Assembly (NCBI RefSeq): GCF_016887965.1
Contig: NZ_JAFDVD010000028.1
Span: 1-40,510 of the forward strand
DNA: 40,510 nucleotides
Reading direction: 5' to 3'
DNA from: Phycicoccus sonneratiae
Lineage (GTDB): Bacteria; Actinomycetota; Actinomycetes; Actinomycetales; Dermatophilaceae
Positions 1-40,510 of the stretch are shown in pieces. Numbering within the stretch: the first letter of the stretch is position 1; every line of letters begins with the position of its first letter. Under the pieces are notes generated by a model. It ran no database searches, was not told the origin of the DNA, and worked only from the letters and a program-made list of their open reading frames with translations. The position numbers and the translations under genes were made by a program.

Positions 1-83
1 TGAACCGGACCACGTTCCTCGGCAAGCCCCGATGCGCCCGTGACTACATCCGCATCGAGCGAGACACTTGACCTGTCAGACAT
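1..83 (-). CDS. 5' end of a small leftward gene, possibly an antitoxin (partial)
   Basis: An ATG at 83-81 sits just behind a strong Shine-Dalgarno sequence (GGAGGAGA, complement of 85-92) and opens 27 codons without a stop before the window edge. The peptide begins MSDRSSVSLDADVVTGASG and continues with LAEERG. Only about half of its third positions are G or C, unlike the neighbours, which suggests a small, possibly acquired gene. The short basic start followed by 'VSLDADVV' is reminiscent of ribbon-helix-helix or VapB-type antitoxins. That, together with the tandem repeats over the start, is the only hint of function. The family is not established from this fragment. Confidence 0.45.
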   Translation of the reverse strand, partial: MSDRSSVSLDADVVTGASGLAEERGPV

Positions 84-109
84 GTCTCCTCCGAAGTGTC
101 AGACATGTC
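74..109. promoter_or_regulatory. Tandem 13-bp repeats over the start of the left-edge gene
   Basis: TGTCAGACATGTC occurs twice, at 74-86 and 97-109, 23 bp apart. Each copy contains the palindrome GACATGTC. The left copy covers the ATG of the leftward gene and the right copy lies upstream of its Shine-Dalgarno sequence. A further inverted repeat, TGTCC-N7-GGACA, follows at 106-122. The placement is what is expected for an autorepressor; the binding protein is unknown. Confidence 0.5.
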
Positions 110-152
110 CCTTCACAGGACAGACCGGATGCGGGACCTCTTTCACCTCGAC

Positions 153-167
153 CCGTCGGGCCGACGG
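153..167 (-). terminator. Palindrome after the MATE gene
   Basis: CCGTCGG-G-CCGACGG lies 12 bases beyond the stop codon of the leftward MATE gene. It is a compact GC palindrome without a U tract, which is common for actinobacterial terminators. The short spacer makes the hairpin less certain. Confidence 0.3.
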
Positions 168-179
168 CCGCCCTCGCCC

Positions 180-1535
180 TCAGCGGGTGGCGCCGACGAC
201 CATCCACCGGTCGGTGCGGACCCGCATCCACATGAGCGTGCCGCGCACGGCCATGAAGACGGTGAACGCGACCCAGAGCCAGGTGACGGCATCGGACGTC
301 CCGCGCGCCGACCCGCCCTGGAGCAGCCAGTCGCCGGCGAGGTGCACCCCGAGCACGACCGGCAGGTAGGCGAGGAGGGTCGCGAGCATCGCCCCGGCGA
401 GCCAGCGCCCGTCGCCCGCCCCGATGAGGACGCCGTCGACGACGAAGACGAACCCGGAGAGCGGCTGGCCGAGCGCGACGACGACCAGCCCCGCGGCGAT
501 CGCCGCCTGCACCCCGGCGTCGGGCGTGAAGAGCGGACCCACCCAGGGGCGGGCGACGAGGACGACGAGCCCGAGCACCACCCCGCCGAGGACGCCCCAG
601 CGGACCATGAGCCGGGTCGCCGCGCGGGTCGTCGCGAGGTCCCCGGCGCCGAGCGCCCGCCCGGTGATGGCCTGCGCCGCGATGGCGAGGGCGTCGAGGG
701 CGAAGGTGAGGAAGGACCAGATGGTCGCCGTCACCTGGTACGACGCGAGCGGCACGTCGCCCAGCCCGGCGGCGACCCACGTCGTGAGGACGAGCACGGC
801 CCGCAGCGCGAGGGTGCGCACGAGCAGCGGCACCCCGCCCCGCGCGGCGGCGAGCACCCGCCCGGGGTGCGCCCGCAGCGGGACCCGGTGGCGCCCGGCC
901 TCGCGGACGAGCACGACGACGAGCGCGACCGCCATCCCGTTCTGCGCGATGACGGTGCCCCAGGCCGACCCGGCGATGCCCCACCCGAGCCCGTGGACGA
1001 ACCAGACGTTGAGCAGGGCGTTCGCGGTGAAGCCGCCGAGCGCGGCGACGAGCGGGGTGCGCGTGTCCTGCAGGCCCCGCAGGACCCCCGTCGTCGCGAG
1101 CACGACGAGCATCGCCGGGAGGCCGAGGGCGGAGACCCGCAGGTAGGTCACCGCCTGGTCGGCAACGTCGGCCGAGGCCCCGAACAGCGCGGCGAGCGGC
1201 CGGGCGCCGAACCCGACGAGGGCCGTCGTCAGGGCGCCGAGGACCACCGCCAGCCAGGTGCCGTCGATGCCGGCCCCGACGGCGCCGGCGCGCGAGCCCG
1301 CCCCCAGCTGCCGGGCGACGACGCTCGTCGTGCCGTAGGCGAGGAAGACGAAGACGTTCGCGGCGGTGAGCAGCACGGCGCTGGCGACCCCGAGCCCGGC
1401 GAGCGGCTCGACCCCGAGCCGGCCGACGATCGCCGAGTCGACGAGGAGGAAGAGCGGCTCGGCGACGAGGGCGAGGAAGGCCGGGACGGCGAGCCGGAGC
1501 ACCTCGCGGTGCTGGCCGTCCGCCGTCGCGCTCAC
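180..1535 (-). CDS. MATE family efflux transporter (DinF-like)
   Basis: This is a 451-residue integral membrane protein with the repeated hydrophobic segments of a 12-helix MATE transporter. The first helix region reads 'AVPAFLALVAEPLFLLVDSAIVGRLG', a typical MATE/DinF opening with the conserved acidic residue in 'LVDSAIVGRLG', and a second bundle begins with another conserved block near 'GMAVALVVVLVREAG'. Members exchange H+ or Na+ for drugs or metabolites across the inner membrane; the substrate here cannot be read from sequence. The GTG at 1535 gives the normal N-terminus, because the upstream in-frame stretch is Arg/Pro-rich and overlaps the protease terminator. The gene lies just downstream of the secreted protease gene but is separated from it by a hairpin. 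Confidence 0.88.
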   Translation of the reverse strand: MSATADGQHREVLRLAVPAFLALVAEPLFLLVDSAIVGRLGVEPLAGLGVASAVLLTAANVFVFLAYGTTSVVARQLGAGSRAGAVGAGIDGTWLAVVLGALTTALVGFGARPLAALFGASADVADQAVTYLRVSALGLPAMLVVLATTGVLRGLQDTRTPLVAALGGFTANALLNVWFVHGLGWGIAGSAWGTVIAQNGMAVALVVVLVREAGRHRVPLRAHPGRVLAAARGGVPLLVRTLALRAVLVLTTWVAAGLGDVPLASYQVTATIWSFLTFALDALAIAAQAITGRALGAGDLATTRAATRLMVRWGVLGGVVLGLVVLVARPWVGPLFTPDAGVQAAIAAGLVVVALGQPLSGFVFVVDGVLIGAGDGRWLAGAMLATLLAYLPVVLGVHLAGDWLLQGGSARGTSDAVTWLWVAFTVFMAVRGTLMWMRVRTDRWMVVGATR

Positions 1536-1570
1536 CCGCGCACTCTCGCACGCGGGGCGGCGCGGACGCG

Positions 1571-1606
1571 GGAGGGCCCCGCCGGCGGCTGCCGACGGGG
1601 CCCTCC
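1571..1606 (-). terminator. Strong hairpin after the secreted protease gene
   Basis: An 11-bp perfect inverted repeat (GGAGGGCCCCG at 1571-1581, CGGGGCCCTCC at 1596-1606) with a 14-nt loop begins 11 bases after the protease stop codon. There is no U tract. It separates the protease gene from the MATE gene. Confidence 0.65.
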
Positions 1607-1617
1607 TGACCACGGGG

Positions 1618-4600
1618 TCAGCTGGTCGCGGGGGTCCCCCCGACGAGCACCGACCCGGTGCCGAGCACCGCGCCCTCGGACGAGACGAGGTTCATCTCGC
1701 CGAACAGCTGGCGCCCGGCGGCGGCGTCCGCCTCCGGCGTGATCGACCCGGTGACCTCGACCGACGCACCGCCGGCGAGGTTCACCGCGCCCGACGGGAC
1801 GGCGAGGGTGCCGAGCGCCGAGGAGAAGAACACGTCGCGGTAGTCGAACGTCGTCGTCCCGGCCGGGACCGAGTAGCCGTCGACGACGACGGTGTACGTG
1901 CCCGGAGCCGGGTTCGCGATGGACACCGCCTCCTCGGAGTCACCGTCGGCCGACTGTCCGACCTGGGCTCCGTCCGGCCCGTAGACCGTGAGGTCGAGGT
2001 CGGCGCCGAGGTCGGAGGTGTTGCCGATGACGGCGTCCAGACGGCTCGCGCCCTCCGGCACCTCGACCTCGTACTCGAGGGTGTCACCGTCGGCGATGGT
2101 CGCCTTCTCGGCGTGGGCGGACCCGAGCGGGCCACCCTTCGGCGTCACCGTGACCGGACCGAAGTCGTTGGTCACGTCCCACGTCACCGGGGTCGCCTCG
2201 CCGGTGGTCGCCTCGACCGTCTGGATGGCCGGGTCGACCGTGACGCCCTGGACCGCCGCCGTCACCCGGAACGGGTTGTCGAGGAACGGGGAGGTCCGGC
2301 GCGACTCCACGAGCAGCTCCCACACACCCGGCAGCGGGTTGGTGTAGGCCCGCGACGTCGGCTTGCAGGCCGAGACGTCGCTGTAGTTCGTGTAGCACTG
2401 CGTCGTGGCGGTGCTGTCGACCGGGACGCCGTAGGGGTTGAAGGCGACCCAGCGGACCTGGCTCTTCGTCGCGATGCCGCCGAGGTTGACCTGCAGCGCC
2501 TTGGCGCCCTCGGGGACGGTGACGAAGATGCGCTGGAAGAGGTTGCGCTCGACCGAGCCCGAGGTCGTCGTCGCGTACGACGGCGCCTTGAGGTCGGTGG
2601 AGACGACGACCGCGAGCATGACGCGGTGGTCGACGAGCGGCGTCTTCGGGTCGTCGACCTCGAGGATCGCCGAGTGCAGGCCACCGGTCTTCGCCCGAGC
2701 CCTGACCGCGACGTCGACCGGCTGGCCCTGGCGCAGCCGCACGGTGGACGGCGCCGAGAAGGTGCCGTCGTTGCCGACGATGCGGACCTTGTGCGTCACC
2801 GCACCCGAGGCACCCGAGGTGCGGGTGACCTTCACCGGGTAGGTGCGGCTCTCGCCGACCTTCTGGCCACCCTCACCGGCGGCGCAGTCGTTGTACACGC
2901 CGGTGCCCTTGCCGGGGGTCGCGAGGAAGTCCGACAGCGCGGTGCAGACGTCGGCCGAGGCGGTGTAGTCGACGGTCTTCGGGTTCTTGCGCAGCAGCTT
3001 CCACGCACCCGGGACGTCGAGCTGACCCGTGCCCTGACCGGCGGCCTCGAGCTTCTTCTGGTAGTCGGCCGAAGTGTAGATGGCCTCCCGCAGCTGCTTC
3101 GGGGTGATCGGGGTGTGCGACTGGAACCCGGCCGAGAGCAGGAGCGCGGCGGAGCCGGCGGCCTGCGGCGAGGCCATCGAGGTGCCGTTGAACATCGCGT
3201 AGCCGATCGGCAGCGTGTAGCCGGCCTCGGGGAGGTCGGGCTGCTTGAGCCACTGGGGCACGGTCGAGATCGCCGAGCCGGGGGCCATGACGTTCGGCTT
3301 GAAGCCGCCGTCCTCGCGCGGACCGCGCGAGGAGTAGTTGTGCAGGGCGAGCTTGCTCGACACGACGGAGCCGTAGTTCGCGAGCCAGGTCGCCTTGCTG
3401 ACCGAGGACGCGACGCTCACGACGTCGGTGGCCACCGACGGGTCGCCGACGGTGTTGATGCCCGCGCCGCTGTTGCCGGCCGAGATGAAGAGCTGGACGC
3501 CGTAGGTGTCGATGAGCCGGTCGTAGAGCTCGGCCCGCGCGTTGTTGGCGTCGTTGAGGGCCGGGAGGCCACCGATCGACATGTTGACGACGTCGACGCC
3601 GCGGTTGGCGACGAGGTCGACCATGCCGTCGGTGAGCGCCGCGTTCGTGCAGCCGCCGCCCCAGGTGCAGGCACGCGAGGAGACGACCTTGGCGCCGGGC
3701 GCCTGGCCGTCCATCCTGCCGCCGAAGAGGCTGTGGCCGGCCGCGATCCCCGCGACGTGCGAGCCGTGGGCGTCCTCGACGATGCCGATGTTGACGAAGT
3801 CGGCCGTCTGGCCGGGCAGGCCGGCCGGGGTGAGGTCGACGTCCTCGCGGTACTCGACCGTGAAGGGCATCCGCTCGACGATGTCGGTCTTCGGGTCGTC
3901 GGTGCCGAAGTGGCCGTACTGACCGCTCTCGCGGTAGGGACGCATCTTCTCGTTCGCCGAGAAGGTGCGGTCCTGGTTCGTGTCGACCCAGATGTCGTGC
4001 GACGCCGGGTCGTAGAGCACCCCGAAGACGTCCGTCGTGTCACCGTCGCGGTTGACGTCTCCGCCGGGCTCGCTGCCCGCGGTGATCGCCTCGGTGAAGC
4101 GGTTGACGAGGTAGCTGCCCGCGGGGGCGGTCCACGTCGCGCCCTGGTACGTGAACGACGGCCCGGAGACCGGCGTCAGCATCGCGCGCCACGTGGCGTC
4201 GCCGTCGAGCAGCGGGTCGGTGGCGGTGACCCAGTCGGTGATCTTGCGCTCACCGGTGGAGGTCTTCTGCAGCGCCGGGTGGTCGAGGTCGACACCGGAG
4301 TCGAGGACACCGATGGTCACGCCGCGGCCGTCCCAGCGGGGGTTGGACTTCTTGAAGTCCACCGAGCCGGTCTCGTCGGTCGGCATGTAGGGGTTGGCGT
4401 TCGGCGTGCCCTTGCCGGGGCCCGAGACGGTCTTGCCCTTGGCGCCCTTGCCCTCCACGGCCGGGGCCGGCAGCTTCACGGTCTCGTCGAGGTCGACGGC
4501 GTCGACCTTCGCGAGCGCCGCGACCTTGGCCACCGAGCCCGTCGGGACGCTGGCCCGCACGTAGCCGACCTTGTCGTTCGTCATGCCGACCCAGCCGCCC

Positions 4601-4926
4601 TGCGCGCGGATGGAGTCGGCGACGGCCTTGGTCGTGCCCTTCTCGACGGCGAGGATGAGGGTGACCCGCTTGGTGCCCTTGGCCTGCGCCTTCTCGAGCA
4701 GCTCGACGTCGTGCTGGCCGAGCTTGCGCTCGGTCGGGCTCGCCGCGGGGTCCTTCACCTCCTTCGTCTGGAGGGTGGCCTGGGGGGCCTTCTCGAGCTG
4801 CGTCTTCGGGTCACTGTGGTCGGCTCCGGCGGCGGTGGCCGCCCCGAGCGACCCCGTGGTGAGGGCGGCGGCGGCGAGGCCCGCGAGCGCGACGCGCGCG
4901 GACCGTCGGTGGAGGGGGTGTCTCAT
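1618..4926 (-). CDS. Secreted subtilisin-like S8 serine protease with pre-peptidase C-terminal domain
   Basis: The 1102-residue precursor starts with a Sec signal peptide (basic 'MRHPLHRRSAR', then an Ala/Leu core to about residue 33). An inhibitor-like propeptide follows at about 85-150 ('RVTLILAVEKG', 'VRASVPTGSV'). The catalytic domain carries Asp209 in VLDSGVD, His387 in DAHGSHVAG, the oxyanion Asn485 in AGNSG and Ser583 in NGTSMASP, so the triad is intact. About 178 residues separate Asp and His, far more than in subtilisin, so this subfamily has a large insertion there. Beta-rich regions follow the catalytic domain, and a PPC-like domain lies near residues 930-1040 ('VIGNTSDLGADLDLTVYGPDG', cut by me to the recognisable part). 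The likely role is extracellular protein degradation. The start has AGGA 6 nt upstream. Confidence 0.93.
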   Translation of the reverse strand: MRHPLHRRSARVALAGLAAAALTTGSLGAATAAGADHSDPKTQLEKAPQATLQTKEVKDPAASPTERKLGQHDVELLEKAQAKGTKRVTLILAVEKGTTKAVADSIRAQGGWVGMTNDKVGYVRASVPTGSVAKVAALAKVDAVDLDETVKLPAPAVEGKGAKGKTVSGPGKGTPNANPYMPTDETGSVDFKKSNPRWDGRGVTIGVLDSGVDLDHPALQKTSTGERKITDWVTATDPLLDGDATWRAMLTPVSGPSFTYQGATWTAPAGSYLVNRFTEAITAGSEPGGDVNRDGDTTDVFGVLYDPASHDIWVDTNQDRTFSANEKMRPYRESGQYGHFGTDDPKTDIVERMPFTVEYREDVDLTPAGLPGQTADFVNIGIVEDAHGSHVAGIAAGHSLFGGRMDGQAPGAKVVSSRACTWGGGCTNAALTDGMVDLVANRGVDVVNMSIGGLPALNDANNARAELYDRLIDTYGVQLFISAGNSGAGINTVGDPSVATDVVSVASSVSKATWLANYGSVVSSKLALHNYSSRGPREDGGFKPNVMAPGSAISTVPQWLKQPDLPEAGYTLPIGYAMFNGTSMASPQAAGSAALLLSAGFQSHTPITPKQLREAIYTSADYQKKLEAAGQGTGQLDVPGAWKLLRKNPKTVDYTASADVCTALSDFLATPGKGTGVYNDCAAGEGGQKVGESRTYPVKVTRTSGASGAVTHKVRIVGNDGTFSAPSTVRLRQGQPVDVAVRARAKTGGLHSAILEVDDPKTPLVDHRVMLAVVVSTDLKAPSYATTTSGSVERNLFQRIFVTVPEGAKALQVNLGGIATKSQVRWVAFNPYGVPVDSTATTQCYTNYSDVSACKPTSRAYTNPLPGVWELLVESRRTSPFLDNPFRVTAAVQGVTVDPAIQTVEATTGEATPVTWDVTNDFGPVTVTPKGGPLGSAHAEKATIADGDTLEYEVEVPEGASRLDAVIGNTSDLGADLDLTVYGPDGAQVGQSADGDSEEAVSIANPAPGTYTVVVDGYSVPAGTTTFDYRDVFFSSALGTLAVPSGAVNLAGGASVEVTGSITPEADAAAGRQLFGEMNLVSSEGAVLGTGSVLVGGTPATS

Positions 4927-5005
4927 CGGTGTCCTGTCTCATCCGTGATGCACTCTGCCTGCATCGGCAACGGTGCCGACAGGGAACCACGGGAACGCGC
5001 CGTTT

Positions 5006-5035
5006 GGAATAGGCAGGCACCGACGAGATCGACAA
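5006..5035 (-). promoter_or_regulatory. Possible promoter of the protease gene
   Basis: On the minus strand, TTGTCG (complement of 5030-5035) and TATTCC (5006-5011) are 18 bp apart, about 80 nt before the protease ATG. Both boxes are weak. The stretch is AT-richer than its surroundings. A small hairpin, CGTTG-GCGGG-CAACG at 5067-5081, directly follows the ggt stop codon. Confidence 0.3.
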
Positions 5036-5085
5036 CTTACCCGCGCTTTACCTTCCCGTCGCATCACGTTGGCGGGCAACGACCT

Positions 5086-6618
5086 TCACGAACGGGCACA
5101 AATCCCGACCGCGGCCTCGCGTCGCGGGTCGCCCGCGGCGAGCAGCGTTCCGTCCTCGCGACGGTAGGCCGCGCCGACCCCGCCGAAGTACATCGAGAGG
5201 GCGCCGTGGTCGGTGGCGCGCAGCCCGGCGGCGTGCACCGCGGCCGTGATCTCGGGGTCGGACTCGTGCTCGACGACCGGCCCTCCGTCGGCGTCGAACC
5301 GGACGTGCACGCGCGGCGCCTCGATGGCGGTGCGCAGGTCGGCGCCGTGCAGGCAGCCCTGGCCGAGGACCTGCATCAGCGCGGTCGTGATGCGGTCGGC
5401 GCCCGGGGAGCCGACGGCGATGACCCGGCCGTCCCCGGTGCGGCCCGTCGTGGGCGCCATGTTGGAGGCCAGCCGCGTGCCGGGCGCGAGCGCGTGCAGC
5501 CCGAGCCGGTTGAGCTCGGGCTCGCCGAGGGCGTTGTTGAGCAGCATCCCGGTGCCGGGCACCGTGATCCCCGCGCCGTACCCCGCCGAGGCGGTGACCG
5601 CGCAGGCCAGCCCGTCGCCGTCGACCGCGGAGACGTGCGCCGTGGACGCCGAGGTCGGCAGGCCGGCGAGCCCGTGCCGGTCGACCGCGGAGAGCAGCGC
5701 GTGCCCCGCGGCGTCGAGGTCGGTGGCGACGTCGTGCACCGCGAACCGGTACCGCAGCACCGCCTGCTGGACGCGCAGCACGTCGGCCCAGTCGTAGCCG
5801 TCCTGCCGCGCCAGCTCTCCGAGCATCACCGCGAGCATCGGGCCCCCGACCGAGGGGGGCGGGTTGAGGGCGAGGTCCCAGTCACCGACGGTGCGCCGCA
5901 CCGGGACCCGCTCGACGCACGCGACGGCCTCGAGGTCGGCGGCGGTGACGAGCCCGTCGTGGGCGGCCATGTCGGCGGCCATCACCCGGCCCACCTCGCC
6001 GGTGGTCAGCACGGACGCCCCGTGCCGCCCCACGAGGTCGAGGACGTCGGCGAGCATCGGGTTGGTCGCGACGTCGCCGGCCCGCAGCGGCGTGCCGTCG
6101 GGCCGGGTGACGACGGCGTGCGCCTCGGGGTCGGGCCCGAAGAGGCTGCCGGCGACGAAGCCGAGGTAGCGGGCGGCCGCGGCTCCCATCGGGTACCCCT
6201 CGCGGCAGGCGGCGACGGCCGGGGCGACGACGTCGGCCCACGGCGTGACGCCGAAGCGCGCGACCGCGTCCTCGCAGGCGAGCGCGGCGAGCGGGGTGGC
6301 CACCGAGCCGTGGCCGGCGAACATCGTCACGCCGCCGCCGTACTCGGTGAAGACCTCGCGCACCCCGCGACCGAACGCCTCGCGGGGGAGGCCGCGACCC
6401 GGCATCTCGACGGTGCCGTCGACGACGACCGGCTCGCCGCCGGGGGCCCACACCGAGACGAAGGCGCCGCCGCCGAGCGAGACGATGCCCGGCTCGGTGG
6501 CCATCGCCCCGAGCGCCGCGGCCACCGCGACGTCGACCGCGTTGCCCCCGGCGCGCGCCACCGACCGGCCGGCCGCCAGCGAGACCGGGCCGGTCGCCGC
6601 GAGCGCCACCTCACCCAT
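5086..6618 (-). CDS. ggt: Gamma-glutamyltransferase family protein
   Basis: This 510-residue member of the N-terminal-nucleophile gamma-glutamyltransferase family transfers or hydrolyses gamma-glutamyl groups from glutathione-like thiols or gamma-glutamyl peptides. Family landmarks are the opening 'GNAVDVAVAAALGAMATEPG', the autoprocessing site STAHVSAVD with Thr326 as predicted nucleophile and new N-terminus of the small subunit, and GSPGA at 403-407. No signal peptide precedes the catalytic core, so the protein is predicted to be cytoplasmic, unlike the periplasmic E. coli enzyme. It starts at ATG 6618 and is divergent from the methylthioadenosine salvage operon, with only 71 bp between the start codons. 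It may instead be a gamma-glutamyl hydrolase or acylase of the same fold. Confidence 0.9.
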   Translation of the reverse strand: MGEVALAATGPVSLAAGRSVARAGGNAVDVAVAAALGAMATEPGIVSLGGGAFVSVWAPGGEPVVVDGTVEMPGRGLPREAFGRGVREVFTEYGGGVTMFAGHGSVATPLAALACEDAVARFGVTPWADVVAPAVAACREGYPMGAAAARYLGFVAGSLFGPDPEAHAVVTRPDGTPLRAGDVATNPMLADVLDLVGRHGASVLTTGEVGRVMAADMAAHDGLVTAADLEAVACVERVPVRRTVGDWDLALNPPPSVGGPMLAVMLGELARQDGYDWADVLRVQQAVLRYRFAVHDVATDLDAAGHALLSAVDRHGLAGLPTSASTAHVSAVDGDGLACAVTASAGYGAGITVPGTGMLLNNALGEPELNRLGLHALAPGTRLASNMAPTTGRTGDGRVIAVGSPGADRITTALMQVLGQGCLHGADLRTAIEAPRVHVRFDADGGPVVEHESDPEITAAVHAAGLRATDHGALSMYFGGVGAAYRREDGTLLAAGDPRREAAVGICARS

Positions 6619-6675
6619 GCGCCCGATCCTGCCACCGCGCTCCGCCGTACCGTCGCCGCGCCCGCGGGCGGACGG

Positions 6676-6681
6676 TAGCGT
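6676..6681 (+). promoter_or_regulatory. -10 box of the MTA salvage operon, near-leaderless
   Basis: TAGCGT lies 8 bases before the ATG at 6690. A start site 6-8 bases downstream would leave almost no 5' UTR, and no convincing Shine-Dalgarno sequence is present apart from a G run. This matches the leaderless arrangement frequent in actinomycetes. Confidence 0.4.
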
Positions 6682-6689
6682 TCGGGGGC

Positions 6690-7478
6690 ATGACCCGCCC
6701 GCCCCTCGCCATCGTCGCCGGCACCGGGTTCTACGACCTCGAGGCCCTCGAGGACCGCTCCGAGGAGACCGTCGACACCCGGTGGGGCCCGGCCCGGGTC
6801 ACCCGCGGCCGGTGGCATGGACTCCCGGTCGTCTTCCTCACCCGGCACGGTCCCGGCCACACGGTGCCCCCTCACCTCGTGAACTACCGGGCGAACATCC
6901 GCGCGCTCGCCGACCTCGGCTGCGAGGACGTCGTCGCCGTCAACGTCACCGGCTCGATCGACCCCGAGCTGGCCCCCGGCGACCTGCTCTGCCTCGACGA
7001 CTTCCTCGACCTCACCCGCCAGCGCCCGCTCACCTTCTTCGACGGCAGCGGCCCCGAGGGCGTCGTCCACGTCGACGTCGGCCGCCCGTACCACCCGGAG
7101 CTGCGGCGCGAGCTGCTCGACGCCGGGGCCGCGGCCGGGCACCCGCTGCGCGACGGCGGGGTCTACGCCGCGTTCGAGGGGCCGCGTTTCGAGACCGCCG
7201 CCGAGATCCGGTTGGCCCGGCTGGCCGGGGGCGACGTCGCCGGGATGACCGGTGTGCCCGAGGTCGTCCTGGCCCGCGAGGCCGGGCTGCGGTACGCGGC
7301 CGTCGCGCTCGTCGTCAACCCGTGCACCGGGGTCGGCGACGCCGACGAGCCCATCACGATGGCCGAGATCGACGCCGTCCTGGCCCGCAGCCGCGACGCC
7401 GTGCTCGCCGTCCTCGACGAGCTCGTCCACACCCGCGCCACCTTCACCGACGAGACCGACGAGGAGGACGCCGGATGA
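6690..7478 (+). CDS. MTAP/PNP-family phosphorylase, probably methylthioinosine-specific
   Basis: This 262-residue purine nucleoside phosphorylase family protein cleaves the N-glycosidic bond with phosphate. Landmarks are GTGFYDLEAL at the N-terminus, the RHG phosphate motif (52-54) in 'RHGPGHTVPPHLVNYRAN', 'FEGPRFET' (162-169) and GMTGVPE (185-191). From memory of the human MTAP alignment, its purine-reading residues Asp220 and Asp222 correspond here to Asn210 and Cys212. An Asn at the first position is the feature that marks 6-oxopurine (inosine, methylthioinosine) specificity in Pseudomonas MTIP. The next gene encodes an MTA/SAH deaminase and overlaps it by 4 bases, so the pair would convert methylthioadenosine to methylthioinosine and then to hypoxanthine plus methylthioribose-1-phosphate. 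The family call is sure; the substrate is inferred. Confidence 0.85.
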   Translation: MTRPPLAIVAGTGFYDLEALEDRSEETVDTRWGPARVTRGRWHGLPVVFLTRHGPGHTVPPHLVNYRANIRALADLGCEDVVAVNVTGSIDPELAPGDLLCLDDFLDLTRQRPLTFFDGSGPEGVVHVDVGRPYHPELRRELLDAGAAAGHPLRDGGVYAAFEGPRFETAAEIRLARLAGGDVAGMTGVPEVVLAREAGLRYAAVALVVNPCTGVGDADEPITMAEIDAVLARSRDAVLAVLDELVHTRATFTDETDEEDAG

Positions 7479-8827
7479 CCCGCGTCGTCGTCGAGGACGC
7501 CTCGTACGTCGTCACGGTCGACGACGCCGACACCGTCCTCACCGGCACCACCGTCGTCGTCGAGGACGGCGTCGTCACCGCGCTGCGGCCGGCCGACGAC
7601 GGCCCGGTCGACGCCGACTCCGTCCTCGACGGCCGGGGCCGGCTGCTCCTGCCCGGGCTGGTCAACCTCCACACCCACCTGCCGATGACGCTGCTGCGCG
7701 GGCTCGCCGAGGACGTCGACCTCCAGGGCTTCCTCACCCGGGTCTGGGCGGCCGAGGGCGCGGTCATGGACCCCGGCACCGTCGAGCTCGGGGCCTCGCT
7801 CGGGGCGCTGGAGTCCCTCCTCGGCGGCTGCACGACCCAGCTCGACATGTACTTCCACCACGAGGCGGCCCACCGGGGTGCGGTGGCCGCCGGCAGCCGG
7901 CACGTCATCGGCCCGGTCTTCATGGACGGCCCCGGCCCGGACGGGCTCGCGTGGGACGAGCGCATCGCGCTGATGCGGGCCTGGCCGGCGGCGATGGACG
8001 CGATCGGCGGGCCCGAGGTGCCGGTCCCGGCGATGCCGCACGCCACGTACACCTGCTCCCCCGAACGGCTCGCCGAGGTGGCCGCGACCCTCGCCGAGGT
8101 CGGTGCCGGTCGCCGGTCGCTCCTCACGACCCACGTCTCCGAGAACGCCTTCGAGAACTCCGACGTCCGCGAGCGCTACGGCGCCTCCCCCACCGAGGTC
8201 CTCGCGGGCGCGGGCTGGCTCACCGGCGACGTGCCCTTCGTCGCCGGGCACGGGGTGCACCTCTCGCCGGAGGACCGCGCCCTGCTCGCCGCGGCCGGTG
8301 GGGCCGTCGCCCACTGCGCCGGGTCGAACCAGAAGCTGGCCAGCGGGGCGCTGCACTGGGAGGAGGTGCACGACGACGGGGTCCGGCTCGGCATCGGCAC
8401 CGACGGCTGCTCCTCCTCCAACGACCTCGACATGTGGCAGGCGATGCGCCAGGCCGCGCTGCTCGCCCGGCTGACGAGCGGACGCCCCGACGTCGCGAGC
8501 GCCCACCAGGTGCTGCGCGCGGCGACCGTCGACGGCGCTCGCGCGCTCGGCCTCGGCGACCTCGTCGGCTCGGTCGAGGTCGGCAAGCGCGCCGACCTCG
8601 TCCTCCTCGACCTCGAGCGACCGCACCTGACGCCGGTCCACGACGTGCACGCCCTCCTCGTCTTCGCGGCCGGGCGCAGCGACGTCACCGACGTGCTCGT
8701 CGACGGCGAGGTCGTCGTCCGCGGCGGACGCAGCACCCGCCTCGACACCGCCGACCTCCTCGCCCGGTGCCGCGAGCGCGGGGCGACGGCCGGCGCGGCC
8801 GCCCGGGCCGCGGGGGAGGCGTCGTGA
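7475..8827 (+). CDS. Amidohydrolase, probable 5'-methylthioadenosine/S-adenosylhomocysteine deaminase
   Basis: This 450-residue metal-dependent amidohydrolase deaminates an adenine ring. Metal ligands are His66 and His68 in NLHTHLPM, His220 in 'TTHVSENAFENSD', His259 in GHGVHL and Asp310 in GTDG. The stretches 'LPMTLLRGLAEDVDL' and 'GTDGCSSSNDLDM' are those of the MTA/SAH deaminase group rather than cytosine or chlorohydrolase groups. A C-terminal 'GSVEVGKRADLVLLDL' closes the small beta domain. The ATG overlaps the stop codon of the phosphorylase gene (ATGA) and has GAGGAGG upstream, so the two products should be made together. 8-oxoguanine or other adenosine-derivative deaminases are alternatives within the family. 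Confidence 0.87.
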   Translation: MTRVVVEDASYVVTVDDADTVLTGTTVVVEDGVVTALRPADDGPVDADSVLDGRGRLLLPGLVNLHTHLPMTLLRGLAEDVDLQGFLTRVWAAEGAVMDPGTVELGASLGALESLLGGCTTQLDMYFHHEAAHRGAVAAGSRHVIGPVFMDGPGPDGLAWDERIALMRAWPAAMDAIGGPEVPVPAMPHATYTCSPERLAEVAATLAEVGAGRRSLLTTHVSENAFENSDVRERYGASPTEVLAGAGWLTGDVPFVAGHGVHLSPEDRALLAAAGGAVAHCAGSNQKLASGALHWEEVHDDGVRLGIGTDGCSSSNDLDMWQAMRQAALLARLTSGRPDVASAHQVLRAATVDGARALGLGDLVGSVEVGKRADLVLLDLERPHLTPVHDVHALLVFAAGRSDVTDVLVDGEVVVRGGRSTRLDTADLLARCRERGATAGAAARAAGEAS

Positions 8828-9315
8828 GCAGCATCCCCGTCGTCGAACCGCCCGACGAGAGCGCCGAGGACGTCATCGAGCGCCTCGGGATGGTCCCGAT
8901 CCCCGAGGAGGGCGCCTGGTACGTCGCCGGCCCGCGCACCCAGGGGCTCAACGCCATCACCGTCCTGCTGACCAACCGGCCCGACGGCTTCTCGGCGATG
9001 CACCGGCTGACCGTCGACGAGGGCTGGCAGTGGCTCGCCGGCGCCCCGGCCGCCCTGCTGCGGCTGCGCCCCGGTGGCTCGGGGGTCCTCAACTACGTCG
9101 GCGAGGAGCACGCCCAGGTCCTCGTCCGGAAGAACACGTGGATGGGCGCGACGACCCTCGGCTGGTGGACGCTGCTGTCCTGCTGGTGCGCCCCCGCCTT
9201 CCGGCCCGAGCACTTCGAGCTCGGCGAGCGGGCGGCGCTCGTCGCCGAGTACCCGACCTTCGAGACCGAGATCTCCACCCTGACCCGCGACGCGCCGGTC
9301 GGGCGGATGCGGTGA
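8824..9315 (+). CDS. Cupin_5 (DUF985) family protein
   Basis: This 163-residue protein has the DUF985 cupin pattern. It opens with a helix ('ESAEDVIERLGMVPIPEEGAWY'), followed by a double-stranded beta-helix core containing 'FSAMHRLTVDEGWQWLAG' and the family-typical tail 'APAFRPEHFELGERAALVAEYP'. The GTG start overlaps the deaminase stop codon by four bases. The usual cupin metal His/Glu pattern is only partly present (His in SAMHRL), so catalysis is not predictable. DUF985 proteins have been linked to sugar or nucleotide-sugar epimerase-like folds, but no reaction is assigned here. Its position suggests a role in handling the methylthioribose-phosphate or purine product. Confidence 0.8.
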   Translation: MSSIPVVEPPDESAEDVIERLGMVPIPEEGAWYVAGPRTQGLNAITVLLTNRPDGFSAMHRLTVDEGWQWLAGAPAALLRLRPGGSGVLNYVGEEHAQVLVRKNTWMGATTLGWWTLLSCWCAPAFRPEHFELGERAALVAEYPTFETEISTLTRDAPVGRMR

Positions 9316-10064
9316 CCGCGCTCGTCACGGGAGCGAGTGGCGGGCTCGGCCGGGCCGTCGCCGTCGCGCTGGCGGCGGCCGGCCACGACGTCGGCGTCCA
9401 CTACCGGGGCGACGCCGACGGAGCGGACGCGACGGCCGCCGAGGTCGTCGCCGCCGGCCGGCGCGCCGTCACCCTCCACGCCGACCTCGCCACCGACGAC
9501 CCCGCCGCCTGCGACCGGGTGTGCGCCGACCTGCTCGCGGCCGGCGAGGAGGCGCTCGGGGTCCCGGACGTCGTCGTTCTCAACGCCTTCCCGCAGCACC
9601 ACGTCGCGTGGGACGAGCTCGACGCCGCCGCGTGGGACGACTACCACCGCGGCGGGCTGCGACCGACGGCCGTCCTGCTCCGGCAGGCCGCCGCGCGGAT
9701 GCCCGTCGGCGGGAGCGTCGTCGTCGTCGGCTCCATCGAGGGGTCCCGCCCGATGCCCACGCACACCCCGTACGCCGTCGCCAAGGCCGCGCTCGAGCAC
9801 CTCGTGCGGGCCGCCGCCCAGGAGCTCGGGCCCCGCGGGGTCCGGGTCGTCGGGGTGGCGCCCGGCCTCGTCGCCCGCGACGGGCTCGAGGAGGCATGGC
9901 CCGAGGGGGTCGCCCGCTACCGGGCCGCCGCGGCGCTCGGGCGCCCGGTCACGCCGGAGGAGGTGGCCGCCACCGTCGCGTTCCTCGCCTCAGGAGACGC
10001 CTCCGGCATCACGGGCACCACGGTCACCGTGGACGCCGGCTGGTCCGCCGCGCCCGGCTGGTGA
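9312..10064 (+). CDS. SDR family NAD(P)-dependent oxidoreductase
   Basis: A classical short-chain dehydrogenase of 250 residues. It has the Rossmann motif TGASGGLGRA at 6-15 and the catalytic Ser141 (VGSIEG), Tyr154 and Lys158 (YAVAK). The closing motif 'GITGTTVTVDAGWS' is that of FabG-like enzymes. The GTG start overlaps the stop codon of the cupin gene (GTGA), making this the fourth and last gene of the coupled operon. Some SDRs in this context are 3-ketoacyl reductase-like, others reduce pteridines; the HYRGDADGAD segment after strand 2 resembles the NADPH-binding turn of pteridine-reductase-like and FabG-like members. The substrate is unknown. Confidence 0.85.
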   Translation: MTALVTGASGGLGRAVAVALAAAGHDVGVHYRGDADGADATAAEVVAAGRRAVTLHADLATDDPAACDRVCADLLAAGEEALGVPDVVVLNAFPQHHVAWDELDAAAWDDYHRGGLRPTAVLLRQAAARMPVGGSVVVVGSIEGSRPMPTHTPYAVAKAALEHLVRAAAQELGPRGVRVVGVAPGLVARDGLEEAWPEGVARYRAAAALGRPVTPEEVAATVAFLASGDASGITGTTVTVDAGWSAAPGW

Positions 10065-10073
10065 CCCACCGGG

Positions 10074-10478
10074 TCAGACGGTGACGAGGTCCAGGAGACC
10101 GTCGAGACCCGAGAAGTCGTCGGGGTTGCGCGTGTACAGCGGGAGGCCCTCGGCCACGGCCACGGCGGCGATGAGGAGGTCGACCACCCGGCCGCGGGAG
10201 CTGCGCCCGTGGGCACGCACGGCCGAGTAGACCCGGCCGTAGGCCCGCGCGGCAGCGATGTCGAACGGGAGGGGGTCGAACGCCGCTTCGGCGCGCTGGA
10301 GGCGGTCCTGCCGTCGCGCGCGCTCGTCCGGGTCCGAGGCGGCGGCGGGACCGGCGGCCAGCTCGGCCATCGTCAGGGCGGTGACCGCGGCGGTCTCGGG
10401 CAGGGCGAGCGCGGGGAGGCGGTGCAGGTCGATGACGACGGAGGTGTCGAGCAGCCCCCGCGCCTGGCGCTCAGCCAC
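10074..10478 (-). CDS. vapC: PIN-domain ribonuclease toxin (VapC family)
   Basis: This 134-residue PIN-domain protein has acidic residues where VapC toxins coordinate Mg2+: Asp11 in LLDTSVVIDL, Glu39 in TMAELAAG, Asp100 in 'RVVDLLIAAVA' and Asn118/Asp120 in TRNPDDF. Family toxins cleave tRNA or rRNA when released from the antitoxin. The gene overlaps the end of the upstream antitoxin gene by 8 bases and is clearly cotranscribed with it. Its 3' end converges with the SDR gene, with 9 bases between the stop codons. Confidence 0.9.
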   Translation of the reverse strand: MAERQARGLLDTSVVIDLHRLPALALPETAAVTALTMAELAAGPAAASDPDERARRQDRLQRAEAAFDPLPFDIAAARAYGRVYSAVRAHGRSSRGRVVDLLIAAVAVAEGLPLYTRNPDDFSGLDGLLDLVTV

Positions 10479-10725
10479 GGGGTTCGACGTCCTGGTCGAG
10501 GACCTGGTCGACGTCGGCCCGGAAGCGCGCGGCGTCGATCTCCGGGCTGCCCGCGAACACCTCGGAGAGCATCGCGGCGTCGACGAAACGACGGCGGCGG
10601 AGCGGACGCAGCTCGCCGACCGGCTCCGACCTGCGGGTGATGACGAAGGTCCGCCCCTCCTCCAGGCCGCGCATGATCCGCCCGCTGTCGTTGCGCAGCT
10701 CGCGCTGGCTGATCACCTCACTCAT
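10471..10725 (-). CDS. Phd/YefM-type antitoxin
   Basis: This 84-residue protein starts 'MSEVISQRELRNDSGRIM', the Phd/YefM DNA-binding fold signature, continues 'EEGRTFVITRRSEPVGEL', and ends in an acidic tail (PEIDAARFRADVDQVLDQD) likely to wrap the toxin. The ATG at 10725 was chosen over upstream in-frame codons because the conserved fold begins there and because a -10 box and palindrome end just before it. It should neutralise the PIN toxin encoded next and repress its own promoter. Confidence 0.88.
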   Translation of the reverse strand: MSEVISQRELRNDSGRIMRGLEEGRTFVITRRSEPVGELRPLRRRRFVDAAMLSEVFAGSPEIDAARFRADVDQVLDQDVEPRG

Positions 10726-10731
10726 CCCACG

Positions 10732-10751
10732 AGTGTAGCACCAGGTGCTAC
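10732..10751 (-). promoter_or_regulatory. Leaderless promoter with overlapping operator of the toxin-antitoxin genes
   Basis: On the minus strand TACACT (complement of 10732-10737) ends 6 bases before the antitoxin ATG, so transcription probably begins at the A of the ATG; no Shine-Dalgarno sequence is present. The perfect inverted repeat GTAGCACC-A-GGTGCTAC (10735-10751) overlaps this -10 box. That is the position expected of an operator for the antitoxin or the toxin-antitoxin complex. Confidence 0.65.
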
Positions 10752-10921
10752 GCGAGGTGGACGATGCGCTCCCGCCCCACCCGCCCCACGCCGCACAGGT
10801 CGGCGACGCCCCATCGGGGGCCTCGGTCACGAACCCGCAACGAAGCCGGGTCGCATGCGGCCGGGGCCCGTTCTGCCCGTAGCATCTGCTCGTCTGACCC
10901 GTCCTCTTGAGGAGATCCTCC

Positions 10922-12013
10922 ATGAAGTCTTCGCGTTACCTCGTCGCGGTCCCCGCGGCGCTCGCCCTGGCCCTCGCGGGCTGTGGCGGCAGCACCGGCA
11001 ACACCGGCGGCGACAGCACCGACACCGGTTCGGCCGCCGCGGGCGCCCCCACCGACGACTCGAAGTGCGCCGACGCCGAGGTGTTCTGCATCGGTCTCGT
11101 GACCGACACCGGCAAGGTCGACGACAAGTCGTTCAACCAGTCGGCGCACGAGGGCGCGAAGGCTGCCGCCGAGCAGCTCCAGGGCTACTACAAGTACATC
11201 GAGACGCAGGACGCCAAGGACTACGCGGCGAACATGCAGCAGTTCACGAACAAGAAGTACGACGTCGTCGTCACCGTGGGCTTCCTCATGACCGACGCCA
11301 CCGCCGCGGCCGCCAAGGCCTCCCCCGACACCAAGTTCATCGGTGTCGACCAGGGCTACGACGCCACGAAGGTCACCGAGAAGAACATCACCGGCCTCGT
11401 CTTCCCCGAGGACCAGGCGGGCTACGGCGCGGGCTACCTCGCGGGCCTCATGACCAAGACCAACCAGCTCGGCCAGGTCCTCGGCCTCGAGATCCCGCCG
11501 GTGCAGAAGTACGCCAAGGGCTTCGAGGCGGGCGCCAAGGCCGCCAACCCCTCGGTCAAGGTCGCCACCGTCTACCACCCCGCCGGCGACAACGCCTTCA
11601 ACGACCCGGTGTGGGGCGCGGGTCAGGCGAAGACCCAGATCCAGCAGGGCGCCGACATCATCTTCGGCGCCGGTGGCAACACCGGCAACGGCGCGCTCCA
11701 GGAGGTCGCCAAGTCCTCCGGTGCGGGTGAGAGCAAGTTCTGCATCGGTGTCGACACCGACCAGTGGGACACCGTCCCGGCCGCCCAGCCGTGCCTCATC
11801 ACCTCGGCCGAGAAGCTCATCACCAAGGGTGTCACCGACACCATCACCACCGCCAAGGACGGCGCCTTCGAGGGTCTGCAGACCCTCGGCCAGGCGGGCC
11901 TGTCGGACTTCCACGACTTCGACGCCAAGATCCCGGCCGACGTCAAGACCAAGGTCGCCGACATCGTCAAGCAGATGGAGGCGGGCACGCTGAAGACCGG
12001 CGTCACCCTCTGA
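10922..12013 (+). CDS. BMP-family nucleoside-binding lipoprotein of an ABC importer
   Basis: This 363-residue lipoprotein has the signal peptide 'MKSSRYLVAVPAALALALAGC' shortened here to its key part, the lipobox LALAGC with Cys21 as acylated residue. A Gly/Ser/Thr linker follows. The BMP/PnrA domain starts at 'IGLVTDTGKVDDKSFNQSAHEG' and includes the family motifs FNQSA, 'GYGAGYLAG' and GAGGNTGNGAL. BMP proteins bind purine and other nucleosides at the outer face of the membrane and deliver them to the permeases encoded downstream. The ATG has GAGGAG 7 bases upstream. A candidate -10 (TAGCAT, 10880-10885) lies about 37 bases before the start. Basic membrane protein is the usual database name. 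Confidence 0.92.
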   Translation: MKSSRYLVAVPAALALALAGCGGSTGNTGGDSTDTGSAAAGAPTDDSKCADAEVFCIGLVTDTGKVDDKSFNQSAHEGAKAAAEQLQGYYKYIETQDAKDYAANMQQFTNKKYDVVVTVGFLMTDATAAAAKASPDTKFIGVDQGYDATKVTEKNITGLVFPEDQAGYGAGYLAGLMTKTNQLGQVLGLEIPPVQKYAKGFEAGAKAANPSVKVATVYHPAGDNAFNDPVWGAGQAKTQIQQGADIIFGAGGNTGNGALQEVAKSSGAGESKFCIGVDTDQWDTVPAAQPCLITSAEKLITKGVTDTITTAKDGAFEGLQTLGQAGLSDFHDFDAKIPADVKTKVADIVKQMEAGTLKTGVTL

Positions 12014-12055
12014 CGCGGTCGACCGGCGGTCACCACGCGTGACCATCCCGTCGAC

Positions 12056-12090
12056 GAGGGGGCGGGCATCCTCCGGGTGCCCGCCCCCTC
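12056..12090 (+). terminator. 13-bp hairpin between binding-protein and permease genes
   Basis: GAGGGGGCGGGCA (12056-12068) and TGCCCGCCCCCTC (12078-12090) form a perfect stem with a 9-nt loop, 42 bases after the lipoprotein stop codon. Lacking a U tract, it may act as a partial terminator or as an mRNA 3'-end stabiliser that keeps the binding protein more abundant than the permeases. Confidence 0.6.
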
Positions 12091-12100
12091 GCACGTCCAC

Positions 12101-12218
12101 CCCCGGCCGGCCGGGGCCCCCCCCGCCCGGCGGTCGGCCCCCGGCCGGCCGCACGCCGCGCATGTGTGCGTTGGCGTCGTCCGGCAGATCCTGCCGAGAG
12201 CGAGCCCGAGCATCGGGC
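12101..12218. repeat. Cluster of palindromes upstream of the permease gene
   Basis: Three further inverted repeats follow in the same 276-bp gap: the 16-bp palindrome CCCCGGCCGGCCGGGG (12101-12116), CGGCAG-ATC-CTGCCG (12182-12196) and GCCCGA-GCA-TCGGGC (12204-12218). The string CCCCCGGCCGGCC occurs twice, near 12100 and 12138. They could be RNA hairpins or protein sites. No open reading frame of quality is seen in the gap. Confidence 0.5.
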
Positions 12219-12289
12219 ACCCCCGTACTTCCGCCCACGCGACCCGCACGCCAGACTGTGGGCACCCCCGCCCGAGCCATTGGAGACCC

Positions 12290-13456
12290 ATGTCCGAGAC
12301 CAGCACGGCAGCGCAGCCGTCGCCGCCCGCGGAGCCCGAGCCCCGCGAGCCGCGTGCCCGCGGCGGCCTGCTCGCCTACCTCATCGGCCACCAGAGCGGC
12401 GTGACGATCGTCGTCGCCCTGCTCATCTCGCTCGCGATCGGATGGGTGATCATCTGGTCGCAGGGGGTCAACGCCCCCTACGCGTACGAGACGCTCGTGC
12501 GCGAGGCGCTGTTCGTCGACGGGTCGTTCACCCGCACGCTGCAGAAGACGGCGCCGCTCGTGCTCACCGGGCTCGCGGTCGTCCTCCCGCTGCGCGTCGG
12601 CCTCTTCAACATCGGCGGTCAGGGCCAGTTCGCCACCGGCGCGATCTTCGGCGCCTGGGTCGCCTACGCGACCGGTGGCTCCGGGTTCCTCGGCGCGCTG
12701 CTCGGCATGGTCGTCGGGCTCGTCTGCGGCGCCGTCGTCGGCATCCTCGTCGGCATCCTCAAGACGTGGCGCGGTGTCCACGAGGTCATCTCGACGATCA
12801 TGCTCAACTACATCGTCGCGGGCGTCACCTTCTGGCTCGTCGTCGGGCCGCTGCAGGCCGAGTCCTCGAAGACCAGCGGCATCCCCCAGACCGAGGAGAT
12901 CCCGGAGGCCGCCCAGCTCGGCGCCGTCGGGGGCGTGCCGATCGGGTTCGCGATCGCCGTCGTCCTCGCCGTCGCCTGCTGGTGGATGCTCAGCCGCACC
13001 ACCCTCGGCTTCAAGTTCAACACCGTCGGCGCCAACAAGAGCGCCGCCGGCTACGCGGGCATCTCGATCTCGATGATCACCGTCCTCTCGCTCGCCCTCG
13101 GCGCCGGTCTCGCCGGGCTCGGCGGGGCGCTCGAGGCCGAGGGCACGCTGCACCGCTTCGAGCCGGCCATCGTCGGCACGCTCGGCTTCGACGGCATCAC
13201 CATCGCCCTGCTCGCCCGGGCCAACCCGCTGGCCACCATCCCGGCCGCGTTCCTCGTCGGGATGCTGCGCACCGGCGCCGCCGGCCTGCAGTTCGCGACC
13301 CAGACCCCGGCCCTGCCGAGCGGCATCACGCCCGAGATCGTCGACGTGCTCCTCGCGACGATCCTCCTCATGGTCTCGATCCCCGTGCTCGGCAAGTGGC
13401 TGTTCCGCAGCCGCGCCGACAAGGTGAGCGTCGCCTCGACGAGCTGGGGGAACTGA
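12290..13456 (+). CDS. Nucleoside ABC transporter permease 1
   Basis: This 388-residue inner-membrane protein of the BPD_transp_2 (LivH/RbsC-like) permease family has an N-terminal Pro/Glu-rich cytoplasmic tail of about 28 residues followed by 8-10 hydrophobic segments. Family-typical blocks are 'LTGLAVVLPLRVGLFNIGGQGQ', 'VHEVISTIMLNYI' and 'FDGITIALLARANPLATIPAA'. It pairs with the next gene as the translocation channel for nucleosides bound by the BMP lipoprotein. The ATG at 12290 has TTGGAGA upstream; longer in-frame starts would translate the palindrome cluster and are unlikely. The stop codon is separated from the next start by one base. Confidence 0.9.
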   Translation: MSETSTAAQPSPPAEPEPREPRARGGLLAYLIGHQSGVTIVVALLISLAIGWVIIWSQGVNAPYAYETLVREALFVDGSFTRTLQKTAPLVLTGLAVVLPLRVGLFNIGGQGQFATGAIFGAWVAYATGGSGFLGALLGMVVGLVCGAVVGILVGILKTWRGVHEVISTIMLNYIVAGVTFWLVVGPLQAESSKTSGIPQTEEIPEAAQLGAVGGVPIGFAIAVVLAVACWWMLSRTTLGFKFNTVGANKSAAGYAGISISMITVLSLALGAGLAGLGGALEAEGTLHRFEPAIVGTLGFDGITIALLARANPLATIPAAFLVGMLRTGAAGLQFATQTPALPSGITPEIVDVLLATILLMVSIPVLGKWLFRSRADKVSVASTSWGN

Positions 13457-13457
13457 C

Positions 13458-14456
13458 GTGGCCGCCTGGGTGCAGAAGAACCGCACGACGCTGGGCATCG
13501 GCCTCGGCGTCCTCGTCGCGGCCTACGTCTTCTACTACGCGAAGCACGACATCGCCCCGTCGATGTTCGGCGCCGCGTGGGGCTACGCCATCCCGCTCGT
13601 CCTCGCCGCGCTCGTCGGCGTCATCGGCGAGCGCTCGGGCGTGGTCAACATCGGCATCGAGGGGCAGATGCTCCTCGCCGCCTTCGCCGGGTTCTTCGGG
13701 GCCGCGTACAGCGGCTCGATGATCGTCGGGATCCTCGCGGGCGTCGGCACCGGCCTCATCGCCGGCGGCTTCCTCGCGTGGACCACCGTGCGCTGGCGGA
13801 TGGACCAGATCATCGCCGGTGTCGTGCTCAACATCATCGCCACCGGCATCACGTCGTTCTACCTCAAGTCCGGCGAGATCCTCCCCGGCGTCATCCCCAA
13901 CGTCGACGTGCCGCTGCTCAAGGAGATCCCGCTCATCGGCGAGACCTTCTTCAGCGGCCGCAGCGCCATCGCCCTCGTCGCCATCCTCGCCGCCGTGGTC
14001 GTGCACCTCGCGCTCTTCCACACGCGATGGGGCCTGCGCACCCGCGCGGTCGGCGAGTACCCGTCGGCGGCCGACACCGCCGGCATCAACGTCGAGCGGC
14101 TGCGCCTCGTCAACGTCACGCTCGCCGGCTCGCTCGCCGGGCTCGCGGGGCTGTACCTCTCGATGGACGCCTCGGCCTCCTTCGAGCGCGGCATCACCGC
14201 CGGCCGCGGCTTCCTCGCCCTGGCGATCATGATCATGGGCGCGTGGCGGCCGCTGCGGGCGCTCGTCATGGCCCTGTTCTTCGGGTTCATCAACGCCGTC
14301 GCGTCGCAGCTGCAGCTGACCGGCGGGTTCGACGTGCCGCCGCAGCTCACCGGCACGCTGCCGTACGTGGCGACGCTCGTCGTCCTCGCCGTCGCCGCCG
14401 GCCGGGTCCGCGGACCAGCGGCCGCCGGGCAGCCCTACGTCAAGAAGGACCAGTGA
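13458..14456 (+). CDS. Nucleoside ABC transporter permease 2
   Basis: This 332-residue membrane protein is the second BPD_transp_2 permease of the nucleoside importer. It shows 'YAIPLVLAALVGVIGERSGVVNIGIEGQM' (the Gly-Ile-Glu-Gly-Gln signature of the BMP-linked permeases), 'DQIIAGVVLNIIATGITSF' and a C-terminal 'GTLPYVATLVVLAVAAGR'. It starts with GTG one base after the stop codon of permease 1 and ends in TGATG shared with the ATPase start, so all three genes are translationally coupled. It is 56 residues shorter than permease 1, as is usual for such pairs. Confidence 0.9.
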   Translation: MAAWVQKNRTTLGIGLGVLVAAYVFYYAKHDIAPSMFGAAWGYAIPLVLAALVGVIGERSGVVNIGIEGQMLLAAFAGFFGAAYSGSMIVGILAGVGTGLIAGGFLAWTTVRWRMDQIIAGVVLNIIATGITSFYLKSGEILPGVIPNVDVPLLKEIPLIGETFFSGRSAIALVAILAAVVVHLALFHTRWGLRTRAVGEYPSAADTAGINVERLRLVNVTLAGSLAGLAGLYLSMDASASFERGITAGRGFLALAIMIMGAWRPLRALVMALFFGFINAVASQLQLTGGFDVPPQLTGTLPYVATLVVLAVAAGRVRGPAAAGQPYVKKDQ

Positions 14457-16126
14457 TGAGCGAGCGCACCCCCGAGCCCCCCGACGTGCACACCGACCCG
14501 CAGGCCGCGGTCGACGTCCACCTCGACACGAGCCAGGAGCATCTCGCGTCGGTCGTCACGAACGAGGCCATCCTCGAGCTGCCGCCGGAGCAGTCCGGCT
14601 TCGGCGAGGGGGTCGTCGGCGAGGTGCTGCTCGACATCGAGGGGCTCTCGAAGTCCTTCGGGTCGGTCCGGGCCAACCGCGACATCTCGCTCAGCGTCCG
14701 GCGCGGCGAGATCGTCGCGCTGCTCGGCGAGAACGGGGCCGGGAAGTCGACGCTCGTCAACCAGATCTTCGGGCTCATCACGCCCGACACCGGCACGGTG
14801 GCGATCAAGGGCGACGCGACACCCATCAAGGACCCCCGCGACGCCATCGCCCGCGGCATCGGGATGGTGCACCAGCACTTCCAGCTCGTGCCGGTGATGA
14901 CGGTCGCCGAGAACATGGTGCTCGGTCACGAGACCACCCGCGGCGGCGGCGTCCTCGACCTCGCGGCCGCCCGCACGATGGTCCGCGAGCTGTCGGCCAA
15001 GCACGGGCTGGCCGTCGACCCCGACACCGAGGTCGAGGACCTGCCCGTCGGCACCCAGCAGCGCGTCGAGATCCTCAAGGCGCTCTCCCGCAAGGTCGAC
15101 CTGCTCATCCTCGACGAGCCGACGGCCGTGCTCACGCCGCAGGAGACCGACGAGCTGCTCGCCGTGATGAAGGAGCTCGCCAACTCGGGCACCTCGATCG
15201 TCTTCATCACCCACAAGCTGCGCGAGGTGCTCGCCGTCGCCGACCGGGTCTACGTCCTGCGCCAGGGCGCGGTCGTCGGCGAGGTCGCGACGAAGGACAC
15301 CGACGCCAAGGGGCTCGCGACGATGATGGTCGGCCGCGAGGTCGTCCTCTCCATCGACAAGTCGGCGGCGTCGCCGGGCGAGACCGTGCTCGAGGTCCAG
15401 GACCTGCACGTCGTCGACGACCGCGGGCTCGGGGCCGTCAACGGCTTCTCGCTGTCGGTGCGCGCCGGCGAGATCGTCGGGGTCGCCGGGGTCGAGGGCA
15501 ACGGGCAGCGCGAGCTCGTCGAGGCCCTCGCCGGGATGCGCAAGGTCGTCTCCGGTCGGATGGCGCTCGGGTCGCTCGACCTCACCCGGGCCAACCCGCA
15601 CCAGACCCACCACGCCGGCGTCGGGCACGTCCCGGAGGACCGCGAGAAGCACGGGCTGGTCGGCACCTACTCCATCGCCGACAACCTCGTGCTCAACGAG
15701 TTCGACCAGGCGCCGTACGCGAAGTCCGGTGTGCGCCAGTTCGATGCAGTGCGCGAGAACGCCGAGAAGCTGCGCGAGGAGTTCGACATCCGCTCCTCGG
15801 GCGTCATGCAGACCGCCGGGTCGCTGTCCGGCGGCAACAAGCAGAAGGTCGTCGTCGCGCGCGAGATGGCCTTCAAGCCCAAGCTGCTCATGGCCGCCCA
15901 GCCGACCCGCGGTGTCGACGTCGGGTCGATCGAGTTCATCCACCGGCGGATCGTCGAGGCCCGTGACGAGGGCGCCGCGGTGCTCCTCGTCTCCGCCGAG
16001 CTCGACGAGATCCTCTCGCTGTCGGACCGCATCGCCGTCGTGCACGGTGGGGCGGTCGTCGCCGAGATGGACGCCAAGGACGCCGACCGCACCGAGATCG
16101 GCCGGCTCATGGCGGGCGACCACTGA
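14456..16126 (+). CDS. Nucleoside ABC transporter, tandem ATP-binding protein
   Basis: This 556-residue protein has two ABC domains in one chain. The first has a canonical Walker A (GENGAGKST), Q-loop region 'GMVHQHFQLVPVMTVAEN', a divergent signature ('LPVGTQQRVEILKAL') and Walker B LLILDEP. The second has a degenerate Walker A (GVEGNGQRE) but an intact LSGGNKQK signature, a pattern seen in RbsA/XylG/BMP-type ATPases. An extra N-terminal tail of about 55 acidic residues precedes the first domain, longer than I expect for the family. The start overlaps the permease 2 stop codon by one base. As the last gene of the importer it powers nucleoside uptake. Confidence 0.92.
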   Translation: MSERTPEPPDVHTDPQAAVDVHLDTSQEHLASVVTNEAILELPPEQSGFGEGVVGEVLLDIEGLSKSFGSVRANRDISLSVRRGEIVALLGENGAGKSTLVNQIFGLITPDTGTVAIKGDATPIKDPRDAIARGIGMVHQHFQLVPVMTVAENMVLGHETTRGGGVLDLAAARTMVRELSAKHGLAVDPDTEVEDLPVGTQQRVEILKALSRKVDLLILDEPTAVLTPQETDELLAVMKELANSGTSIVFITHKLREVLAVADRVYVLRQGAVVGEVATKDTDAKGLATMMVGREVVLSIDKSAASPGETVLEVQDLHVVDDRGLGAVNGFSLSVRAGEIVGVAGVEGNGQRELVEALAGMRKVVSGRMALGSLDLTRANPHQTHHAGVGHVPEDREKHGLVGTYSIADNLVLNEFDQAPYAKSGVRQFDAVRENAEKLREEFDIRSSGVMQTAGSLSGGNKQKVVVAREMAFKPKLLMAAQPTRGVDVGSIEFIHRRIVEARDEGAAVLLVSAELDEILSLSDRIAVVHGGAVVAEMDAKDADRTEIGRLMAGDH

Positions 16127-16157
16127 CCGACTGCCCCGCCTCCGTCCCCGACTGATG

Positions 16158-16212
16158 GCCCGGAACCCACCTCGAGGCGCCCCGAAACGGCCCTCGCAGG
16201 TGGGTTCCGGGC
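16158..16212. terminator. Long perfect inverted repeat between convergent operons
   Basis: A 15-bp perfect repeat (GCCCGGAACCCACCT at 16158-16172, its complement at 16198-16212) continues inward by 5 more pairs (16173-16177 with 16192-16196) after a single-base bulge at 16197, with a 14-nt loop. It sits midway between the nucleoside importer and selB, which converge, so it can serve as a bidirectional terminator. Its length and shape also fit a dispersed repetitive extragenic palindrome. Confidence 0.6.
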
Positions 16213-16235
16213 AATGAGTGGGATGGACGCGGGGG

Positions 16236-17978
16236 TCAGCGGGGGGTGCGGGGTTCGCGGCGGCCGTCGGGGAGCCGGCGGGTGACCCGCCGGGCGTCGA
16301 GCGCGGTGCAGACCGCGAGCGCCACGCGGCGCGAGGTGGCCAGGGTCTCCCGTGCCTCGGCCAGGGTCCACGGGGGGTCGAGGGCGAGGAGCCGCTCGGC
16401 GGCCTCGTCGAGAGCGCCGGGCCGGAGGACGACGTCGGGGGCCGGGCGGACGAGCCGGTCGGCACGGACCGCGGCCGCGAGGACCCGGTCGTCGAGCCCG
16501 AGGTCGGCGAGCTCGGGACGGGTGGGGGCGTCGAACGGGTCGGCGGCGAGGCGCGCCTCGAGCGCGCGGACGGCGGCCTCGTGCGGGCCGAGGTCGGGGT
16601 GACCGGCCGGCGCCGCCCGACCCGCCGTGGTGTCGAGCCCGGCCCGGGCCGCGGCCGCGCGCACCACCGCGTCGGGCACGGCGTGGGCGCGGGCCAGGGC
16701 GGCGAGCGGCGGGCCGGCGTCGGTGGGGTCCGCGCGCCGGGCCTCCTCGGCGCCGTCGCGCAGGCTGCCGGCCAGCCGGTCGAGGAACCCCTCGTCGACG
16801 AGGTGCTCACCGACCGCCACCACGCCGGCGGCCGGTTCGACGGTCAGGCCGAGGCGCCGGGCGTCGTCCACCGCGAGGACGCCGCGCCGGCGCACGGCCC
16901 CGCCGAGCCCGGTCGGGTCGTCGGCGAGGTCGGCGGCGCGGCGGGCGGCGGACCCGCGGCCGCGGAGGGCGGGTGGGTCGGGGTCGAGGACGGTGGCTCC
17001 CCCGACCACCTGCCGCCGCCCGGGGTCGCGGAGCACCGCGCGGTCCCCGACCGAGAGCGGGACCTCGGCGTCGAGGGCGAGGCGCAGCAGCCGCGGCCCG
17101 AGGGGACGCACCCGCACCGGCACCGCCGCGGACCCGACGTGGAGCACGGCGTGGGTCGGCGGGTCGGTGTCGCGGTCGGTCGCGGCGTCGGCCAAGCGGG
17201 TCGGCCACCACGCGTCGGGGTGCACGAGCGCCTCGCCGCGGTGCAGGGCGTCGGCGCCGAGGTCGCGCAGATTGACGGCCACGCGGGCGGGGGCGAGCGC
17301 CTCGTCGACCACCGACCCGAGTGACTCCAGCCGGCGGATGCGCGACGGCCGCCCGCCGACGAGCACCGCGTCACTGGTCGCGAGCCGGCCGGAGGCGAGG
17401 GTGCCCGTGACGACCGTGCCGGCGCCACGCACCGTGAACACCCGGTCGACCCAGAGCCGGGCCCGCCGCTCCTCGACGGCGGGTGCCTCGTCGGGCCGGT
17501 CGAGCGCGGCGCGCAGGGCATCCATCCCGTCCCCGGTCCGGGCCGACACCGGCAGCACGTCGAGCCCGGCGAGGCTCGTCCCGGCCAGCCGCGCCCGCAC
17601 GTCGGCCGCCACCGGGGCGGGGTCCGCGAGGTCAGTTTTGGTGACGACGACGAGCCCCCGACGGATGCCGAGCGCGTCGAGCGCCGCGACGTGCTCGGCC
17701 GTCTGCGCCGACCATCCCTCGTCCGCGGCGACGACGAGCAGCACGGTCCGCAACGGGACGACCCCCGCGAGCATGGTCCGCACGTAGTCGGCGTGCCCGG
17801 GGACGTCGACGACGGCCAGCCGCCGCCCGGACGGCAGGGTCGTCCACACGTGCCCGAGCTCGATGGTCAGCCCGCGCCGGCGCTCCTCGGCGAGCCGGTC
17901 GGGCTCGGTGCCGGTGAGCGCCCGGACGAGCGCCGACTTGCCGTGGTCGACGTGGCCGGCGGTCGCGACGACGAGCAC
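16236..17978 (-). CDS. selB: Selenocysteine-specific translation elongation factor SelB
   Basis: This 580-residue GTPase delivers selenocysteyl-tRNA to UGA codons marked by a SECIS element. The N-terminal GTP-binding domain shows GHVDHGKS (8-15, G1), DVPGH (58-62, G3) and TKTD (113-116, G4). 'RLAEERRRGLTIELGHVW' is the SelB-type switch I region. EF-Tu-like beta domains follow ('RVFTVRGAGTVVTGTLASG'). The C-terminal third, rich in Ala/Arg helices and ending 'LDARRVTRRLPDGRREPRTPR' (last part), corresponds to the winged-helix repeats that bind SECIS RNA. The GTG at 17978 begins one base after the selA stop codon; upstream in-frame codons lie within selA. Length is normal for the family. Confidence 0.96.
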   Translation of the reverse strand: MLVVATAGHVDHGKSALVRALTGTEPDRLAEERRRGLTIELGHVWTTLPSGRRLAVVDVPGHADYVRTMLAGVVPLRTVLLVVAADEGWSAQTAEHVAALDALGIRRGLVVVTKTDLADPAPVAADVRARLAGTSLAGLDVLPVSARTGDGMDALRAALDRPDEAPAVEERRARLWVDRVFTVRGAGTVVTGTLASGRLATSDAVLVGGRPSRIRRLESLGSVVDEALAPARVAVNLRDLGADALHRGEALVHPDAWWPTRLADAATDRDTDPPTHAVLHVGSAAVPVRVRPLGPRLLRLALDAEVPLSVGDRAVLRDPGRRQVVGGATVLDPDPPALRGRGSAARRAADLADDPTGLGGAVRRRGVLAVDDARRLGLTVEPAAGVVAVGEHLVDEGFLDRLAGSLRDGAEEARRADPTDAGPPLAALARAHAVPDAVVRAAAARAGLDTTAGRAAPAGHPDLGPHEAAVRALEARLAADPFDAPTRPELADLGLDDRVLAAAVRADRLVRPAPDVVLRPGALDEAAERLLALDPPWTLAEARETLATSRRVALAVCTALDARRVTRRLPDGRREPRTPR

Positions 17979-17979
17979 G

Positions 17980-19272
17980 TCAGCCCTCGACGAGGGCCGC
18001 CCGCACGGCCTCCGCAAGCCGCGCGTCGTCCTCCGGTGCGACACACCGCAGGTCGACGAGGCAGCGACCGCCCTCGACCCGCGCGACCACCGGTGGCGAC
18101 CCGGACCGCAGCCGCGCGGCGCACGCCTCGGGCACGGCCAGCGCGACGCCGGGCAGCTCGACCCCGGCCCCTCCGCCCCCACCGACCCGCCCGACGCACG
18201 GCACGACCTCCCCCGCGCCGACGGCCTCCCGCACCGCCGCGGTGCGTCGGCGGTGCTCGGCCGGGTCGAGGTGCAGCGCGGCCGGCACCGGCGGCACGGG
18301 TCCGCGCAGGGTCGCCTCGAGGGCGGCGAGGGTCAGCTTGTCGACGCGCAGCGCCCGCGCCATCGGGTGCCGGCGCAGCCGCTCGAGCACCTCGGCGCGC
18401 CCGAGGAGGATGCCGGCCTGCGGCCCACCGAGCAGCTTGTCGCCGCTGAAGAGCACGACGTCGGCGCCGTCGGCGAGCGCGGTGGCCGCGTCGAGCTCGT
18501 CCGGCAGGAGGGGGTCCGGGGCGAGCAGGCCGGAGCCGGCGTCGACGACGAGCGGCACCGGCAGCCCGGCGAGCTCGCGCACCGACGCCGAGCCGGTGAA
18601 GCCCGTGACCCGGTAGTTGCTCGGGTGCACCTTGAGCACGAGGCCGGTGTCGGGGCCGAGGGCGTCCTCGTAGTCGCGCAGGGCCGTCCGGTTGGTCATC
18701 CCGACCTCGCGGATGCGGGCGCCGGCGCTCTCGATCAGCGGGGGGAGCCGGAAGCCGTCACCGATCTCGACCATCTCGCCGCGGCTGACGAGCACCTCGC
18801 GGCCCTGCGCGAGCGCGGTCGCCGCGAGGAGGAGCGCGGCGGCGGCGTTGTTGACGACGAGCGCCGCCTCGGCCCCCGGCACCGCCTCGAGCAGCGCGAC
18901 CAGCGCGCCGGACCCACGACGTCCGCGGCGGCCGGTGGCGAGGTCGAGCTCGACGTCGGTGTGACCGGCCGCCGCCACCAGTGCCTCGACCGCCTTCTCG
19001 GACAACGGGGCCCGGCCGAGATTGGTGTGCACGACGACCCCGGTGGCGTTGAGGACCGGGGTGAGCGAGGACGCCGGCGCGGCCAGGGCGTGGAGCACCT
19101 CCGGACGCACCGCGTCGACGGCCAGCTCACCGGCCCGGGCCCGGGACAGCACCCCCCGGACGACCCGGCGCACCTGTTCGGGGGAACGGCCGGTGGCAGC
19201 GCGCACGACGTCGGCGTCGGCGAGCAGGGCGTCGGTGCGGGGCAGGGCCGCGCGGGCGTCGGTGTCGGACAC
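17980..19272 (-). CDS. selA: L-seryl-tRNA(Sec) selenium transferase SelA
   Basis: This 430-residue pyridoxal phosphate enzyme converts seryl-tRNA(Sec) to selenocysteyl-tRNA(Sec) with selenophosphate. It shows the bacterial SelA blocks 'PVLNATGVVVHTNLGRAPLS' (72-91), 'VVNNAAAALLLA' and 'KVHPSNYRVTGFT'. The PLP-binding Lys279 lies in FSGDKLLGGPQAG. The GTG at 19272 is preceded by AAGGAG, which decides the start; the longer in-frame reading upstream would translate the tRNA-Sec gene and is spurious. It is followed by selB after one base and preceded by the tRNA gene 28 bases away, forming one selC-selA-selB unit. Confidence 0.96.
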   Translation of the reverse strand: MSDTDARAALPRTDALLADADVVRAATGRSPEQVRRVVRGVLSRARAGELAVDAVRPEVLHALAAPASSLTPVLNATGVVVHTNLGRAPLSEKAVEALVAAAGHTDVELDLATGRRGRRGSGALVALLEAVPGAEAALVVNNAAAALLLAATALAQGREVLVSRGEMVEIGDGFRLPPLIESAGARIREVGMTNRTALRDYEDALGPDTGLVLKVHPSNYRVTGFTGSASVRELAGLPVPLVVDAGSGLLAPDPLLPDELDAATALADGADVVLFSGDKLLGGPQAGILLGRAEVLERLRRHPMARALRVDKLTLAALEATLRGPVPPVPAALHLDPAEHRRRTAAVREAVGAGEVVPCVGRVGGGGGAGVELPGVALAVPEACAARLRSGSPPVVARVEGGRCLVDLRCVAPEDDARLAEAVRAALVEG

Positions 19273-19300
19273 CGCTGCTCCTTCCGCCGGCCGGGCAGTC

Positions 19301-19396
19301 TGGCGGAGGTGGACGGGAATCGAACCCGCCAGCCCGAGCGACTCGGACTCGTCGGTGTTGAAGACCGCGGGGACCACCAGGAGCCCAGACACCTCC
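19301..19396 (-). tRNA. selC: tRNA-Sec (anticodon UCA)
   Basis: A 96-nt tRNA with selenocysteine-specific features. The 5' strand GGAGGTG (complement of 19390-19396) pairs with CACCTCC of the 3' acceptor strand, followed by discriminator G and an encoded CCA (19301-19304). The anticodon loop CTTCAAC carries TCA. A long variable arm forms an approximately 8-bp stem (AGTCCGAG with CTCGGGCT). The T arm is GCGGG-TTCGATT-CCCGT. The order and length match bacterial tRNA-Sec, which has an extended acceptor/T stack. The eighth acceptor position looks like a T/C mismatch. It lies directly upstream of selA on the same strand. Confidence 0.95.
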
Positions 19397-19402
19397 GGTC
19401 CG

Positions 19403-19408
19403 AACCTA
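19403..19408 (-). promoter_or_regulatory. -10 box of the selC-selA-selB unit
   Basis: TAGGTT on the minus strand ends 6 bases before the first base of tRNA-Sec, so transcription would start at or next to the mature 5' end of the tRNA. No good -35 match was found. In the same divergent gap, the palindrome AGGAGC-G-GCTCCT (19461-19473) lies before the sigma factor gene. Confidence 0.4.
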
Positions 19409-19484
19409 GCCGATCTAACGGCCACCCCCGGCGCCCGCTCCCCCGGTCGACCGATGCCACAGGAGCGGCTCCTCGCGTGTACTG

Positions 19485-20027
19485 GTGGGTGTGGAGGTCG
19501 TCCAGGAGGGGCCGGCGACCGCGCGGCTCGGTGACGAGGAGTTCGCGCGGTGGGCCGAGGGGGCCGGCACGCGCCTGCTGCGGCTGGCGCACGCCCTGAC
19601 CGGTCGCCGCGCGGATGCCGAGGATCTCACCCAGGACACCCTCGTCCGGGTCGGTCTCGCGTGGCACCGGCTGCGGGCCGGCGAGGAACCCTTCCCGTAC
19701 GCCCGACGCACCATGGTGAACCTCTACCTCAACGGGCGACGGCGGCACGGCCTCTGGCAGCGCCTCGTTCCCCGGCTCGCCACGGAGACGCAGGGCCCGA
19801 GGCCGGACGCCGACGACGGTCTCGCCTCCGCGCGCGCCCTCCTCGACCGGCTACCACCCCGGCAGCGGGCCGCCGTGGCGCTCCGGTACCTCCTCGACCT
19901 CGACGACCCCGCCATCGCCGCGGCGCTCGGGTGCTCCGAGGCGACGGTTCGCTCCCACGTGTCCCGCGGTCTGGCGACGCTGCGCGCCGGCCTCGCTCCG
20001 ACGCCCGACCCAGGGGAGGACCCGTGA
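19485..20027 (+). CDS. ECF sigma factor, SigE-family (streptomycete type)
   Basis: This 180-residue RNA polymerase sigma-70 family protein of the ECF group has region 2 in 'LLRLAHALTGRRADAEDLTQDTLVRV' and 'RRTMVNLYLNGRRR', and region 4 in 'LPPRQRAAVALRYLLDLDDPAIAAALGCSEATVRSHVSRGLATLR', read in parts. The pattern is that of the SigE-family common in Streptomyces and relatives. GTG 19485 and GTG 19491 are both possible starts and neither has a good Shine-Dalgarno sequence. The following gene overlaps it by four bases and encodes a membrane protein, the usual layout for a sigma factor with its membrane partner. It is divergent from the selenocysteine tRNA gene, with no evidence of a functional tie. 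Confidence 0.88.
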   Translation: MGVEVVQEGPATARLGDEEFARWAEGAGTRLLRLAHALTGRRADAEDLTQDTLVRVGLAWHRLRAGEEPFPYARRTMVNLYLNGRRRHGLWQRLVPRLATETQGPRPDADDGLASARALLDRLPPRQRAAVALRYLLDLDDPAIAAALGCSEATVRSHVSRGLATLRAGLAPTPDPGEDP

Positions 20028-20749
20028 CCGCCGACAGCAGCCGCCCCGAGGAACTCGAGACGGTCCTCGACCCCCACACCTGGGACCTCGACGCCCCGCC
20101 CGGCCTCGCGGCCCGTGCCGTCGACGGCGTCCGGGCCCACCGCCGGGCCCGGCGCCGGGCCGTCGTCGCCGCCGGGTCGGCCCTGGCGCTCGGGGTCGTG
20201 GCCGGCGGGGCCCTGGTGCTCGACCACGGCCCGGGGGGCGGCGACCGCGCGCCGGCCGCGTCCCCGGCGAGCCGCCACGGGACCTCCGGCCCGCCCGACG
20301 TGGACCTCGACGGCTGGTCCTTCACCCCGCCCGCCGGGTGCACGGCCATCGGCGGGCAGAGCTCGATGGTCGCCGCGGTCGGCCCCGGCGGCATCGACAC
20401 CTCCGGTGACCCCCTCGCGCCGGACGAGCTGCGGGCCCGCCTCACGGGCTTCTCGTACTCCTGTGCCGGCGGTGTGCTCACCGTCAGCCGCATCGACCCC
20501 GACCCGGTGCCCGGCCCGTCCGACGGTTCGGGCCGGGCGTCGGTGACCCGGATGCTCGCGGCCGTGCTCACCGACCCGAGCCACCCGGACGCCGCCCTCG
20601 CGGACCTGCGCACACACGTGACGAGCCCCGGCAACGCGGTGCGGGCGAGCGTGCCGGACCCGACGTGGGGCGTCCTCGTCGTCCACGTGGCGGGCGGGGA
20701 CACTGCCCTCGTCGACCCCCTCGTCGACGGGCTGCACCCCGCCCGCTGA
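20024..20749 (+). CDS. Single-pass membrane protein cotranscribed with the sigma factor, possible anti-sigma
   Basis: This 241-residue protein has a cytoplasmic N-terminus of about 42 residues containing 'LDPHTWDLDAPPGLAARAVDGV', an Arg-rich stretch, one membrane span near 45-66 (AVVAAGSALALGVVAGGALVL trimmed at either end) and an extracytoplasmic part of about 175 residues with no domain I recognise. The GTG overlaps the sigma factor stop codon (GTGA). Position and topology suggest a regulator of the sigma factor, but no zinc-binding anti-sigma motif (HxxxCxxC) is present, so the role is inferred only. It shares no obvious similarity with selenium genes despite lying between selA and selD. 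Confidence 0.8.
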   Translation: MTADSSRPEELETVLDPHTWDLDAPPGLAARAVDGVRAHRRARRRAVVAAGSALALGVVAGGALVLDHGPGGGDRAPAASPASRHGTSGPPDVDLDGWSFTPPAGCTAIGGQSSMVAAVGPGGIDTSGDPLAPDELRARLTGFSYSCAGGVLTVSRIDPDPVPGPSDGSGRASVTRMLAAVLTDPSHPDAALADLRTHVTSPGNAVRASVPDPTWGVLVVHVAGGDTALVDPLVDGLHPAR

Positions 20750-20764
20750 CGTGGACCCGGCGGC

Positions 20765-20770
20765 TAGGGT
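20765..20770 (+). promoter_or_regulatory. -10 box of selD, leaderless arrangement
   Basis: TAGGGT ends 7 bases before the selD ATG and there is no Shine-Dalgarno sequence in the GC-rich gap. Transcription probably starts at the ATG itself. Confidence 0.45.
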
Positions 20771-20777
20771 CGGCGGC

Positions 20778-21785
20778 ATGGCCCTCCGGCTCACGCAGAC
20801 CGCGTCAGGGGGCGGGTGCGCCTGCAAGATCCCGCCGGGCGAGCTGCGCGAGCTGCTAGCCGGCGTCGACCTCCCCGGCTCCGACGCCCTCCTCGTCGGC
20901 GCCGAAACCGGCGACGACGCCGCGGTCGTGCGCCTCGACGGCGGGCGCGCGCTCGTCTCCACGGTCGACTTCTTCACCCCCGTCGTCGACGACCCGTTCG
21001 ACTGGGGTCGGATCGCGGCGACCAACGCGCTCTCCGACGTCTGGGCGATGGGCGGGGAGGCGCTGCTCGCCGTCAACCTCGTCACCTGGCCGCGCGCCAC
21101 CCTGCCGACCGAGCTGCTCGCCGAGGCCCTGCGCGGCGGCGCGATGGCCTGCGCCGACGTCGGGGTCGCCCTCGCCGGCGGGCACAGCATCGACGGCCCG
21201 GAGCCGGTCTACGGCCTGGCCGCCACCGGCCTCGCCGACCCCGCCCGCCTGCTGCGCAACGACGCCGCCCGCCCCGGCGACGCGCTCTCGCTCACCAAGC
21301 CGCTCGGTCTCGGCGTCCTCAACAACCGCCACAAGGCCACCGGCGAGGCCTTCCCCGAGGCCGTCGCCGTGATGACGACGCCCAACCGCGACGCCTCGCG
21401 GGCCGCCCTCGCGGCCGGGCTACGGGCCGCCACCGACGTCACCGGCTTCGGGCTGCTCGGCCACCTCGCGACGATGATGCGCGCCTCCGGCACCACCGCG
21501 GTGCTCGACGTCGACGCCGTCCCGGTGCTCGCGGCGGCCGTCACCTCGCTCGCCGACGGGTACGTCCCCGGTGGCTCGCGGCGCAACCTCGACTGGGTGC
21601 GGCCCGACCTCGACCCGGGCGCCGCCGGCGAGGACGCCCTCCTCCTGCTCGCCGATGCCCAGACCTCCGGCGGGCTGCTCCTCTCCGGCGAGGTGCCCGG
21701 AGCCACCACCGTCGGCGAGGTCGTGCCCCGGCGCGACGACGGCTCGCTCGTCGTCCTCCGCGGCCGGTCCTCCCGCTCCGTCTGA
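20778..21785 (+). CDS. selD: Selenide, water dikinase SelD
   Basis: This 335-residue enzyme makes selenophosphate from selenide and ATP, the selenium donor for SelA. The N-terminal catalytic loop reads GGGCACKIPPGEL, with Cys14 and Lys17 at the positions of E. coli Cys17 and Lys20, so it is the cysteine rather than the selenocysteine form. Further landmarks are 'GDDAAVV', 'STVDFFTPVVDDPFDWGRIAA', 'NALSDVWAMGG', 'AGGHSIDGPEPVYGL', 'TDVTGFGLLGH' and 'DAQTSGGLL'. The ATG at 20778 was preferred over a GTG 27 bases upstream because of the -10 box and because family proteins start near here. It is on the opposite strand from selA/selB and 1.4 kb away. Confidence 0.96.
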   Translation: MALRLTQTASGGGCACKIPPGELRELLAGVDLPGSDALLVGAETGDDAAVVRLDGGRALVSTVDFFTPVVDDPFDWGRIAATNALSDVWAMGGEALLAVNLVTWPRATLPTELLAEALRGGAMACADVGVALAGGHSIDGPEPVYGLAATGLADPARLLRNDAARPGDALSLTKPLGLGVLNNRHKATGEAFPEAVAVMTTPNRDASRAALAAGLRAATDVTGFGLLGHLATMMRASGTTAVLDVDAVPVLAAAVTSLADGYVPGGSRRNLDWVRPDLDPGAAGEDALLLLADAQTSGGLLLSGEVPGATTVGEVVPRRDDGSLVVLRGRSSRSV

Positions 21786-21815
21786 CCTGAGCACGCCGGA
21801 CCTGAGGGAATCCTT

Positions 21816-21860
21816 GGTTACGGACTCGTAGGTTACGCGAACGTAGGTTACGCTGGCGTA
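21816..21860 (+). promoter_or_regulatory. Three phased 15-bp repeats, each a TACG-N4-CGTA palindrome
   Basis: Three consecutive units of pattern GGTTACG-N4-CGTA occupy 21816-21830, 21831-21845 and 21846-21860. The last ends immediately before the GTG of the reductase gene. Each unit contains the inverted repeat TACG-N4-CGTA, and neighbouring units also form CGTA-N3-TACG. TAGGTT within the array can serve as a -10 box. The layout suggests cooperative binding of a TetR-like repressor; the protein is unknown. Confidence 0.7.
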
Positions 21861-23021
21861 GTGAGCGCACCCACCGTCGACCGACCGACCCCCGCCCCGG
21901 GGGCCTCCCGGCCGCGCCTCGGCGCCCACGCCCCCGGTCCGCTCGGCGGCCTGGTGCGCGGGGCCCGCAAGGTGGCCGAAGCCCTCGCCACCCCCCTCGT
22001 CCCCGACGACTACCTCGACCTCCTCGACCCGATGCGCGCCGGCGCCGACCTGCGCGGGCGCATCGTCGAGGTCCGCCCCGAGACCGCCGACGCCGCCACC
22101 GTCGTCATCCGCCCCGGCCGCGGCTGGCAGGGTCACGTGCCCGGGCAGTACATCCGCATCGGGGTCGACATCGACGGCGTCCGGCACTGGCGGGCCTACA
22201 GCCTCACCCACCGCGCCGACGGCTCCGCGGCGGCCGGCATCCCGGCCGGCTGCATCGCCATCACGACCAAGGCGATCCCGGACGGCAAGGTCAGCCACCA
22301 CCTCGTGCGCCGCGCCACCCCGGGCACCCTCGTGATGCTCGACCAGGCCACCGGCGACTTCACCCTCCCGACCCCCGCGCCGGCGAAGGTCCTCTTCCTC
22401 ACCGCGGGCAGCGGCATCACGCCGGTCATGGGGATGCTGCGCAACCACCTCCCCGAGCTCGCCGACGTCGCGCACGTGCACTGCGCCCCGAGCGAGCGCG
22501 ACGTGATCTTCCACCGCGAGCTCGCCGGCCACCACGACGCCGGCCGGCTCGCGCTCAGCCTCAACCTCGACGACGTCCACGGCGTCCTCGACCTCGCCCG
22601 CCTCGACACCCTCGTCCCCGACTGGCGCGAGCGCGAGACCTGGCTGTGCGGCCCGACCGCCCTGCTCGACGCCGCCGAGAAGCACTGGGCCAACGCCGGC
22701 CTCCCCGAGCGCCTGCACGTCGAGCGCTTCCGGCCCAGCGTCGTCGAGCCCGGCGAGGGCGGCACCGTCACCTTCGCCCGCAGCAGTCGCGTCGTCGACG
22801 CCGACGGCGCCACGGCCATCCTCGACGCCGGGGAGGACGCCGGCGTCCTCATGCCGAGCGGCTGCCGGATGGGCATCTGCTTCGGCTGCGTCGTGCCGAT
22901 GCGCTCCGGCGCGATCCGTGACCTGCGCACCGGTGAGGTCACCGTCCACGAGTCCGACGAGCCGCTGCCGGTCCAGACGTGCGTCAACGCCGTCGCCGGC
23001 TCCTGCGAGCTCGACCTCTGA
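21861..23021 (+). CDS. Ferredoxin reductase with plant-type [2Fe-2S] domain, desaturase partner
   Basis: This 386-residue electron-transfer protein has an FAD-binding FNR-like domain with RAYSLTH (flavin) and an NAD(P)-binding domain with 'LFLTAGSGITPVMGMLR' and 'TWLCGPTALLDA'. The C-terminal ferredoxin domain has cysteines 335, 340, 343 and 374 (CRMGICFGC and QTCVNAV) for a [2Fe-2S] cluster. It passes electrons from NAD(P)H to the di-iron desaturase encoded 49 bases downstream, as Rv3230c does for DesA3 in Mycobacterium. The GTG at 21861 directly follows the repeat array, and there is no good Shine-Dalgarno sequence. Confidence 0.93.
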   Translation: MSAPTVDRPTPAPGASRPRLGAHAPGPLGGLVRGARKVAEALATPLVPDDYLDLLDPMRAGADLRGRIVEVRPETADAATVVIRPGRGWQGHVPGQYIRIGVDIDGVRHWRAYSLTHRADGSAAAGIPAGCIAITTKAIPDGKVSHHLVRRATPGTLVMLDQATGDFTLPTPAPAKVLFLTAGSGITPVMGMLRNHLPELADVAHVHCAPSERDVIFHRELAGHHDAGRLALSLNLDDVHGVLDLARLDTLVPDWRERETWLCGPTALLDAAEKHWANAGLPERLHVERFRPSVVEPGEGGTVTFARSSRVVDADGATAILDAGEDAGVLMPSGCRMGICFGCVVPMRSGAIRDLRTGEVTVHESDEPLPVQTCVNAVAGSCELDL

Positions 23022-23070
23022 GCCTCCCGACCCCCGACCGCCCTCCCGCACACCCCACGGAAGGACCACC

Positions 23071-24369
23071 ATGACCCTCGCCCCCCAGCGCCCCGCCCAC
23101 GGCTCGACCAAGCCGCAGGGCATCAACCCGCGGCTGCGCGTCGAGAGCGACGCCCCGCGCCCGCAGCGCCCGGCCCTGAAGAAGTCCGGCCGCCCGAACC
23201 CGGCCGCGCACCTGTCGCCCGAGCAGATCGAGACCCTCGGCCACGAGCTCGACGCCCTCCGCAAGGAGGTCATGGACTCGCGCGGCGCGAAGGACGCGGC
23301 GTACATCCGCAAGGTCATCAAGGTCCAGCGCTACCTCGAGATGGGTTCTCGCGCAGCGCTGCTCTTCAGCAACGTCAAGGTCAAGGGCTTCCGCCCCGCG
23401 TGGTGGATCGGCACGGCCGGCCTCTCGGTCGCCAAGATCCTCGAGAACATGGAGATCGGCCACAACGTCATGCACGGCCAGTGGGACTGGATGCGTGACC
23501 CGAAGATCCACTCGACCGCCTGGGAGTGGGACAACGCCTCGCCGGCGAGCCAGTGGAAGCACAGCCACAACGAGATCCACCACACGTTCACGAACGTGCT
23601 CGGCCGCGACAACGACCTCGGCTACGGCATCCTGCGCGTCGACGAGGACCAGAAGTGGAGCCTCTTCTACCTCTTCCAGCCGATCTGGCACGTCGGCAAC
23701 GCGCTCATGTTCGAGTACTCCATCGCGGCCTACGACCTCGAGCTCGGCGGCTACCTCGCGAAGAAGAACCGGATGAGCGAGCTGGAGTTGGCCAAGTTCC
23801 GCGCCGACCGCGACGAGGTCTTCGCGAAGATCAAGCGCCAGGCCACCAAGGACTACCTCGTCCACCCGGCGCTCTCGGCCGTCACGGGCTCGGCCCGCAC
23901 CACCCTCACCGCCAACGTCGTCGCCAACCTCGTGCGCAACGTCTGGACGAACACGGTCATCATCTGCGGGCACTTCCCGCCCGGCATCGCGACCTTCGAG
24001 AAGACCTCGATCGACGGCGAGACCCGCGGCGAGTGGTACCTGCGCCAGATGCTCGGCTCCGGCAACATCAGCGGCACCAAGGCCATGCACGTGATGACCG
24101 GCAACCTCAGCCACCAGATCGAGCACCACCTCTTCCCGGACATGCCGAGCAACCGGTACGCCGAGATCGCCCCGCGCATCCGCGACCTCATGGCCCGCAA
24201 CGACCTGCCGTACGTCACGGGCAGCCTCTGGAAGCAGGCCGGGTCGGTGTACTGGAAGGTCGTCCAGCTCTCGCTGCCGAACAAGGTCGAGGGCCGGCGC
24301 CGGCGCGACGTCATCCGCCTCGAGATCGCCAAGGCCCGACGCAAGCGCCGTCTCGGCCGCCGCTTCTGA
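23071..24369 (+). CDS. Membrane fatty acyl desaturase, DesA3-like
   Basis: This 432-residue membrane di-iron desaturase has the three histidine boxes GHNVMH (130-135), HSHNEIHH (164-171) and HQIEHH (348-353). Hydrophobic segments lie around 93-125 and 277-300. A long N-terminal basic tail and a very basic C-terminus (RRRDVIRLEIAKARRKRRLG trimmed) are cytoplasmic. It probably introduces a double bond into stearoyl-CoA or another acyl chain using electrons from the upstream reductase, keeping membranes fluid. The ATG has AAGGA 6 bases upstream. Substrate chain and position are inferred from the DesA3 family. Confidence 0.93.
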   Translation: MTLAPQRPAHGSTKPQGINPRLRVESDAPRPQRPALKKSGRPNPAAHLSPEQIETLGHELDALRKEVMDSRGAKDAAYIRKVIKVQRYLEMGSRAALLFSNVKVKGFRPAWWIGTAGLSVAKILENMEIGHNVMHGQWDWMRDPKIHSTAWEWDNASPASQWKHSHNEIHHTFTNVLGRDNDLGYGILRVDEDQKWSLFYLFQPIWHVGNALMFEYSIAAYDLELGGYLAKKNRMSELELAKFRADRDEVFAKIKRQATKDYLVHPALSAVTGSARTTLTANVVANLVRNVWTNTVIICGHFPPGIATFEKTSIDGETRGEWYLRQMLGSGNISGTKAMHVMTGNLSHQIEHHLFPDMPSNRYAEIAPRIRDLMARNDLPYVTGSLWKQAGSVYWKVVQLSLPNKVEGRRRRDVIRLEIAKARRKRRLGRRF

Positions 24370-24371
24370 CG

Positions 24372-24413
24372 GCCCGCCCGCTGCTCCGGCCCTGCACGGC
24401 CGGAGCGGCGGGC
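24372..24413 (+). terminator. Terminator hairpin after the desaturase gene
   Basis: Nine base pairs (24383-24391 with 24398-24406, 6-nt loop) are extended by seven more (24372-24378 with 24407-24413) past a 4-nt bulge. The hairpin starts 3 bases after the stop codon and has no U tract. Confidence 0.7.
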
Positions 24414-24471
24414 ATCACCCGTTCGGCCCGGTCCGGTCGTGACGGGGCTGCGTGGCGGCGGGCGGGCGGGG

Positions 24472-24477
24472 TACGGT
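24472..24477 (+). promoter_or_regulatory. -10 box of the CAP-domain gene
   Basis: TACGGT lies 43 bases before the GTG at 24521. A start site near 24484 would give a 5' UTR of about 37 bases with GAGG near the start codon. No clear -35 box was found. Confidence 0.35.
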
Positions 24478-24520
24478 GACCGCGCCCCGGACCCCTGCCC
24501 CCGACACCCGAGGTACCGCC

Positions 24521-25012
24521 GTGACCCACCCCACCCTGCGCTCCACCCTCCTGCGGGCCGCCGCCTGCACCGCGCTGCTGGCGCCGGTCGGCTTCGTCGC
24601 CGCCGAGCCCGCGAGCGCCGCGACGAACAGCCAGATGCAGAAGGACGTCATCACCCTCGTCAACGCCCAGCGCAAGAAGGTCGGCTGCGCTCCCCTGCGC
24701 ACGAGCACCGCGCTGCGCAACGCGGCGATCCTCCACAGCATCGACATGCGCACGAAGAACTACTTCAGCCACACCTCCAAGGACGGCCGCAGCCCCTGGG
24801 ACCGGATCCGCGCGCAGAACTACGCGTACGGGTCGGCCGAGAACATCGCCGCCGGGCAGCGCACCGCCAAGGCGGTCGTCGACGCCTGGATGAAGAGCAC
24901 CGGCCACCGGAAGAACATCCTCAACTGCGCGAACAAGGCCGTCGGCGTCGGTGTCTCGAAGGGCAGCGGCACGTACTACATCTACTGGACCCAGGACTTC
25001 GGCACCCGCTGA
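24521..25012 (+). CDS. Secreted CAP-domain (SCP/PR1-like) protein
   Basis: This 163-residue precursor has a signal peptide ('LRAAACTALLAPVGFVAAEPASA', cleavage expected near residue 33). The CAP domain shows 'ITLVNAQRKKVGCAPLR', 'HSIDMRTKNYFSHTSKDGRSPWDR', 'AENIAAGQRTAKAVVDAWMKS' and 'TGHRKNILN', the usual CAP signatures; each is quoted in part. The function of bacterial CAP proteins is mostly unknown. GTG 24521 was chosen because it places the signal peptide at the N-terminus; two upstream in-frame GTG codons would add unlikely Pro/Arg sequence before or over the promoter. Confidence 0.9.
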   Translation: MTHPTLRSTLLRAAACTALLAPVGFVAAEPASAATNSQMQKDVITLVNAQRKKVGCAPLRTSTALRNAAILHSIDMRTKNYFSHTSKDGRSPWDRIRAQNYAYGSAENIAAGQRTAKAVVDAWMKSTGHRKNILNCANKAVGVGVSKGSGTYYIYWTQDFGTR

Positions 25013-25026
25013 GGCACCCTGCCTCA
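25010..25026. terminator. Bidirectional hairpin containing both stop codons
   Basis: TGAGGCA-CCC-TGCCTCA is a perfect 7-bp stem with a 3-nt loop, extended to 8 pairs by the flanking C and G. Its left arm begins with the stop codon of the CAP gene and its right arm ends with the stop codon of the leftward dehydrogenase gene, so each convergent transcript ends inside its neighbour's stop. Confidence 0.6.
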
Positions 25027-26061
25027 GGCGTTCCGCGCCGCCCGTGCGGCGGCGAAGTCGAGCCCGGTCGCGGCCCGCACCCGGTCCATCACCTCGAGGG
25101 TGGCGACCGTGTCGGCCCACGGGCGCAGGGGTGAGCCGGTCTCGCCGGCCGTGATGCGCCGCGCGACCTCGGCGGCCTCGAAGTGCAGCCCGTCGTGGTC
25201 GACGCGCGGCTCATCCCAGCGCAGCGCGGCGCCCTCGCGGGGGTGCAGCGTGAACGGACCCGGCCGGTAGAACTGCCGGTGCAGCTCGATGCGCCCCTCG
25301 GGGCCGGCGATGCAGGCCGTCGTCGGGGTGTCGGCGAGGATCGAGCACTGGAGCGCCGCCGTCGCGCCGGATGCCGTGCCGAGCGCGACCGAGAGCTGGC
25401 CGTTGATGCCGGTCGGGGCGGGCGTCGCGACCGCGGTCACGGTGTCGGGGGCGCCGAGAACCCAGGTCGCGAGGGTCACCGGGTAGGTGCCGAGGTCGAG
25501 CAGGGGTCCGCCGGCGAGGTCGTCGCGGAAGATACGGTGCTGCGGCCCGAACCACTCGCCCATGTCGGCGAGGACCGACGTGGGCTCGCCGAGGACGCCG
25601 TCCTCGAGCAGCTGCCGCACGACGTCGAGGCGCGGGAGGAACAGGGTCCACATCGCCTCCATGCAGAAGACCCCGGCGGCGGCCGCCGCCTCGCCGATGG
25701 CCCGCGCCTCGTCGGCGTCGAGCCCGACCGGCTTCTCGACGAGCACGTGCTTGCCGGCCCCGATCGCCAGCAGGGCGTGCGGCAGGTGGACGTTGTGCGG
25801 GGTCGCGACGTAGACGACGTCGACCTCCGGGTCGGCGACGAGGGCCTCGTACGAGCCGTGCGCGCGCCCGGCCCCCCACCGGGCCACGGCGTCGTCGGCG
25901 GAGGCCTGCGTCCGCGAGCCCACCGCCGCCACGACCTGGCGGGTGTGCCGGCGCACCGAGCCGACGAACCGGTCGGCGATCCAGCCGGTCCCGAGCACGC
26001 CCCAGCGCAGCGGCGGGGCCTCGCCGGAGTCCGGGGTCCGGGGGCTGGGCAGCGCGGTCAT
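25024..26061 (-). CDS. Gfo/Idh/MocA family oxidoreductase A
   Basis: This 345-residue NAD(P)-dependent sugar or polyol dehydrogenase has a Rossmann motif in 'RWGVLGTGWIADRFVGSV', the catalytic Lys in LVEKPVGLDADEA, and the C-terminal beta-sheet domain with 'MGEWFGPQHRIFRDDLAGGPLLDLGTYPV', read in parts. It resembles the trans-1,2-dihydrobenzenediol/1,5-anhydrofructose-type dehydrogenases ('CMEAMWTLFLPRL'). The ATG at 26061 was selected because a -10 box (TATCGT, complement of 26075-26080) and an operator palindrome lie directly upstream. It is divergent from a TSUP permease gene. Confidence 0.88.
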   Translation of the reverse strand: MTALPSPRTPDSGEAPPLRWGVLGTGWIADRFVGSVRRHTRQVVAAVGSRTQASADDAVARWGAGRAHGSYEALVADPEVDVVYVATPHNVHLPHALLAIGAGKHVLVEKPVGLDADEARAIGEAAAAAGVFCMEAMWTLFLPRLDVVRQLLEDGVLGEPTSVLADMGEWFGPQHRIFRDDLAGGPLLDLGTYPVTLATWVLGAPDTVTAVATPAPTGINGQLSVALGTASGATAALQCSILADTPTTACIAGPEGRIELHRQFYRPGPFTLHPREGAALRWDEPRVDHDGLHFEAAEVARRITAGETGSPLRPWADTVATLEVMDRVRAATGLDFAAARAARNA

Positions 26062-26085
26062 CGGCACGCTCGGGACGATATCGTC

Positions 26086-26097
26086 ATGTCCTGACAT
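26086..26097. promoter_or_regulatory. Operator 1 of the shared palindrome family
   Basis: ATGTCCTGACAT, a 5+2+5 palindrome, lies between the divergent starts of the Gfo/Idh/MocA gene (minus) and the TSUP permease gene (plus). For the minus gene it falls in the space between the expected -35 position and TATCGT. The same 12-mer recurs at 29286. Confidence 0.7.
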
Positions 26098-26131
26098 TTG
26101 CACGAGGTGTATCGACGGCGAGGAGGTCGGC

Positions 26132-26881
26132 GTGGACCTGCTCGGGGGCGGCCTGTTCGCGGCCGGTCTGATGGCGGTGGCCGCGCTCGTCATCGGCTAC
26201 TCGAAGACGGCGCTCGGCGGACTCGCCGTCGTCGCGGTCGCGATCTTTGCCACCATCCTCCCCGCCCGGCAGTCGACCGCGGCCATCCTCGCGGTGCTCA
26301 TCGTCGGCGACCTCGTCGCGGTGTGGCACTACCGCCGCGACGCCGACTGGGCCATCGTCCGGCGTCTGCTGCCGGCCGTGCTGCCCGGGCTCGCGCTGGG
26401 GTCGGTGTTCCTCGGGCTCGTCGACGACTCCACGCTCCGGCGCAGCATCGGGGGCATCCTCCTCGCGCTGGTGCTGCTGCAGCTCTGGGTGAAGTGGCGT
26501 GCGGGAGAGCAGTCCTCGTCGCTGCACGAGCGCCCGGCCGCCGCCTGGGCGGCCGGCACCGGGGCGGGGTTCGCGACGATGACGGCCAACGCCGCCGGGG
26601 CCGTCATGACCCTCTACCTGTCGGCGTCGGGCATCGACAAGCGCCGGTTCGTCGGCACCAACGCGTGGTTCTTCCTCATCGTCAACCTCGTCAAGGTGCC
26701 GTTCTCGGTCGGGCTCGGGCTCATGCACTGGCGCGACGTGGGGCGGGCCGGGCTGCTCGCCCCGGCCGTGCTCGTCGGCGGTCTGCTCGGCTACGCGACG
26801 GTCCGGCGGATGAGCCAGCGCGGGTTCGACGTCGCCGTCCTCGTCGCCTCCGCCGTCGCCGCGGCGGCCCTCCTGATCTGA
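26132..26881 (+). CDS. TSUP (TauE/SafE) family permease
   Basis: This 249-residue membrane protein has about eight hydrophobic segments and the TSUP signatures 'GYSKTALGGLAVVAVAIFA' near the N-terminus and 'TMTANAAGAVMTLYLSASGIDKRRFVGTNAWFFLIVN' (read in parts) in the second half. TSUP proteins export or import sulfite, sulfoacetate, other organosulfur anions, or organic acids. The GTG at 26132 has GAGGAGG upstream. It may belong to the regulon because operator 1 lies 35 bases upstream, but that site could serve only the divergent dehydrogenase. It converges with the LacI gene, with 6 bases between stop codons. Confidence 0.85.
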   Translation: MDLLGGGLFAAGLMAVAALVIGYSKTALGGLAVVAVAIFATILPARQSTAAILAVLIVGDLVAVWHYRRDADWAIVRRLLPAVLPGLALGSVFLGLVDDSTLRRSIGGILLALVLLQLWVKWRAGEQSSSLHERPAAAWAAGTGAGFATMTANAAGAVMTLYLSASGIDKRRFVGTNAWFFLIVNLVKVPFSVGLGLMHWRDVGRAGLLAPAVLVGGLLGYATVRRMSQRGFDVAVLVASAVAAAALLI

Positions 26882-26887
26882 CCGGGT

Positions 26888-27928
26888 TCAGCCGCGCAGG
26901 CGCGGGGGGATGTTCCACGGCGTGACGACCTGGGGCGAGGACGGCACGCTCGTCGGGGCGCCGGGCAGGAGGTGCTGGGCGCGCAGCAGCTGGGTCAGGG
27001 CGGTGCGCAGGTCGGCGCGCAGGTCGTGGTGGAGCACGGCCGTCAGCACGCCGGAGCGCAGGAGGGGGAGGTTGTCGGCGTCGAGGTCGTGCCCGACGAA
27101 GGGGATGCCGGCCAGCCCCGCCCGCCCGAGGGCTGCAGCGGTGCCGGCGTTGCCCCCGCCCATCGAGTAGACCCCCACGACGTCGGGCCGCCGGGCGAGG
27201 ACCGCCGCGACCGCCTCGGCCATCGCGTCGTCGGCGCCGTGCACGTCACCGGCCCGCAGCACCTCGCGGCCGGGGGCGTCCGCCGCCAGCCGGCGCTCGA
27301 AGGCCACGAGCCGCTCCTGCTCGCCGAGGAAGGCGCGGTGGCTGACGGTGGCGAGGACGGGTCCGGGCCGGTCGCGGAGCGCGGAGGTCAGCAGGTGGGC
27401 CGCCGTCGCACCGGCCGCGGCGTTGTCGAGCCCCGCGTAGGCCACCCGCCCCGACCCCGCGAGATCGGTGACGAGGGTGACAGTGGGGATGCCCCGGTCG
27501 GCGGCGCGACGCACGGCAGCCGCCACGAGGGGGTCGTCCGGTGCCTTGAGCACAAGGCCGTGCGAGACCCGGCCGCCGGTGCCCACCGCGTCGACGAGCG
27601 CGGCGACGGCCGCGGGCGACTCCCCACCGCCCATCCGGAACCGCGCCCGAACGGTGGCCGGGCGCAGCGACGGCAGGGCCTCCTCGGTGGCGTCGCGGAC
27701 GGCGTCGCGGAAGCGGCCGGGTGCGTCGAGCACGACGTCGACGAAGACCGTGCGGCGGGCCAGCCGGAGCTGGGTGGCCTGCCGGTCGAGCTCGAGGAGG
27801 GCCTGCTCGACGGCCCGCACCGCGCGCGGGCTCGCGCCGGTGCGACCGTGGAGGACCCGGTCGACGGTGGCCGTCGAGAGGCCGGACTGCTCCGCGACGT
27901 CGCGGACCCGGTGGCCGGTGCGTGCCAC
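26888..27928 (-). CDS. LacI-family transcriptional regulator 1
   Basis: This 346-residue repressor-like protein has the LacI helix-turn-helix at 'RVRDVAEQSGLSTATVDRVL' followed by HGRTGASPRAV, and a periplasmic-binding-protein-like effector domain ('MGGGNAGTAAALGRAGLAG', 'FVGHDLDADNLPLLRSG'). The form STATVDRVLHGR and the Peripla_BP_4-like sensor recall regulators of sugar or inositol catabolism. The GTG at 27928 has GGAGGTGGA upstream; longer in-frame readings run antisense through the adjacent oxygenase and dehydrogenase genes and are not real. It is divergent from the PhyH-type oxygenase gene, which it probably controls. Confidence 0.88.
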   Translation of the reverse strand: MARTGHRVRDVAEQSGLSTATVDRVLHGRTGASPRAVRAVEQALLELDRQATQLRLARRTVFVDVVLDAPGRFRDAVRDATEEALPSLRPATVRARFRMGGGESPAAVAALVDAVGTGGRVSHGLVLKAPDDPLVAAAVRRAADRGIPTVTLVTDLAGSGRVAYAGLDNAAAGATAAHLLTSALRDRPGPVLATVSHRAFLGEQERLVAFERRLAADAPGREVLRAGDVHGADDAMAEAVAAVLARRPDVVGVYSMGGGNAGTAAALGRAGLAGIPFVGHDLDADNLPLLRSGVLTAVLHHDLRADLRTALTQLLRAQHLLPGAPTSVPSSPQVVTPWNIPPRLRG

Positions 27929-28045
27929 GGCTCCACCTCCTGCTCGACCCGGGCTGAGGTGATTCTGATGGATTCCTGTCTCACCGGTCCACCCCCACGC
28001 CCCCACGCTGGACGGACGACCACTGCCGTTCGCCGAGGAGCACCG
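27929..28045. promoter_or_regulatory. Divergent promoter region, LacI regulator 1 / oxygenase
   Basis: This 117-bp gap holds the Shine-Dalgarno sequences of both genes. It contains a direct repeat, GATTC at 27961-27965 and 27971-27975, in an AT-richer patch (27960-27978). Neither a LacI-type palindrome nor the TGTCNGGACA operator found elsewhere in the region is present. Confidence 0.35.
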
Positions 28046-29221
28046 ATGTCCCCCACGACCGCCACCACCGGCTTCCGCCGGGCCGAGGACTGCCGCCTCG
28101 AGGACCTGCTGACCGTCCTCGAGGCGCACACCGATCCCGCCGCCTTCCCGCACGCGGACCGGGTCGTGCAGGACGTCCTCGTCTACGAGGCCGCGTCGCT
28201 GCGCCCGCTCCTCGTCGACCCGGACTCCCGCGACACCGTCCTCGCCGAGCTCGCCGACGCCTTCGCCGACGGTCCCGGCATCGTCGTGCTCTCCGGGGCC
28301 TTCGAGACGACCGTCGTCGACCGGGTCACCGACGCCTTCGAGCAGATCATCCGCGAGGAGAAGGAGGCCGGACAGCTGGCCGGCGACCACTTCGCCGGGC
28401 CGGGGTCGAACGACCGGGTGTGGAACGCCCTCGAGAAGCTCGCCGTCCGGGACCCCGAGGCGTTCGTCGCGTACTACGCCAACGACCTCGTGGCCCTCGC
28501 TGCGACGGCCTGGCTCGGCCCCGGCTACCAGGTCACCTCGCAGGTCAACGTCGTCAACCCCGGCGGGAAGGGCCAAACGGTCCACCGCGACTACCACCTC
28601 GGCTTCCAGAGCCCCGCGGTCACCGGTCGCTACCCCGGCCGCGTCCACGACGTCTCGCCGCTGCTCACCCTCCAGGGCGCAGTCGCCCACTGCGACATGC
28701 CGGTCGAGACCGGGCCGACCCTCTACCTGCCGCACAGCCAGAAGTACCGGTACGGCTACCTCGCATACTGGCTGCCGGAGTTCCAGGACCACTTCCAGCG
28801 TCACCACGTCCAGCTGCCGCTGCACAAGGGCGACGCGGTCTTCTTCAACCCGGCCCTGTTCCACGCGGCGGGCTCGAACCACACCCACGACGTGCGCCGG
28901 ATGGCCAACCTGCTCCAGGTGTCGTCGGCGTTCGGCCGCGCGATGGAGACCGTCGACCGCGACCGGATGGTCCGAGCCGTGTACCCGTCCCTGCTGGCCG
29001 CCGTCGCGGACGGCCTGTCCGACACCGCCGCCGGGCACGTCGTCGCCGCGTCGGCCGAGGGGTACGCGTTCCCCACCAACCTCGACCGCGACACCCCCGT
29101 CGACGGGATGACACCCCGCAGCCAGGCCGAGGTGGTGCTCGACGCCCTCGCCGTCGCCCTGACCCCCGAGCAGCTCGGGACCCGCCTCGACGCCGTCGCC
29201 CACGCGAGGCTCAGCCACTGA
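28046..29221 (+). CDS. Phytanoyl-CoA dioxygenase (PhyH) family Fe(II)/2-oxoglutarate oxygenase
   Basis: This 391-residue protein has a jelly-roll oxygenase core. The metal triad is predicted as His180 and Asp182 in 'TVHRDYHLGF' and His273 in 'FNPALFHAAGSN', with Arg284/285 for 2-oxoglutarate. Further PhyH features are 'QVNVVNPGGKGQ', 'HCDMPVETGPTLYLPHSQ' and an N-terminal helical part with 'GPGIVVLSGAF'. It should hydroxylate or oxidatively cleave a small substrate at the expense of 2-oxoglutarate. The ATG has GAGGAG upstream. Its neighbours are sugar or polyol dehydrogenases, so a hydrophilic substrate is more likely than an acyl-CoA. The substrate is unknown. Confidence 0.87.
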   Translation: MSPTTATTGFRRAEDCRLEDLLTVLEAHTDPAAFPHADRVVQDVLVYEAASLRPLLVDPDSRDTVLAELADAFADGPGIVVLSGAFETTVVDRVTDAFEQIIREEKEAGQLAGDHFAGPGSNDRVWNALEKLAVRDPEAFVAYYANDLVALAATAWLGPGYQVTSQVNVVNPGGKGQTVHRDYHLGFQSPAVTGRYPGRVHDVSPLLTLQGAVAHCDMPVETGPTLYLPHSQKYRYGYLAYWLPEFQDHFQRHHVQLPLHKGDAVFFNPALFHAAGSNHTHDVRRMANLLQVSSAFGRAMETVDRDRMVRAVYPSLLAAVADGLSDTAAGHVVAASAEGYAFPTNLDRDTPVDGMTPRSQAEVVLDALAVALTPEQLGTRLDAVAHARLSH

Positions 29222-29285
29222 CCGCTGCCACCCGACGCCCCTCCGGTTCGAGCGCACGGCGGTCCGCGGCGCCGGGCCTCTCCAT

Positions 29286-29307
29286 ATGTCCTGACATTCG
29301 GTTGACA
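29286..29307 (+). promoter_or_regulatory. Operator 2 and -35 box of the SDR-IolG-like operon
   Basis: ATGTCCTGACAT (29286-29297) is identical to operator 1. It is followed by a consensus -35 TTGACA (29302-29307) and, 17 bp later, GACGAT (29325-29330) as a -10 candidate. The operator abuts the -35 box. The SDR start codon is 50 bases past the -10 candidate. Confidence 0.65.
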
Positions 29308-29380
29308 GATGCTGGCCGGAACGCGACGATGGACCGGCCCTGAGACCCTGAGCACCGACCGACGGGAAACCCCACCCCCC

Positions 29381-30166
29381 ATGAGCCTCACCGACCTCCT
29401 CGTCGACCGCGTGGTCCTCGTCGTCGGGGCAACCTCCGGAGTCGGGGAGGCCGTGGCCCGGGCCGCCGCGCGCGAGGGGGCGTACGTGACCGTCGCCGGG
29501 CGTCGGACGGAGCGGGCCGACGCCCTGGCCGCCCAGCTGTCCGACGGCGGTTCCGAGGCCCTCGCGGTGTGGTGCGACGTCGCCGACCCGGCCAGTGCGG
29601 TGGGCGCCGTGGCAGCGACGGTCGAGCGCTTCGGTCGCATCGACGGCCTCGTGAACTCCGCCGGCCTGACCACCCGAGGCACCCTGCTCGACACCACCCC
29701 CGAGCTGTTCGACGCGCACGTGGCCACGAACCTGCGTGGCCCGTTCTTCACGATGCAGGCCGCGGTCGCGGACATGAGGCGCCGGGGCGCCGGTGGCGCG
29801 GTCGTCAACATCATCAGCAGCGCAGAGCTGGGCGGGCAGCCGTACCTGGCGCCCTACGCGGCCACGAAGGCGGGTCTGGCGACTCTCACCCGGAACGCGG
29901 CCTTCGCCCACCGGTGGGACCGGATCCGGATCAACGGCCTCGACATCGGCTGGACCGAGACCGAGGGCGAGGCCGACATCCAGCGGCGGTTCCACGGGGC
30001 CGGCGAGGACTGGGTGGAACGGGCGGCGGCCAGCGTCCCCATGGGCAGGCTGGGCCAGGTCGACGAGATCGCCGACATGGTCGTCTTCCTCCTCTCCGAC
30101 CGGAGTGGAGTCGTCACGGGCTCGGTCGTCGACTGGGACCAGATCATCCAAGGATGTCAAGACTGA
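29381..30166 (+). CDS. SDR family oxidoreductase, polyol/sugar dehydrogenase-like
   Basis: A classical short-chain dehydrogenase of 261 residues. It has the coenzyme motif GATSGVGEA (16-24), an NSAG-type motif (92-95) and the catalytic Ser146, Tyr159 and Lys163 in 'NIISSAELGGQPYLAPYAATK' (read in parts). The sequence 'GLDIGWTETEGEADIQRRFHG' near the C-terminus marks a subgroup often found in sugar catabolic clusters. It probably oxidises a hydroxyl to a ketone. The stop codon overlaps the next start (TGATG), so it is coupled to the IolG-like dehydrogenase gene. Transcription is expected from the operator 2 promoter. Confidence 0.87.
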   Translation: MSLTDLLVDRVVLVVGATSGVGEAVARAAAREGAYVTVAGRRTERADALAAQLSDGGSEALAVWCDVADPASAVGAVAATVERFGRIDGLVNSAGLTTRGTLLDTTPELFDAHVATNLRGPFFTMQAAVADMRRRGAGGAVVNIISSAELGGQPYLAPYAATKAGLATLTRNAAFAHRWDRIRINGLDIGWTETEGEADIQRRFHGAGEDWVERAAASVPMGRLGQVDEIADMVVFLLSDRSGVVTGSVVDWDQIIQGCQD

Positions 30167-31179
30167 TGCGCATCGGACTCATCGGCCTCGGGCGCATCGG
30201 CGCCTTCCACGCCGACACCCTCGCCGCCCTCGACCGCGTCGACGAGCTCGTCGTCACCGACCCCGTCACCGCCGCGGCGGACGCCGTGACGGCCCGCATC
30301 CCGAAGGCGACGGCGGTCGGCTCGCCCGAGGCGCTGCTCGACGCCGGCGTCGACGGCGTGGTCATCGCGGCAGCGACGAGTGCGCACGCCGAGCTGCTGC
30401 TCGCGTCGGCCGGGCGGGGGATCCCGACGTTCTGCGAGAAGCCGATCGCCGGTTCTGCCGACGAGGCGGTCACCGTCCGCGACCGCCTGGCGGGCTCGGA
30501 CGTCGCCGTCCAGATCGGGTACCCGCGCCGTTTCGACCCGGCCTTCGTCGCGGCCCGCGACGCCGTGCGCAGCGGTCAGCTCGGCCGCGTGCACACCGTC
30601 CGCTCGACAACCCTCGACCCGGCCCCGCCGCCGGCGGCCTACCTCGCGGGGTCCGGGGGCATCTTCCGCGACTGCTCGGTCCACGACTTCGACGCCGTGC
30701 GGTGGGTCACCGGCCAGGAGGCGGTCGAGGTGTACGCCGTCGGTGCGGTCGACCCCGACGCCCCCGCCGAGATGTACGCCGACCACGGCGACTGGACGAC
30801 CGCTTCGGTGCTCATCACCCTCGCCGACGGGACCGTCGGCGTCGTCTCGAACACGCGCACAAACGCCCGCGGCTACGACGTCCGGCTCGAGGTGCACGGT
30901 GTCCTGGACGCGGTGGCGGCCGGGCTGGACGAAGGTCTCCCGCTCCGGCCCACGCAGCCAGGCATCACCTGGCCCGGCGGCCCCCCGCACTCCTTCTTCA
31001 TGGACCGCCTCACCGCGGCCTTCCGCGCCGAGCTCGCGACGTTCTGCGCCGTCGCGGCCGGCGAGGTCACCTCGCCGTGCACGATCGAGGACGCCATGGG
31101 CACGGCCTGGATCGCCGAGGCCGCCACCGTGTCCGCTCGGGAGAAGCGCCCGGTGCGCATCGACGAGGTCGCCCGCTGA
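30166..31179 (+). CDS. Gfo/Idh/MocA family oxidoreductase B, IolG (inositol 2-dehydrogenase)-like
   Basis: This 337-residue protein has the IolG-type pattern: 'MRIGLIGLGRIGAFHADTLA' at the N-terminus, FCEKPIA with the catalytic Lys, 'IGYPRRFDPAFVAARDAV', and 'GSGGIFRDCSVHDFDAVRW' with the Asp/His pair of the active site. IolG enzymes oxidise myo-inositol or related cyclitols with NAD+. The exact substrate here is unproven because other inositol catabolic genes (iolBCDE) are absent from the window. ATG 30166 overlaps the SDR stop codon; an in-frame ATG at 30154 is the alternative. It converges with the MFS gene, 9 bases apart. Confidence 0.88.
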   Translation: MRIGLIGLGRIGAFHADTLAALDRVDELVVTDPVTAAADAVTARIPKATAVGSPEALLDAGVDGVVIAAATSAHAELLLASAGRGIPTFCEKPIAGSADEAVTVRDRLAGSDVAVQIGYPRRFDPAFVAARDAVRSGQLGRVHTVRSTTLDPAPPPAAYLAGSGGIFRDCSVHDFDAVRWVTGQEAVEVYAVGAVDPDAPAEMYADHGDWTTASVLITLADGTVGVVSNTRTNARGYDVRLEVHGVLDAVAAGLDEGLPLRPTQPGITWPGGPPHSFFMDRLTAAFRAELATFCAVAAGEVTSPCTIEDAMGTAWIAEAATVSAREKRPVRIDEVAR

Positions 31180-31188
31180 CGCAGGACC

Positions 31189-32367
31189 TCACCCGACGGC
31201 AAGGTCCCGTCGGCGGGCGCGGCGGATGACCTGCAGCGCGACCGCGGCCAGGACGACGAGGACGGGGACGACGGTCAGCGCCGCCTCCAGCGACGTCGCC
31301 TCGGCCAGGGTCCCCACGGTCAGGGGCGCCAGGAGGATGGCCGTCGAGGTGAGGAGGACGACCCGCCCGCTGGCCGCCGCGGCGTGCTGCGGTGCGACGG
31401 AGACCGCGATCGACAGGCCGAGGGGGAAGAGGTTGCCCACGCCGGTGCCGAGCAGCGCCATCCCGATCGTCGACGGGAGCGGGGTCGTCGAGGGCCACGC
31501 GACGACGAAGCCGACGAGCGCCACCGCGAGCGCCAGCGCGAACAGCCGCGAGGGGTCGTGGCGCCTGGTGAGCCGGCTGCCGAGGACGCGCCCGGCGAGG
31601 ACCCCCCCGAAGTAGCCGGCCATGACCGCCACCGCCCTGTCGGGGGAGGAGTCGAGGGCCTGCTGGACGAACGTCGCTCCCCAGGCGGTGATGCACCACT
31701 CGGCCGCCGTGGCGCACATGAGCATCCCGCCGGCGACCCAGAAGATCGGCGGCAGCCGACCGCCCGCGGTGTCCATCCCCCCTCGCGACGGCTCGACGAG
31801 GGTGCCTCGGTTGGCCGACCGGGCGAGGAGCGGGGCGACGAGGGAGACGAGGACGGCCGCGCGCCAGTCCAGGCCGACGGCGGTCGCCAGCAGGAGGGTG
31901 CCGGCGAGGAGGAGGTAGGACGCCGCGGCCGCGACGTTCGCCTCGGTGAGGGCGACCGCCGGACGGGCGGCGTGGTGCTCGGCCAGCCCGACCTGCACCG
32001 TCGCCAGCAGCAGCCCGCCGCCGACACCCATCACCGCGATGGCACCGACGGTCGCGGCAGGTTGCCGGCCCAGCGTCAGGAGCGCGGCACCCAGGGCCAT
32101 CACCCCACTCGAGGCCCACAGCAGCCGCGTCCGTCCGAGGTGTCGCTCCGCTCGGGCCGACACCGCGCCGGCGAGCGTGGCGCCCGCGGCGAACGCGGCC
32201 ACGTGCAGCCCGCCGACGGTGTAGCCGAAGCCCATCTCCGCGCGCAGGCGCGGCACGACGAGCCCCGGCACGGCCTGGAGGTAGGCGAACCAGGCGAGCA
32301 GCGCGTAGAGCGTCCAGGTGACCCGGTCCCGGCGGAACCCGGCGGCCGCGCCCGCGGGGTCAGCCAA
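31189..32367 (-). CDS. MFS transporter
   Basis: This 392-residue membrane protein has 12 predicted helices of the major facilitator type. It starts 'TLYALLAWFAYLQAVPGLVVPRLRAEMG', has the loop 2-3 motif in 'SARAERHLGRTRLLWASSG', and a central loop rich in charged residues ('RSANRGTLVEPSRGG'). The second half includes 'GYFGGVLAGRVLGSRLTRRHDPSRL'. It resembles sugar/drug-type facilitators such as YbjJ/FucP relatives. The start is taken as TTG 32367, overlapping the end of the isomerase gene by 8 bases, since no ATG or GTG precedes the first helix in frame. The likely role is uptake or efflux of the compound handled by the regulon. Confidence 0.83.
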   Translation of the reverse strand: MADPAGAAAGFRRDRVTWTLYALLAWFAYLQAVPGLVVPRLRAEMGFGYTVGGLHVAAFAAGATLAGAVSARAERHLGRTRLLWASSGVMALGAALLTLGRQPAATVGAIAVMGVGGGLLLATVQVGLAEHHAARPAVALTEANVAAAASYLLLAGTLLLATAVGLDWRAAVLVSLVAPLLARSANRGTLVEPSRGGMDTAGGRLPPIFWVAGGMLMCATAAEWCITAWGATFVQQALDSSPDRAVAVMAGYFGGVLAGRVLGSRLTRRHDPSRLFALALAVALVGFVVAWPSTTPLPSTIGMALLGTGVGNLFPLGLSIAVSVAPQHAAAASGRVVLLTSTAILLAPLTVGTLAEATSLEAALTVVPVLVVLAAVALQVIRRARRRDLAVG

Positions 32368-33157
32368 GCGTGAAGGCCGCTCGGAAGGCCGCGAGGGCCG
32401 CTGTCGGGTCGGCACTCGCGAAGGCCTCGAGGCCGACCACCCCGGTGAAGCCGGCGTCCGCGAGGGCGCGCGCGACTCCCGCGTAGCGGATCTCGCCGGT
32501 ACCGGGCTCGCACCGGCCCGGGACGTCGGCGACCTGCACCTCCGCGACCCAGGGCAGCGCCTCCCGACACAGCTCGATGAGGTTCCCCTCGCCGATCTGG
32601 GCGTGGTAGAGGTCGAGGTTGAGCCGCAGGTGCGGCGAGTCGACGCCCCGCACGAGGTCGAGGGTGTCGGCCGCACGTGCGAACGGTGTCCGTGGGTGGT
32701 CGACCGCCGTGTTGAGGTTCTCGAGGACGAAGGTGACCCCCTCGCGCTCGCCGAGGTCGGCGATGCGGCCGAGGGTGCGTCGGGCGGTGTCCCACATCCG
32801 CCGGGTGACCTCGTCGGCGGGCACGACCGGCAGCCCGCGTCCGTCCAGACCGGTGCCGTGCAGGTTCAGGCTCGGGGTGCCGAGGCGGCGGGAGACGGCG
32901 ACCGACTCGGCGGCGGTGCGCAGCAGCTCGTCCGCGCCGGCCTCGTCGGCCAGCGTCCCCGTCGTGTAGCCGGTCATCGAGGTGAAGTGCACACCGTCGG
33001 CAGCGAGCGCCTCGAGGGAGTCGAGGTCGTGGTTCCGCCAGTCCCAGATCTCCACGGCGAACCCGGCGTCGTGGATGGTCCGGACCCGGTCGGCGACCGG
33101 GAGGTCGACGAAGAGCATCTCGGCACTCGCGGCGAGGACGAACGGGGAGGTGCTCAT
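32360..33157 (-). CDS. Hydroxypyruvate isomerase-like TIM-barrel protein
   Basis: This 265-residue protein of the AP-endonuclease/sugar isomerase TIM-barrel fold has the Hyi-group motifs 'LENLNTAVDHPRTPFARAAD', 'LNLDLYHAQIGEGNLIELC' and 'QVADVPGRCEPGTGEI', which carry the metal-binding Glu, Asp, His and Glu residues. Family members isomerise hydroxypyruvate to tartronate semialdehyde or keto acids such as 2-oxo-tetronate. The ATG at 33157 has AGGAG 6 bases upstream. Its -10 box TAGGAT (complement of 33202-33207) and operator 3 lie upstream. The MFS gene follows with overlap. Confidence 0.87.
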   Translation of the reverse strand: MSTSPFVLAASAEMLFVDLPVADRVRTIHDAGFAVEIWDWRNHDLDSLEALAADGVHFTSMTGYTTGTLADEAGADELLRTAAESVAVSRRLGTPSLNLHGTGLDGRGLPVVPADEVTRRMWDTARRTLGRIADLGEREGVTFVLENLNTAVDHPRTPFARAADTLDLVRGVDSPHLRLNLDLYHAQIGEGNLIELCREALPWVAEVQVADVPGRCEPGTGEIRYAGVARALADAGFTGVVGLEAFASADPTAALAAFRAAFTLG

Positions 33158-33214
33158 GCCGGCTCCTGGTCAGGGGGTGGACTCGGCAGCGGTCCGCGAG
33201 CATCCTAGCGGCAA

Positions 33215-33226
33215 TTGTCAGGACAT
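33215..33226. promoter_or_regulatory. Operator 3, overlapping the LacI 2 stop codon
   Basis: TTGTCAGGACAT lies between the -10 box TAGGAT of the isomerase gene and the expected -35 position. It contains the stop codon of the upstream LacI gene (33218-33220). A further half-site, TGTCCGG, follows at 33230. Confidence 0.65.
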
Positions 33227-34261
33227 TCTGTCCGGCGAGGAGGACCGTGCCGCAGCCGGCGGTCCGCTCGAGGAGCGCACCACGAGTCGGGGGTCGATGA
33301 CCACGTCGGCACCCCCGACACCATCCCCCCGCACGACGGCCGCGAGGAGCTGCACCGTGGCGTGCGCCAGCCGACCCGGCTCCTGGCTCACCGAGGTGAG
33401 GTCGACCGTCCCCAGGCGAGCGAGCGGGCTGTCGTCGTACCCGACGACGGACAGCTCGCCGGGAAGGTCCAGCCCGGCCCGGAGGACGGTGTCCCGGAGG
33501 CCGATCGCACACCGGTCGTTGAAGCACACGACCGCCGTCGGAGGCTCTCCGCGGCGCCGGGCCAGCAGGTGTCGCGCGGCCCGGACCCCGGCCTCCTCGG
33601 TCGCCCCGCCCGCGAGGACGTCGACCTCCGTCGCCCCGCCGTGGCGCCTCATCGCGGCGCGGTAACCCGCCCGACGGGCCGCGGCGATCGATCCCCGGGG
33701 GCCGTCAACGAAGGCGATCCGCCGGTGGCCGAGGGCGGCGAGGTGGTCGACGACCAGCTCGAGGCCCTGGTCGTCGGACACGAGCACCCCGGGCACCCGC
33801 GCGGTCCCCCGACGGCCGACGACGACCGTGGGCACGGAGTCCGGGAGCGCGTCCAGCGCCGGGTCCGACATCGCCGGGCCGAGCAGGACCAGCGCCTCGC
33901 AGCGGAAGTCGAGCAGGGTCTCGGCGGCCCGGGCCTCGTCCCGGCGTGCGGTCACCGTCGAGAGGACGAGGTCGAGGTCGCGCTCGGCCGCCTCGTCGTC
34001 CAGGGCACGGACCAGCTCGGCGTGGAACGGGCTGGTGACGTCGAGGAGGACCCCGATGAGGCGCGAGCGGTGCCGCGCCAGCAGGCTCGCCGTGCGGTCC
34101 GGACGGTAGCCGAGAGCGGCGGCCGCCTCGCGCACCGAGCGGGCCGTGGCCTCGCTCGGGCCGGGGCGTCCGCGCAGGACGAGGGAGGCCGTGGCGGTCG
34201 AGACCCCGGCCCGCCGTGCGACGTCGACGAGTCGGGGGCGCGCCGGTCCGCGGTCCACCAT
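33218..34261 (-). CDS. LacI-family transcriptional regulator 2, probable regulator of the sugar regulon
   Basis: This 347-residue repressor has the LacI helix-turn-helix 'LVDVARRAGVSTATASLVLRGRPGPSEAT' (read in parts), hinge 'ALGYRPDRTASLLARHRS', and an effector-binding domain ('LIGVLLDVTSPFHAELV', 'VCFNDRCAIGLRDTV', 'LSVVGYDDSPLARL'). ATG 34261 has a perfect AAGGAGGG ahead. The perfect palindrome TTTGTCCGGACAAA with the CG centre typical of LacI operators lies 20 bases upstream, indicating autoregulation. Related imperfect sites in front of four other units suggest it is the common regulator. It is divergent from the Gfo-TIM-Gfo operon. Confidence 0.9.
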   Translation of the reverse strand: MVDRGPARPRLVDVARRAGVSTATASLVLRGRPGPSEATARSVREAAAALGYRPDRTASLLARHRSRLIGVLLDVTSPFHAELVRALDDEAAERDLDLVLSTVTARRDEARAAETLLDFRCEALVLLGPAMSDPALDALPDSVPTVVVGRRGTARVPGVLVSDDQGLELVVDHLAALGHRRIAFVDGPRGSIAAARRAGYRAAMRRHGGATEVDVLAGGATEEAGVRAARHLLARRRGEPPTAVVCFNDRCAIGLRDTVLRAGLDLPGELSVVGYDDSPLARLGTVDLTSVSQEPGRLAHATVQLLAAVVRGDGVGGADVVIDPRLVVRSSSGPPAAARSSSPDRMS

Positions 34262-34280
34262 GCGCGACCCTCCTTGACAG

Positions 34281-34294
34281 TTTGTCCGGACAAA
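34281..34294. promoter_or_regulatory. Operator 4, perfect LacI-type palindrome
   Basis: TTTGTCCGGACAAA, fully symmetric with a central CG, lies in the divergent gap between LacI regulator 2 and the Gfo-TIM-Gfo operon, close to the regulator's start. Its core TGTCCGGACA differs by one base from the core TGTCAGGACA of the other sites. Confidence 0.75.
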
Positions 34295-34331
34295 ACCTTG
34301 ACACGGGTCGACGACCGGAGCCACCATCGCT

Positions 34332-34343
34332 TAAAGCGCTTTA
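34332..34343 (+). promoter_or_regulatory. Second LacI-type palindrome over a -10 box
   Basis: TAAAGCGCTTTA is a perfect 12-bp palindrome with a central CG step. It touches TATACA (34342-34347), the best -10 candidate for the Gfo gene at 34381. Its sequence is unrelated to the TGTCNGGACA sites, so a different LacI-family protein is expected, possibly regulator 1 or a global regulator. Confidence 0.6.
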
Positions 34344-34380
34344 TACACGTCGATGCCGACGGCGACAAGGAGAGACGACG

Positions 34381-35577
34381 ATGTCCCAGCAGCCCCTCGG
34401 AGTGGCCGTCATCGGGGCCGGCATGGCCGGCCGGGCGCACTGCGCCGGCTACCGCTCCGCACCGACCCTCTTCGACCCGCCGCTGCCGCCGATCCGGTAC
34501 GCGGCCGTCGTCGACGCCCACGACGCCACGGCCGCCGACGCCGCCGCCCGGTACGGGTACGGGCGGCACGGCACCGACTGGCGTGAGCTGCTCGACGCCG
34601 ACGACGTGCAGGTGGTCAGCGTCGTCGTCGCCAACGCCCTCCACCGGGAGATCGTCGAGGCACTGCTGGCCGCGGGCAAGCACGTCATCTGCGAGAAGCC
34701 GCTGTCGGATTCCCTCGAGGACGCGCGGGCGATGGCCGACGCCGCTGCCGCGCACCCGCACCTCGTGACGGGCACGGCGTTCGTCTACCGCCGCCAGCCG
34801 GCCGTCGCGGCGATCCGCGAGCTGGTCGCGACCGAGCTCGGCGAGGTGTCGCACTTCAACGGCCGCTACTGGTGCGACTACGCCCGCAGCCCACTGACCC
34901 CGATGGCCTGGCGCTACCGGGGCGGGCCGGGCACCGGCGCCCTCGCCGACATCGGCAGCCACCTCATCGACCTCGCCGAGTTCGTCTGCGGGCCGATGAC
35001 CCAGGTCGGCGGCGCGGCGTTCACGACGAAGGTCACGGAACGGTTCGTCGCCGCGGGAGTCACCTACGGGCACGCCCGCGCCGAGCTGACCGAGGTCAGC
35101 GAGCGGGTCGAGAACGACGACGTCGCGACCTTCACGGCGCACTTCGCGTCCGGCGCCGTCGGCACCTTCTCGATCTCCCGGGTCGCTCCCGGGCACGCCA
35201 ACTCGCTCGCCTTCGACCTGTTCGCCGAGACCGGTGCCGCGAAGTGGGACATGGACCGACCGGCCGAGTTCTCCGTGCTGCGCCAGATGCGCGACGACGG
35301 GCTCGACGGCTACAACCAGGTGCTGGTCGGCCCCTCCCACCCCTACCTCAAGGGCGGGGTGCCGATGGACTTCCCCGGCGTCTCGTTCGGCGTCGGGGAC
35401 CTCTTCGGCTTCCAGCTGCGCGCCTTCCTCGAGCAGGTGGCCGGCATCGAGAGCGGCCTGCCCCCCGTCGCCTCGTTCGAGGACGGCGTCCGCGACCTGA
35501 CGATCATCGACGCGGTCATCCGCTCAGCCGCCGCCGGCGGAGCTGTCGTCGACCTGCCGCCCCACCACTCCGCCTGA
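34381..35577 (+). CDS. Gfo/Idh/MocA family oxidoreductase C
   Basis: This 398-residue dehydrogenase has the Rossmann motif GAGMAG (12-17), the catalytic Lys106 in CEKPLS, and 'YRRQPAVAAIRELV' and 'GGPGTGALADIGSHLIDLAEF' in the C-terminal domain. An extra loop after strand 1 ('YRSAPTLFDPPLPPIRY') is the hallmark of a subgroup that, as I recall it, includes levoglucosan dehydrogenase and other glycoside 3-dehydrogenases. It has AAGGAG 8 bases upstream. It is the first gene of a three-gene operon with a TIM-barrel protein and a second Gfo/Idh/MocA enzyme, a set seen in pathways through 3-keto sugars. The substrate is not known. Confidence 0.88.
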   Translation: MSQQPLGVAVIGAGMAGRAHCAGYRSAPTLFDPPLPPIRYAAVVDAHDATAADAAARYGYGRHGTDWRELLDADDVQVVSVVVANALHREIVEALLAAGKHVICEKPLSDSLEDARAMADAAAAHPHLVTGTAFVYRRQPAVAAIRELVATELGEVSHFNGRYWCDYARSPLTPMAWRYRGGPGTGALADIGSHLIDLAEFVCGPMTQVGGAAFTTKVTERFVAAGVTYGHARAELTEVSERVENDDVATFTAHFASGAVGTFSISRVAPGHANSLAFDLFAETGAAKWDMDRPAEFSVLRQMRDDGLDGYNQVLVGPSHPYLKGGVPMDFPGVSFGVGDLFGFQLRAFLEQVAGIESGLPPVASFEDGVRDLTIIDAVIRSAAAGGAVVDLPPHHSA

Positions 35578-35613
35578 CCCGCACCGGAACCCGAGCCCTC
35601 CAAGGAGCACACC

Positions 35614-36600
35614 ATGTACCTCGGCGTCTACAACGCCTGCCTCGGCGACAAGCCGCTCGGCGAGGCCCTCGACATCATCGCCTCGCTGGGGATGACCAGC
35701 GTCGAGATCAACTCCGGTGGTTTCCTGCCGCCGATCCACCTGCCCGTCGAGCGGCTGCGGGAGAGCGAGGACGCCCGCCAGGAGTACCTCGGCGAGTTCA
35801 GCTCGCGGGGCCTGACCCTCACCGCGCTGAACTGCAACGGCAACCCGCTCTTCCCGCGCGAGGGCTTCCCGCACGCGAAGGACCTCGAGGACTCGATCGA
35901 GCTCGCGGCCCTGCTGGGCGTGAAGCGTCTCGTGACGATGTCCGGAGCGCCCGGCGCGAGCGCCGGCGACACGAACATGGCGTGGAACCCCCTGCCGTGG
36001 TGGAGCCCGCTGCTCGACGTGCGCGACCATCAGTGGGGCGTCGCCGTGCCCTTCTGGAAGGAGATCCAGTCACGGGCCGCCGACGCCGACGTCAGGGTCG
36101 CCATCGAGATGCACCCCGGCAACGTCGTGTTCAACCCCTCCTCGATGCACCGGCTCGCCGAGGAGATCGGCTCGACACACGTGGGGGCCGAGATGGACCC
36201 GAGCCACCTGTTCTGGCAGGGCATCGACCCGGTCCTCGCCGTCAGGGACCTCGGGGAGCTGGTGTTCAACGCCGCCGCCAAGGACACCCGCATCAACGAG
36301 GCCGCCAAGGTCAACGGCGTGCTCGACGACCGCTTCACGCGCGTCGTCGAGGGCGAGCAGGGCTACCTGCCCCTCGGGGGCGGGACGAGCCTCTCCGGAT
36401 GGCCGACCGCCTCCTCCTGGGACTTCGTCGCCGTCGGCCGCGGGCACGACGTCCAGTGGTGGACCGAGTTCCTCCGGGCCCTGCGGGACGTCGACCCGGA
36501 CATGCCCGTCAACATCGAGCACGAGGACCAGGAGCTCGACCAGCTCGAGGGCCTGCGCTTCGCGGCGACCACCCTGCTCGAGGCCGAGCAGGCCCTGTGA
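35614..36600 (+). CDS. Sugar phosphate isomerase/epimerase-like TIM-barrel protein
   Basis: This 328-residue AP-endonuclease 2-type TIM barrel opens with 'MYLGVYNACLGDKPLGEALD' (read in part) and 'IIASLGMTSVEINSGG'. Metal-binding positions are suggested by 'VAIEMHPGN', 'GAEMDPSHLFWQGIDP' and 'VNIEHEDQELD'. Such proteins catalyse isomerisation, epimerisation or beta-elimination on keto sugars. AAGGAG lies 6 bases before the ATG. The gene is flanked by two dehydrogenase genes in one operon and shares four bases with the next start. It differs from the Hyi-like protein encoded at 32.4 kb in length and motifs, so the two are not duplicates. Confidence 0.87.
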   Translation: MYLGVYNACLGDKPLGEALDIIASLGMTSVEINSGGFLPPIHLPVERLRESEDARQEYLGEFSSRGLTLTALNCNGNPLFPREGFPHAKDLEDSIELAALLGVKRLVTMSGAPGASAGDTNMAWNPLPWWSPLLDVRDHQWGVAVPFWKEIQSRAADADVRVAIEMHPGNVVFNPSSMHRLAEEIGSTHVGAEMDPSHLFWQGIDPVLAVRDLGELVFNAAAKDTRINEAAKVNGVLDDRFTRVVEGEQGYLPLGGGTSLSGWPTASSWDFVAVGRGHDVQWWTEFLRALRDVDPDMPVNIEHEDQELDQLEGLRFAATTLLEAEQAL

Positions 36601-37619
36601 GCACCTCGGCCGAGGGCACCGAGCCGCTGCGGATCGGCGTCCTCGGCGCGGCGCGCATCACCGCGCTCTCCCTCGTCGAACCGGCCCGGCTCACGGGCCA
36701 CCGCCTCGTCGCCGTCGCGGCCCGCTCCCCCGAGCGGGCCGCGGCCTTCGCGGCCGAGCACGGCATCGAGCGGGTGCTCGACTCGTACCGGGCGGTCATC
36801 GAGGACCCCGAGGTCGAGGCGGTGTACAACCCGCTGCCGAACGCCCACCACGGGCACTGGAACCTCGCCGTGGCCACGGCCGGGAAGCACGTCCTCGCCG
36901 AGAAGCCGGCGGCGGCGAACGCCGACGAGATGCACGCCGTCGCCGAGGCGGTCCGCGCGGCCGGCGTCGTCTGGCTGGAGGGTTTCCACTACCCGTACCA
37001 CCCGCTCTTCCTCCGGGTCCGCCAGATCATCGCGTCCGGCGGCATCGGGGAGGTGCGTCACGTCGACGCACCCTTGTGGATGCCCTCCCCGCCCGACGAC
37101 GACCCCCGCTGGTCGGCCGATCTCGCGGGCGGGTCCACCATGGACCTCGGGTGCTACTCGATCTCGTGCCTGCGGCCGCTCGGCGAGTACGCCGGTGGTG
37201 AGCCCACCCTGGTCGACGCGTCGGCCACCGAGCGCGACGGCCACCCCGGTGTGGACGAGCGCCTCGCGCTCGAGGTCGAGTACCCCTCCGGCGCCACGGG
37301 GTCCGGGGGGTCGGACATGGCCTACGAGGGCCGCAACTTCCAGCTCACGGTCACGGGGTCGAGGGGCTCGATCGAGTGCCCGATGTTCGCCGTGCCGAGC
37401 GAGGACGACACGCTCGTCTGGCGGCGCACCGGGTCCGACGCGGTGGTGGAGCACCTCGGGCGGCGCACCAGCTACACCTACCAGCTCGAGGCCTTCGCAG
37501 CGGCGGTGCGCGAGGGCTCGCCGGTGGTCACCGACCTCGACTTCTCGGTCGCGACGATGACGATGATCGACCGGGCCTACCGGCTGGCCGGGATGGAACC
37601 GCGCCGGGCCGCAAGCTGA
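36597..37619 (+). CDS. Gfo/Idh/MocA family oxidoreductase D
   Basis: This 340-residue protein has a relaxed coenzyme motif ('IGVLGAARITALSLVEPARL'), the catalytic Lys in LAEKPAAANADEMH, 'EGFHYPYHPLFLRVRQII' and 'GGSTMDLGCYSISCLR'. This is the dihydrodiol/glucose-fructose-type subgroup, distinct from enzymes B and C. The GTG overlaps the stop codon of the TIM-barrel gene (GTGA), so it is the third coupled gene. A perfect 16-bp terminator follows 11 bases after the stop codon. It is a probable sugar dehydrogenase or reductase; the substrate is unknown. Confidence 0.87.
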   Translation: MSTSAEGTEPLRIGVLGAARITALSLVEPARLTGHRLVAVAARSPERAAAFAAEHGIERVLDSYRAVIEDPEVEAVYNPLPNAHHGHWNLAVATAGKHVLAEKPAAANADEMHAVAEAVRAAGVVWLEGFHYPYHPLFLRVRQIIASGGIGEVRHVDAPLWMPSPPDDDPRWSADLAGGSTMDLGCYSISCLRPLGEYAGGEPTLVDASATERDGHPGVDERLALEVEYPSGATGSGGSDMAYEGRNFQLTVTGSRGSIECPMFAVPSEDDTLVWRRTGSDAVVEHLGRRTSYTYQLEAFAAAVREGSPVVTDLDFSVATMTMIDRAYRLAGMEPRRAAS

Positions 37620-37630
37620 CGAGAGGTTGC

Positions 37631-37665
37631 CGAGGCCCTCGGATCCGCCGGATCCGAGGGCCTCG
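37631..37665 (+). terminator. Perfect 16-bp terminator hairpin
   Basis: CGAGGCCCTCGGATCC (37631-37646), a 3-nt loop GCC, and the exact complement (37650-37665). This is the strongest hairpin in the window. It ends the Gfo-TIM-Gfo operon and insulates the transaldolase promoter. Confidence 0.85.
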
Positions 37666-37701
37666 CCGTGTTCCCGTCGAGCCGTTTGTAGGTTAGTCTG
37701 G

Positions 37702-37713
37702 TTGTCAGGACAT
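37702..37713 (+). promoter_or_regulatory. Operator 5, in front of the transaldolase-family gene
   Basis: TTGTCAGGACAT, identical to operator 3, lies just behind a TAGTCT -10 candidate (37694-37699), so it would cover the start site. TTGTAG at 37686 and CATTAT at 37711 offer an alternative promoter that also brackets it. Confidence 0.65.
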
Positions 37714-37732
37714 TATGACGGAAGGGGTCGCG

Positions 37733-38824
37733 ATGAGCGACGCGCACACCACCACCACGACGGTGGACTCCCCCCTGCTCACGATGACGCGGACGACGCC
37801 GACGGCGCTCTGGAACGACAGCGCCGACCCGGCCGAGCTGTCGACCGCCATCGGCTGGGGGGCCGTCGGGGCGACGTGCAACCCGGTGATCGCCCTCGCC
37901 GCCATCCGCGCCGACCAGCCGCGCTGGGAGGCCCGCATCCGCGAGATCGCGGCCGAGCTGCCCACGGCGAGCGAGTCCGAGATCGGCTGGAAGGTCGTCG
38001 AGGAGGTCTCCCTCGAGGCCGCCGAGCTGCTCGCGCCCGTCTTCGCCGAGCACGGGGGCCGCAACGGCCGCCTCTCGATGCAGACCGACCCGCGCCTGCG
38101 TCGCTCGGCCACGGCCCTGGCCGACCAGGCCGAGTACTTCGCGTCCCTCGCCCCGAACATCATCGTCAAGGTGCCCGCCACCTCGGTCGGGGTCGAGGCC
38201 ATCGAGGACGCCACCTACCGCGGCGTGAACATCAACGTCACGGTCTCCTTCTCGGTCCCCCAGGCCCTGGCCACCGGCGAGGCGATCGAGCGCGGCCTGC
38301 GGCGTCGCGAGGCCGAGGGTCTGCCCGTCGAGGGGATCGGGCCGGTCGTCACGATCATGGTCGGGCGTCTCGACGACTGGCTCAAGGAGGTCGTCGAGCG
38401 CGACGGCCTCGACGTCGACCCCGCGCACCTGGAGTGGGCCGGGGTCGCCGCCGTGAAGCGCGCGTACACCCTGTTCCGCGAGCGTGGCCTCCGGGCCCGG
38501 GTGCTCGCCGCCGCGTACCGCAATCAGCTCCAGTGGACCGAGCTCGTCGGTGGCGACCTCGTGCTCTCGCCACCGTTCGCCTGGCAGCAGAAGTTCCAGG
38601 ACAGCGGCATCGACCCCCAGCCGCGCATCGACGTCCCCGTCGACCCCGAGATCATCGCCTCGCTCGAGCGGATCGAGGACTTCCGGCGCGCCTACGAGCC
38701 CGACGGCATGACGCCAGAGGAGTTCGACGACTTCGGCGCCACCCGCAAGACGCTCCGCCAGTTCCTCGGCGCGGACGAGGAGCTCGACCAGCTCGTGCGT
38801 GACGTCATCACACCCGCCCCCTGA
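37733..38824 (+). CDS. Transaldolase-family protein
   Basis: This 363-residue class I aldolase-fold protein has the family opening 'PTALWNDSADPAELSTAIGWGAVGATCNP' (read in parts), 'GRLSMQTDPRL', the Schiff-base Lys146 in IIVKVPAT and 'GVNINVTVSFSV'. It is divergent from housekeeping transaldolases, with a longer C-terminal half ('LEWAGVAAVKRAYTLF', 'LVGGDLVLSPPFAWQQKFQ'). It probably cleaves or transfers a three-carbon unit from a ketose in the same catabolic pathway, judged by operator 5. ATG 37733 has GGAAGGGG 6 bases upstream; an ATG at 37715 is less likely. Confidence 0.85.
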   Translation: MSDAHTTTTTVDSPLLTMTRTTPTALWNDSADPAELSTAIGWGAVGATCNPVIALAAIRADQPRWEARIREIAAELPTASESEIGWKVVEEVSLEAAELLAPVFAEHGGRNGRLSMQTDPRLRRSATALADQAEYFASLAPNIIVKVPATSVGVEAIEDATYRGVNINVTVSFSVPQALATGEAIERGLRRREAEGLPVEGIGPVVTIMVGRLDDWLKEVVERDGLDVDPAHLEWAGVAAVKRAYTLFRERGLRARVLAAAYRNQLQWTELVGGDLVLSPPFAWQQKFQDSGIDPQPRIDVPVDPEIIASLERIEDFRRAYEPDGMTPEEFDDFGATRKTLRQFLGADEELDQLVRDVITPAP

Positions 38825-38826
38825 CG

Positions 38827-38891
38827 CCCTCTCGCTGCGCCAGGAGAGGGGAACCCTGCGGTGCCCCGGGAGACCTCACAGCTCCCGGGGC
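38827..38891. terminator. Two tandem hairpins between convergent genes
   Basis: CCCTCTC (38827-38833) pairs with GAGAGGG (38844-38850), and GCCCCGGGAG (38863-38872) pairs with CTCCCGGGGC (38882-38891) around a 9-nt loop. They lie between the ends of the transaldolase and L,D-transpeptidase genes and can stop transcription from both sides. Confidence 0.65.
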
Positions 38892-38916
38892 TCCGTGGCG
38901 TCCGGGGCCGCGACCG

Positions 38917-40335
38917 TCAGTAGTGGCTGGTGACGGTGGTGCCGATGGTCGCGAAGTCGTAGACCCACTTGGCGACCGGCACGGGCAGGTTGACGCAGCC
39001 GTGCGATGCGGAGTACCCGAAGCTCGAGCGCCACGGGGCGCCGTGCAGCGCGAAGCCGCGGTGGAAGAACGAGGACCACGGCACGTTCGGCGTCTCGTAG
39101 TTCGTGCCGTCGGCGTTGCTGCCGCGCATCGTCATCAGCGGGTTCTTGTAGTAGACGGCGAAGGTGCCGGTGACGGTCGGCTTCTCGGCCGAGCCGTTGA
39201 CCATCGCGACCGGCCCGTAGACGACGTCCGCCCCGACGTACGCGGTCATCGTGTGCCGGCTGAGGTTGACGTCGATCCACTTCTCGCCGACGCCGGCCGG
39301 GTAGGCGAGGTTCTCGGCGCCCGGGGCGATGCGGCGGTCCTCCCACGTGGCCTTGGCCGTCGTGTAGGTGAACGTGCCGGTGTACTTCGTGCGCGAGCCG
39401 AGCGCCGCGACGGCGGCGGCCGTCAGCTGCTCGGCGTTCTTGACCGTGCGACCGTCCCGCTTCTCGGTGGCGACCTTGCGGACCGTGCCGGCGGTGTCGA
39501 GGTAGCGCAGGCCGGTGCGGGCGTCGCGCTTGGCGGTCTTGGCCACCGAGTCGACCCAGGCGCGCACCTTCGCGGCGTCGAGGGCCGGGGTGCCGGGCGT
39601 GGCGCCCGCGGCGGGGAGCCTGACCCATCCGGCCTTGGTCCGGGCGGCGGCGGCGTGCTCCTCCTCCCCGTCGGAGAGGACGAGCGGGGTCCTGACGAGG
39701 GCGTTCGCGGCGTCGGCGAACTCCTGCGCGGCCGCCGTGCTGACGTCGGGGCTGCCGGTGGTGAACGCCACGGTCGCGGTGGCCGGCTCGAGGTCGCGGG
39801 CCGCCGCGGCGACGACGTCCTGGAGGCTGGCGGGGTCGACCGTGCGGCCGGCGACCGCGGGCGTGACGACGAAGGACTTCTTGTCCTTCGCCAGGGCGAT
39901 GGTGGCGTCCTTGCCGGACTCGCCGGCCTCCTCGACGAGCGCGTCGACGGCGGCGCCGAGCGCGGCGTCGTCGGTGGCGACGACCGCGTCGACGTCACGC
40001 GCCGACACGAGCGAGGTGGCGTACGACGACCAGCGGTGGTTGGCGGCGAAGAGGGCCTCGACGGTGGCGTCGACGTCGACCGCGTACCCGAGGTCGCGCA
40101 GGTGGGCGGTGCGGGTGGCCGAGCCGTTGTGCACGGTGACCGTGAGGGCCTCGGCCCGCTCGCGCACGGAGGCCGCCACCTGCTCGCGGGTCTGCCCGGC
40201 GACCGAGGTGCCGCCGACGGCGCTGCCCGGCAGCGCGCGGTCGGAGTAGTGCGTGGCGTACGCCGTGCCCGCCCCCGTCAGGACGAGCGGCACCGCCACG
40301 GCCGCGCCGAGCAGCGCCTTCCTGCGTGACCCCAT
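38917..40335 (-). CDS. L,D-transpeptidase (YkuD) with peptidoglycan-binding-like N-terminal domains
   Basis: This 472-residue membrane-anchored or secreted enzyme makes 3-3 cross-links in peptidoglycan. After 'MGSRRKALLGAAVAVPLVL' (a signal anchor) comes a repeat region of PG_binding_4-like domains ('VAGQTREQVAASVRERAEAL' to about residue 300). The YkuD domain begins near 'EKWIDVNLSRHTMTAYV' and contains the catalytic HGAPW, SFGYSASHGCVNL with His445 and Cys447. Related actinobacterial proteins carry VanW-like segments between the two parts. ATG 40335 has AAGGTGG upstream with slightly long spacing. It lies alone, convergent with the transaldolase gene. Confidence 0.92.
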   Translation of the reverse strand: MGSRRKALLGAAVAVPLVLTGAGTAYATHYSDRALPGSAVGGTSVAGQTREQVAASVRERAEALTVTVHNGSATRTAHLRDLGYAVDVDATVEALFAANHRWSSYATSLVSARDVDAVVATDDAALGAAVDALVEEAGESGKDATIALAKDKKSFVVTPAVAGRTVDPASLQDVVAAAARDLEPATATVAFTTGSPDVSTAAAQEFADAANALVRTPLVLSDGEEEHAAAARTKAGWVRLPAAGATPGTPALDAAKVRAWVDSVAKTAKRDARTGLRYLDTAGTVRKVATEKRDGRTVKNAEQLTAAAVAALGSRTKYTGTFTYTTAKATWEDRRIAPGAENLAYPAGVGEKWIDVNLSRHTMTAYVGADVVYGPVAMVNGSAEKPTVTGTFAVYYKNPLMTMRGSNADGTNYETPNVPWSSFFHRGFALHGAPWRSSFGYSASHGCVNLPVPVAKWVYDFATIGTTVTSHY

Positions 40336-40510
40336 GGAGCCGGTCCACCTTCCCTCACCTGCGCCGACCCTCCCGGCACACCGGTCCATGATGAGCCAGA
40401 ACCCGGGCTTCTACCACACGGGGACCGCTCCTCGGGCGTCACGAAGCCACAACGATCCCCCGCCCGAGTCACCCCGACGATGTCCCGACCTTGTGGGGAG
40501 CAGTCCGCCC
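40336..40510. other. Upstream region of the L,D-transpeptidase gene, right edge
   Basis: These 175 bases contain no credible gene. They should hold the promoter of the leftward transpeptidase gene, but no clear -35/-10 pair was found. I looked for the conserved blocks of the cyclic-di-AMP (ydaO) riboswitch, common before actinobacterial cell-wall genes, and did not see them. Confidence 0.4.

Follow-up and report, generated by a model that had tools for sequence, protein, structure and literature searches.

Predicted operators of an IolR-type GntR regulator join a 12-kb gene set to the inositol cluster of Phycicoccus sonneratiae

In Corynebacterium glutamicum, the GntR-type regulator IolR (Cg0196) represses the genes of inositol catabolism and uptake, according to excerpts of two papers (PMC9603128, PMC7356990), and SCO6974 of Streptomyces coelicolor is named as a GntR repressor of myo-inositol catabolism in a title cited in a third (PMC6608401). 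In the sites of HutC regulators, GT and AC are mostly 4 nt apart, as an extract on this subfamily states (PMC4494728). For the LacI family, an excerpt of a survey gives a consensus CG centre for 1173 of 1251 transcription factors with even palindromes and catalogues seven non-orthologous LacI groups for inositol (PMC4052901). The regulator proposed here is likened to C. glutamicum IolR by its description as a GntR-type regulator of inositol genes, and to SCO6974 by the cited title. The C. glutamicum IolR consensus is KGWCHTRACA, which fits TGTCCTGACA; no paper containing this string was found in the open-licence literature. Among the open-licence matches listed, there was no paper on the present regulon in these genera, and the titles listed for the site searched as a string look unrelated.

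The window, the whole 40,510-nt stretch of P. sonneratiae DNA that was analysed, contains five matches to the palindrome TGTCNNGACA, all of the form GT-N4-AC, against 0.46 expected in 40.5 kb, and none of 100 shuffles reached five. The five operator-like sites of the original prediction are all present, at the positions given for them. ATGTCCTGACAT occurs at 26086-26097 (this and all other sites being listed without strand), between gfo1, a Gfo/Idh/MocA oxidoreductase gene by Pfam (25024-26061, minus strand; start codon 30 nt from the site centre), and a TauE/SafE permease-like gene recognised by eye on the plus strand, which the site faces on its other side. The same 12-mer at 29286-29297 stands 4 nt before TTGACA (29302-29307) and about 90 nt, from its centre, before the ATG at 29381 of an operon of two plus-strand genes, a PRK06198-like SDR oxidoreductase (29381-30166; domain and NCBIfam matches) and the IolG-like inositol dehydrogenase IolG2 (30166-31179; its 278.7 bits fall short of the 355 that NCBIfam requires). 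TTGTCAGGACAT at 33215-33226 overlaps the lacI2 stop codon, its centre 63 nt from the start of hyi, which encodes a Hyi-like TIM-barrel isomerase below NCBIfam cut-offs (32360-33157, minus strand) and is followed by an MFS transporter gene (31192-32373, minus strand; domain match). A second TTGTCAGGACAT at 37702-37713 precedes the gene of a transaldolase/F6P-aldolase family protein (37733-38824, plus strand; below NCBIfam cut-offs), the site centre lying 25 nt from the start codon provided that this is at 37733.

The fifth site, TTGTCCGGACAA at 34282-34293, lies in the divergent lacI2/gfo2 region inside a perfect 14-bp palindrome, TTTGTCCGGACAAA (34281-34294). This is the perfect CG-centred copy that had been noted at the LacI gene, with its centre 26 nt before lacI2 (33218-34261, minus strand; LacI-family by domain and NCBIfam matches). 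The site also faces, which had been overlooked, the operon of gfo2 (34381-35577; start codon 93 nt from the centre), a xylose-isomerase-like TIM-barrel gene (35614-36600) and gfo3 (36597-37619), all on the plus strand. The last two were assigned by domain matches, gfo3 to the Gfo/Idh/MocA proteins; the product of gfo2 is also a Gfo/Idh/MocA protein, and its nearest model is levoglucosan dehydrogenase (241.6 bits against a cut-off of 650). From the end of the 12-mer, 4 nt lead to a TTGACA (34298-34303) facing gfo2. The central dinucleotide is AG/CT in the other four window sites. A promoter scan called no consensus sigma-70 promoter in 24300-38900. The five matching sites probably switch one gene set together.

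Across the 4.11-Mb genome, WTGTHMKDACAW occurs at eight sites, five in the window and three at a second locus on contig C31, WTGTCNNGACAW at six (five in the window, one on C31), and WTGWCHTRACAW at seven, all in the window or the iol cluster and including one additional site, C31:33900, ahead of iolE1, the relaxed genome-wide pattern having been widened only after the C31 sites were known; the reversed controls of WTGTHMKDACAW and WTGTCNNGACAW gave no site genome-wide. Outside the window, the A/T-flanked 12-mer is found in this genome only at the core iol cluster. The bare 10-mer TGTCNNGACA occurs at five further places, none with A/T on both sides (G/C on both sides in four, G and T in one); three lie within called ORFs, two of those at the very ORF start, and two in no called ORF. 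On the window shuffles and the genome-wide counts with reversed control, a chance origin of the five sites was rejected. In this genome the sites of the relaxed motif are confined to the two inositol loci (8/8). The case for a coherent regulon is thereby stronger than had been claimed, and the regulon is not purely local, because the same motif is also present on C31.

The C31 locus is the core myo-inositol cluster, in which IolD, IolC, IolB and MMSDH/IolA pass NCBIfam cut-offs. Within it, divergent from iolC, lies the gene of an iolR-like GntR/UTRA regulator (C31 42634-43371), with both domains above the Pfam cut-off (GntR PF00392, 57.8 bits; UTRA PF07702, 124.9 bits). Further copies of the motif are found at promoters of this cluster, including the regulator's own promoter region, where the copy upstream of iolR carries one mismatch. 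TTGACA follows the site by 4 nt at the ABC transporter and by 3 nt at iolC. Whereas inositol uptake in C. glutamicum is by secondary transporters in the excerpts concerned, an ABC transporter is encoded within the cluster here; also unlike in C. glutamicum, LacI 2 is encoded in a second half of the regulon. Among solved HutC/UTRA structures, the IolR profile matched 2ra5_A ('putative transcriptional regulator', E 5.7e-85), YvoA (7e-45) and DasR (7e-37), which share the GT-N4-AC operator class with the predicted IolR sites. DasR and YvoA serve N-acetylglucosamine genes.

The motif is conserved in relatives. Of 80 named loci, 50 have a copy with at most one mismatch in the 250 nt ahead of their iolR-like gene, a few of these copies being off-position and possibly due to chance; for comparison, such a copy is present in 43 of the 2786 remaining 250-nt windows from those loci and in 1.4% of shuffles. 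The other 30 loci have no copy at this threshold, and several carry two-mismatch versions resembling TTTGTTAGAACATT or TTTGTTAACACATT. In a family set that overlaps the 80 loci, the motif precedes iolR in 21/30, and the IolR recognition helix SRPTVRRA is identical in 30/30. Among 17 genomes, chosen often with a site already seen, 43 of 67 motif sites lie no more than 25 kb from iolR, where 0.9 would be expected; proximity to iolR is less strict in some relatives (G041 1/8, G010 2/7, G040 1/4, G004 0/2). Genes of the window sit among iol genes in G020 (L107), G022 (L109), G007 (L110-111) and others, in a neighbourhood comparison in which IolB was unlabelled; automatic ORF calls often begin too early, so that some sites appear inside called ORFs. 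A site likewise precedes the gfo1 ortholog of G007 (L111:3115). With the P. sonneratiae locus included, a perfect site accompanies 2 of 8 SDR loci, and a site with at most one mismatch 9 of 14 loci of the transaldolase-family gene.

The five sites are very likely operators of the C31-encoded IolR-type GntR/UTRA regulator (HutC subfamily). They had been assigned to LacI 2, which would bind all of them and autoregulate, and the perfect CG-centred copy before lacI2 speaks for this assignment, as do the 10 of 18 LacI2-like loci with a TGTC site (at most one mismatch) upstream; one of them, in G029, carries a one-mismatch copy before lacI2 in a genome without an iolR match that is 58% complete. The conservation of the motif, however, goes with iolR with or without LacI 2, since it is found upstream of iolR in 14/17 loci without a LacI 2 ortholog (at least 45% identity) and in 7/13 with one. 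Non-CG centres in 4/5 window sites also differ from the mostly CG-centred palindromes of the LacI family in the survey cited above. Moreover, a separate palindrome is available, TTAAAGCGCTTTA at 34331-34343, a CG-centred candidate operator of LacI 2 and the only exact copy in the genome. The same palindrome type is present at LacI 2 orthologs, and across relatives it varies with the LacI recognition helix while the TGTC motif stays constant, unchanged beside differing helices in G012 and G002. In G020, lacI2 lies apart from gfo2, and it is gfo2 that has the palindrome in front of it, in a form with one change (TTAAAGCGTTTTAA). On conservation and covariation, LacI 2 was rejected as owner of all sites, a role that we consider highly improbable, and its autoregulation through this motif is likewise unsupported. 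A compromise, in which both regulators share the palindrome at 34281 and IolR alone uses the other four sites, would fit the lacI2 copy being the only CG-centred one of the genome's eight and the CG at this place in the G007, G034 and G029 orthologs; it is nevertheless quite unlikely, given AG/CT at the same place in the G022, G021, G039 and G028 orthologs and a separate AAA(A/G)CGCTTT near the TGTC site in 8/8 loci of this lacI2/gfo2 type. A different HutC-type GntR of the genome is the least probable owner, for although the motif fits the HutC subfamily generally, a homologue search gave the C31 regulator as the single match at E<=1e-20 in its own genome, and the promoter region of iolR itself bears the motif.

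As to how the IolR-type regulator would act, its dimer would recognise palindromes resembling TTTGTCNNGACAAA, both at the promoters of the core iol cluster and at the window's accessory inositol genes. The TTGACA that follows the site after 3-4 nt is a likely -35 element, and IolR bound at 29286, 34282, the C31 ABC transporter or iolC would block it. The regulator would most likely repress these genes as long as inositol is absent, with an inositol catabolite releasing it. TTGAC follows the site by 3-4 nt in 43 of 161 site contexts (about 0.2 expected), which puts the site centre near -46; this fixed position would also suit an activator. Activation where the site abuts the -35 appears unlikely, however, since the excerpts on C. 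glutamicum (PMC9603128, PMC7356990) present its GntR-type IolR as a repressor, no TTGAC lies within 30 nt of the sites of gfo1, hyi and the transaldolase-like gene, and TTGACA may be an extra half-site, as extracts report for some HutC regulators.

Beside IolR, LacI 2 is most likely a second, promoter-specific regulator that would act through TTAAAGCGCTTTA; this palindrome, at 34331, is close to where the gfo2 transcript probably starts. LacI 2 may be one more group of LacI-family inositol regulators. Unusual in this promoter is that a predicted IolR site stands 10 nt ahead of TTGACA and is followed some 50 bp on by the candidate LacI site. Seven genomes have 48-51 bp between the TGTC site and the LacI palindrome; an eighth has 61 bp, longer by about one turn of the helix. 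It is conceivable, if doubtful, that the lacI2/gfo2 promoter works as a conserved gate for two signals, IolR being placed 10 nt before the -35 and LacI 2 close to the transcription start. The gfo2-isomerase-gfo3 operon would then open only if an inositol signal coincides with another, perhaps an inositol glycoside, and the two proteins might be in contact.

Our analysis corrects the regulator of these sites to one of IolR type rather than LacI 2, and offers, in the second palindrome that tracks the LacI recognition helix, a LacI 2 operator that can be put to the test. Oxidoreductases, isomerases and a transaldolase-family enzyme with no substrate assigned, a set spanning 12 kb, would thereby be tied to inositol metabolism. 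The operator motif, fully specific in this genome and less so in some relatives, may help to predict the inositol regulons of related actinobacteria.

All five TGTC sites of the original prediction (26086, 29286, 33215, 34282 and 37702) were recovered by a pattern search of the window, in which TGTCNNGACA matched five times versus 0.46 expected from shuffling, with five matches in none of 100 shuffles. The operator at 33215-33226 overlaps the lacI2 stop codon (33218-33220). The genome searched comprised 4,111,833 bases in 33 contigs, one of which, C12, the window covers in full. Genome-wide, WTGTCNNGACAW matches at six positions: besides the five window sites there is one at C31:39658 on a second contig, so that the predicted regulon is supported, though not as a purely local one. 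The bare 10-mer has five further genome positions, none of them with A/T on both sides. A relaxed pattern, WTGTHMKDACAW, matched eight times in the genome, three times on C31 besides the five window sites; it had been widened once the C31 sites were known, and the three C31 matches are thus not independent of pattern design, while the absence of any other match in 4.1 Mb is. The reversed control of WTGTHMKDACAW had no genome match.

The region C31:30000-49999 (L007) holds the core myo-inositol cluster, with IolD, IolC, IolB and MMSDH (IolA) above NCBIfam cut-offs and with iolE-like, iolG-like and two sugar ABC transporter genes matching below cut-off. Its GntR/UTRA regulator gene, iolR (L007:12635-13372, minus strand), is divergent from iolC. 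The site at C31:39658 is some 240 nt upstream of the ABC substrate-binding gene. Weaker motif copies are ATGTCCTAACAA between iolR and iolC, ATGTCAGAACAT ahead of the iolE-iolD operon and ATGACCTAACAT in front of iolE1. In Corynebacterium glutamicum a GntR-type IolR is described as repressing inositol genes (PMC9603128, PMC7356990).

IolR has a match at E<=1e-20 in 43 of 59 family genomes. Within 250 nt upstream of the 30 best iolR loci, a copy with at most one mismatch was found in 21 and a perfect copy in 8 (shuffles, 1.6% and 0.07%); among 80 named iolR loci the counts were 50 and 18, versus 43/2786 and 7/2786 in other 250-nt windows of the same loci. Both sets were ranked solely by protein similarity, and their organisms overlap in part. 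Relatives share ancestry, so that counts across loci and genomes are not independent. Among the copies counted at the 80 named loci, a few are out of place, lying beyond -140 or, in some Kribbella, at -40, and these may be chance matches. Many of the Kribbella loci L179-L198 share an operator variant upstream of iolR, TTTGTTANCACATT. The IolR recognition helix SRPTVRRA is identical in 30/30 best loci; the exact string is absent from 6 of the 80 named loci, and since those loci were searched for with this very helix, finding it in them is no evidence.

The original prediction had credited LacI 2 with all sites. LacI 2 matches at E<=1e-30 in 43/59 family genomes, most of these being distant. When the 30 iolR loci were split by a LacI 2 ortholog (at least 45% identity), the motif was present in 7/13 with and 14/17 without it (Fisher p 0.12); the motif is therefore independent of LacI 2, which speaks against LacI 2 as its owner. 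The TGTC site, with at most one mismatch, occurs at 10/18 LacI2-like loci and is unchanged beside different LacI helices (G012, G002). For the reverse comparison, no complete genome combined LacI 2 with a lack of iolR; genome G029 (58% complete) has LacI 2, no iolR hit, no WTGTCNNGACAW site and a one-mismatch copy before lacI2.

Upstream of the 18 LacI2-like loci compared lies a second, CG-centred palindrome that varies with the recognition helix; LacI operators are described as mostly CG-centred (PMC4052901). Helices STATASLVLRG, SPATASLVLRG and STASVSLVLRG go with AAAGCGCTTT (G000, G022, G007, G001, G034, G021, G039, G028), of which G029 carries a copy with one change. SKALVS types go with TAGACCGGTCTA (G006, G056), STSTAS with ACCGGAACGTTCCGGT (G013), SRALVSIVFRG with CTAGAGCGCTCTAG (G018) and SRALVSLVM/SRALVSMVI with TTAGCGCGCGCTAA (G012, G002). 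Against this pairing counts G020, which has no palindrome upstream of lacI2 despite a STATAS helix; there lacI2 is apart from gfo2, and TTAAAGCGTTTTAA, with one change, precedes gfo2. No second palindrome was seen before the lacI2-like gene of G053, and the sole one in G025 is GC-rich. TTAAAGCGCTTTA has one exact copy in the own genome, at 34331. The second palindrome is a candidate operator of LacI 2 itself.

In the own locus the IolR site and LacI palindrome pair (34281-34343) shows a spacing that is near-constant across relatives. At the eight loci with an IolR site and AAA(A/G)CGCTTT before lacI2, the IolR-site centre lies exactly 10 nt before TTGACA (8/8), and the centre of the LacI palindrome comes 48-51 bp after the IolR-site centre at seven of them and 61 bp after it at the eighth. 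The spacing is 46 and 17 bp in G012 and G002, which have other LacI helices, and G001 has the LacI palindrome without an IolR site. The SDR promoter (29286) and the C31 ABC promoter also share the operator-4 nt-TTGACA arrangement, and iolC has it with a 3-nt gap. Across inositol loci, TTGAC stands 3-4 nt beyond the site in 43 of 161 site contexts, palindromes entering in both directions, versus about 0.2 expected, and it is found 4 nt from the site in four transaldolase-like relatives (L128, L129, L131, L135). For hyi, gfo1 and the transaldolase-like gene of the own genome, whose sites are 25-63 nt ahead of the start codon, there is no TTGAC within 30 nt of the site. A promoter scanner called no consensus sigma-70 promoter over 24300-38900. 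In HutC operators GT and AC are described as mostly 4 nt apart, with an extra half-site in some groups at a distance of 7-12 nt from the centre (PMC4494728); a TTGACA that begins 10 nt off the centre agrees with a -35 element as well as with such a half-site.

Among relatives, SDR, IolG2, LacI 2, Gfo1-3, isomerase, Hyi and transaldolase-like genes are found among iolR, C, D, E and A, in sets that vary by relative (for example L107, L109, L110-111, L121). A site with at most one mismatch is present at 9/14 transaldolase-like loci (shuffles, 1%) and 2/8 SDR loci, own included in both. Among 17 genomes, which like 20 regions were picked partly because sites had already been seen, sites lie far from iolR in G041 (7/8), G010 (5/7), G040 (3/4) and G004 (2/2); four in G041 form a second group around the transaldolase-like gene. 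The transaldolase-family protein (37733-38824), present in 14/59 family genomes at E<=1e-60, may stand in for a pathway aldolase; its gene adjoins iolD or iolE in several relatives (L108, L109, L120, L121). No TGTC site stands less than 1 kb from the start of a second LacI-family regulator, LacI 1 (26888-27931, Peripla_BP_4 domain), whose homologs (61%) have inositol-type genes nearby in L109 and L114. A gene resembling, by eye, the phytanoyl-CoA-dioxygenase type (28046-29221) lies upstream of the SDR operon.

We conclude that the window sites most likely belong to an IolR regulon, in which LacI 2 would provide a second input that is promoter-specific. IolR would bind and repress at the sites, and its inducer, like the substrate of the gfo2 operon, is a matter of prediction. 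Since the window genes lie among iol genes in relatives, C12 seems to be the accessory portion of an inositol locus, placed here on a contig of its own.
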